From Coprinus comatus (Eukaryota; Basidiomycota; Agaricomycetes; Agaricales; Agaricaceae), in contig JAWPGT010000003.1 of the NCBI GenBank assembly GCA_034638255.1, positions 372,001-436,000 of the forward strand: a stretch of DNA of 64,000 nt, in the 5' to 3' direction. Of this stretch, positions 1 to 64,000 are shown piece after piece; the stretch's first letter is position 1, and each line of letters opens with the position of its first letter. The translations under genes and the position numbers were made by a program. Under the pieces are notes generated by a model. That model was given only the letters and a program-made list of their open reading frames with translations. It had not been told where the DNA came from and made no database searches.

Positions 1-1933
1 ATCTCTGGTGTCAAAGCCATGCCTCGGACGTCATCCTTGTAGTGAATCTGATCCGCGCATCAGCAACAATGTTTTCCCATGAAAAATGAAATTCAGAGAA
101 ACTAACCTTGACACGGATTTTCATGAGTTCGTAGTACGCATCTTCATACTCCCCACTAACATATCCCTCTTCTTCTTCCTCATATGTACTTTGCATACGA
201 GTGCGTTGGGTAGGTCTCCTTTGAGGTCCTTTCCTCCTCATAGATCCGTACGAGCTCGGCGCATAACTACTAGCAGGCGGCTCACTGCGTGGTTTTCCAG
301 GATTAGCACTCCCGTTATTTCTTGCCCAGGCGGCAACTCTATCATTTGGCGCAGCTTGAAGTTTTGGTACTTCAGGTACCGATGCCGAATCACCGTAGGA
401 ATCGAGGTAATCGTCATAAAACTCTGTGAGCCGGGCATTGGATGCCGACGCTGATACCAGAAATAAATGAATTATAGTTTGATGACAGCAACAAAAGTTC
501 CTTACCTTTCGGTGGTGGCGCCGGTGCGTTGTTAGGAGAGGAGGTAGAAGGTGCCGGTGCCGCAGATGAAGGTGCACTTTCTGCTTTCCTAATGCTCAAC
601 CCTCGAACAGGTCCTCCAATTCCTGTACCTGGAGAAGGACGACCTGGTGTGATTTGAGTTGGATTCCTGTTCAAGTTGGGTTCTCCTGGAGCGTTTGGCG
701 AAAGGGAATTAGAGTCGTTTCCTGGATTGGTGATCTCACGAGCATTACTAGGAACCGCAAGTGCTGTCCTTGCACGTTCGACAGTAACCACCGGTGGGGT
801 GTTTGTTTCTATGACAAAATAAGAATAAGAATAAACCAAACTTGGGAGTAATATGAACGCACTAGTACCAGGGGTTACTGTTGGCAAGCTAGCACTCCTC
901 GCGACACCTGCATTCGCATCTGGACGATCAAGGTAAACATTCGTAGGTGTGATTCCTTGTTTCAAACGAGTAGAGCCGGTGAAGGTGGTGAAGGCATCAT
1001 TTGGGTCAGCGGCAGCAACAAGCACCTGACCAAAAAAGCATCAGAAGGCAAATAGAAAAAACAAGGTAACATCAATCCAGCAAAACTCACAGGTTGTCCC
1101 AAATAATCCTTTTGCGCAGCATTCTTCATTTTTTTCTCGGACGGACGATACAGGATACCGACGGGCTTGAAATATGTTTAGCACACTTTCCCCATATGTA
1201 TGAGGATAATAGGATAACTTACAACACTGAAAACCATGTATCCTTCCCCGCGGTCCCGGATGGCCTCATCAATGACCTTATGATCATCGATAGCTTTGTC
1301 GCGACTAGCTTCCTGCATGTCTGCCATACCATCTGCGTCCCTTCCCATATAAATCAATGAAAGACCTTTATTGTAAAGAACCTCAGCCGAGTACAATCGG
1401 AACTTTAGACCCAACTGCTCATAGTTACTAATAAAAAAAAACACCGATACGTCAGCGTGGGGCTTAGCAACTCAAACTGCACAACGAGCTCACATATCCT
1501 GATTTCCCCTGAGATAGAATAACGCCTGTTCGAAATCCTTATGCGCCAAATCATAACGAGAGAGCAAAAAATTGGAGACACCGCGTTGGAAATACCTAAT
1601 TTAATTGCCATCACAGTGAGCAACAGGACACACCCAGAAAATAATTATGAAGACGTACGCAACAGCCAAATACTGATCCAATTGTGTAGCCTCAAGGAAG
1701 CGCTCGACAGCGGCTTCATGTTCTCCCAGGGTCGCATAAATGAGTCCCATATTTGTGAGGATTTTTGAAGAGTCGGCAATCCGCTACAATGACGACCCTT
1801 ATCATTAACACCAGCTCCAAGGAAGTAAAGATTAGAAGCTCACCGAGAAAAGGTCCAAAGCCTTTTCGAAATCCTGCTCATCGTACGCCTTCAACGCAGC
1901 AGCCCAAGTTTCCAATTCAGCTTTGAGAGACAT
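1..1933 (-). CDS. noxR: NADPH oxidase regulator NoxR (p67phox-like), 3' end outside window
   Basis: NoxR is the cytosolic activator of fungal NADPH oxidases; it works with Rac to drive superoxide production in hyphal development. The start ATG at 1933 opens MSLKAELETWAAALKAYDEQ, the usual fungal NoxR start. TPR repeats follow over roughly residues 1-140 (for example ILTNMGLIYATLGEHEAAVE), then the p67phox-like helix YEQLGLKFRLYSAEVLYNKG. A PVGILYRPSEKK segment comes next, then a long Pro/Ser/Ala-rich linker, and the first strand of a PB1 domain (KIRVK joined by an intron to IHYKDDVRGMAL) at the window edge. At least seven short introns interrupt it; clear donors lie near 1842, 1493 and 508. 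The rest of PB1 and the stop codon lie to the left of the window. Confidence 0.9.
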
Positions 1934-2618
1934 GATGACTGTATGATGTAAGTTCTCGTTCTTAGATTAATCGGGCGTTCCTGACGCAATATAGGGGTAG
2001 GTACTTGAAAAAAAAAAGAAAGTGTGTAGAAAACAACAGAAAAAACGGGGGGAAAAAGAATAAAGGGAAAGGAAAGAACGAGACGCAGTCTCCGAAGAAG
2101 GCTTGAGGACAAGATTGGGACTGAGGTGTACAATATATGTCTGATTGTCGACTGATATGTCGTCGTCAAGAGGGTTGCTTCGGCATTTCCCGTATCCTTG
2201 TTTCTCCCTTTTATCAAGAGCCACACCAGACCATCGGACAATAACCGCAAAAAACAGTATCTACTGGCCCCGTGGGCCTGTCCAGAGTACACAAAACCAT
2301 TCTCGTCCTGCCTCGACTTTGTCGTTGGAACCACGTCGCCATCACTTTCTGTTTACGCCGGTAACCAACTGTCAACTGAATATGCTACAACACTGCCAAA
2401 AGGTTCACATCAAAGTTTGTAAAGTTGTTCACACATGGTGTTACTGTGCATCATGATGCCAATTTCCATCATTCGATACAACACAAGAGGAACTTGGGCG
2501 GAACGATGTGGGCGCGGGCGAGAATAAATTACACTGTCCCAACCAATGATCTAAAATTAAAACTAAGAAGTCAAAGTAACGGTATGTACTATTAAAAAAA
2601 TCCACTCTCAAAAGAAAA
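1934..2618. other. Intergenic spacer between DRS2 3' end and noxR 5' end
   Basis: This holds the 3' flank of the flippase gene and the upstream region of noxR, which lie in tandem on the minus strand. A/T- and purine-rich tracts occur around 2005-2060. Short open frames exist in several phases but none has splice structure or a recognisable product. I see no RNA gene or repeat. Confidence 0.6.
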
Positions 2619-5600
2619 CTAGTATCCACTAGGCCGCGCATCTGCCTTAGAAGTATCGTACGCACGGATGAGTTTTGCCTGGTCTTGTTTGGCATTTTCC
2701 GTTTGACTGAATGCAAAGCCACGATTTCTACGCATGCGTTGTACAGCGCGTACTTTCTTGATAGCCTTTTGAAATCTATTCTATAGTTAGTACCCTCAAA
2801 GCGCCTCATGAAGATTGAACGTACTGTTCTTGACGTGGCCGATAGTCGGGTATATTATATTTCTGTAGTTCTTGAACAATGTGATATGATGATGGCATAT
2901 ACGTCCGTCGGTAACTAAGTGGCAATTCAGTTTACAGGAGGTCAGCGGTAAGTAAGACTCACTATTTCCATACAAAATCTCTCGCAAGACAAAATATAGG
3001 TATGAGGAGAAGGACGAAATAGAACACCCCATTTGTCCATAAATTCGACACGATACCACGGTATTCGGTAGAAAATCCAATTGCAGGAGCCACAACGGCA
3101 TAAAATGGCAAGAATAACATCGTAAATATGAACGACCCAGGAATAGCTGTATGAATTATTAAAAATTTTGGTATCATTGACAACCTAACATTAAGTTCAC
3201 TCACCAGCAACGGTGTATTTTGTCCAAATGCTATGAAACAGATTATTATCACGCATAATGTATAATGCAATGATGCTTACTCGGATATCAGAGCTGCTTT
3301 TCCAAGGACCGTTAGAAGGACAGCAAGGTATAAGGTTGTACCCCAGAACCAGTGTCCACTATCCAAACCATCAGCTAGTTTGAGATCTCCCCAGAATAGG
3401 ATCACAGAGAAACCATAGAGAACCTATTGAATGGCAGGCGATTATGTTACCAACGGCGAAGAACTAGATCACAGCCAAGGCTTACAATACTATGATACAA
3501 AGCGTTCGCAACCCACAACCAGAATGATGTTTTTGTGAAAAACTCATTCTTTTGCCCAAGAATGTAGAGCTGTGGATACCGATCCAAAAATCGTGCCGAC
3601 ACAAACTGATCAAAGATACCGATAACGAGTGGTGGCAAGACAGTAAACACAACGTTGTATAACGACAGTGTCCACGACTCGTATGCAATTTGTCCGGAGA
3701 AATTGTTGAAGAAAGAATACTGTTACTATCATAAGCCTTTTTCTCCCACAATATAATAGCCCTATGACTTACCCAGAATTGTGTCATGTACAAGACAATA
3801 TTCTTATAGAATGAGTCTAAAAAGGATTAGCCATTACTATGAGGTCCTAAATGAGAGAACGTACATAAAATTAACTTAGATAAACGACGATAACTCCAGG
3901 CACCATGAACGAGAAGAAGTTTCTTCAAAAATCTGAACTGGGAAATAGCAACGTCGGCGGAGCGAGCGGCTTGCAATCCCTGAAATAATATTAATCCATA
4001 TCTCCTTCAATAGATGAACATCCTTACCTCCACGCCAGAAATACCAACACCAACGTGTGCCGCCTGAATCATACTGACATCATTTGCACCATCACCGATT
4101 GCAAGCAAAATAGCTTTCTGATTTTTCTTGACGAGCTTGACAACGAGCGCCTTTTGTAGTGGTGATACACGACCTAGCAGTTGTCAGAGTAACCTCAATT
4201 ACGGGTAGGGGGGTACTTACAACATATAACAGCTTTACACATGATGGCAAGTTCAAGGAACGTTTTTGACAGCTCTTTCTCCAACGCAAATGTCAGACTT
4301 TTCCCATCTGAAAGGCAATGTCAAAAAGGGAATAAATTATCCAATTACACCCGCATGCCTATGATTAGTGCCAAGTCTTCAACATCCCCAGAGTTCCTTT
4401 GGTTCTTGATCGCGGACAATCGTTTTGTCAAAAATTCTTGTGTATCCTGAGCGTTCTCTTCGTTGACAATCACCTAACATATGGCAATTAGTGGATATAC
4501 ATCTTCTGGTTTTAATAACATCATACTAAGTTCATTGATTCCGATATCAGGCGACAGGACATTCCAATATTGATAGCTGTTTCTTGACGATCGCCAGTTA
4601 ATACCCAAACCTTGATGCCCGCCATCTGCAACGTATGGATTGTATCTGGAACACCATCTTGCAGTTTGTCCTCAATAGCAGTAGCGCCAAGAAGGAATAA
4701 ATCCTTCTCGATTAGCTCTGCGGCCTGGTCAAGTGCGTCACCACGACCATTGATTGTAGCAGCTGCTTGATTATAGATAGTCAACCATTGTTGATACTCT
4801 TCTTCGGGGATATCACGGAAGGCAATACAAAGTGTCCGTAGACCTTCCGTAGCGTAGTCTTCGAGATGGGCCAGGGTCTTCTCGGTATAGGGCTGGTTCT
4901 TACTCAAACGTTCCACGATCACCGTATCTGCGCCTTTAGTGTAAATCTTGATTTTTCCATCAGGCCCCCGTACAACCGTTGACATTCGCTTCCGAGTCGA
5001 GTTGAATTCGCAGACATTCAAGATCTCGTACTCAAGATCTTGACCAAGTACATTAATAAACACTGATTTAGGCTTCCGTGTCTAATGGAAAAATAAGTGT
5101 GTAAAAACAAACAAAAAAGGATCAAAGAGTCGGAAAAGCACATACGTGGAATTTAAAACCAAGCAGCTCAGCACCCGAAACTAACGCAGCTTCATCTGGA
5201 CTGCTAGCTTGATACACCATTTTCCCATTCTTCACCTCGGGAATTACCGTGTGACAGACAGCAAGCAGAGTGAGAAACTCGACCACGACTTGCTTTTGTC
5301 GTGTTTCTTCCGATACTATGCTTGAGGAGGGCGTATATGATAACGAATTACCGCTTTCAGTCAACATAGTCCTCATTTCCGCAAATGTTTTCCACCCTTC
5401 TTGACCTTCAGATCCTTCTCGCTTTGATTCATCAACAGCCTCTGCATATGCAATACCCCCAATACTGCAACATTGGAACTCCATCTCATTGCAAGTCAAT
5501 GTTCCTGTTTTATCACTGAAGACATATTCAATTTGACCAAGCTCTTCGACCAATGATGAAGTTCGACACAGTGCAGGTGTATCAGTCTTAGCGTAGTACA

Positions 5601-7428
5601 TATCCAAGTCGGAATTGATGAGCTGCGCCTGCTGAAATTTGACAACTTCCATAGTGACGATGAGTGAAATTGGGATGAGATTGTTATAAAGAATGATGAA
5701 AGTCAGAATATCTGAAACAACAAGCCAATAAAACTTTTATTCTCAAATCCATTGAATGATACAACATACCTTCAATGAAGCCACGAGCTGTACGAAATGC
5801 GGAGTCAAACTCAGATACACTTCTCAATGAGCTCTACTCACCTCGGCCACTTAACGATGTCGTCTCGAAGAGATACCATTGTTGATTGGAAAAGAACCAT
5901 GTGCGGATGCTGCTACCTATAGTAGACCCGATAGAGAGGGCTAGAAGAAGTACAAAGAGGAATACGATTTGAACATTGACTTGTCGTTCGACAGCTGTTC
6001 GTTTGATGGGAGCAGCACTGTAAAACTCGTTGAATACGAGTGGAGCATAAGCAGCAAATGGACTCACGTTGCGTTCCTCATAAGCTTTGTCTCGTGGCCC
6101 GTGAAGACGGTAATTCCATATGTCCAAGGCGTATTCCTGATTTGTGCTCCACGTAAAAGTAATTGATCAGGACCAATGGGTATTTGTTTGGGAGTTCCAT
6201 GTTCTGATAGTAGTTCTATTGTTCCTTCGTATGTGTACAGCGAATTATTGGGGTGTTCTGAGCGAAGAGATCCACGAAGTCGATTCACGAGCTCGGGTGA
6301 TGTTAGATGTGAGGTTTGTGGAGATCCTTGCTTGATTTTGAGATTGGTTTCCCTTTGATTCATTAGCGACAAGTAGATGTTGTCCAGACACTAACTCACC
6401 CGTCGAGATTAGATGTTTCAATGTAACACAGGCCTTCAGGTTCACTTGAGCTGATGAGGATCATATCTGCGGGAATGAAATCATCGCTCTCTAGCCGCAC
6501 AACATCTCCAACCTGAATATCCTTCCATTTCTTGGAGGTAAAGCCAGCATGTTGAGTCATGACCTTTGTAGTTCTGGAATTGAGCTCAGAATCAGACTGG
6601 TGCCGTTTCTAGATAGTTTATAAGATATAAGATGCCAATCCATTCAAACAAACGGTTCAACATACCAAGTCTTCTTGAACCTCTTTGAACGCAGAAGCTA
6701 AGAGAACCACCGCCAGCGGTGCAATTGTAGTATATCGATTCGTTGGCGACACGCCGGGTATTTGCTGGATACATGCGGTGAACAAGAAAAATAAATTGGC
6801 ATACTTGGAGAATTGTTCTATTTAGAAAAGTTAAAATGCACAAATATCACTAAGTGCAAACGTACATACCAAAAAGGAACTTGGGCGCGAATGTCATGAG
6901 GTTGTATTTGCTTGTTGAAACAAAATTTGAACAAAACTCTGCATTGGCCGCACTATTATTCAACGCAATCAACCGCTCCCCAGTTAATATCTTCTCCCTT
7001 TTCCACGGCCATTGCCATTTCCGACGTTTGGACTTTTGCGCAGCAGGTGAGGTAGGTGATTGTGTGCCAGGAAATGATTTAGAACCTGCGAACGGGGCCC
7101 GACCAGATGGCGTCAAATCGTCATCGTCAAAATTCCAACCTTGGGGAGCACCCTCTCCTAGTGTAACTTTAGAGTGGCCGGCAGGAGCAGCAGCTGAACG
7201 GCTCAAGGGAAGCCCACTCTCCTGTGACTGCATGGCTAGCGGTCTACCAAATGCGGAGTCTGGGGCATTATCATCGTCATCGTCGAAGAAAGGGTCCAAC
7301 AGCTGAGGACTGGCTTGTTGCTGAGTATTGTACGGGCCGGCCGACGGAGGATAACCGTTATTGTTTGTAGGTTGGTACTGTGCTGCGGGATTCGCAGACG
7401 ATACTAGTCGTAGGAAGTCGTCAGTCAT
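2619..7428 (-). CDS. DRS2: P4-type phospholipid-translocating ATPase (Drs2-like flippase)
   Basis: It flips aminophospholipids to the cytosolic leaflet of Golgi/endosomal membranes, normally with a Cdc50 partner. The ATG at 7428 starts a disordered N-terminus with an acidic DDDDDN run, then the P4 entry motif GERLIALNN and the first membrane span. Key parts in order: the DGETNLK actuator motif (split by an intron near 6390), the phosphorylation site DKTGTLT (5494-5514), [11 protein letters not shown] for nucleotide binding, the [10 protein letters not shown] hinge motif and GDGANDV (4076-4096), then six C-terminal membrane segments. The C-terminus ends [19 protein letters not shown]...RPSGY with a TAG at 2619-2621. 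That RxxxFSQ tail with an AYDT box marks Drs2 rather than Dnf or Neo1. Many short introns are present. No break was seen and the length is normal for the family. Confidence 0.93.
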
Positions 7429-7657
7429 GTTGACCGCAGAGTGGGTCTGCGTAAGCCAGTGGAATGGTCGCTGCGGGATATGGCTATGTTGAGATTATTT
7501 GGTTGCAAGCTGGACGCAGTAGTCCACAAGCTCTTGCCAAGCACGCCAAAACATTGCTAATTGGTAACAATTTGAATTATACTGCATGTACAGAAAAAGG
7601 TCCATGATGTAAAAACTAAAAATGACTACAGAAAATTAACGGGTATGTACGAAAAAC

Positions 7658-8564
7658 CTAAACCTTGTTAGTGTTGTTGTCATAATAACTGGCAGCGTGG
7701 CCAGTCATCGGCGCGTCGTTTCCATAAGAGTTAGGTGCATCAGAGTAGGGATACTTGTAGGAAGGTGGCTCATTCAATGGGTGATGTTCTTCGTTGGGCA
7801 TAACAGCAGTGTAGGAAGGTCCGCTTGTAGTGGTACGTGAACTTATCATCTCGCGATCAGCCTTCTGTTTCGCAAGGCGTTTAGAGAAGTTGTGTACGAC
7901 ATAACAAGCATCTGCAGAAGATTGATATTAGACTCGGGGTCGCACACGCATAGATACATAGACAGGGACTTACAGCCAACGATTACAATAGGCAGGATGC
8001 TGGAAACGTACACTGACCACACGGGAGCATCAGCATACTTGTCAAGGGCGTTGCAGTATTCGATTCTCGTTTGGTTTGTTGAGTCACCAATACACTCCGA
8101 AGCATCGCGATGTCTGAAGCGATAAAATTGGACGATAGAATAGATTCCGGCAGCAATTTGAAGGGAGAAGGTGATATAGAGGAGTGTCAAGTATGTCCTC
8201 ACAAGACCATTTTTCTTGAAAATGGCACCAAAGAACCTAATTGTGTGGTCAGCCCCCCATACATGGACGCCAGTTAAAACACTCACCCAAGCAGACCGAT
8301 GACTGCAGCAAAAGTGTAGATGGCCCCGATGACGATCAGAGCAATCCCGAGATCGCGTGTTGTTTCATTAACTACGAGAAAGCAATAAGACCACTGGTTT
8401 CAACTTTTGAGGAAAGATAGATACTCACGGACACCGCGATCATTCGCTAGCCACATGAGCCACCAGACCAAGCCGCCGATGGCACCACATAGTAGAAATT
8501 GGATGAGAGTAATGACAAGGGTACCAAATCGAAGAGGAAGACAACAACAGAATTTTGCACCCAT
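7658..8564 (-). CDS. Four-span membrane protein, MARVEL/tetraspan-like, unknown role
   Basis: Unrecognised but well supported. The ATG at 8564 gives MGAKFCCCLPLRFGTLVITL, leading straight into a membrane segment. The N-terminal Gly and the CCC cluster suggest lipid modification (inference). Three more hydrophobic segments follow, including FGAIFKKNGLVRTYLTLLYI and VYVSSILPIVIVGC, with a Cys-containing loop between spans 3 and 4 (ECIGDSTNQTRIEYCNALDK). The cytosolic tail is Tyr/Pro/Asn-rich (PPSYKYPYSDAPNSYGNDAP) and the protein ends NTNKV at 7658. At least three short introns are present. The four-span layout with a PPxY-type tail resembles fungal MARVEL-like proteins that bind Rsp5-type ubiquitin ligases, but no specific function can be given. 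Confidence 0.75.
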
Positions 8565-9282
8565 TGTGAAATGAGAGATCGATGAAAAATTGGCTACCCG
8601 AAAAAAGTAGGAAGGAAAAGATAAGTAGAAGCAAAAAGTTGGTTGCCTAACATTTATACTCGACTGGGGCTATTGAAACCGCACTGAAGGAATGCATCAC
8701 AGCAACATCACAGCCTCCGCAAGGCCAGCGCGCGGACACTGCCAGACCGTGAACACCGCCATCGATATATCAGGAATATTGATCACTTTTATCATATTGT
8801 CTAGGGTCATATAAGGGTTTTTACAAATCTTTTAGGCTTAGCAACCACAACCCGTTGTAACAGACACTGACCACCGTAGGTCAACCTCCTGTCCGTCCTG
8901 TGTTACAGCCTCACCTTAAAAATACACAAGGAGTGAATTTCTACTTATGTAAAAACACACACACACAGAGGAAATTGACTGTTGACGTCACTAGTGACTG
9001 CCGGATTAGACTAGTAGACAATTTCTGAAACAATTTCTTTGAAGCTGCGCAGGCAGCAGCACCATGCCCTATCGACATCGGAAATGCAGGGGTGTTCATA
9101 TAGTGGTAAAGTCCGATATAGATATACAGGATCTAGAAACTGTGTAGAAGTGTCCATATTATAGGAGTATAAATTAACGAAAACGTGCTTTTTAAGGAAA
9201 TAAACAATAAAAAAACAAATTCACTACCATTGTACAGTACTAAAAGGGACAAAAGGCAAACAGCGCTGGTACTTATGACCTG
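8565..9282. other. Intergenic region, no gene seen
   Basis: This contains the upstream region of the tetraspan-like gene and the 3' flank of the next minus-strand gene. The only regular feature is a short AC microsatellite near 8955-8967. No splice-joined open frame or tRNA-like fold was recognised. Confidence 0.6.
8955..8967. repeat. Short (AC)n microsatellite
   Basis: A run of six to seven AC units follows an A tract. It is a simple-sequence repeat with no evident role. Confidence 0.7.
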
Positions 9283-10236
9283 TTAGTATGGGCGCGAAGG
9301 ACCTAAAGACGCAATTGGACGGCGATTTCCCAAAAGTACTCCAGTCTCCAACTCGGAATCATCGTTTATAGCTGTCCTTGAATATGCTACTGAATGCAAT
9401 GTAGAAACATTAGAGTCAGACCCTCTTAATGGCACTGTGTCCGATCCTGTTCCACAATTTTGAAAGTATCCAGCTCTCGTCCATAGAAAAACAGGAAAAC
9501 CATCAAAGCTGTGTACATACGAGGGGCCCCCAATTAGGACGGAGGGTGATATATGTGCGAGTGCGGTAGCTTACCTGTTTGGATAAGTGCTTCCACACCA
9601 AACACCATCCAGACAAAAATTAAGGGGATTGTTTTGAATTTAATAACATGTTGACATTCATCGCTCACACTGTCATCTTCTTCGTCAAGCTCTGCTAAAC
9701 ATGCGGAACGATGACGCGCGAAGTTCTGGAATGTTATCAAGTACCAGGTGCAAATTCCTATATGACCGATCCAGACAAAGCCCTGTGCTCTATTGAAGTT
9801 TTTCATGTAACGCCTTTTCCCCAATGCACCGTGCAGTCTAATATTCAATATTTTGAATAAGAATCGCCGAGTACGAGTGGCAAGATAAAAACACATACCC
9901 TACTAAAGCAACGAACGCAGCATAACACTCCCAGATAGCCAAGCCTATCGAACTTGTAACAAGAGTCTTTGAGATCTCATCCTCTAAAATGTGTGTAAGG
10001 AAAACATTGTTGCAAAAGTCTAAACGCTTACTGTGATCCTCGCTATGTACAATAAACCACCACAACCATGTGCCATAGGCCATGTTCAACCCCAGCTGCA
10101 AGATTAATAAAACAACAACCCCGAAGTAAACAGGTATAAAACAGAGAGTTTTCTTGGGCATAAATGCGAAATTAGAGGGTGGAGCTTGTGTAACAGAGGA
10201 AGCGGCGTTGTAACTTGAAAAAGGCGTTAAGTACAT
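9283..10236 (-). CDS. Multi-pass membrane protein of unknown function
   Basis: The ATG at 10236 gives MYLTPFSSYNAASSVTQAPP. Four hydrophobic segments follow: LCFIPVYFGVVVLLILQLGL, SSIGLAIWECYAAFVALVG, WIGHIGICTWYLITF and PLIFVWMVFGVEALI. Introns fall near 10,000 (possible), 9897 and 9574. The 3' end depends on the acceptor used. An acceptor at 9474 (101 bp intron) opens a frame that continues through GSDTVPLRGSDSNVSTLHSV to SLGPSRPY and the stop at 9283-9285. The nearer acceptor (about 65 bp intron) gives a shorter tail ending at 9426. I favour the long version because 60 further codons stay open. No family was recognised. Confidence 0.6.
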
Positions 10237-11520
10237 AATTTTACCCGGCTGTAAGCCGGAAGCGTGGATGAGGACACGACCAGTACACGACCCTCGTCCA
10301 GTGCCGAGGAAGAGTTAGACTCGTTTTGGCTTACAACCCTTGAACATTTGTATTGAGCTGACTCCACAAATTGTTGTACGGCAGCATCGGGACGGTTAAT
10401 GACAATGATAGTTATAACTAGTTACGATAACCAGTTATTAATTATAACCTGTAACCATTGGTTAGTATGGGAATTTTGATTGTAAGGGGGTGGTCTCCGA
10501 ACAAGTCGCTACGACAAACCCTCCCATCAATTTTAGGGTTTTACTAAAACAAAAATTCACACAAAAAGTTTGGGCAAGGGACAGGTATCCCGCTAGGAAA
10601 ATTAGGGCAATGTGGATTAGAGTACTATGCGATGCAGTAGACAGACTACAGTCAAAGACAAAGACGGTCAACGTGTGTTCACATTCATTATTTGATTTTG
10701 GATGACTGTTGAAGCAAATTCGACTTTAATTGCATCATCCTCTGTTCCCTCTTCATCACCGTTCATATCAATATACAGCATCTCATATACAGAACAAGTG
10801 TTCCTACAAAAAGAAGAGTCGGGCACCCAATCTTACTATCTAATTGCTTATCAATATGATACATGACACATCTCTCGTACAGCACTTAGACTTGCAGTTT
10901 GGTAAGAATCTCCAATGATCAACTCATGCATGTAAGTTGTAGCTACTATTGAACAACAATACGTGTGGCTCAAGTCGGGGTCCATCTTCTGTATTTGCAA
11001 TGGCCCAAAACAAAGCCGTATTCCGCACTCACGTGGAGGTTAACAGTCATTAACCATAACCAATTCGTTCGACTGCGCATGTTGTATCAGATATGAATTC
11101 TTGAATATGCTTCTTAAGGTATCAGTTAAGAATCTCCATGAATAAACAATATTTGTACCCAATACCAACGGAAGAAGGAAGTCGAGATTGAGCTGAGCCT
11201 CTGATGGTGAGTTTGAAGTGATCTATATATAACCACCGAGTACCGCATTCGGAAGTCTCCGTGATGTGTTGAGATTATACAGAAAGTTGTACTTATATTC
11301 TTCGTAAAACACGGAGGGCGCTGAGAAGCAAAGGAGGAACAGCCGAGGATACAGGATTTGCAAAGTTACTTGAGCTAAGCGTTGAGCGTTGATTGCAGGG
11401 GCGATGCAAAGAGATCAGCCCGATCTCTCACAATCCATATTTGCCTATATTTATCATATCGATATATACCTGTCCAACTACAGTAGCATAAGCTTTCTCC
11501 ACATTCCCCCATCGCCACCA
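10237..11520. other. 1.3 kb intergenic region, divergent promoters
   Basis: This separates the minus-strand membrane protein from the plus-strand MAP kinase, so it should carry both promoters. TATA-like stretches (GATCTATATATAACC near 11,220 and ATCGATATATACCTG near 11,460) precede the kinase. A cluster of GTTATAAC/TAACTAGTTA/TAACCATTGG motifs near 10,410-10,465 is AT-rich and partly palindromic. No coding exon or RNA gene was found. Confidence 0.55.
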
Positions 11521-13372
<1,852 letters not shown>

Positions 13373-13646
13373 AGTTTGCAATAATCTTCTATATTCGAGT
13401 GCGAATCTTTCTTTTATCTTGTCTGTGCTTGTGTTGTACGAAAGGTTATTGACTCTTTTCCTTTTCTTTGGTTCTCTGTACTGTGCCTGTATATTCTGTA
13501 CTGATATTCCTATGCCAACCTATCCCCTCATTGGAAGATTATTCTTGTCATTCGTCTTGGCCCATTCTAAGTCCATTGTGATATATACCTTCGTCAGTCC
13601 GTCTAAGCTCCCCTCTTCTAGCCAAACCATCTCCACCCTCTGAAAC

Positions 13647-14504
13647 ATGACAAACCTGCTCGCAACTTCAAAATCCGGTGATGATTGGACGCAAAAAAAT
13701 CTTGCAGATTATCGTATCAATGTCACCAATACCTCTTTCCAAAACTTCTTCCCCCAAACCAATATCTCCTCTCTTCCTCCGTTGCCTACATCCCTTGAAC
13801 CCTTCATATCCACTCAAACACGTACCCAAGCACCCAATGACGCAGTCTACAAATTCCTACATTACCTAGATTTAGCACAAGGTGGTACAGGTCCAGGGCT
13901 CGAACCTGAAGAAGTTGCAGTAGACGTCTTCGCTGATCGTCTTATGCATCTTCTTGCATATGACCAAGGACGTAGACTTATCCTCACCCGTCATGGAATT
14001 CCAGCTCGATTTTGTGGAATTCAATACAGCGTAACGACGGATGTATGCGTGTGTGATGAAAATGAGATTATTCTCTTGTTATTAAAGGACGACAAAACCA
14101 GACGTCATGGTTCCAAATCCCGAGAAATCAATTCTGGTTTAATCAGTTCCAAGCCTCATTCACGTATTCATCATGGAGAAGCAGAGGCAGTTTTGATTGC
14201 TAGCGCTATATCTGCATTCCAGAGGAATAATTATATCAGAGAAAAGATAGGACACAGCTTGTTAGAGGAGGAATGTTTCCCTGGAATTGTGATGGCTGGG
14301 ACTTTGCCCACGTTTTACCGTGTCAAAGTCACAACAAAGTTGAGCCAAGCGGTAGAGGCAGGCACGCATATGAACACACATACAGAGGTTCACAAGTTGC
14401 TTGTGGAATTCCCGGGCCCAAAGGAGGAAGGAATGACGAACGTGGAGAACCGAAAGGTATTGTTGCAGTATTTCTTGGCTTTCAGAGCCTTCTTGTTGTA
14501 AACG
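13647..14504 (+). CDS. Intronless orphan protein, possible PD-(D/E)XK-like fold
   Basis: A single 284-codon open frame runs from the ATG at 13,647 to the TAA after RAFLL. The middle has a strand-like run VCVCDENEIILLLLKDDKTR, then GEAEAVLIASAISAFQRNN, and later FPGIVMAGTLPTFYRVKVTT. The arrangement (acidic residue, hydrophobic strand, then a K-containing strand, then an E/Q-rich helix) recalls conserved Agaricomycete orphan proteins and could be a PD-(D/E)XK nuclease-like core. That is inference from pattern only. There is no signal peptide or membrane span. It starts 275 bp after the MAP kinase stop on the same strand. Confidence 0.7.
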
Positions 14505-14665
14505 AAATAACGGCCAATGTAAATGATATGGTTATAGCAGATCCTTTGTAAAACACAATTATGTACATATTCTCAATCAATTCCACAAGATATACAACAA
14601 AATGAAACCTAAATAATAGTAAATCATAGCACCACTCCTACTCCCAGTACCCAACAAATACTTCC

Positions 14666-17241
14666 TCACTCGCTGGAGTCACTGATGATACCTTTAGCGC
14701 GAGCAATAAACTCTCTAACTTTCTCCAAATCCTTGGCGCTACCGTCCTCCAATTCAACACCGCCACTCACATCAACAGCCCAAGGCTTTACTTGCTTGAC
14801 AGCTGTTCCTACGTTATCTGGGGTCAAGCCGCCAGCCAAGATGAGGGGTAACGGGTATTGGCCGATGGAAGAAGCTGCTTCCTCTACACCAAGGTATGCT
14901 CTGGTTCCATTGAGCACGAGCTCGCCAGCCTCAACCACTTTCTTGGCAAATGCCCAATCTACAAGTTGACCCGACCCACCACTCAAGCCGTCGGACCTCA
15001 GGCTGTCGAGGAGTATGAATTGATGAGTTCCCGGTCGTGTGATACCCTCCACTCCAGTAACCTTGTCATCTTGGGATCCAAGATGGAATACTCGAATAAC
15101 AGGAACAGGGATATGCGAAACCCAGTCGGTAGGCTCATTTCCATGTAATTGAACAAGGTCCAATTGCGCATCCGCCACTGTCTCCTGAATTTCCTCCAAA
15201 GTTTGATTCTGGAAGACACCAACTACAAGGGGACGTGTCTTCTGTGTGATCTTCCCAAGACGTTTCGCGTTGGTAGTGAACCATGGTGCATTCACGGAAG
15301 CTTTTGAAATAGAATTAAAATTAAAATGGGATCGGCGTTCCCTGATAGCTGCAGAAATTTCCTTCGCAGTCTGACGATCAACAAACCGTTTGGACTTCTC
15401 CACAAACATGAGTCCAATAAGATCGGCTCCTGCATCGGCAATTTCCAGAGCTTGTTGAGTACTCTTGACTCCGCAAATCTTTACCAGAGGAACACTCTCT
15501 TCATCATCATCTAGAGTAGGTTCCGGGTGTCCTAGAAGTTCACGGATGAAAGCAGTGGTATCCTTCGCTCTCATCAAGCTCTCACCGACGAGCACTGCAC
15601 CAACATTTTGATCGCTGTATCTTTCCACATCCGCTCGACTAGCAATGCCACTGAGTGCACATAGGATGACATCTGTGCCCTTGACCATATCACTAAGTCG
15701 GCTAGTTGTGTTCATGTCGACATTGAAGTCATGCAAATTACGATTGTTGACCCCAATGACTTTGGCAGGTAAAGAGAGTGCGAGTTCCATTTCCCGGGAG
15801 TTGTTAACTTCGACAAGGGGTTCCATACCAAGCTCCAGCGCATATGCATACAGGTCCCGGAGAAGTGGCTCAGATAGCATGCTTACGATGAGCAAAATAG
15901 TGTCTGCACCCCATATTCTTGACTCCAATACTTGATACCTACTCAAAATGAAGTCCTTCCGTAGGATCGCAGGTCGGTTAGGCAAGTGAGCAATCGCCTG
16001 GCGCGCGTGAAGCATATCATGAAGCGAACCCAGGAACCACTTAGGTTCCGTAAGAACGGAGATTGTATGTGCGCCAGAAAGCGCGTATGTCAACGCCTGC
16101 GCGGCAGGGTTAATGTTAACGGCGATGGGTCCCTTTGAGGGCGATGCACGTTTGATTTCAGCGAATAGTGCTGGCTGACCTGGGACAGAACCTTGCTTGA
16201 TACGTGAGAGGAAGTCGATCTGAGGTGGTGTTATATTAAGAGAATGTAAGGTAAGAAGATCTTGAGTGGTAGAACCCGGAGTTGCTTGGGCCTGGCCTAC
16301 GTCTGCAAGCCGTTGTGTGTGAATTTTATCAAGAATAGAGGGTAACTTGGTTGCATTTCCACTGGCCGAGGTGGGTTGTTGGTTGGGATCTTCTGTGATA
16401 AAAGCCGGAAGACTAGAATCTAGAACATGAACCTCGGGATTTTGTTCCCACAAACCACCACGGAGGGAAAGGAAATTCTTGATAAGATCATCGCCGCCTT
16501 CACTAAGGATGCTCTCTGGATGGTATTGGACAGCCTCAAGGGTGTACTTTCTGTGGCGGACACCCATGATGACACCCGACTCTTCCGTTACCGAGGTGAT
16601 AGCAAGGTCGGGTGGGAGAGTTTTGTATGAAGCACTAAGAGAGTGATATCGAATCGAAGGAATACTCTGGGGTACATTCCTGAAGCAGCCACGGTTGTCG
16701 TGGCGTATGCGACTGACTTTCCCGTGCATGATTTCGCCGGCATATCTGGAGAAAAATTAGTATCAATTAGGCGATTAAGCGAAAAAAAAAAAAGTTAAAT
16801 GAAGGGTCGCGTTGCGCTATTTTGGGATGTAGATGCGATAAATGAATGCAAAGCATCTAGTTGACATCCGGATATATGTTCTGAATAGAGATATTTGCAT
16901 AATACGCACCCGATGGTTCCTCCGTAGAGATCAACGAGGCACTCGAGTCCCATACAAACTCCTAAAATGGGTACCTTGCCCTTGAAATATTGGATAGCTT
17001 CCCGCGAGATTCCCGAGTCAGTCTGAGGGTGGCCGGGACCGGGTGAGATGATGAGCGAGTTGATTTTGAGTAGTGGGAAGAGGTTGGGAGAGATAGCGTC
17101 GTTCCGAATAACAGTAACATTGGCTCCTAGCAAACATAGTTGTTGGTAGAGATTCCAGGTGAATGAATCGAAGTTGTCAATCATGAGAACGTCGAGCTGG
17201 CCAGCGAGGTGGGGCGGGAGGGCTTGTGTATCGTCAGCCAT
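14666..17241 (-). CDS. TRP1: Trifunctional tryptophan biosynthesis enzyme (GATase-IGPS-PRAI)
   Basis: This is the fused fungal enzyme that supplies glutamine amidotransferase to anthranilate synthase and carries indole-3-glycerol-phosphate synthase and phosphoribosylanthranilate isomerase. Exon 1 (17241-16910) has VLMIDNFDSFTWNLYQQLCL and the nucleophile motif LGVCMGLE. A 164 bp intron (16909-16746) interrupts GTIG/YAGEIMHGK. Exon 2 (16745-14666) holds VQYHPESILSE with the His/Glu pair, the IGPS core (LFAEIKRASPSKG, LRKDFILSRYQVLES, IGVNNRNLHDFNVD) and the PRAI core (VKICGVKSTQQALE, PLILAGGLTPDNV, AVDVSGGVE). The domain order G-C-F is the fungal one. All catalytic motifs are present and the ends are typical. 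Confidence 0.95.
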
Positions 17242-17462
17242 GGTTACAGAGAAGGAGATGGGAAGGGCGATTGGTTCTCAGAGACTTTTATAAGTCAGAA
17301 GCGGATGATCTCTGACAAGCTGGGGAGATATTACCTAACATGGACGTAGCCTATCAACGGCCGCGCTTCTTTCTTTGCGGGCGCGCACGCACTTCGTCCG
17401 TACCTCATCAATATATCATAGTATTCGGATCCATTGATTCAAGAGAGACAGGTAGACTAAAC

Positions 17463-20400
17463 TTAAGTAGATACCGATTCTTGATGTCCCAACAAAAAGC
17501 TCAGCGTTGCAAGCGATGCCCATGGCACAAATTCTAAGCAGAGCCCGATGCTCAGTAACCGTGCTATATGTGCGGCATTGGTATTGGACTTACGCGGTGT
17601 CATGTGTCCGCTGTAGAAAAATTCGACATCTAAGTGCATTGTTAAATTACCGCACCTAGTAATAGGATAATCACATACAAGTCAGTTTACGTTCTGTGTG
17701 GGCTTCTCCGAACACTCCAAAGTCCTTGACTGTAAAGCTTTCGGGTTCAATCGGGGTTTGGAAGCCTTGAGCCCCACCCCAAGTCATGTTCCTATATCAT
17801 TGTTAGCACTTTAAGCAGGTACAAAATGCCGCATGTCATTGCATACTGTATGGCGATCCGGGTGCCTTCTGCCACCAAGATCAAGTCCTATTACAAGTTG
17901 CCACTGGGTCAGAATAAAGAATCGGTACACCGACGGAATGGTTACACACTGCAACGCCGTGTACAACTACAGTCCTCTCGGATTTCTCGATGACATTCGG
18001 CATCACATTGCTGAGCATTGATGGCGGGGATTGGTCACGACCACCTCGACCTGTTCTGGGATCGATGTAGACATTCCTGTTCGAACATATAGACCATTCT
18101 ACTTGAGGTGCGTGTATTGCTTTCTGTACCTGTAACAATTTTATAAGCTTTACTGCGTATCCTTAGCTCACGTAGGTACTATACATCAGTCCTAAACCAC
18201 CATCAATGATCTACTTTTGTACGTCGCGAGAAATAAACTCACCGGTTGAAGTATATGAACTGTTGTGTTGACCTCGGGAACCCTAGGACACTCCCTAATG
18301 GAGGGTTAGCATACCGATCAACTCATCTGGTGATTTCACTTACAGATGTCTGGGAAAGTGTCAGAGACCCTGATATGCCAGCGATTGTTAACTAATAGTT
18401 TAATAGTTTCCTGCAATGGCTATCGTACCGATATACATTAAATGCAGGGTTCAATCTAGGTGTGGATAGTAATGATGGTTAGGGATGATATAGGAACATT
18501 TTCTTGAGTACTTACACACCAACTGCTCGCTGAATCCTATTGTGCAATCGACACTCTGGAGCAACAGTAAAAGTACCATTTGTTCCCACAAGCGGCAAAA
18601 TCCCATTCGGTGGATATGTAACAAATTTGTCTAAATAGTCGGTGTAGCCGCAATCGTCGGAGATGTGCTGGAGTTGATCCCAGAAAGAGCTGTTGAATGG
18701 AAATAGATTCTCATTTGCCTATATATACAGATAAGATGACAAGCCAGACAGCCGTAATGAAACAGCTTACTCGAGCAAAGCGGAGCGCGGGTATCTCCTG
18801 TTGCACTAGGCCAGAGGAAAGGGATGGATCTGCAATCCAAATACCCTTGAGGTTTAGTTCGAGCCCAGGGTGTTCATATATCCAATTTGCGATATATGGG
18901 ACGTCTAGGAATAATTTAGTATGGGTATCCTCCGGTTGGGGAGTAAAATACTCACAAAAGCCAGCATACTTGTCATCGTCGGTTAAAAGTCAATTATTAT
19001 CATCATTGTGAAAATCAAACTTACGCTTTCTCCGGTAAGATAGAAGTTGTTTCCCTTGAGTTCACTAAAAACTTCTAAAAACTGTTCGAGGAAGCCAACA
19101 AGCTGCTCCGCAAGTTCATCGTCGTTAGAAATGCTAGGATCCCCTTGGGTGAAACCGGTCTGTCCTTACTTGGAGTCACCAAAAGTGATGTCGCGTCGCA
19201 GATTTTCCCACGGACAATCATTGATGTATTACTCTCCTGCAACTTCGGGAGATAGACAACGAAGTTGAATACATATGGAGTATATTCTACTACAAGATTA
19301 CCTATAGAATATAATATTAAAATTGTATATGACCACCCCGTGCAGCCAAAACAGCCTTGACACGGTCTGGCATTGTTCCAATGAAATGGTCAACCCGGTC
19401 AATTGGTAGCGAGTCCCATGCAGCATGGACTACCAACTTTAATTCATCCACAGTGTTTGGTTGATGTTGAAGACCACGTAGGGATGTTTTGAGGATATGC
19501 CAGATAGGCTCGATGGGATTTAAATCAGGAGATGATGGAGGATGATATGTAAGCGGGATATTTTTAGCTGCAAACCACTTCTTCGACATTTTGCTGATGT
19601 GGCTTGGGGCATTATCCTGTTGAAATTTGACATGGCCCCGGAGTTCATTCATCCTTTTGTAGAAATCAAAAAGATATGGTTCAAGAACTTGTTCTTGGTA
19701 CCTTTTAGATGTCATTCCTCCACCATGTCCTCCCGGATAGTCTAACACAACCAAAGGCCCCTTCCAACCCTCTATGATACACCCCCCACACCATAACTCG
19801 TATGCTTGATTGCTTGAAGGTTGGGATAAGACATTCTTCAAGAAAGGCTTCATTGGGACGACGGGTTACAAAAATACGGCCCTGATGATCATCAAGACAA
19901 ATATAGCACTCATCAGAATAGATGACACGTCGAAAATTAGCCATCGATGAGATACTATTGATTCGTGCCCAGTTCAATCGTGCTCGTTTGTGCTCATTCG
20001 TAAGGAAAGGTACCCTCAGAGCCACCCTCCGATGGTAGTTCCCCTCAGCAAGAACCCGCCGCACTGTGCTAACTGAAATTTGTAGTCCAATTTCGTTCAC
20101 AATTTGTTGAAAGGGTGTGCGGCGTTCTTTTCTTGCTGTACGAGCAAGCTGACGCTTGTCATAGCTCACCTGTGGTTCCCACACGTGCCCTAGGATAGTA
20201 GGCGGTTTAGCGAGCCCTTTCCACCTACAAGATTAGGCATTTTTAGTAGTTCTCCGGGATCGCAAATGGATTGCAATACCTCAATGTCTTAGACGTGGTC
20301 GCGTCTCTCCCTATAATTATATTATAATACAATGTATATAGGTCTATCACTTCATTGCTCTATACAACTATGTTATAATCATGATCTTATATGTCACCCA

Positions 20401-23400
20401 TCATGTGTATGTTTTCCTCACTCAGAATTTCAATCAAGGTTCAGGCTCCTCCTCATTGTACATACTACTCTGTAATATTAATCTTTTGGTCTTTCACACC
20501 TGTATATGTTGTAGCTATATGTTAGAATAGGAATTTATCTTATGCCTTGGGAAATATCATATGGTACTCAGTACGGTTGAATCCGGAACTCCGAGTCCCA
20601 CGGTGGGCAATCTACATACATATTGTGATATGTGCTACTAATCACAACTTCGGACTCCTAAGCCTTATGAAAACAAACAATATGTTTTGCACAACACATA
20701 CCATAGCTGGTAATTTTTCGCAATTAAACCCCGCCTGTGGTTCCTTAGAAACGACAAGCTTCCTCAATGTATATTTAGTACAGTCCTCGGAGTAAGGACA
20801 TCTATCATTACGCCGTCTATTACTGATCGGATGTAGCTATTTATAATAGTGTTTTTATTTTTATTCTTTCATTCTCCATTTTCTATGTTATATAATATTC
20901 ACTTGCACTGATTCCTACTTGAGACATTAATAGTACAAGTAGCAATAGTAGTTATAGGTCATAAAGAGCTTCAAGTATCATGACCCGACCAGAGGGAGGA
21001 ACTGATTGTCCCACTATCAACGGGCAGCAGATATATTTTAATTAAAGATTACATCCGCCTGTCAAGGTGGAACTAGTAACTACCTGTCAACGGGCTTAGA
21101 ACTCAGTGGTCACACGTCAGAATTTGAAAAGGAAGCGTAGGCGTGGTTACCTCTGCAGGATTTCCTGGCCATGTACTATTTTTAATTTATATCAGACATA
21201 AAGTTTAATCACTCAAAACGGTATTATTGGGTGCACAACTACATTGAAGGAAAACACGATGAGAATAAATCTACCTCACAGGAACTCTGCGACCATTGAG
21301 TCGAGTGCTTCGGCGAGTTTCCTCTGTAGGCGGAACGTTCTCTTTCAGACTTTTACGTGGTCGGGGCGGAAGTCGAATTTTCAAGCGAGTACTATTATTG
21401 TCCGATGAGAGGGTAGGCACCATGGGGGTGTCAGTGTCTGGGAGGACGGGAGCCCTCTCCGTGGGTGGTGCAACATTGGAGAGCGCCAGGAGGGCTGGAT
21501 CAATGACATCATCGGTTATGAGATGTGTGGGTATGACGGATTCAGAATTGTCAAAGGGTGGGGCAGCAATGGTATTTGGATCCATTGGAGTGGTCGAAGA
21601 AGCTTCATTAGTTCTGGCGAAGGGTAGAACTGTTGACAACACATTGACAGGAGGGTGTTCAAGGTTGACAGTGGATGGGGGAGTGGGAATATTTGTTGTC
21701 ATGTCAGCTACATCCGTGACGTTTGAGAGAGGAGGAATATTGGGAGTATCAACAAAGTTGACATGATCAGTGGCATTGGGTGGCAAGCTCAAGACATTGT
21801 CGGGGGGATTGACATTGAAATTGGGATCATCATGTTCAGTGTTGCTGAGTTCAGAGTTGGAGACACCTTCAGCAGAATCGGCAGCCATGTCAATGTCGAG
21901 GGAGTTGGGGGCGTTGTCAGCGGGGTAGATGGGGGGATTAGGTTCATCAATGTCGGTGTCAGAATCACTGTTTACAAACTCCGAGGAGAGTTGCGGGCGG
22001 CTAGCAGGAGGGAACTGACGAATTGCCGATGCCACTTGAGTATTCTTGTCAGAACATTCCTTACGAGGAACACCGATAACACCGCCATTCTGTCGGATCT
22101 CATGGATCTTCACTTTATGAGATTGAATTTGATCAGCTGTCATCACCTGCCAAAAACAAATTTTGGCATGTAATGCATCCTTCAACCGTTGCAAGTATTG
22201 GACGTTTGGAAGATGAGTAGGACTGGTGAAAGGGATATCAGTGGGCCACCCGACTAGCTGAACATGATACTTGATGACAATCCTGTCATCATAGTTATCA
22301 TAGTTCATACGAACATCGTCTCTGCCCAATATAGCTTCTAAACATAATACTATAAGTATAGTCTAAAAATAATTGTGCAATACGTACGAAGGCCTTTGGT
22401 AATATAATCACGACATTGCTTTCGGAGAGTTTTATTGTTGATATGTTCAACTTCACCTATACAGGATTTAGAATAATGAATGAATGAAGATTAAAAGAAT
22501 TTAACACTCACCTTGGCGTCGACTAGTTGAAAAGACTTCCATCCGAGCAGCTCTCTCAACTGGATTGTACCCCAAAGATCCTTTCGTAAAACCTCGCAAA
22601 TTCTCGGATTCAAAAAATGCAGGTGGAAAGGTATCGTGCATATGTCCCCGTGCGACAGCCAATAGTGTCGTAGCTCCAGTTCTTTTCCCCATGAATGATG
22701 CCTAAATTACTAGGTGTTAATAAAGTTGTCAGAATAAATAAATAAAGACTTACTTCTTTTTCAAGACAAGCCACGGTACGATTAACATCCCGGGCAGCAC
22801 TCCTGTTAGTCGGACGAGCTCCTTGTTGCTTGAGTTCACGCCGAGCCATTGCAATTTGCAACACACGAGCTTCTTCTTCTGGTGCAAGAGGGCGGTGATT
22901 CCTATCAGAACGATCCTGGAAAACCATTGCTCGAAGCTCCTTTAGCTTGTAATTGTTCCCGCCAATGGTATCTTGAACAACATATTAGTTCCGATCGAGT
23001 GAAGACAATAGAAAACTTACTGAGTTCTGCAGCTTTTGCGGATACCTCAGCCTCAAGTACGCTCAGTTTCCTCTGACGCTTGAATGAGGACCCAAAAAGG
23101 ACAGTGTTGAACACCTTTTTCTCGTCGGCGGCATACTTCTTAGCAAGGTCTTGAATACGTTGTTCGTGCTCAGCCTGTAATTGAGCAACTTCATCATCAA
23201 GTGCAAGCTGGTTTGCTTTCCTTTTTTTTGCCTGAAGGGCTAGAGTCTTCTTCTCAGCATCACTTCGATAGATTTTCTTCCGAGAACGTTGAGGTTGTAC
23301 AGGCTGCAGAGGGTTCCGTAATGCATACGTAGCATCTGAGATTGGTGGTGGTGAGATGTGAGAGCACGTGACGGTGTTGAGGTCCTACCTTGCTCTTCAT

Positions 23401-26400
23401 CGTCGAACATTCTTTCTGTACTCCAAGGAGGCGAGTATTTGGTGCTCTCAGTTGGTATGTTTATATATCGTCCCTCTGTGTATTTCTTTTTTCAAAATTG
23501 ATAACAGGGATAAAGCATAAACAAATGTAATATCCGCCATGTAATGTCACTTCAAGACGCCGTGCATTAGAAAGAAAAAGAAGCCCTTCCTCTAACTCTA
23601 ATTTCTGGCAGGTGTAACCATGATATATCGCCGTCCATTCTTTCTTCCTTCCCCCCATCATGAAATCTTGCACCGACAAGGTTGAAACCGCCAGTTGTTC
23701 AGGTGAGCAAAGTTGTTCAACATTTGCGACAATTTTCTGATACAACTTATGCAGCACAACCAGAGTCCCTCACCACCATGGAGGCTATCTACTCTGATGC
23801 TCAAAATTCTCTTTTTGACTCTGACCTCCCACGTTATCCTTTCTACCGTGCTCTCTCTGGACCCGCTTCCAGTTTTAATAGCCAGCCTAGTTGGCTGGTA
23901 CGCCCTTTAGGCCCTAATCCACGTGTTGGTTGGACCACGGCCATGGATGAGTGTCGATGTGAATGCGCTCCTGTGGTATATGTTGTTTTTTCCGGCAAAA
24001 TGATAGGAATCCATGTTGAGTGGTGAGTATATTCATTCCATTTTTACTATCAACATTTTCTAATCAATACTTAGGGACAAAATCAAGTTCATTAAGCAGC
24101 ATATACCATCTCCTCGATTCAAGGGCTATCATGCTATGGAGGATGCTGAGTTTGCATTCGCTCAGGCCAAGTACTTCAACCTGATTGGCGAATCTATACC
24201 TGATGATTGGAAAAACCATCATCTCGTCATTCCTACACTCACCAGATGCAAATTGGATAGCAAGAAGAAGGCAAAATATAGTACAAAGCATTCTGAATCC
24301 ACTACTCCGGACAACTCGCAGGCGCTTTCCAATCCGATTGCTCCGCCACCAGTTTTCCCATTGTCACCCGCGCCCCGAAAAACATCCAGACCTCGTAAGG
24401 TAGTCACACCTCCACTGTCCTCCCCTGAAGTTACCCCGCTTCCTTCTGTAGATAAAAAACCGAGTTCTGTCGACATTTTTAGTTTGCGCGCGCTTGCTTC
24501 TGGAACTACACTTGACAAGAGTACCGCAGAACTGCTTGCTAAGCGAAATCAGTCTCCTCTTCTTGATGAAAAGGTCTCTATCATGGCTGATCAGGCTGAT
24601 AACCACTACCATATTGTATGTGTGGGCCGTTATCCTGGTGTCTATCATGGTCGGTAAGTTTCATTTTCCTCCTTTCCGCCTTCCTCCCTCATTCGTTGGT
24701 TCTTTTGGTAGTCGCACTGCCCAATTGAATATGGGAAGTAGTCCTGATGGACAAATCATCAAAGCCGGTTCTACAAGGAGCACTGCAAACATGTTGTTTG
24801 TAGAACTTTTCATGGATGGAAAGATTATTTCAACCTCCCCTACCCCCTCGGTTCTTCAATCCCCGCCTATGTATGAGATCTCAGTTCCCATCATCCCATC
24901 CAAGGATCAGTCCTGGTGGGTCATTCCGTCTGGTCCTCGAGTCGGACTCTGCTATGACAGGTATGTGTGTGCTTATCCAAAAAAGACCAAATTAGACTAA
25001 TGGTTTCTTGAAGGCAAATTGCAAATGTTATTGCTGGGTCCGCAAATATTGATGGAATGGTGAAGTGTCCGACTTTCGAGGAAGCCTGTTCCATTTTCGT
25101 AACAATGTATATGACTGGTGGGATTACTATGTAGCATGTATGATCGTGGTATAGCAGTGTATGTGCATGTGCAATTGAATATGGTTTTGGGCCCTTGAGG
25201 CAATTTTGGTATTTTTGAAAATGTTCAGAATTTTTAATTTAACAATCAACCCGATTGACGGAAGAAGTCAGATCTTCAAGATTTAATTGAGCTTAAATGA
25301 CTCGGGATCTTTTTCTAGCCATATCAGGCAATCCCTGACATGGGCGGGATCCCGACTCTGTCCCGCTCTCAGATATCTCTCCCCTTGTAACATGCCAATA
25401 ATTTGGTATTATTCTAGACTCTTATGCTAGAATATACTGGAATACATTAGATACAACACTGATGGGCTCTAACTGACACTGTCTCAGTGTGAAGGACAGT
25501 ATAATTGAACTATCACCCGGGTTACACCTGTAATATATCAGTACAAGTAATGGCCGGAGAGCCCAGTAAAAAATTGAATTACATTTAAATAGACTGAAAC
25601 ATACCAAGTATACACTCCCGCCCCAATGGATAAGATGACTTTAGTATAAAATAAAATCGACATTTATATTCAAAGTCTACTTATATGTGAAATTATACAG
25701 TCAGTTCTTTGAACCATGCCATGAGTTTGTGCTCTAAGGTGTTTAAATAATCATATCTTTTGAATTTAAATAGTCATCCATGAGTAGAATGAAATATGAA
25801 AAATGGTTACATTGCTGAACCGAAAGCCCTTCTTGGTACCAACTGTACTTGTGTACACATTACGGGCCTCGTTGTGTGTACCTTCCAATATATTGATGAT
25901 CGGGTACTATGTTGGCCAAGATTTATATAAATCTGGTGTATATCATGCATTTAACGGTAAGTGCTTAAAGCGATCATCCAGCAATCGTTTGACAAAATAT
26001 TTCTATATGTTTGTGACATAGCATTACTTATGTTCAAATATATTTATCAAGTCTGTTTGTGTCATTGACACAATAATTGTACTCCCACGACTTATTATTG
26101 AATAACCGTATGGTTTAATGTTAAGAAATAGCTACATTCAGGAAAACTTGACCCAAGGTGACCGTACACAAAATATTCATTTATTTACAGCATTATACAG
26201 AGACAAACACTTGTTTTTCCATTCCACTATATTTCACAGACTCTGAGAGTAAAGGGCGATTTGGTTGGTGAGTATATATAAGACGCAGACCGGGTCATTT
26301 GTAGTGTTAAGAATATCACAAAAAGGGCCCATTATCGGTATATGAGTTCTCGGTGGTGGCCGTGGGAAGATATCAAAGATCAACCGTGTCGCGTCGTACT

Positions 26401-29400
26401 TTGTTTATCAACTCTCCTATACTACACAACCTTATCATATGGGCAAAGCTCCGCTAGGAAAAAGGTTCAAACTTGCTAAGGGCTTTCGTACATGGAGACA
26501 TGTTGGTCATTCCAACCACAGTGGAACTGTTGTCTATGGCCATCAAAAGGCTCAAGTCCAACTCGCGTTCCACAGAGAAGGACTAAACCATTCCTCCTGT
26601 AAGATATTTATCCTTTATATTTCACCTCCCCTATTAACAATACTAATAGACTCCAAACCTTTGGAGCATGGAGAAGAATACCCTGAAGACAGTAATATGG
26701 CAGACATTGATGATGTTATGAGTGGTCGTGATCAAGTACCACTCAGTAATGCGGGTGGAGAACTTTTTGACATCATCTCTGAAGAGTTACGGGCCAATGG
26801 GTGGGTTTACTCAACATATAATACAATCTAGCTCTTAACTAATGAATGACAGACAACCTCGTCAAGATACCAGAGATAGGCGAGACCGTATCATACGGCG
26901 GAATGAAGGTTTCAAGAATCAAATCCCCCATATGACCGACAGTTACCTTAAATGGAGCCAAACCAACTCGCATAAGGATCAGGAGGCCTCAAAAACATAT
27001 TATGAATGGGACGGAAATGCTCTACCCGAAGATATTCAAAGTACGTATGACATTGTCATTGATACATATTGTGAGTTTCAGCTCCAAAATACTCTGTTTC
27101 TGACTTATCTAATTATTTCATAGGGTTGGAAGTCAAGTCGATTCCTCTTCACAAAGGCGACTACAGTATCGCAACAAGTCTCATATCGCAAGGGTTAATA
27201 CCTTGTTCTCCCTACCACCCTACAGTTGCCATCACCATCCGAGCCTTAGAATCTTTTCGAGTATTCTCACTACGTTGTCCACGATTCGCAATACAAATGT
27301 ACATCAAGTCAATTGCTGACTTACACCAGGTATGTATTTATTACATTCGAACAATTTTTTTGGCCTCATTGGGAGGTTAGAAACCATATAAATCATACCT
27401 TACCAAGCAAACTTCAATATGCTTCGATGTCTACTTAGCTATCCTCGAGGAGATCGATAATCGCTTACACAAGGCACTAGCTAGAGATGCACCACATAGC
27501 CGATTGAAACGTGCTTGCCCGGCTTGCACTTATGTAGTAGAAGGAGAACCGGACATGCGTTTCAGCATCCTTTTCACAATGGATGGGAATAATGCATTGA
27601 AACGCATGCCTAAACGGGAGTCGCTTGGGGAGAGAACAATTGGGGCAATAAATGAATTACCTGATGATCGGACTGGGAATTATGACTACTACATTGATAC
27701 CAAGGAGGTCAATAGATGGTTGCCTAGTAAAAAAAAGAACTCTCATGCTGCCAGAAACACGCATAATGGAGAAGAGACTATGACCGAAGTCCGTTAATTA
27801 TTTTCTTTTTATTTCACCATTACTGATCTTTATTACATAGGATGAAGACAGTCCTTGCTCCGAAAAATGGAAGAACATGTCTGAAAAGGCCACCGCAAAA
27901 GCATTTGGGATGTTTGAAGAGACGGGGGTATTTGTGGCAGTGTGCCGGCATGGTTTCATTCTGGTATATACTGACATGATTCGGAGTGGCGAAGGGTAAG
28001 ATTCTTCTATTTATCATCAATATCTATACATTCTAATCATTCTATATACTAGTACTCAATACCCGCTTGCTGTTGTCAACACTCTTATGGATACATTCGG
28101 TAGGAAATTGGGAGGAGGTTACGACATAGGATGTCGGTTCAAAACATCATTAGCAAAAAGTGAACTTGGGACTCGTGCTCGCGAGCTTGAGTACACTTCT
28201 CTCATTGGCGCTTTTCATGGACATGCCCATAATCGGCAGTGTCAACTTTCTTTTCTTACAACATATACTGAGGGTCTGGGTTTAAGTGATTTAGAAGGCT
28301 GTGAACGTCTATTTTCCCGATCAAATGAACTTGCATCAACAACGCGACATTGCAGTACCTTCCATCGGCACCAACGAATTACCAGCTATTTCAAACATTT
28401 AGATGAAACCGACACATATGAGTCACTTAGTGAGTCACCGTACATAATCTTAATTCCTGTTGAACTAAGTGACTTTACAAAGGCAAATATCTTGTTACCA
28501 ACCATAAACGAGCCCTCGACCTCCTAGCTGATAAGCCTGCTTTTGAAAAAGCTAAACACAGCATGGGACTTGAGGATGATTCGGTATTTAAGAAGTGGCT
28601 TGATGAAGAACGCGAATATCTGGCAACGCGTGGTGTGGAATCATTACAAGAAACTTGGGAAATGGAATACTTACGACATCTAAAGGACCTGAACAATGCA
28701 CAGTATGTTTTATTTCTTTTCATATATATACATAATAAATAACATGGAATTATAGGAACAAGCTTGCTTCTACAAAGAAATGGTTCATTGAAACGCCCAC
28801 TGAGCCATCCGACATTAACACTGCTTCTATTACTGCAAAGCTGGAACGAGAACGCAGGCATGCTCTTGAACTCGAGACATCAAGCATGAATCGTGTTCAA
28901 GAACTAGAGGTTAAATTGGGTATCACAAAGAGATGGGAGGAGGGTGGCGAGAAGTGGAACCAGGTATCTGAGCTGATAGCAACTCGCGATTATCGGCTGA
29001 AGCTTGGGAAGCTGGAGCAATTAGTTGTGGCGCGTATATTTGAGCTTGGGCGAATGAATGGATCACAAAAGGGTACACAAAATTTTTATCATAATAAAAC
29101 ACATTAACATATATATAATAGGCTATAAATTGCGACAACAAGTCGCTAAGGCACTCCAAGCTCGATCTAAGGCTGTAAAGACAGCCCTGAAAGAGTATAA
29201 CGATGCTGCAAAGCGTCTCGTTCCACCCCGACCCTGCTTAGAATGGCATCAGGTTGTCGAATATGCGTTCCTATCAGAGTTTGAGCTACTCGCTAATTGT
29301 TCTGATGATATCCGGCAAAAATCATGGGCCCAACCAGCGGCACGACTACTGATGGACCAGTTCTTCAAGATGGAACGAGCACAGGAAGAAATAGTCCGTG

Positions 29401-32400
29401 TGGAAGTGGAAACGACCCGATTTCTTACTTATATGCGTGATGAAGAAGCATTCCTTGACGTGATGGAGGAACGTCTTTCGATTACAAACCCTCCTCTTGC
29501 CCACCAGATTCACCTCCGAAATCAAAGATTAAAACTCGTCAATCAGCAACATATAACTGTACTCGAAGCAGCTGGACTTCTGTCATCTCCTGGCCAAGCT
29601 GTCACCCACGTTGCAGGCGATTTAAAGTCAACTTTGAGCAATCAACCAACCTTGCCACTTCACAAACCTCTCCCTCTCACTTCGGAAGACCAGCATGCAC
29701 AAGAGGAACTTGAAGATGAAGAGGCCGATGAAGAACTATGTCACGATCTTGAGTCTATCCTTACTATGTCAGAGGAGGTTGTAATATGAGCAGTCTGATG
29801 TGTTCCCTAAGCTATCCTTAATCACTGTTGCTATTGACTTTTGCTCTTATGTTTTCTGTTTACTCGTGTACTTATTTGTAGCCCTTGCAGTGTTGTTATC
29901 ATATCTTGTGTACTGATCTGTTTTGGGAGTCCGTGATGCCATCACCTGAGAATCTGAGATCTTGGTGTCAGCACCCTGACCCTGATATACGTCAAAAATT
30001 GACGATCACATCAATCTTATATATCGCAAGTGAACTTGAACAAACGACAGGATCTATGTACATCTACGATGTGTAATGACCCGCAAAGGTAACGACCAGT
30101 CCCTCCTTAAAATCTCCACCAAATCTCAAGAATAAATACTTCAATGATAGCGAGTGGGATAACTTGGCTGTGTAGTATTCCTAATATATAAAAAATACGA
30201 ATGTTATACATTTCTTGAGACCGCAGATAACAAGGAACATACGCGTTTGTAGAGGGATTGATAGTATCCTTCATAACAGTTGACTTAGCAAAGAGATCTA
30301 TAAGCACAGATATATCCCCATCTACAAAGGACAACGTGGCTGGAGAAGTAGGGACTTCTGTTGAGTAGATCTTTATTAGTATAATTAAATGGAAAACAAA
30401 TAAACAATCACTTACGTGGAGGCGTTGATTGAGATTGAACCGACTGAGTTGAAAAGATCAGGCAACCTGACGACATTGTAGGGAGGGGAATAATGGAGGT
30501 CCTGAAGCCTGAAGTCCCGTTTGTTGGAAAATACGGACTATTATTAGATAGTCACATGACATTTTCATTTTGTTTCACTTTCATCGTTTCATTACGCTTT
30601 GCATTATGTGGCAGCTCCTTATTGGTTGTAGTTAGCGTTTCACCTATGTGTTTCAACTCCTGTATCAACTCCTGTTTCATGTATAATTACCTGACACGTA
30701 GTAGACACCTGACTCCTTTCTAGTCGTAGCACGGACCACTTCATTATCATATAAGTAGTGTACTTTCTCTCTTGTATTCTACAGTTCTCGAACTAAAAAG
30801 TTCTCTTACACTCTATTCTCTCCACCAAGCAAACATACTAACTACCACTTCGTGCGTATCATTATATTGCTATGTCTACATGCATACGCGTTGCTTTCAA
30901 CAGGTTATGGGCCCCGACTAGCCAGTATGAATCCTTGAGTTCGACGAGACACATAGCTCCTCAGCATGTTAAGTCATCTCACTCTCGGAAACGTGTGGTT
31001 CACGTCGACCAACCTGGAGAGATTGAGTCCTGTTCCAGGCCCTCAGAGATTTCGTCTCTCCCTCTCTGGTGTGATGCTTGCTCCATACTACCGTACTCGG
31101 TTAGACGGAAAGCTCGCAGAACTGTTGCTGGCGCACGTATGTGCGACTTACAACATGAGGCTAACATGTGTTTTGTTGTAGATTCCTATCTCCAATTCAT
31201 CATCATGACCGCGCTCATCCCTACTTTGCCCGTTCTCAAAGGTTCAGCCGACTACCCTATGTGGTCGATGAAATTGATTAACTGTGCAAACATGATCATC
31301 ATTGACGGTTATTCTGTGGGACAAATCATCCTACAGAAACAGAGTCCAAAGTCTCAGTCAGAAGAATATACCATCCCTGCCAGAGCTGCTACGGATGATA
31401 CACCCGCACGCGCTGCACAAACTGGTACAAGATGGATAATTCCTGATGCAGAACAGACTAAATTCGATAATGCTGAGGCTTTTGCCTTAGGATTAATCAA
31501 CTCTAAAATCTCAGATGAAATGTTAAATCACGGAAGAGTCTATTCTTTTGAACTTTGGGAACACCTGCAAACAACCTACGGCACATTTAATGCAGGAACT
31601 GCATTCGAGGTGTGGGCAAAAGCGGACGGCTTTAGGTTATCTGGCACTGCAGATCCTTCGGCCGAGATCGCAATGTTCACTTCATATTTCACTCGCCTCG
31701 AAACTGCAAACCCCTATCATCGTTCCCAACCTCCTTCGAGCACTCATGCTGTTGACGCGCATTCCAAACCAATGGAATGCAACTCGAGCTTCTCTTCTCG
31801 TTCGATACGGAAGCTCTGAGTTCTCTAGGCTCACAGTACAGATCGTTGCTGAAGCGATCCAGTCCGCTTGGCTCGACTCTCGTGGTCAAGCTAACGCTTT
31901 ACGTTCTCAGGGTGTGAAGGGCTTTAAAGGCCCTAAACAACACAACCAAAACCAAAACCAGAACCAAGGTCAAGGTTCGCGCCCGCAAGGGCAGCAACCG
32001 CAACCTCAACAATCTGGCAGCGGTTCTGGTTCCGGTCAGACCCAACAGGGGGTGGGAGCCGGTGAGGACAAAAAGAAGAAGAGGACTCGGGGAAAACGTG
32101 GTGGTAACAAAAATGCTAAGTCCGCGGACACCACTAATACCTCTACTACTGGGGTAGATGCAGCTGCTTCTAATATCGTCATGCTCAACAATTTCGCCTC
32201 TCCTGCTGCTACCGTTTTAGACCGTCCCTTCAAATCCACTCGTGCTTTTATTGAGGAAATTAGAGAATCCACTCCCGAGAAGGTAGTCGAGCGTAAAGCT
32301 CCTACCGTGGTTCCAAACCAACTCATGGGAAGGACCCGATTGCAAAGGACCAAGGCCCGGGTGCTCAAGTCCTACGAACGTCGTCTTGGTATGGAGCCTA

Positions 32401-35400
32401 CGCCTCCCCCTGCCTTGCCTTCGCTCGATGGTCTAGTTCTTACCTCTCGTCCAGCCTGTGAGCCTAGTCCCCCGCATTCGGTAGTCTCTATTGACGAGAA
32501 TGATAATGTTCACATGCGACCTCCGCATGATCAGGTGTCTGCTCCGGCATCTGTCTCTGTTCTTGATGAACAATATGAACAAATCATGAACTCGCCCTCT
32601 ACCCAGTACGATACCGATGACGGGGAATACAAGTACGTAGAATCTCTGATCAAAGATTCATCTTTTTCTGATGTGTGCTCTGTACAGCGTGGACCCCGAA
32701 GCAGCTCGCTTCTGGGGTGTTCCAGAAAATTCCTCCGCTCCGGGTTCTCCCGCCTCTCGCTTCTAAGCTCGAGGGCAGTTGATGGACTATCGAGATCGTT
32801 GCATGGGACTACTAGAACTATTCGGACTACTGTTTGTAATCCTCCACCGCTAGATACTGAGATTTGTATTTTTCCCGCCACGAATGATACCGCACATTAT
32901 GATTTTCCTATTTCTATCCCGATGAAGTACTTAAAACCTACTGTTTCGATCTCAGGATATGAAAAAGATGACCATGGTAAATTCTTTGAACATTGTCAAT
33001 GCAGCAATTGCAAAAATCACCCAGTGTATAATACTGGTATAGCAATCTGGATGCTCGACTCTGGCGCTAGTTATCACTTCACTGGTAACATTGGCGACTT
33101 CGTTGACGTCGAGAAGGGTGATTACGGCACGGTGCAAACTGCTAACAGTCACACCACCATTAAAGCACGTGGCCGTGTAATCATCCAGCATGAATTGGCT
33201 GGTGTACGAACCATCACGTCATTATACCCGGTATTTTACATAGAGGGATTGAATGGAAGACTTATGTCACCAGGACCCTTTTATCTTGATGGCTTAAGGC
33301 TTGAGGCTGATGTAACGGGATCTCGGATCCTACGGCCCGATGGCTCCCTCTATATGGAGGCTACTCAGCGGGTAAAGGGTGATGGAATACATATGGTTCA
33401 TTCTAGAATCATATTGGATAGTGACATCCGTTCCCTAACTTTACCTGGAGTTCATTCGCTTTATGATCTCTGGCATAATCGACTTGGACATCCTTCGAAG
33501 CAAGTGCTCAGGAAGTTCAAGGAACACACGGTTAATTTTCCAGACGTCGATATTCCAAAACGGTCAAGGACATGTGATGGTTGCGCTCGTGGCAAGCTGC
33601 AGGAAAAGGCTCATCCTCCATCATTGTCCAGAGCTACCGAAATATTCGAGTTGGTCCATTCGGATCTTCTTGAATTTCCCACATTATCATATCACCGTGC
33701 AAAGTGGATCATCACGTTCTTAGATGACTACTCCGGTTTTACCTATACTCGATTTTTGAGACAGAAATCCGATGTTTTTGCGACATTCCAGGAATTCTTG
33801 GCTCAAGTTGAAACCCAACATGGGAAAAAGGTTAAACGAGTTCGCACTGATAATGGGGGGGAATATATTTCGGACAAATTGAAAAATTTGTTTAGCTTAG
33901 CCGGTATTGTTCACGAGAATACTGCTCCTCATATTCATGAGCAGAATGGACGTGCTGAACGCTTGAATCGTACAATTCGCGAGAAGTCTGAAGCCATGCG
34001 ACTTCATGCATGTTGTCCAGAAAATTGGTGGGAATTTGCTGTGGAAACGGCAATTCATATTTATAATAGAACACCAATGAAACGTCTCGAGTATCGAACG
34101 CCATTTGAATTAATGCACGGAAATAAACCTAATGTAAATGGTTTACATGTGTTCGGATGTGGAGCTTACGTGTACCTGCCGCCTGCTGTGTGCGAAAATA
34201 AACTCGCAGCCAAGTCGGAGACAATGATCTTTTTGGGTTATGATGGTAGTAACCTAAAGTTCATGCGTCACCAAAAGGGAAACGTCATTTATATAGCTCA
34301 CACAGCAATCTTCGAGGAAGAGTGGTTCCCTAAATGTGAATCAACTGCCACTGATCGACGTAGAGATCTACGAACACCCCCAAATCCTCCTGATGACCTC
34401 TTTGACGGAATGTCAGATGATGGATCAGACACAGATTATTTCGATTTCCCAGCAGATCCCCCTGCTACTCCTCCGAAGACACCGAGTAATCCTACTCGAC
34501 CTTCAGATCCGCCTGCCCCACCAGCTCGCGATCCCTCTATCCCACCTCCTCCAATTCCTCCTCCTAAATCTCCCTCCAGACGACCAAAAGTCGAAACAGA
34601 GGATGAAGATGACGGATTGAGTTATGCGAGTGAGGATTCCCTTGATCATCACCATCATGATGGTCACAATCACGATCATAGAGATCATTATCATCCGGCT
34701 GAGACACCAAGAAGATCTCAACCTGAAAGAGCACAACGTCCCTTACCAAAACGTGCTCAAGAAGGTCCTTCTTTCGAACCGCGCCGTTCAGGCCGCGAAC
34801 GAAAAGTCCCGGAAAGACCCGATAATGCCTACGGACATAAGCATCCGTCTGAAATTCTCCGTGATTATGATACCATTTCTCTGGAAGAACCTGGTCCATC
34901 AAACCGGTTCAAGATGCCTCGTGGCAGACCTCAAAATCTATCTGACGAAGAAGCTCGCCAACGGCTTGAGCAATATGGTGAAAACTATAAACGTTGGATG
35001 GAGAGTCAAGGGGAGCGCAATCCTGCTGCACCTCCTGAAGATGAGGATGAAATGCAACAACGGCTTTCCAGGGAAGGGGGGTTAGAATGGATTAATATTT
35101 TGCTGACAAAAGCCAAACTTGCGCATAGTAATGCTGCAAAAATCCCTGTTCAATTCCGTGATCTTGGTAAACTTGATCCAGAAGAAAGACAGAAATGGCT
35201 GGAAGCATGCAAAGAAGAGTTGACAGCGCTTAAGAAGCGCAAGGTATATGAAATCGTGGATCTCCCTAAGGGGAGGAAAGCTATTCAAAACCGATGGGTT
35301 TTCAATGTCAAAGGAGATGGCCGGAAACGTGCTCGTCTCGTGGCAAAAGGTTTCTCTCAAGTCGAAGGTATCGACTTTGATGAACTCTTTTCTCCAGTCG

Positions 35401-38400
35401 TACGTTATGAGTCCACTCGTATCCTTCTTGGCTTAGCAGCCTTGAATGATTGGGATATTGAGGCTGTTGATGTAAAAACAGCGTACTTATACGGAAAACT
35501 GGATGAAGAAATCTATATGAAACAACCCGAAGGTTTCATCAGGAAGGAAGGAAGGAATAAAGTCTGGAGGTTATACGTCGCGCATTGTACGGCCTTAAAC
35601 AAGCCGGACTGGCCTGGTGGAAGGAAATGGCAACTTCCATGAAAGACCTAGGCTTCAGTCGATGCGAATCCGATGCTGGCGTATACATCTACCGAGACAA
35701 GAAAACTGGCAAGATCTGCATTGCCGTTGTCTATGTCGATGACGTACTATTCATGGGAAATGACTCCGCCCTACTCAAAAAGTTAAAAGGGAAGTTCATG
35801 AAACGTTGGGAATGCCGTGATGCCGGTGAAGTTAAAGAATTTCTAGGCATGCGCATCCGCCGTGATAGGAAGAATCGGAAAATCTTCTTGGATCAAGCTT
35901 CTTACTTACAAAAGATCCTCGAACGATTTAAGATTGACGGTGCAGGCAGAGAAACCAAACCGGCGCGAACTCCGCTGCCAGAAGGTTACCATGCCGTTCC
36001 TAACACAGGTCCTGTCAACGCCACGCTTCGAACACGCTACCAACAGGTGATTGGATCACTGTTGTACTTGATGATTGGAACTCGCCCGGACATTGGGTTT
36101 GCAGTTACTAAATTGAGTCAACATGCCCACAACCCAACTGAAGAGCATCTCAAGCGTGCTCTATATATTTGCCGATACCTTCTCGCTACCAAGGAATACC
36201 ACATGGTGCTTGATGGAGGAAAAGGTGAAGGTTTTATCACCTATAGTGATTCAGATTGGGATAGTGATCCAACGGACCGTCGTTCTCAGACAGGCTACTT
36301 CACGTCTCTAGCCTCCTGTCCAGTTGCATGGGTCAGTCGATCGCAAAAGACAGTTGCCTTGTCCTCTACTGAGGCTGAATATATGGCGCTTTCTGATAGC
36401 TGCCGTCAAGCTGTGTGGATCCGTCAGCTAATGATGGAACTCGGTTTATCTAATGGTGAACCGATGGAAATTTGTGGAGACAACATGGGCTCCCTCTTCA
36501 TCGCTCAAAACCCTACAGTTGAGAAGAGGTCAAAACACATTGACATCAAATTCCACTTCATTCGGCAATGTCTTGCTGATAAGAAGGTTCTGTTATTTTT
36601 CATCCCTGGCACTTCTAATCCCGCAGATCTTCTTACAAAGAACCTTGGTCGAGTTAAATTTGAGAACTTCAGGAACAGTCACTTTGGTTTAGTGTTTTCG
36701 TCCCCAACTTTTGCTGCTTCCAAGCGCACTTTAAAAAATAATATGGATTAGTGAGTATTGGCGCTTAATTGTCGACTACGCTTACGAAAAGGGGAGTGTT
36801 GGAAAATACGGACTATTATTAGATAGTCACATGACATTTTCATTTTGTTTCACTTTCATCGTTTCATTACGCTTTGCATTATGTGGCAGCTCCTTATTGG
36901 TTGTAGTTAGCGTTTCACCTATGTGTTTCAACTCCTGTATCAACTCCTGTTTCATGTATAATTACCTGACACGTAGTAGACACCTGACTCCTTTCTAGTC
37001 GTAGCACGGACCACTTCATTATCATATAAGTAGTGTACTTTCTCTCTTGTATTCTACAGTTCTCGAACTAAAAAGTTCTCTTACACTCTATTCTCTCCAC
37101 CAAGCAAACATACTAACTACCACTTCGTGCGTATCATTATATTGCTATGTCTACATGCATACGCGTTGCTTTCAACACCGTTTGATTCTTATACAACAAT
37201 GAACATAATTCGTGAGAATGTCAGAATTAAGGAAGCTTCAATGTATAAGCATTGCTCCATGGAAGCTGGAGAGTGGAGTAGAGCGTGGCCTTGAAGGATT
37301 TCAAGAGCCGAATAAAAATAAAAACACTATTATAAATAGCTACATCCGATCAGTAATAGACGGCGTAATGATAGATGTCCTTACTCCGAGGACTGTACTA
37401 AATATACATTGAGGAAGCTTGTCGTTTCTAAGGAACCACAGGCGGGGTTTAATTGCGAAAAATTACCAGCTATGGTATGTGTTGTGCAAAACATATTGTT
37501 TGTTTTCATAAGGCTTAGGAGTCCGAAGTTGTGATTAGTAGCACATATCACAATATGTATGTAGATTGCCCACCGTGGGACTCGGAGTTCCGGATTCAAC
37601 CGTACTGAGTACCATATGATATTTCCCAAGGCATAAGATAAATTCCTATTCTAACATATAGCTACAACATATACAGGTGTGAAAGACCAAAAGATTAATA
37701 TTACAGAGTAGTATGTACAATGAGGAGGAGCCTGAACCTTGATTGAAATTCTGAGTGAGGAAAACATACACATGATGGGTGACATATAAGATCATGATTA
37801 TAACATAGTTGTATAGAGCAATGAAGTGATAGACCTATATACATTGTATTATAATATAATTATAGGGAGAGACGCGACCACGTCTAAGACATTGAGGTAT
37901 TGCAATCCATTTGCGATCCCGGAGAACTACTAAAAATGCCTAATCTTGTAGGTGGAAAGGGCTCGCTAAACCGCCTACTATCCTAGGGCACGTGTGGGAA
38001 CCACAGGTGTCATAGCTATTTAGCTTCTTCGGCCTGCCTATGCGAGCTTTGTCAGCAACTGAACCAGTCACTTCATAGTGCTTGATGATGCGTTGTGCAG
38101 TCCGGGGCTGGACATTCTCCTTTCGGCCTGCTTCAGCTGCATTTCCTGTTGCATGGTAGTACCCAATAATTCGGTTTCTTGTGGGAATGTCAACCTCTCT
38201 CCGAGAAGTCTTTGGCATAGTAGTTAGAAAGGGTAGAATATAATTATATTTCGCCAAAAACACAACATGTCATTCAACATGTGAAACAATCATTATGTAA
38301 GCAACATCACTTTTGGTGAGTACGAGTATGCGTCAAAAATTGATGTTATATCATGTGTGAGATTGGCACCCACCCCGACAGGTTGTTCTACCCAGAGAAC

Positions 38401-39020
38401 ATGGGCAAGATTAGTCCATGAGAATGTATTCCTATTGTCAAGTTTTAATACAATATAAAATAAACAAAGGGAGAGGCACTGACGGGGTAGGTTCAGATTG
38501 ACCCCAAGACCAAGATATTGGGCCGTTCTCTTGTAAAAATCCTTCAAGAGAAGAGCAGCCAGGACCACCTGAAAACGTAGGATGGGAGTGTCAGTGCGAC
38601 ATTGGTCCATGGACAACAGTAGATAGTACCATTAGTCCAGAACACAAGATCCTTAGTATTTTCTGGATTATTGGTTGGCCAAAACCAGAAGAAAAGTTTG
38701 CGTGTTTCATTTTTAGCTCCAGATATCGGCATTAATCCAGACCAAGATGGGCCAGCATCAAAATTGACGTCGGGAATTTTGTTTCCGTCAACCAGAAATT
38801 GTTCGGCTTTAGGGTTTCTGAAGGTAATGGTACTCTCGGGTGGTTGTTGGCGCCTGCTATTGATATTTTCCATGGTGGGTCCTAGGAAGCTGCGAAACCT
38901 TTCAAGTTGTTCGCGTTGAGTTTCCATTGCGATTTCCATGCCTTCCATGGCGCCTCCAAGACAGAGGACGCCATGAACGCAGGTGATGGCAATTAGGAAA
39001 GATGAAAAAAGCCCTCGCAT
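17463..39020 (-). CDS. Serine carboxypeptidase (S10) split by a 19.2 kb transposon-filled intron
   Basis: This is a secreted or vacuolar carboxypeptidase. The 5' part runs from the ATG at 39,020 (signal peptide MRGLFSSFLIAITCVHGVLC) through KLFFWFWPTN, the oxyanion motif GGPGCSSLEG and VLWVEQPVG at 38,374. The intron runs from the GTGGGT donor at 38,373 to the CAG at 19,162-19,160. The reading resumes in phase with TGFTQGDPSISNDDELAEQL, then YLTGES/YAGFYVPYIA with the nucleophile Ser codon at 19,025-19,027. The Asp is in HGVA/DLILVAEG (17,885-17,887), the His in YSGHMTPQ (17,604-17,606), and the TAA is at 17,463. About a dozen other introns are short. I see no stop or frame break in the exons. 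Whether the giant intron is still spliced is unknown. Confidence 0.85.
19167..19168. repeat. TA target site of Tc1 insertion, left copy
   Basis: The TA next to the left Tc1 terminus pairs with the TA at 38,321-38,322. The host intron is otherwise contiguous on both sides. Confidence 0.6.
19317..20166 (-). pseudogene. Tc1 transposase, C-terminal piece with frame break
   Basis: The piece starts at the KDZ junction in SYDKRQLARTARKERR. It has the HTH/linker region, then the first catalytic acidic residue in VIYSDECYICLDDHQG, the second in KFQQDNAPSHISK and the third in SPDLNPIEPIWHILK, a DD34E-like pattern of Tc1. A run of six G (complement of C near 19,782-19,787) shifts the frame between RVMVWG and CIIEGWKGPLVV; five G would restore it. 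It ends at the TTA near 19,317. It is broken both by the frame shift and by the KDZ insertion upstream. Confidence 0.85.
20159..20166. repeat. 8 bp target duplication of KDZ element, left copy (TCATAGCT)
   Basis: TCATAGCT directly precedes the element start CACCTGTGG and is repeated directly after the other end at 38,010-38,017. It belongs to the interrupted Tc1 transposase reading frame (codons for S-Y-D region). Confidence 0.92.
20167..20865 (+). repeat. KDZ left terminal inverted repeat, 699 bp
   Basis: It reads as the reverse complement of 37,311-38,009 over its full length wherever I compared. It begins CACCTGTGGTTCCCACACGT, where CACCTGTGG and CCACACGTG can pair. The motif CCTGTGGTTCC recurs inside the repeat at 20,734-20,744. 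An 82-codon open frame falls in both copies but lacks any sign of being a gene. Confidence 0.9.
20866..21270. other. KDZ internal spacer next to left repeat
   Basis: AT-rich, no open gene. The phrase TCAACGGGC occurs twice (near 21,016 and 21,088), a small direct repeat. It is the 3' flank of cargo gene 1. Confidence 0.5.
21271..23410 (-). CDS. KDZ cargo gene 1: coiled-coil protein with GWP-motif domain
   Basis: No known function. The likely start at 23,410 gives MFDDEEQ, then an intron and DATYALRNPLQPVQPQ. A basic, Lys/Arg-rich coiled coil follows (KKTLALQAKKRKANQLALDD, VAQLQAEHEQRIQDLAKKYA), consistent with dimerisation and nucleic-acid contact. The middle includes LRAMVFQDRSDRNHRPLAPE. 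A compact domain follows, with DNYDDRIVIKYHVQLVGWPT and VQYLQRLKDALHAKICFW. This motif recurs in uncharacterised Agaricomycete proteins as I recall them, a claim not checked here. The rest is a long Ser/Thr/Pro/Asp-rich disordered tail ending RLNGRRVPVR. About six exons. It is divergent from cargo gene 2 with 367 bp between the starts. Confidence 0.75.
23411..23777. promoter_or_regulatory. Shared divergent promoter of the two KDZ cargo genes
   Basis: This 367 bp gap lies between the two start codons. It suggests joint control of the two cargo genes. TATA-like TTTATATA occurs near 23,460-23,467 on the plus strand. No further motif can be assigned. Confidence 0.45.
23778..25134 (+). CDS. KDZ cargo gene 2: protein with viroplasmin/RNase H1 N-terminal-like segments
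   Basis: The ATG at 23,778 has a strong context (CACCACCATGG). Four exons: 23,778-24,022, 24,075-24,653, 24,712-24,960 and 25,014-25,134. The first domain reads VVYVVFSGKMIGIHVEW and then SPRFKGYHAMEDAEFAFAQA, the pattern of the small nucleic-acid-binding fold at the N-terminus of RNase H1 (viroplasmin/Cauli_VI family): a YVVF.G strand, a GI... turn, and a RFKGY...EA helix. A Pro/Ser-rich linker follows, then a second related strand YHIVCVGRYPGVYHGR. A third piece, GMVKCPTFEEACSIFVTMYM, resembles the closing helix of that second copy. No RNase H catalytic domain is present. A role in binding RNA:DNA or transposon intermediates is inference. Confidence 0.75.
25135..26438. other. 1.3 kb KDZ internal spacer with small hairpins
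   Basis: No confident gene. ACACTG-TCT-CAGTGT (25,476-25,490) is a perfect small hairpin. TGGGCTCT (25,463-25,470) pairs with AGAGCCCA (25,558-25,565). The right end holds the transposase promoter with a TATA box. Other short open frames show no splice or codon signs. Confidence 0.5.
26273..26282 (+). promoter_or_regulatory. TATA box of the KDZ transposase gene
   Basis: TATATATAAG lies about 157 bp upstream of the transposase ATG, a good TATA match at a plausible distance for a gene with a leader of roughly 125 bases. Confidence 0.5.
26439..29789 (+). CDS. KDZ (Kyakuja-Dileera-Zisupton) transposase, apparently intact
   Basis: This is the transposase of the host element. The ATG at 26,439 gives MGKAPLGKRFKLAKGFRTWR. 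The family core is clear: LIPCSPYHPTVAITIRALES, RCPRFAIQMYIKSIADLHQ, then KRACPACTYVVEGEPDM and LFTMDGNNALKRMPKRE. Next come CSEKWKNMSEKATAK, GMFEETGVFVAVCRHGFILV, YTDMIRSGEG, LGGGYDIGCRFKTSLAKSEL, IGAFHGHAHNRQCQLSFLTT and DLEGCERLFSRSNELASTTR. Acidic residues in MDGN, YTDM and LEGCER are candidates for the catalytic triad. The C-terminal third is helical and charged (coiled coil). It ends SEEVVI at 29,789. About ten exons are read with short introns; one donor (GAA/GTCCGT near 27,789) is weak. Estimated product about 930 residues. No stop or frame break was seen. Confidence 0.9.
29790..30140. other. KDZ spacer, convergent 3' ends
   Basis: This lies between the transposase stop and the 3' end of the small minus-strand gene. 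A 63-codon frame exists but nothing supports it. Presumably it holds two terminators. Confidence 0.45.
30141..30476 (-). CDS. Small three-exon gene inside KDZ element, unknown product
   Basis: Three exons can be joined with good GT-AG signals: the ATG at 30,476 (MSSGCLIFSTQSVQSQSTPP), an intron GTAAGTG...ACAG, an exon with LSFVDGDISVLIDLFAKSTV, and a second intron GTATGTT...TTAG. A short last exon ends at a TGA (30,141-30,143). The product is about 71 residues, with a Ser/Gln-rich start and an acidic amphipathic middle. It is convergent with the transposase. The Copia element landed 46 bp upstream of its ATG and separates it from its original promoter. No homology was recognised. Confidence 0.45.
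30517..30521. repeat. 5 bp target duplication of Copia, left copy (CCGTT)
   Basis: CCGTT precedes the left LTR and is repeated at 37,178-37,182 directly after the right LTR. Confidence 0.9.
30522..30902 (+). repeat. Copia 5' LTR, 381 bp
   Basis: TG...CA termini with the inverted tips TGTTG/CAACA. A TATA-like CATATAAGTAG near 30,748 could serve the genomic RNA promoter. Confidence 0.93.
30903..30914 (+). other. Copia primer-binding site, likely half-tRNA-iMet type
   Basis: GGTTATGGGCCC directly follows the LTR. GTTATG matches the complement of the anticodon loop of initiator tRNA-Met, the half-tRNA priming used by many Copia elements. The tRNA assignment is inference. Confidence 0.5.
31205..36751 (+). 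pseudogene. Copia gag-pol polyprotein with two frame breaks
   Basis: The likely start at 31,205 is MTALIPTLPVLKGSADYPMW (gag). The frame shifts by one near 31,700-31,710 (from FTRLETA into PIIVPNLLRALMLLTRIPNQ), inside gag. The long following frame has a Gln/Asn-rich gag end, the protease MLDSGASYHF (about 33,050), the integrase zinc region (HNRLGHPSKQ...CDGCARGKL) and catalytic core (VHSDLLEFPT, RTDNGGEYIS, HEQNGRAERLNRT). A His-rich linker follows near 34,645-34,697, then the RT start. A second shift occurs near 35,574-35,580 just before RALYGLKQAGLAWW. The remaining frame has YVDD (35,732-35,743) and RNase H with SSTEAEYMAL. With both breaks the element is unlikely to be autonomous, unless they are read errors. 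Confidence 0.88.
36797..37177 (+). repeat. Copia 3' LTR, 381 bp
   Basis: Same length and, as read, same sequence as the 5' LTR. The polypurine tract is at 36,787-36,796. Confidence 0.93.
37178..37182. repeat. 5 bp target duplication of Copia, right copy (CCGTT)
   Basis: Direct repeat of the five bases in front of the left LTR. Confidence 0.9.
37311..38009 (-). repeat. KDZ right terminal inverted repeat, 699 bp
   Basis: Mirror copy of the left repeat. Similarity stops at AATAAAAATAAAAACAC on the inner side. The subterminal copies of CCTGTGGTTCC are at 37,432-37,442 and 37,997-38,007 on the minus strand. Confidence 0.9.
38010..38017. repeat. 8 bp target duplication of KDZ element, right copy (TCATAGCT)
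   Basis: Perfect direct repeat of the left copy. An 8 bp duplication is known for the Zisupton/KDZ group and also for hAT elements. Confidence 0.92.
38018..38218 (-). pseudogene. Tc1 transposase, N-terminal piece
   Basis: The ATG at 38,218 begins MPKTSRREVDIPTRNRIIGY, a helix-turn-helix DNA-binding region (NVQPRTAQRIIKHYEVTG) followed by the basic hook RIGRPKKLN. The frame ends at the KDZ target site, in the codons for SYD. The other half continues from the far copy of the 8 bp duplication at 20,159-20,166 in the same phase. Confidence 0.85.
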
Positions 39021-39284
39021 TGTTTGGGTTCCATAATCACAATCGCCTTGTTGCCCTTATATCTTGTTTTTGATATCCAAACCTAAAATATGAAGGTGAG
39101 CATGTGTCCACAGACGTATATAATTACTACTGACCTACTGTTCTCGAAGACTTCCATCCACACCCTGCGACGCGCACACGGTTCTGATATTTTTTCAATA
39201 TGTGATTTTACCCCCTAGACGCAGAAATCGCGATACAACCGAACGACAACTGTCCTAGTTGATGTTCTATGACATTATTTCCTC

Positions 39285-39700
39285 CTAAACAAGCCTGGAA
39301 TCTCGAGTAGCGTTCCATATGGTTCCTAAAGCTCTGCCTCCGATGGTTGCAATATTCCCAGGGGGTGTTGTGTTCAGCGTGATGCCCATCTTCGGAATGT
39401 GTGTCTCATCCTTAATGCGGCCAATGTACCATAAATACCACATTTTTCCACCTATATCAGGGGAACTGCAAGAAGAACTGTAAAGTATGAGAAAAGAAGC
39501 AAGTCGCACACATGTCCACGGATGCACCAACCTGGCCTGTAATTGGATTGGTGAATATGCGTGCAAAAAAAACATTTATTGATGTTTATTTCGGATTCTT
39601 GTTTACCAGATTTGGAAACCTCTGACCTCATCGTCCTCTTTACTTTGTCCCACGCTCTCGACCACCATCGACGTTGACCACGACCTTTCCTGTGGTCCAT
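39285..39700 (-). CDS. Small basic protein of unknown function
   Basis: The ATG at 39,700 gives MDHRKGRGQRRWWSRAWDKV, strongly basic and Trp-rich. Introns split it after SEVSKSG and again before GKMWYLWYIGRIKDETHIPK; the exact second donor is unclear because several GT sites keep the frame. It ends GTIWNATRDSRLV at 39,285. Length is about 95-100 residues. The Trp/Arg-rich start could be a mitochondrial targeting or membrane-associated segment, but no family was recognised. Its 5' end lies 162 bp from the divergent DUF300 gene. Confidence 0.5.
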
Positions 39701-39862
39701 TGGTCAGCTGAGGTGCTGTCCGTTCAGAAAGAACATAATTCATATACTCGACCTTGACTTCTTTGGCATTAAATATCATCACTCATTCTTATTTTCATTC
39801 ACGACTCACGACCTCTAACGATTTAATCCTTCATTCCAATCGCCGTAGAACCGGAGCCTATT

Positions 39863-42800
39863 ATGTCTTCACACAACGAGACCGACGCCGAGAAATGTCA
39901 CAAGGAAAGAGCTGCGCAACCACCTCCGCCACTGTTTCAAAACGGTGATGTTGTGATTCAAAGTAGGTTATATGCTTAAGTCTAAATCAGATTCAAAGCT
40001 AATAAAACTTAGTACATCATGTGCGTATTATCAACCTCCCAGCTAACACGTAGAAGTATCTTATACTATGTATTAGGTCGGTTGGATCATAGCAGGATGC
40101 TTAACGCTTGTTGCAACAGCAACATCAATATGGCTCGTAAACAAACACCTGCAGTGGTACACCAATGTAAGCCACCTTAAATACCCGCGTTTATTTGTCC
40201 CTGACTCGGGTCACCAAGAAACGAGAACAACGATGTGCGCAAATATCATATCACGGTCTGGGTCATCAGACTGACCAGCCTTTTGGTTAGACATTGTCAG
40301 GCTATTATTCATGGTTCCATTATATGCTATCATCAGTTTTGCTTCGTACCTCTGGTGGGTAAGTATTTGTATATCTGCGACGGTCTTTTATGGCGAACTC
40401 ATTTTTTATACCCAGAATCATGCAACACCTTTGATCCTTGTTCGTGATTGTTACGAATCCACAGTTCTTACAGCCTTCTTTTACCTCTTACTGATGTATC
40501 TATCACCTGATGTGGAGGAGCAGAAGCGCATATTTCTGAAACACGGGCTATCGCGAATGAATGATGCAGAGAGAATGAAGAACGGCGAAGTGCTGCAGAA
40601 ATGGGTATTTCCATTTGGATTTGTAAAGCGGAAACCCTCCGTGCGTTTCCCTCCACCACCACGACTGCACTAAACACTGACTATGGTAGTCACTTATTTT
40701 AGAATGGCTTGTATTTTCTGCAGCTCATGAAATGGGGTGTACTGCAATATTGTGTTATTCGCCCTGTGTAAAGAATATGCCCTCCGTCAAACTGTTTAAA
40801 AGCAAACTTATATATTTTTATAGAACAACCTTGGCTGCAGTCGTTCTTGATTATATGGGTCTCTATTGTGAGTCTTCTTGGGGCCTAGGATGGGGTCACA
40901 TCTATGTATGTGTTGTTTGGTTGTGGTATTTCAATTTTTTTACTGACGCGCGATATAGGTCACTGTCATTGTCTCTTTATCTGTAACGATTGCCATGTAC
41001 TGTTTGATACAGTTATACGTCTCCGTGTCCAAGGACCTGTCGAAACACCAGCCGCTCTTGAAACTTTTCGCGATCAAGGCAGTCGGTGCGTGCAAAGTAG
41101 TCACTTAGAGGGTGCCAGATGGTCGCTTAACCATACTTTTTTGAAGTATTTCTGACCTTTTGGCAAGCCACCTTTCTCTCAATTCTCAGTATGATGGGAG
41201 TAGTCAAAGACGTCAGTCTGATAACTTGCGATTCATTGATGTTAGTATACATTAACTTACTCTTGCTCATAGGGAAAGTATATGACTGCTGAAGATATTA
41301 ATATTGGCATCGGAGCACTGCTAGAGACTTTGGAAATGATGTGAGGATATTTTATAATTTTACGCGTATGTGGTACTTACTTTGCTCAGGATCTTTGCGT
41401 TTCTTCATATCCGAGCTTTTACTTACAAGGTGTATCGACCCTTTTATGATCCCGAGTCTAATGGTCTCCCACCTGAACGTACTCGTCGACTCAAGTCTTT
41501 GGGCCATGCTATGGATTTTCGAGAGACATTTCGGGAAATATGGACTGGTTGCGTTTACTTGTGGGATAAATTTCTGGGAAAAGAACCCGTTACAGATATT
41601 GGTGCTATGCGGGTAGCACACTATGAGAGTGCATTTGGGAAATCGCGTCCTTCTCAGATGCGATCGGGAAATGCTAGGCGTGATGATGACGAGAATCAAG
41701 AGATCGCCAAGAAGCCCACGCTTCCGAAGGTCGAAGTGGAAATAGGCGAAGACGTCGATGTCGATATTGCAGGTGAACGACAATGGTTAGGAGTTGGTGA
41801 TGATTATGGCTATGGTCTGCAGTTTTTCAGACGAGAAAGAAGCGAGGGATTGGAACAACAGATTGAGAATGAACTTGAGAAACGAGGTTACACAATGCGT
41901 AAGTTCTCAGTTTGCAAGTAGATGAGTGCTCTAATTTTTCCGTAATATAGGTGAGAGCAATACTATTACACGGGATTCCATACAAGGAGGGCATTCTAGG
42001 CCAACATCTTGGTGGAGGTCAATATATAAGCGCATCTCGCAGTCTGGTCACGAGCCGGATACTGTCGATGTGATTGCCCCTGATTTGACTGATCGTACAA
42101 GATCTACATCCACAAACAGTGCGCAAATCCGCGCGAGGCGGATAAGCAGGGACAGTGAGGCCGAGCGAAGGTTACTGGTCCATATGGACATTGACTTGAA
42201 TGACCAACCACCTCCGAGTATCATCCGCAAAAACCGAGGAGAACGAGTCAAACAATCTGTGGATAAATGGCGACAAAGTGTCACTCCTGTGGTAGAAAGG
42301 GAAGACGTCTTGATGCCACTATCGACCTATGCTAAACACAGACGACAATCCATCCATCATGACGTTCCAGGTATCCTAGCTCTTAGTAACATTCATAACC
42401 CTAGACAAAATAGTGCTCTCAGAAGTCCACCCATTTCAGAAGGTCCTCTTACTAGAACATTTCTCGCCGTGGACGAGCTTTCAACAGAGACTGGATGTTT
42501 CACCGAGGGTGGAAAATCCATTATCTCCTCGCCAGAAGGATATAAACTTGCGAAACCTACGCCTCCTGCACGTCTAATCCCTTCTCAGCCTTCCATTATC
42601 CCGGTAGACAGGATCGGAGTGGCTGGAGAGAGACATGCGACCATTTACCAATTGACGGGAGCACAGGCCCATGTGTCCATGAGTGCTAATGTGGATGAAA
42701 CCCCAAGTTCCAGAAGTATGATGGTCGAGGAAACAACTCCGGAATTTGTAGCTCACCAAGAACAGACACCTGTACCACAACAGTTCGGCTCTAGTTCACC

Positions 42801-43149
42801 TATCTTGAACACACAAACACATTCTCGAAATACAAACTCTAATCCACGGGCAACCGCGGGCCTTCGACGAAGTTCAGCCCAATATCATCCTTCCAAACCA
42901 ATTTCTTCCCACAGGAGAGCATCATTGCCTCCAACAACTAAGACTCTTCCTCTTCCTCTGCAACTGTCAATCGAGAGAGAACCAGAATCTTATGGTTTAC
43001 CTGCCCCGATTCAACTGACGTCACTTCAGCCACCACTACTGCCTAACAATCCTCTCATCACACAATCATTCCCTCCCTTCGGCGAGGACTTCTCGCGTTA
43101 TCCTGCTTCCATCTCGCCAACATACTCTGATATGAGACGACTTTCATGA
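39863..43149 (+). CDS. DUF300 / TMEM184-like (organic solute transporter alpha family) membrane protein
   Basis: A seven-span family (Solute_trans_a) linked in fungi and plants to vacuolar or endosomal membranes. The ATG at 39,863 gives MSSHNETDAEKC. Segments join as HHVGWIIAGCLTLVATATSI, KREQRYIVRLLFMVPLYAII, RDCYESTVLTAFFYLLLMYL and a loop with WVFPFGFVKRKPS. They continue with LQLMKWGVLQYCVIRP, VTVIVSLSVTIAMYCLIQLY, LKLFAIKAVVFLTFWQ and ALLETLEMM/IFAFLHIRAF. These are hallmark DUF300 motifs (CYES, KRKPS, FxxxKxVVFLxFWQ). A long cytosolic, Ser/Pro/Arg-rich tail of about 500 residues follows, ending YSDMRRLS at 43,149. About ten introns. The tail is typical of basidiomycete members. Confidence 0.88.
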
Positions 43150-43483
43150 TTTTTACGACATATGACGAACGCGTGTGATATATACCCACTTTTTTATTAC
43201 TTATTTTTATCAATGAAAGGTTTTTCTTTAGCATGTGGTTGTGAACTAATGATTTCTTCTGTAAAATATCTGGTAAAACGTTGACGATGTATATCAAACC
43301 TCCTAAGACGGGAAACTTCACTGGCTCCTCAAGGAACATTTCCCTTGTAGTCTACAGGGTGTGTTTAATGTATAGCATCAACAATATCGTTTAAAACTTA
43401 AAGCAATGTACTCGAACACGATTCTTTATGACTTCGCAAATGCGTAAATAATGAATGATAATTGTACCCTTCTGAATTTCTAT
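43150..43483. other. Spacer between convergent 3' ends
   Basis: AT-rich 334 bp between the DUF300 gene and the aldo/keto reductase, both ending here. No gene or repeat seen. Confidence 0.55.
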
Positions 43484-45027
43484 TCAAGCCTTCGGAACTA
43501 CACCTCCAGCTGTCAAGTTCCAGCCTAATTCCTCATAGGTCCAACCAAAGACAGATCCATCTGGAGAATGATATGTAAGCAACGATTTATGCATATCGGG
43601 TTTAAGATGTATATCATCGAGAGCCTTTCTGTCCTCTTGGGTAAGCTCAATAACCTATTAAGAGGATGAATGAATTTGCTTTAGTTTTTTAATAGATGCG
43701 TTAATGTGATTATGATTTCCTTACGGTTATATTGGTTTTTAATCTATCTTCCTTTTCGCTTTTAGGGATTACACTTGTCCTTCTTTGGATACCCCAGCTT
43801 AAAATAACCTGTGCAGGTGTCGTGTTGTGTTTCGCTGCGATGTCAAGAACAGATTTGTGCTCGAAGAATGTGGCAGAACGACCTTGTAAAGAAAGTTCGC
43901 ATTGTATTAGTATTAATCTGTTCAAGGAAAGTAGCAGTAACTCACCTAGAGGTGAATAAGCTGTGAGATGTATTCCTTTTTCTTCGCAAAAGGTTCTGAG
44001 ACCTTCTTGGGGCCAACAAGGATGTAATTCGACTTGATTAACGGCGGGTATAACTTTACAATGGGGTAGGAGTTGAGAAAGGGTTTTGATAGAATAGTTA
44101 GAGACACCTATAGACTTGACTTTGCCTATATAGTAATAGTAAAGGAAAGTTAAAAATTCTTGATATTTTTTGAATTATGAAAGAAAGAGAGAGAGTTAAC
44201 CTGTTTCCAAGAGTCCCTCCATTTCTTTCCAAGTGTCAATTATCGTCGGTGATTCGTCTGGTTTGAGAACTCGGGTATGCGTAGAACCATCAGAACCAAT
44301 CTCTATGTTTACAGGAGCCATGTTTTTTTTGTTTTGTTCATGAATACCAATTAGACGAAGAGATATCGTACCGGAAATTGCGGCTTGAGGCCAATGAATA
44401 AGATAGAGATCAATGTAATCACAATTCAGCTCTTTGAGCGATTTTTCGAATCCTTTGCGAACTTGATGATGATCCTCATTTCTGAATGATAGAGCGGTAC
44501 AATAGCAAGTCACACACTAATCTTTAAGGACGAAGAGCCATTGGAACATACCCGAGTTTAGTGGTAATGTAGATCTGGTCCCTAGGAAGCCCCGAATCCC
44601 GGATAGCATCACCTACTTGCTTCTCGTTACCTAGTAATAAAGAAGATTGAGCATATGGCCATAAATTTGTTGCATAAGCACTATACCATAGCCTGCTGCC
44701 TGGGAGGTTGTAAATGGTACAATGAGGAAGTATACCTTCTCGTTCACAACAACTCTGATCAACTTACAGTATCGAAGTGCCTATAACCAGCCTGATTATT
44801 GTGTCAGCTGTGTACTATAGTTCCAAGTGAGAAACGTACCTTGAGAGCCTTCTCACACATATCATACACCCTCTGACCTCCTCCAACGCCTCCCATCCAA
44901 CATCTGACCAAAGTCAGTGAGTGACCTTTCGAGTTTAGCCCCTATGTCTTGATTATGCTCACCCCAGCCCAATAGCAGGAATCTTCGTTCCATTGTTCAG
45001 TTCAAATTGAGGCACGTTGGAAGTCAT
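43484..45027 (-). CDS. NADPH-dependent aldo/keto reductase
   Basis: A TIM-barrel reductase of the AKR superfamily acting on aldehydes, sugars or glycerol derivatives in the cytosol. The ATG at 45,027 gives MTSNVPQFELNNGTKIPAIG, then GYRHFDT with the catalytic Asp and AAGYGNEKQVGDAI with the Tyr. Next come IYITTKLG with the Lys, and then CDYIDLYLIHWP with the His, so the tetrad is complete. VKSIGVSNYS and PAVNQVELHPCWPQ follow. The NADPH-phosphate clamp VIPKSEKEDRLKTNI and the tail ending GGVVPKA are present. About eight short introns. It resembles GCY1/YPR1-type enzymes; the exact substrate cannot be read. Confidence 0.88.
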
Positions 45028-45222
45028 TGGGGTGATATTGCTTAAGTATTACAATACTTCTGCGTACCTCATGTGCTTCCTCATCGATCATCACACTCAT
45101 TGTGCCGGACCGGCAGCAGTCTATTTTTAACCCATTTCAACATACGGTTACAATGAGTTGAACATTGAAAGGCGAACAGCATAAAATAATTACATAAAAA
45201 GTCCTATGGGTCCAAGCAGGTA

Positions 45223-46089
45223 TCATCTCCGCAGCTTGAAGTACAAAATTACAGCAATAAGAGCTACAAAGAAAACGGCAATAAGCGCATAGATAACTTT
45301 CTGTTTATACATTTGCCGAGTCATGGTTTGTATCTTTCCAGATGCACGGTCAATATTCGAGTCTGTACCACGCAACTACAATAGTAATCTATCAGTCAGT
45401 AACAACATCAAGTAATGGAAGTTCGCACTCACCTGATCTCGTGAATTTTCAATTCGCTCTCTCTGTCCTCTCAAACTCCTCAAAATATCCGCACCCTGCG
45501 TTTCAGTTTCCATTGCAATCCTCGTTGAATCAACAATTCTCCGGGTCCCATCATCAAGTGTCTCTGTACCAGTCAACAACCTTGTTCTATCCGTACTTTC
45601 TCCATACGGGTCATCAGAATTGACGCCAGCGCCACGACCCCCAAAGCTACTGTTTCCAACGAGTTCAGTCCGCGTAGCTAGTGCATGCGATTCTTTCGAG
45701 AGCTTCCTGTATCTCGTCAAGTCGGCTTTAGCTTGCCTTAGTCGTGAAGCATAATGTGTTCGTATTGAAGTGGGTATCCCCTGGATTTCAATGTCGAGCT
45801 GCGACACCTGTGTATACCAAATGTTTCTTAGTTATACCTTCAGGAACTAGTAATAATGCCGCGTACAATATCATCTGCCTCATCCAGGCTTAATTCCACC
45901 CTCCGAAGAGCCGCTTTTCTTTGTTCTAGTATCTTGTAAGTGTGGCCTAATATACTGAACGAACACAGGATCAATCTCACCTCCTTGCAGGTTCTTTCCA
46001 CTACCTTCTAGCTTATCCTTAATATCACTAATCAAATGCTTGAAGTCACCCTCATATGCCTCGAAGAGCTCGGTGGGCGTGGAGTCCAT
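45223..46089 (-). CDS. VTI1: Qb-SNARE Vti1
   Basis: A v-SNARE for Golgi-to-vacuole and endosomal fusion. The ATG at 46,089 gives MDSTPTELFEAYEGDFKHLI, then an intron and QRKAALRRVELSLDEADDI, the N-terminal Habc bundle. The SNARE motif includes RRIVDSTRIAMETETQGADI and LRSLRGQRERIENSRDQ, with Gln near the zero layer expected for a Qb SNARE. It ends with one membrane anchor, YALIAVFFVALIAVILYFKL, and RR at the TGA (45,223). Three introns. Complete. Confidence 0.93.
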
Positions 46090-46538
46090 TGTGTCTCGTG
46101 GTCGGTGTTGACTTGGAAAGTGCAGCACCCAAGCAACGGTTTGGTGATCTCATTGTTGATGTGACTGTCACACAGTCATTAAGCGGGTAAATGTTCAGAG
46201 GTGACTATAACTGGGGTATATATTCACAATAGAAGCCTGTACAGTCAAGTGTGCTAATCCAACCTCCAACCGGATACAATACAAGAGATGCCCTAAAAAT
46301 ACAGTCCTGATATCATAACTCTCCAGCTAGTCCAGAGCAAGCCCGGAAAACAGAAACATTAGAGAGACAATACATGGAAACAAGACAGGAACCATAACAC
46401 AATGGCGAAGTCCAAAGCTCTCCGAACACAAATTAAGAGCAAGAAGAATGTAAGGAATATACACGAGAAAAGATATACCTAAGAAAAAAAAATAACAGAT
46501 GTCCATAGAAAGGGGTATATTCCGTTGCACAGTAGTGT
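46090..46538. other. Spacer between VTI1 start and halogenase 3' end
   Basis: About 450 bp. A 67-codon hydrophobic minus-strand frame exists (46,327-46,530), but it lies directly behind the halogenase stop without a promoter gap and is likely chance. The part near 46,090-46,200 should hold the VTI1 promoter. Confidence 0.5.
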
Positions 46539-50705
<4,167 letters not shown>

Positions 50706-51707
50706 ATGTCCACTAATGAACAACACAACGGTAAAGGCAAGGGCAAGGCTAAGGAAGATAACTCTTTCATAGGTAAGCACATGTGTTGAGCGCCATACCA
50801 CTCATATAAATCATATCTAGAATATATCCATTCCAAAGCAACCTCGTCCCCCAAAAATGAATGCCCAGACTTTTGGACAAGTGAAAGAGCATGTCGCGAC
50901 TTATTCAACAAATTCCTTGCTGCATGTCCACACCACACAAAGAATTGTATGGTCCACGTCCTCGATGTTCTTGGACACCTGGAATCCATTCGTGAAGCCA
51001 TTGCCGAACAAGCCGACACAGCCCTAACCTGGAATGAATATTACATGAAAAACAAGTCTGAAGACGTTGAACTACTAACTGACGAGGAACGGGACGACTT
51101 GAAGAGCATTTTGGAAGCGAAAAGTCAATGGAGAAATGTATATATGCAGTTTGTAAGAAAGGCAGTTCGTCTTGTAAGATTAATCTCCCTAAACCATTCT
51201 ACAGCTCTTTGGTTAACACTTCTGCTAGGACCTTCAGTCTCTCTTTATTGCAGACCCATGGTCACTCCCGGATTTCTTTATCCGCCTTCTAGAATATGTC
51301 CCTTCATTACACCTACGTGCCTACGGATGTGAAGCAAGTCCTCGGCGATTCGTTATGTCTCTCTCCGTCGAAGAAACAGCCTCTCTGGAAGAAATAGGCC
51401 AATCGACTATCTCTTTCGCAAGAGAAGTCGGAAATTGGATTGAGGAGCACAGACTCCCCGAGTACGTCAACTTTCCTACCCTGTAAACCATTAATGATTA
51501 ATCACCCTCATCTAAAGTAAACGATTTTTGGATGTACTATACTCCCCCGAATTTCTTCAAGTATTTTACGAATCTCATCATAAAAAGAGTGAACAACTGG
51601 GCGATCTTCTACAATTCTACATTGAGCATATTGCACGGACACTTAAAACCATTAGTAGCATTATTCCAGCCGAGGAAACACCAGAATCGGCACCAAGTCG
51701 TTACTAA
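50706..51707 (+). CDS. Conserved-looking protein of unknown function
   Basis: The ATG at 50,706 gives MSTNEQHNGKGKGKAKEDNS, then introns and a Cys/His-containing segment CPDFWTSERACRDLFNKFLA, CPHHTKNCMVHVLDVLGHLE. A 59 bp intron leads to SLFIADPWSLPDFFIRLLEY, VPSLHLRAYGCEASPRRFVM and SLSVEETASLEEIG. The last exon is RFLDVLYSPEFLQVFYESHH...SAPSRY, with the TAA at 51,705-51,707. It is helical, has no membrane span, and is about 260 residues. The Cys/His spacing might bind a metal, which is inference. It is convergent with LRO1. Confidence 0.65.
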
Positions 51708-51828
51708 ACTGATGATGTATCTCGTACCCATTAAAATACATATACCCACTGCCAAGTAAACCATATATTTGGCACCATTATGTAGTAACTTAATAGATCT
51801 GTTCGAATATGTACCATATTCTGTCCGT

Positions 51829-54800
51829 TCAATCCTCGTCCCACCTTATCTTTTTAGCATACTCTCGAATATTCGAGACATAGTTATCATGTATTTCCTC
51901 TCCAACACCGGTGGCAACTTTGAGTATAATCTCATTTAGACCAGTAGAGCCTAATATATCGACATGATCACTCGTATTGGCGCCTCCTCTAGGGAGTAAG
52001 GGATTCGGATTATGTGGAAGCTATCGATATTTCGATTTCGTCAGCCTCGAGGGGTTGGTTGTATTGAGATGGATAAGGAAAGGAGAAACGAACCTCAACT
52101 GTCGTGATCTTGATGCCAGCAGGATTCCATCGTGGTCGTTTCCATCCCTCAGTACACATTGCTCCGAGACTTATCAGGTTAACAGTTCCATCACCTTCAC
52201 CAATTTTGACACCATTTCGGACCTAAACAAAGATGACAAAATCCAAGCTTAGATCGAGGGTTAGCCAATATGAAATGAAACCGTGCCTGGGGTATACTCG
52301 TATCGTTTGTGTATTCTGAATCTATCCAACTCTTCTTTGCTTGTGGTAAACCGACTAAGCCGGCGCGCTGCGAAATACATTCGGGTGATGATGGATCATG
52401 ACATTCTGGTGAAGGGCCATCTGCAGAGGTTTCGTCTTGTTCATAACCTCCTCTTGTGTACCTATGTGTACGATGCATATCATAACATCAAATGAGATCC
52501 GGAAGCAAGGACTGAACGAGAAAATTGCATACCAATAGGAGCGTTCAGTTTCTTTGCCATGACCATAAACGCAGTAGATCTTCATTGATGGCGCATATGG
52601 AAGCCTTCCAAATTGAAGATGTAAAAATTCCTTTCTGAGTAACATTATACCTCTCAATACTCACCGAACTTCAAGTGGATTCGACCATTTACGATGATCT
52701 CGATCATTGTTCTTCAACTTCTCTTCGTCACGTTCGATCCCAAATGAATAGTTCGTAGCAATCATTTTCTAGTTATCTGTTCATTCACTAATCCTGATAG
52801 AAGGAGAAGAGAGAAATAAGAACCTGGAAAGTCGACGGTGTATGTTCTAAAATCCAATCCGAGGCAGCCGAGGCAGTCATATTCATATCTATTGAATTCT
52901 CACCAGTGGCGGTGGATACTTGTGATTGACGGAAAGCGATAAGTTCACCATGGGTATGGGTCGAGTTACAGTCATCGTCTGGAGCATGGGAGCCTGTACC
53001 CCAAACTGCATCACCACCCTATAAAGATGAATGATATGGGAAGACATCTCAGGAGACAAAGGGAAAGGGAATGACCTTCATCCACATACTGGCACTGCCT
53101 GCCCAACTTCTGAAGAGATCTTGACGTTCTTTACGGGAAAAGAATCGCTCGAGAACTGATTTGAAATGAATAATAATGACAGGTGTTTCATAAAGAGAAA
53201 ACATACCATATGCACCGGCGGGGTTAATCTGGACAGTATCCTTCATTTCGCCGGACAAAAATGCGGCCATGGCTTTTGCCTACATCAAGGTTGGTTATTA
53301 ATTATTAGCGAAATTATCAATGGCCTTACCACCCCCTAGGAAACAATAAAATCAGTTATGCTAGAAATTAAAGACACTTATAGCACACCAGATGAGGTCC
53401 AGCTATGGAGATGCAGCCTTCAATGTGATTCTGATCGCAGATAGTATAAGCCTTATTGGATTTTCAACACAGTACAGGAGAAGGCTCATACCTCAACCCA
53501 GTCCGAACCACCACCGCCATGTTCTGGCGATTCAACCCATTTGAAGCTGAAGGAATAATCAAAGTACTGATGTGGTAGAGCGTTGATAGTAACTCACAAA
53601 TACTATCAATTCAAATATGACGGTCAAATTCCCCCATCGTGTTCTATGCCAACTCACCAAAAGTACCTATGACAACGTGAGCTACATTATGTCTAGCGGG
53701 TATTGGCGCAAGCTCACCGATGATCCCATTGAATGCGCCGCAATGACTACTTTTCGTTTCTGACGGCGTCTAGTAAACTTCAGAGACCGAAACTAAGATG
53801 GAGGTATACACATACTTGAACAATTCAATGATTGTTTGTAGTCTTGAGAAATAGCCATCCCTTTCTTCTAGATTATAGAATGAAACTCGCCAATCATATG
53901 GAGCGAGGTATAAGTTGTTAGTATCATAGTTGACCACCGCGAGGTTCTCTATTATTTTTGACCTGCACGAAAAAAAAAATCTACACTGATAAAAGAGGAT
54001 AATATGAGAAAGTAATTCATACCATATCCAATAACCCTGAATGAAAGTGCTAGCGGCGTCAATTCCTTCTGCAGCTCGAACTTTGGCACCCGGCGGATCC
54101 AGCCCAGTGACGGGATCCAACATCATAGACGAAATCCATCTCTCTTTGTTAAATGTCACTTGTGAAATCATGTTGAAACCACCCCAGACTTTTTCACGGA
54201 AGACTGCGCGATGTTCTGGTGACGTCGACCAAGATTCCAAACCCTGAAAATGTTTATTTAATTTCATTTACGAGATCATTGACCAATAAAAGGGAACATA
54301 CTGTGGAAATGATACCAGGAATCAGTATCACAGGATGTTTTGCTCCCAAGCCTCTTGCTTTAATAGCATCTCCAACTTGGAACTCGCGTCCATCGTTGTT
54401 GAATTTCCATACATCGGGTATGCTGCTTCGCAATCTCTTCCACTCGATCTCAACACGTGAGAAATCAAATTCGGGGAGTGGGGGGAAATTAATATCATAC
54501 TCATTAATGAGTACTGACATTTGCGCGTATTTATCTTGCAGATCCTTTGGTTCCACAAACGCAAACGCAACAAGAGTGCCAACTATAAATACATTAAGTG
54601 ATATAACACAAGTGAGAATTCAAAACCATACAGAGCATCCCGAGAGGAAACAAAAATCGGCCACTCCTCCACCATGGTGTCTCGACGGTCTTCTTCACTT
54701 CGCGCAGCAAGTCGGTTTCTTTACGGATGTAATCCTTAACAGTCTGTAGATTGGTTTCCGCAGCAGGTTGACGGACTACCACGTCGTCATCGATTTTGCT

Positions 54801-54836
54801 TGCGCGCCTTGGTCTACTACGATGAGACAGTGTCAT
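51829..54836 (-). CDS. LRO1: Phospholipid:diacylglycerol acyltransferase (Lro1/PDAT)
   Basis: It transfers an acyl group from a phospholipid to diacylglycerol to make triacylglycerol at the ER. The first ATG in the frame is at 54,836 (MTLSHRSRPRRASKIDDDVV). A single membrane span near the N-terminus includes GRFLFPLGMLC. Then HPVILIPGIISTGLESW and EKVWGGFNMI follow, the LCAT-like lid region with SSMMLDPVTGLDPPGAKVRA, and NLYLAPYDWRVSFYNLEERD. The nucleophile elbow is VVIAAHSMGSS, and GCISIAGPHLGVAKAMAAF comes next. The Asp (GEGDGTVNLISL) and His (NTSDHVDILGS) of the triad are in the last exons. It ends KKIRWDED at 51,829. About fifteen short introns. Confidence 0.92.
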
Positions 54837-55001
54837 TAACACTATCCGTAAACTCTTTCTGTTGTCCAAGAGACTCAGATTCCTGAGAGTATGACCGGCA
54901 AGGCGTGAGAAGAATGAGGAACGTGATTGCGGATCTCCAGAGTGTCGGCTGCCCCGGAATACTCGACCTTCACATTCTCTCCGACGACGGCCGTTATCTC
55001 A
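54837..55001. promoter_or_regulatory. Compact divergent promoter, LRO1 / ETF alpha
   Basis: Only 165 bp separate the two start codons. Both transcripts must start within or overlap this stretch. No TATA box stands out. Confidence 0.45.
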
Positions 55002-56140
55002 ATGTTGCGCTCCAGATACATTCAATGTTCAAAGGCCTTTTCACGCACCTACGCCTCTGCAGCTTCCCCACATGCTCTCGTCTTTCTTGAACATAGACAA
55101 GGGGTCATTGACTCCGGATCTCTTTCAGCACTGACTGCTGCCGAAAAACTAGGGGGACAAGTCACTGCGCTCATCGTCGGTGGATCAGAGCACGTTTCGG
55201 GCGTAGTAGAACAAGCAAAGAAGTGAGTAAAATGACACAGCGGCAATTCATACGTCTCATTATAGCCAGGCTCAAGGGATTGACCTCTATACTACACTCG
55301 ACTTCCCCGCAGTATGTAGAAGCCGTGCCAGAAGTCCTTTCGCCGCTGCTCGAGAAGCTTCTCTCAGACTCCTCCTTCACGCACGTCGTCTCGGCCACGT
55401 CTTCTGCTGCAAAGTCTCTTTTGCCCCGTGTCGCTGCAAGACTTGATGTCCCTGCTGTCTCTGACATCACCTCGCTCGACCATGATGCTGCCAGCAACAG
55501 CACCACTTTCACGCGTCCTATATATGCCGGAAACGCCATTGCCACTGTGCGTGCCCCTGCTTCAGTCGCAATCAAATTCTTCACCGTTCGATCGACCGCA
55601 TTCTCTGCTGCTCCAGTGCAAGATGGTGCCCAAGTTGAATCCAAGGCCGTGGACCCCGTTGAGGTTGCGGACTCACCAACTCAACATCTAAAAACCACAA
55701 TTGCAAAATCTGACAGACCCGATCTGGGCGTGGCTTCCCGTGTCGTTTCAGGTGGAAGGGCCTTGAAGAACGCTGAAACATTTGCTTCTACTTTGTACCC
55801 CCTTGCTGATATTCTTGGTGCTGCTGTCGGAGCTTCGCGTGCCGCTGTTGATGCTGGATATGCAGACAACTCACTCCAAGTTGGCCAGACAGGAAAGGTC
55901 GTGGCGCCGGAGCTCTATATGGCTTTTGGTATCTCTGGTGCTATTCAGCATCTTGCCGGTATGAAGGACTCGAAACTCATTGTCGCAGTAAACAAGGTAT
56001 GCCACTTTCCTCTCTAATCTGGATCTTTGTTGACAACACGTTAGGATCCCGATGCTCCCATATTCCAAGTCGCTGACGTTGGTTTGGTCGGAGATCTATT
56101 TGAGGTCGTGCCCCAGCTTGTTGAGAAGCTGAAACAATAG
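55002..56140 (+). CDS. ETFA: Electron transfer flavoprotein alpha subunit, mitochondrial
   Basis: With ETF beta it passes electrons from acyl-CoA dehydrogenases to ETF:ubiquinone oxidoreductase. The ATG at 55,002 gives a mitochondrial presequence [20 protein letters not shown], then [20 protein letters not shown]. The middle has [20 protein letters not shown] and [19 protein letters not shown]. The FAD domain is clear: [60 protein letters not shown] and [20 protein letters not shown], then [20 protein letters not shown]. Exons are 55,002-55,222, 55,270-55,996 and 56,045-56,140. Confidence 0.95.
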
Positions 56141-56214
56141 TCGCTCCACGCTTGCTTCATCAGTAACTACGCCGGCATTTATACTTATTCTACCGCACAA
56201 AAGAGACAATTCAT

Positions 56215-58054
56215 TCACATTCTAGTTCGAGGCGGAATACATTTGAAATATTCCCCCATTGCAACAGCAACATCTTGATCTACTGTGGTATCATCTACCC
56301 AATTCCACTGTGCTTGGATTGCGGGTCCCAGGATTTCATAGCTCTCTCCGTACATGCTATCAAACTCATACATCTTGCCAGATTCAAAGGACCCTTGTAA
56401 TACTGCGTTAGCAGCTGGTAATCGCACCTTCTCATATGCGAGGAGAGCCTGATCAAGGGTTTCAAGTGTTGCTTTGCCAAGAAGACACGAGAGCAGGTAT
56501 GCATCCTGGAATCCAAAGGTTGAGTTTACGTAACTAATGCTTGCTGTGTCACTTAGCTTACTTCAATTGCTTGTCCTGCTCCTGCGCCTTGGTGTGGTGC
56601 CATTGCATGTGCCTTTTCGAACAAAACAGTCAGCATTCTGTAAGAATAGCTCGAGTGGTATGAATGATAACTTGCCGCATCACCCAATAAAGCTACTCTA
56701 CCTGAAACGTAGAATGGAAGCGGGTTGAGATGATGAATTACCCATCGGGTGGGACGCTCGATACACTTATTCACGTCGCAAATTCAGTATATTGTATCGT
56801 CAAAGGGTAGACCAGAACAAACCTTGAGTAAGCTTGTGACTTCTGGTTCCCAGTCCTTGTATGCGTCCATGAGTTCCTCTTGGGTGCATTCTGTAACCCA
56901 ATCATCGTCTGGATAGAATGACCCGTTTTTGTGTGGCTCAGAGACGAATGTGACGACGTTGACTACGTTGCCTTGGGATATCGAGTAACTAACAATGTGC
57001 TGTTCCTTTTAGCTTTACTTGCATAAAGATGTGAGCTAACTTATTCACTCACTCTACCTTTACCACAATACTAACTCTTACTATTAGCTCCTATTGGTAG
57101 ATGAGGACTTCGAAACGAAAAACAATACATACCATGACTGGGACTCGAATAGTTCTATGTTGCTTATCAAGTTTTCCAACTTCTATCAAACCCCTATATG
57201 CGATGGTTCCAGTCCATACAGGGCGTATAAACTTCAATAACCCGGATTCTTTGCTGCTTTCAGCGATGTCAGTATACATCTGCTCTCGGATGGTAGACTT
57301 GATTCCATCACAGGCAATAAGGATATCACACATCGTAGATGTATTGTCGGAGAAGTTGAGAGTTATATGTTGAGTAGAAGGTTGACGAGATGTGGTATAG
57401 GATATCACTCGTTTGCCAAAGTGAGCTACTCCTGGAGGAAGATGAGAGACGAAGATGTCGAGGAATGAAGCCCTATGAAAGCGGATGCACTTTATAATTT
57501 TTAAGTGAGTATATCACGAAGAGGTTCTGTTAGAAAAATGTTCATTACCCCATCTAATTAATAAAACAGATCAACATTCCGGATATAATGATAATTGTGT
57601 AGACATACATGGCATCTGAACCAAACGAAACTGAAACCCTTCTTTTGGATCATCCGAACGCCTATAATCAAAGCCCACACCTTCAAAAAAACAGACTCAG
57701 TCATTAAAATCTCGTTAGACACCTCCAAAAACTGAACGCACCCATACTCCCATCAGGAGGTGCGTGCGCAATGTGTGCAAAATCTTGGGCTATACCCATC
57801 AACTCCAGTATTCTCCAAGTCCGAGACCATACCGAAACCCCAGCGCCAATTTCTTTGAATTGACCTGCAGCCTCGTATACGTCAACCTGGATATGTAAGT
57901 AACGACAAAGTGCGACTGCTAGACATAAACCACCGATTCCTCCACCACTATTTTAGGAAGGATTGTCAATGAAACCTGCTCATTGTTCATATTGCTCTGA
58001 AAAAAAGCATTACCAGATTGCCACTCGAAACTTCTGTGGTTCAGCGTCGGTCAT
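56215..58054 (-). CDS. FAD-dependent monooxygenase (salicylate-hydroxylase-like)
   Basis: A group A flavoprotein hydroxylase using NAD(P)H and O2. The ATG at 58,054 gives MTDAEPQKFRVAI, then GGGIGGLCLAVALCRYLHIQ (Rossmann motif) and VDVYEAAGQFKEIGAGVSVW. The DG motif is in CDILIACDGIKSTIREQMYT. The second FAD motif is GDAAHAMAPHQGAGAGQAIE, split after GDA by a GC-AG intron (56,675-56,613). The protein ends CIPPRTRM at 56,215. About eight introns. Similar enzymes act on salicylate, other phenols or fungal metabolites; the substrate is not evident. It is convergent with ETF alpha, 74 bp apart. Confidence 0.85.
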
Positions 58055-58318
58055 GATGATGTTTTACAGTAGGAATGAGTATTGAAAACGAAAACTCTCA
58101 TGGTGACATGTATATAGCTGGGAATTCCTCGGAGCTGCTCCATGTTCACATGGAACATGGTGAGATAAACCTTGCTTATGCGGTACAGGAAGTAGGTTAC
58201 ACACGAGATACGAAAACAAGTAGATTTGTGTGAAGTTATCCATAAAGGAATATTACAAGCGATTTCACATTCCATTTACATTCATTAATACAAATATTCA
58301 TAACAAAAAGACTATCCA

Positions 58319-59121
58319 TTAATGTCCAGTATCAACTAACGCCATAAGACTGAACATAACACCTCCATCAATATATGAAGTTGTATCTTTTACAACTTGA
58401 ACTGCCTTCAACAAGAAATCATCTCTTTCCTTTAACTCTACTTCAGTATATACCGGACCTTTACTAGTGCCATCCATAAGATATATCTTATCATTGGTCT
58501 TGTTAGGAACGAAAGCAATATAATGATAATCATTAACTTTCTCTCCTCTTTCAGGAGGAGCTGTGTCACCCTTTTGAGCAGCGGCACTATAAGCTTCTTC
58601 AATCTCTTTCGAGCCCTCGATAACTAAGGCTCGTGCATTTCGATCAAGAGGAATAACTTCTTTTAGAAGACGTCCAAGTGCAGAATTGGGGGCTATTGAA
58701 CAAAAACATAAGACTGAAAGGGCCAATGTATAGTATTTATGCATCACTTACTAATATGACTAGCTGCAGGACCATTAGAAATCGAATGCAATATACCAAT
58801 GAATCCACAAGTATTACGAATAGACTGCTGAAACCAAATAACATCTTCTCCTTCTCCTTTCCCACTATAATATGTTCTTTTTTCCTCTTCTGATTCTCTC
58901 CACGAGATATACTTATCTGTGATAACTAATGTGAAAATCAATGCATATACAGGTCTTGGTGTGATAGCAAGTAGATCGGCATCATCGAGTGAATAAACAT
59001 CCTGAACCTCCAAATCATCAGAAACCCCTAGTTTATGGATGAGTTCAGTGAATACTGAAGGGTTCGATTCTAGTGGAACATAAGTTTTGCGATATGGATA
59101 TGTCTCTGCGAATGTTGGCAT
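58319..59121 (-). CDS. YUH1: Ubiquitin C-terminal hydrolase, UCH family (Yuh1/UCHL3-like)
   Basis: It cleaves small adducts from the C-terminus of ubiquitin or Nedd8. The first in-frame ATG at 59,121 gives MPTFAETYPYRKTYVPLESN. The catalytic Gln and Cys are in VIWFQQSIRNTCGFIGILHS (Q-x6-C arrangement), the His in NDYHYIAFVPN and the Asp in KIYLMDGTSKGPV. The crossover loop region before the His is Lys/Glu/Pro-rich (SKEIEEAYSAAAQKGDTAPP). The end VMFSLMALVDTGH at 58,319 replaces the usual NFxALA tail with a close variant. One or two introns. About 240 residues, normal for UCH. Confidence 0.92.
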
Positions 59122-59182
59122 ACTGGTTGCCAGTTGATCAGTAACAACGTCATCGCAATATGATATCAACAAGGGTCACACT
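59122..59182. promoter_or_regulatory. Very short divergent promoter, YUH1 / ADD66
   Basis: Only 61 bp lie between the start codons of two genes of the ubiquitin-proteasome system, which suggests shared control. Confidence 0.5.
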
Positions 59183-60253
59183 ATGACTTTCATCTACCCA
59201 ACCTCAAAACTCGACTATGCGGGGAAAATACTCATAGTCGTACGTATCTCTTTCATCTCAAAAAGTGGAAGGGCTGATATCAAGAACAGCCAATAGTATC
59301 AACAGCAAATGTCTCCCAGCTAGCTGTCGATCTCATAATCACCACACTTTCATTACAACAGATCGCCATTGTCGATCCAAGTTACTTCATACCCGTTGTA
59401 GGCGGAAGGGAAGATGGCCGACCTGGAATTACAACACCTCTAGAACGTAAATACATTTAGTGCAATTTTCTATCTCAGTCAAGGCACTTATTCTATTTTG
59501 TCGACAGTGTACGGCAAATCAGGATCTAACATGGTTGTTTTTCAACAACGTTCTCCCGTTCTCAAGGTAATCATCTCCCTTCTTTTTCTTTTTCTTTTTC
59601 TTCTCCTTCTCTCGTAAAATGAAAGTCTAACAACCGATAAACTAGTCTCAAAAAGATAATTTCGTAACGACGTTACTTCAATTTATCAAAACCTCGGAAT
59701 TCGCCAGTGTATTATTCCTATCAGGTGTCGATCTTTCAGAAAGGACAGATGCTCAGATGATGTATGTCTAATTAGATTTCCCCATCATGATCATAAGATT
59801 TACTTTCATCACCTTTCTCACATGAACACAAATGATTCTAGCACCCCAACGTATCACCTTTTACCCAAGAACACCCTTTCGTTAGAGAATTCTCCTCTTT
59901 CCAATCTTCCATCCCTTCCTATTCCGGCATATACAACCCCTGTCCATCAATTCCCTCATGATCAACCAGAAATACAACAAGAAGGAAACAGGAAAATCTC
60001 TATTCCATTCATCCCAGGCGGTGGTCTCACACGTCGAATCCTTTCATCCATTCCTTCTGAAAATTGGGCAATTCCAACTGCTGCAATCCTTCAATTTGTA
60101 ATGGAAGGCGACAATCGTGCTGATGCAAATCTTCTTGCTGCCGTAGTCGCCAAACTTCTGAACTTTGATTCTCAGATTACAGAATGGCGGCAACCACAGA
60201 GTTGGAAAGAAGGTCTCTTCGGAACTCCCCAGGACCAAACATTATATGGTTAG
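59183..60253 (+). CDS. ADD66: Proteasome assembly chaperone 2 (PAC2/Add66)
   Basis: It pairs with PAC1 to assemble the alpha ring of the 20S proteasome. The ATG at 59,183 gives MTFIYPTSKLDYAGKILIV, then TANVSQLAVDLIITTLSLQQ, IAIVDPSYFIPVVGGREDGR and GKSGSNMVVFQQRSPVL, which match the PSMG2 pattern of strands and the QxRSP motif. FVTTLLQFIKTSEFASVLFL and IPGGGLTRRILSSIPSENWA follow. The C-terminus LFGTPQDQTLYG ends at 60,253; the last residues -LYG match the hydrophobic C-terminal type used by these chaperones. Four to five introns. Confidence 0.88.
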
Positions 60254-60391
60254 TGAAAAAAAATTGATTGGAACATGTATAGGATTTATTATTACCTGGT
60301 GATGTGTCAATGTTATTCCGTTTAATTAATGAAAGCAACGAGAAAATTATTTCATATTGAAGAAGATTCATTAATATACGACGTTGATAAT

Positions 60392-63300
60392 TATCGCTTA
60401 GAAGCGATACCAATCCGTTTGTTGGCCTTTCCTCGTTTAGCAGCATCTCCAAGGGAAAGGTAAGCAAAAGGATCCACGCCATTTTTTTTGACATCACCGC
60501 CAGCTCTCTATGAGTTATAATTCAGTCGCCGTCAAGAAAAAATTCATCGAGAAGGAAGTTACAAACCTTAGCTTTGAATTCATGACCCAATTTTGGTTCA
60601 TTCTTTTCCTTCTTTTTAGTCTTCTTCCTTCCCGCACTAATGTTTTCTCCATCTGCCATCTCGACATCCTCCTCCTCTTCATTCTCCCTTCTTCTCTTCT
60701 TAGTGTCCTTGTTAAATTTAACACGTCCATTTGGTCCTCGAGTAAATCCATCAATAGACGTCATACTTTCTTTATATGCCTTTCCAGCAATATCATCATT
60801 ACCGCCTCTTCATTTTCGCCGTCGTTGTCATCGATAACCATTTTTCCGGTATTCTCATCTGTCTTGAACTGAGAGGGATCATCTTGCTTCTTTCTGCGGT
60901 TCGACTTGGTCGCTAAGACAAGTTTCCCATTTTGATTAGTATCTCTATTAATTGAAAGAAGCAGAAAAAAAATACACGTACTAGTGACATGACCAGCAGC
61001 GCCTTGTAAAAGATCCATAGGTTCATCATCATCCAATCTCAACCTAGCACCTTGTTCCATAACCCTCTTCTTTCCTTGTTTCCCAGGAGCAACATGACCA
61101 TCATCTTCATCACTATCCTCCAACTCACTTTCACTTCCATACAAAACATCTTCAAACGCATCGCCAGTAGTAACTCTCTTTTGTTCATTCTCCTCTTCAT
61201 CTTCGCCTTCTTCCCTACTAGCCTTCTTTCTCTTCGCTCTTTCCTTTCTCTTCTTAATATTCAACAACACCTTTCCAGCTTCGTCATTACCAGCATATCT
61301 ATTTACTTCTTCGAAAGAAAACCTTCTTAACAGTCTTTCGAATATATGCCTTACTTTCACTTTGAAATGATTCTTGTGATCATGCGACCATTTGAGTAAA
61401 GCAGGTACAAGTTCACTCAATTGAGGACGAAGAACCTCTACTGGTAGAGTGTGAATTGCAAGTTTGACGAATCCAAGTACTGATTTAACAATTTCACGAT
61501 TAGCTGAACCCAAAAAGACCAAGAGTGTTTGAAGGATTTCAGTATGCATCTTGACCGAGATTTTATCTGATAAGATGTACAATTTAGATTATTAGAGATC
61601 AAGCCCGAGAAAATGAAGACAATATTACTATTACCTTTAAACTCGAAAACGAGTCGGGCGATGGCTGTCACAGTTGCACTGATCATATGCGGGCTGGCAC
61701 CAGCAAGACCACCAGCCACCATCGTCATGAATTCTTCAATATTAGCGGTAGCTGTTGCAAAGTTAACTATTTTTAGCAGAGTATAATGAATGACAATAAG
61801 AATGTTATTACCTTCATCTTGAGGAGCATCTTCATCCATTCCATCAATGAGATTCCTCTTTACCAATCCTCCCTCACACATTTTCTTTGCCATAGCGAGG
61901 ATTACATCAAACGCCGCACCACGCGCTTTCTCTGAAGGTTCTTTGGTACCCAAGATTGCTTCAGGGATGATTGAAGGAATAACGTGTAATTCCGATGAAG
62001 GTAGGTGAGGAATGATAGCGGTCAATAGATTGAATCGGTCCTAATATCTTAGATCAATATTGTCCCTCATCATAAGGGTCTTAAAAGAAATAGCAAACCT
62101 TCTTAGCAGCAGGCGTCAACCCTTCGATCAATTCATCCAACTGTTTCAGCAGAACAACAACATCGACATTAACCTTTTCATTTTCCATTAATTTTGCCAA
62201 AATCTTATAACCCCGCTTTTGAACACCATTGTCTCTTCCACTCAACACCTCAGGTGTCAAACAGATCTCAAATAGCGACTTTGCTTCGGCTTGTTGAAGA
62301 TAGGGTAAAAGAATGACAAGAATATCTTGCGTCATTGCAGTCGCACTACCCGATTCGGAGCTGCTATTTGCCGTGTTGGGTGCATGTTGGGCATTAGTGA
62401 GGTTAGCCTTGAATAGACCAATGACCTTGCTGTACGCTTGTTTGATTGTCTACGGCAATAAATTGAGTAAGAGACGTCGAGTACGCATGTAATACATGCG
62501 GATAAGAATGACGGAGACTAACTTGATCATTGGAAATAGACGCCCAAATAGCTATTACGTCCCCAACCATACCTTTGGAGTCCGAATTCACGCTGCCGAA
62601 TACGTTGAACAGAACAGCCAACCAACTCTCCGCTTGGGTTCTCAAGATTTCCATGTTTGCGACAACTCCTTCGGCGGTGATATTTTCAGGGAGAGGTGCA
62701 GATTCAGATATTTGATGCGATTCCACAAGAACTTTCAGGGCTCTTAGGATAGCCGGCCTCAGCTCATTTTGTGAATACAAGAGCTGCGAAAGCAACTGCG
62801 CAAACGCGGGAGTTAAATTCTGATTGATACCAGAGAAATATGGATCAGATGGGTTAAATCGCATTTTTTCGGAAATTACTCACTTCCTTCAGATCGGATG
62901 GCGTATGACAGTACCCTGCCAGACCGCTCCATACCTGACCAACGAGAACGCTCCAGACTTTGGCTTCGGATTGTCTGCCCTCTGCCTCGGCTGTTTGTTG
63001 GAGATCAAACATCTTTTCACTCAATGGTACGAAATACGAAATGAAGTGCCCCAAGGGCGAAGGGTGTATTTGATTGAGCAATGGAAGTAAAAATGCGCGT
63101 GGTTCGTTTCCAGCTTGCCTAAAAACTTTTCAACAACGGGTACTCTCCTCTTGAAATCGGTGCGTACCTTTGTTCTGGCTCCAAATTGAGGGGCAGCACA
63201 CGCAGGAGGACTTCCGGACCGAGAATTTGCATTGCTACAGTTAGTGCTGCATCTGCAGCTTCCTTGAACTCGAAGCCTTTTTGTGTTCGCAATTCTCCAA

Positions 63301-64000
63301 TCTGACTGATCAAAGGGAGAAGTAGAACTTCTGCAGCAGTTGGTGATTTTTTTGACTGTCTAGTTTTGAGGCCTGTGATCAATGCAGAGACAACGGAGAG
63401 CAACTCGGGTATTGAACGAGCATATGCAATGTTATCGAGAGCCTTGGTAACCTGGGAAATGATTTTTGGTACTGTCGAGGAACCTTGAGGTTCAGATATG
63501 GCAGTTGAAATAAGAGAAGAGGAGAAACAGAGGGCAAGTGTGCTTAATGAATGGGCAGCAGCTTTTCTTGTTGCCGCATCGTTGCAGTCCAAAAAATTCC
63601 AGACTGCTTTCCAGACTTTGTTGATCTCTTTTCCACAGGCAACGGGGTCGACGACGTTGTACAATTTCACGACATCACCAAGGACCCTAACCCAAGCAGG
63701 TGCGGTTGTGGTGTCTGTTTTGGAAGGAGGAGAAGAGAGAACAACGCGGATGACCTCTGTAAGTTGGTCGACGATATTTCTTTCGTCATCGTCGTCAGGT
63801 AGGGCAAAGAGGTCGGATAAGATGGAGTAGGATGATTGAGATAAGTATGGACTTCCGAGGCGAGGGAGAGTGAGAAGTAGACTTGTGATAGAAGGGAGAG
63901 ACTGTGGCAACATAAGTCAAAGTGTTGTATACTCAAGAAATAACTCACGGCAGGTGGAAGATAAGGAAGTACAGGACGGAGGAATGCAAGGAGATGGATT
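60392..64000 (-). CDS. RRP12: Ribosomal RNA-processing protein 12 (Rrp12, NUC173), 5' end outside window
   Basis: A HEAT-repeat nuclear/nucleolar protein for export and maturation of pre-40S and pre-60S particles. HEAT-like helices run along the gene: FLRPVLPYLPPA at the edge, SITSLLLTLPRLGSPYLSQS, AYARSIPELLSVVSALITGL and HPSPLGHFISYFVPLSEKMF. The NUC173-type core includes PAFAQLLSQLLYSQNELRPA and QKRGYKILAKLMENEK. The C-terminal acidic/basic tail (KKRKERAKRKKASREEGEDE, FTRGPNGRVKFNKDTKKRRR) and DPFAYLSLGDAAKRGKANKR end at a TAA (60,392-60,394). A one-base frame break lies near 60,800-60,806, where NEEA must join GNDDIAGKAYKES. The 5' end lies right of the window. Confidence 0.9.

Follow-up and report, generated by a model that had tools for sequence, protein, structure and literature searches.

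The serine carboxypeptidase gene analysed here from Coprinus comatus has one intron of 19,214 bp, and its remaining 14 introns are 49–62 bp long. The long intron contains a Tc1-type transposon, which contains a KDZ transposon, which in turn contains a Ty1/Copia retrotransposon. The locus raises the question of whether these three elements arrived at one site independently and in a readable order, and of what became of the gene that received them. The window is the whole stretch of 64,000 nucleotides that was analysed; its features are collected in Table 1, and positions are those of the window unless a contig (C) is named.

Table 1. Positions of the host gene and of the three transposon layers in the window
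Feature	Position	Strand	Remarks
S10 serine carboxypeptidase gene	17463..39020	-	start 39020, stop ends 17463; 16 exons, 523 aa; gene model
Carboxypeptidase intron 3	19160..38373	-	GT donor at 38373, AG acceptor ending at 19160
Tc1-type transposon	19167..38328	-	TA at both ends; 1311 bp without KDZ insert
Left KDZ target duplication	20159..20166		TCATAGCT
KDZ transposon	20167..38009	+	11,182 bp without Copia and one duplication copy
Left KDZ terminal inverted repeat	20167..21097	+	931 bp judged from C121 sister; first 700 paired in window
KDZ minus-strand open frames	21271..23384	-	four pieces scanned, no Pfam match
KDZ transposase gene region	26839..29789	+	several exons, splice sites not fixed; extent approximate
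Copia left target duplication	30517..30521		CCGTT
Ty1/Copia LTR retrotransposon	30522..37177	+	6656 bp
Copia 5' LTR	30522..30902	+	381 nt, TGTTGG...TCAACA
Copia polyprotein frames	31548-35642 and 35585-36751	+	gag-pre-integrase, integrase, RVT_2
Copia 3' LTR	36797..37177	+	identical to 5' LTR
Copia right target duplication	37178..37182		CCGTT
Right KDZ terminal inverted repeat	37310..38009	-	700 bp, shortened by 248-bp inner-edge deletion relative to C121 and C80
Right KDZ target duplication	38010..38017		TCATAGCT

The model of the host gene has no internal stop in its 16 exons and 523 codons. Each of the 15 introns starts with GT and closes with AG, and the product matches Peptidase S10 (PF00450) at E 3e-69 over residues 92–512 of 523. 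The interval 17463–39020, which the preliminary description gave for the nest, corresponds in this model to the limits of the host gene. Exon 3 ends at 38374 and exon 4 starts at 19159, with the transposon stack between them; without the stack, intron 3 is 54 bp long. Where exons 3 and 4 are joined, the protein is of the EQPVGTGF type, as are 110 of the 120 listed homologs, the other 10 lying outside the pattern used.

These homologs are 57–87% identical to the carboxypeptidase (120 listed of 4064 matches, from a search that scored only the 7995 candidates with most words in common). The closest listed single-copy homolog is 87% identical over residues 25–523. Among the matches listed, the Agaricus bisporus protein is 82% identical over 90% of the query and that of Lyophyllum shimeji 77% over 100%, and the source names of the homologs point to Agaricomycetes. 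The top-listed match is an 888-residue protein filed under Ganoderma adspersum. It consists of two tandem S10 units, the best piece being 66% identical, so its high score does not indicate near-identity. A search of the C. comatus genome for S10 genes gave 31 matches, none of them a Tc1-free allele of this gene; the locus itself was matched only as two halves (C3:391025–391231 and C3:410507–410575).

A pseudogene was considered, since the 3' half of the gene seemed to contain two frame breaks, and was rejected when both disappeared with a 7-nt exon (18191–18185) and a donor at 17678. The model requires this very short exon to keep its frame. The gene is adjoined by a multifunctional tryptophan gene on the minus strand (14666–16729; GATase, IGPS and PRAI domains). 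Other host genes matched by Pfam in the window are an Ostalpha-type transporter (40311–40673, plus strand), an electron transfer flavoprotein alpha gene (55223–56017, plus strand) and a gene with RRP12 HEAT repeats (63119–63913, minus strand). An Rfam scan of the whole window at gathering thresholds gave no match.

The outermost element is of the Tc1/mariner type. It is flanked by a TA duplication, has inverted ends (28 nt, 86% complementary) and encodes on the minus strand, in two frames, a transposase with DDE_3 and HTH_Tnp_Tc3_2 domains (PF13358, E 8.1e-13; PF01498, E 7.9e-18). A search of the genome gave 32 matches including that of the window, and 21 of the 31 others begin exactly at the base that corresponds to 19167. 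All nine copies inspected have TA on both sides. Two of the copies, C9:230013–231011 and C89:17822–18820, share the 12 bases to the left and the 12 bases to the right of the element, and may therefore lie within a duplicated segment or within another repeat.

The KDZ element lies inside the transposase frame, as had been proposed, and the Tc1 reading frame is continuous when the KDZ site is joined. The preliminary description went further and stated that removal of each layer restores the layer beneath in frame. This is correct for the Tc1 frame across the KDZ site, but that frame has in addition a one-base change of length unrelated to KDZ, and discounting the insert therefore does not give an intact Tc1 frame. 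In the layer above, Copia may or may not interrupt a KDZ frame. For comparison we used 29 Tc1 loci besides that of the window, several of which are parts of one copy. Thirteen of these align in one piece over all 1311 bp, at 89–99.6% identity and without a KDZ insert. The 14 bases that precede the KDZ site, followed by one TCATAGCT, are matched exactly in six of the 29.

The middle element has the features of a KDZ transposon: a transposase with a KDZ domain, terminal inverted repeats, and 8-bp duplications at each of three near-identical copies. Its inverted repeats pair over 700 nt (20167–20866 with 37310–38009) with 0 mismatches. The KDZ domain is found in frames 27381–27797 and 28000–28527, with a PF18758 match at E 9.9e-44 and a further, sub-cut-off match at E 0.0066. 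With residues 60–640 of a hand-joined model as the query, homologs are 41–47% identical over 86–100% of the searched part (120 listed of 631 matches), and the named ones among the matches listed are mostly filed under Agaricomycete fungi. The genome holds 86 exon-level KDZ matches.

Matches to CxC2, CxC3 and CxC1 in the KDZ frames are all below their cut-offs (E 0.018–0.14). Matches to a rotavirus model and to a DUF (E 0.093 and 0.14) were set aside as chance. The larger frames gave only the KDZ domain when scanned with Pfam, with no TET/JBP or other cargo among them, a scan that short exons could escape. Open frames outside the transposase are also present at 24064–25000 on the plus strand, and the pieces scanned have no Pfam match; these frames and those on the minus strand at 21271–23384 are possible further genes of the element.

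Near-identical KDZ ends pair at two other places in the genome, C121:25528–37042 (11,515 bp) and C80:22651–50657, where the copies are flanked by 8-bp duplications of their own, CCACCTTT and GTGCATTT. Both of these sisters are continuous at the Copia site and have a single CCGTT there. The search with Tc1 gave no match on either contig, so neither sister appears to sit in a Tc1 element. Among the three copies, a 248-bp deletion at 37309/37310 is private to that of the window. The window copy also has a private base that its two inverted repeats have in common, at repeat position 277.

The innermost element is a Ty1/Copia retrotransposon inserted near the right end of the KDZ element. Its LTRs begin with TG, end with CA and show 0 mismatches in 381 nt, it is flanked by a 5-bp duplication, and the integrase precedes the RVT_2 reverse transcriptase (rve at residues 701–795, then RVT_2 from residue 1232 in the same frame). 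RVT_2 spans two overlapping frames, and the reverse transcriptase of this copy is therefore split between frames. The 5' LTR is followed by GGTTATGGGCCCCGA, a putative primer site, and the 3' LTR is preceded by AAAAGGGGAG, a putative polypurine tract. GGTTATGGGCCCCGA may resemble the half-tRNA primer site of Drosophila copia. Of 105 candidates in the genome, 40 matches to the LTR were scored, the two in the window among them.

The nesting of Copia in KDZ, KDZ in Tc1 and Tc1 in the peptidase intron is thus confirmed, with exact duplications at the three levels (CCGTT, TCATAGCT and TA). Uninterrupted sites with a single duplication exist for both the Copia and the KDZ insertion, and a chance origin of the junctions is therefore excluded in practice. 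Successive insertion, which the preliminary description had drawn from the nesting, explains every junction. A Tc1-type element would first have entered intron 3, then 54 bp long, at a TA. A KDZ element would then have inserted in the Tc1 transposase frame, duplicating 8 bp, and a Copia element would finally have inserted near the right end of the KDZ element, duplicating 5 bp. We regard it as almost certain that three independent transpositions took place at this site in that order.

Fewer than three insertions would be needed if a KDZ or Tc1 element had moved as a unit with the inner elements already inside it, and the Tc1 element could have contained the KDZ element when it entered the intron. 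The sister copies argue against this: both near-identical KDZ elements lack Copia and neither appears to sit in a Tc1, and the 13 whole Tc1 loci lack KDZ. A 19-kb unit with Tc1 ends would also be far outside the 1.3-kb size of the family in this genome. We consider such a composite very improbable. An error of assembly, in which repeats from different places were wrongly joined at one or more of the duplications, is conceivable, since each of the three families has multiple copies, near-identical ones among them. Misjoined repeats would not, however, yield exact 5-bp and 8-bp duplications around complete element ends, nor would they return the host intron to 54 bp in a stop-free gene, and the KDZ copy of the window has substitutions of its own as well as two deletions, of 86 and 248 bp, that are private to it. 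Either explanation would need exact duplications at three levels together with matching uninterrupted sites on other contigs, and to a misassembly, too, we assign very little probability.

The order Tc1, KDZ, Copia in the favoured reading of three successive insertions follows from the nesting and not from divergence. The Copia LTRs differ at 0 of 381 positions. The KDZ copy of the window differs from that on C121 by 25 substitutions in about 11.2 kb, as well as by the 86-bp and 248-bp deletions and small indels. The Tc1 copy has 2 private substitutions and one 1-base indel in 1311 bp within a set of eight young copies. These figures agree with the nesting order but cannot separate the steps in time, and dating of the layers by divergence was rejected as there are too few changes. 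Judged from the sequences, all three families seem to have moved recently. Given the Tc1 length change and the split Copia reverse transcriptase, present activity of these particular copies is not shown. At this one site of a fungal genome, the order in which three recently active transposon families arrived can be read. Since the assembly also contains uninterrupted versions of both inner targets, the relative order is secure, and the locus can serve as a simple presence/absence marker for telling strains apart.

The stack lies 7 bp upstream of exon 4 and falls between a putative branch-like motif, TTGAC, and the AG acceptor. If intron 3 were retained, translation is computed to end after residue 204; if the first downstream AG in the Tc1 element served as the acceptor, it would end after residue 178. 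Both predicted stops precede the serine of the GESYAG motif at residue 223. On account of these early stops and of the position of the insert 7 bp from exon 4, the gene is probably off unless the 19.2 kb is removed precisely. The 19.2-kb intron thus probably inactivates the carboxypeptidase gene, by silencing or by truncation as far as can be predicted from the sequence.

The host gene might instead still function, with the whole 19.2-kb intron precisely spliced out. The stop-free exons, the GT/AG ends at all 15 introns and the 87% identity to the closest listed single-copy homolog are what such a gene would have, but a carboxypeptidase frame without breaks is also what an insertion of recent date would leave. 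The stack stands between the presumed branch site and the acceptor, in a gene whose other introns are 49–62 bp, and either an alternative AG or retention gives stops before the GESYAG serine. We consider a functional gene unlikely. If the stack were spliced out, the locus would be a case of three selfish elements at a site neutral to the host.

Nested insertion is not rare in this genome, and inactivating or not, the stack is an unusually clean example of an ordinary kind. The Copia family of the window is found inside another Tc1 copy with a 5-bp ATTCT duplication (C2:70795–78442), and it abuts a Tc1 fragment at C109:53285–54198, where one side is seen. The KDZ copy on C80 carries two other inserts with TG...CA edges, one of which lies in a KDZ terminal inverted repeat. 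They extend over 31014–38429 (about 7.4 kb, apparent duplication ACAA) and 40657–49744 (about 9.1 kb, TTACT), sizes and duplications being read by eye from the junctions. From their edges these inserts are probably LTR elements.

The locus teaches no new mechanism, and its layers resemble elements known from other fungi. The published KDZ elements of Cryptococcus neoformans are about 9–11 kb long with inverted repeats of 139–241 bp. KDZ1 is about 11 kb and has 241-bp inverted repeats, 8-bp duplications and a CxC1 domain, while KDZ2 and KDZ3 have inverted repeats of 139 and 169 bp and duplications of 4–8 bp (PMC12810828). The KDZ element of the window is like KDZ1 in its length of about 11 kb, its 8-bp duplications, its inverted repeats and its KDZ-domain transposase. 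It is unlike KDZ1 in the length of these repeats (931 bp, the right one 700) and in having only sub-cut-off CxC matches. The 931-bp inverted repeat is a difference of degree from the C. neoformans elements. Terminal inverted repeats and 8-bp duplications are also reported for Zisupton, and the KDZ element of the window has both.

Kyakuja elements of Agaricomycetes share with this element the CA...TG ends, the KDZ transposase group and Agaricomycete hosts (PMC12730594). In the two Laccaria bicolor Kyakuja families that this paper describes, the duplications are 7 bp long, terminal inverted repeats are absent and a TET/JBP gene is present (PMC12730594). The element of the window, in contrast, has duplications of 8 bp and long inverted repeats, and the frames scanned gave no match to TET/JBP. 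It does not show the two features taken here from the Laccaria families as marks of the Kyakuja subgroup, a 7-bp duplication and the absence of inverted repeats.

In Pleurotus ostreatus, the TIR_1 Tc1-mariner element is 1.6 kb long with DDE_3 and Tc3-type domains, and Copia families measure 1.0–6.6 kb (PMC4905642). The window resembles this mushroom in having a Tc1-mariner transposase with the same two kinds of domain, and in its Copia element. Nested elements are named in that survey as an annotation difficulty, and the portion consulted describes no three-level stack like this one (PMC4905642). No description of this locus, which may exist, was found in the parts of the literature searched (PMC12730594, PMC12810828, PMC9674265, PMC4905642 and PMC12062965).

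When the three KDZ copies are aligned, 11,142 columns are free of gaps, and of the 33 private changes of the type C>T or G>A in these columns 32 affect a CpG. The copy on C121 has 11 private G>A changes and 0 private C>T changes, all at CpG, and the other copies are balanced (C>T to G>A is 5:4 in the window and 7:6 on C80). CpG is a symmetric site; by a two-sided binomial calculation the one-sidedness of the C121 copy has a probability of 0.001, uncorrected for the three copies looked at, in an unanticipated observation on one copy. The pattern looks as if one strand alone may have been deaminated in a burst. Lesion segregation and a RIP-like event are possible readings of it.
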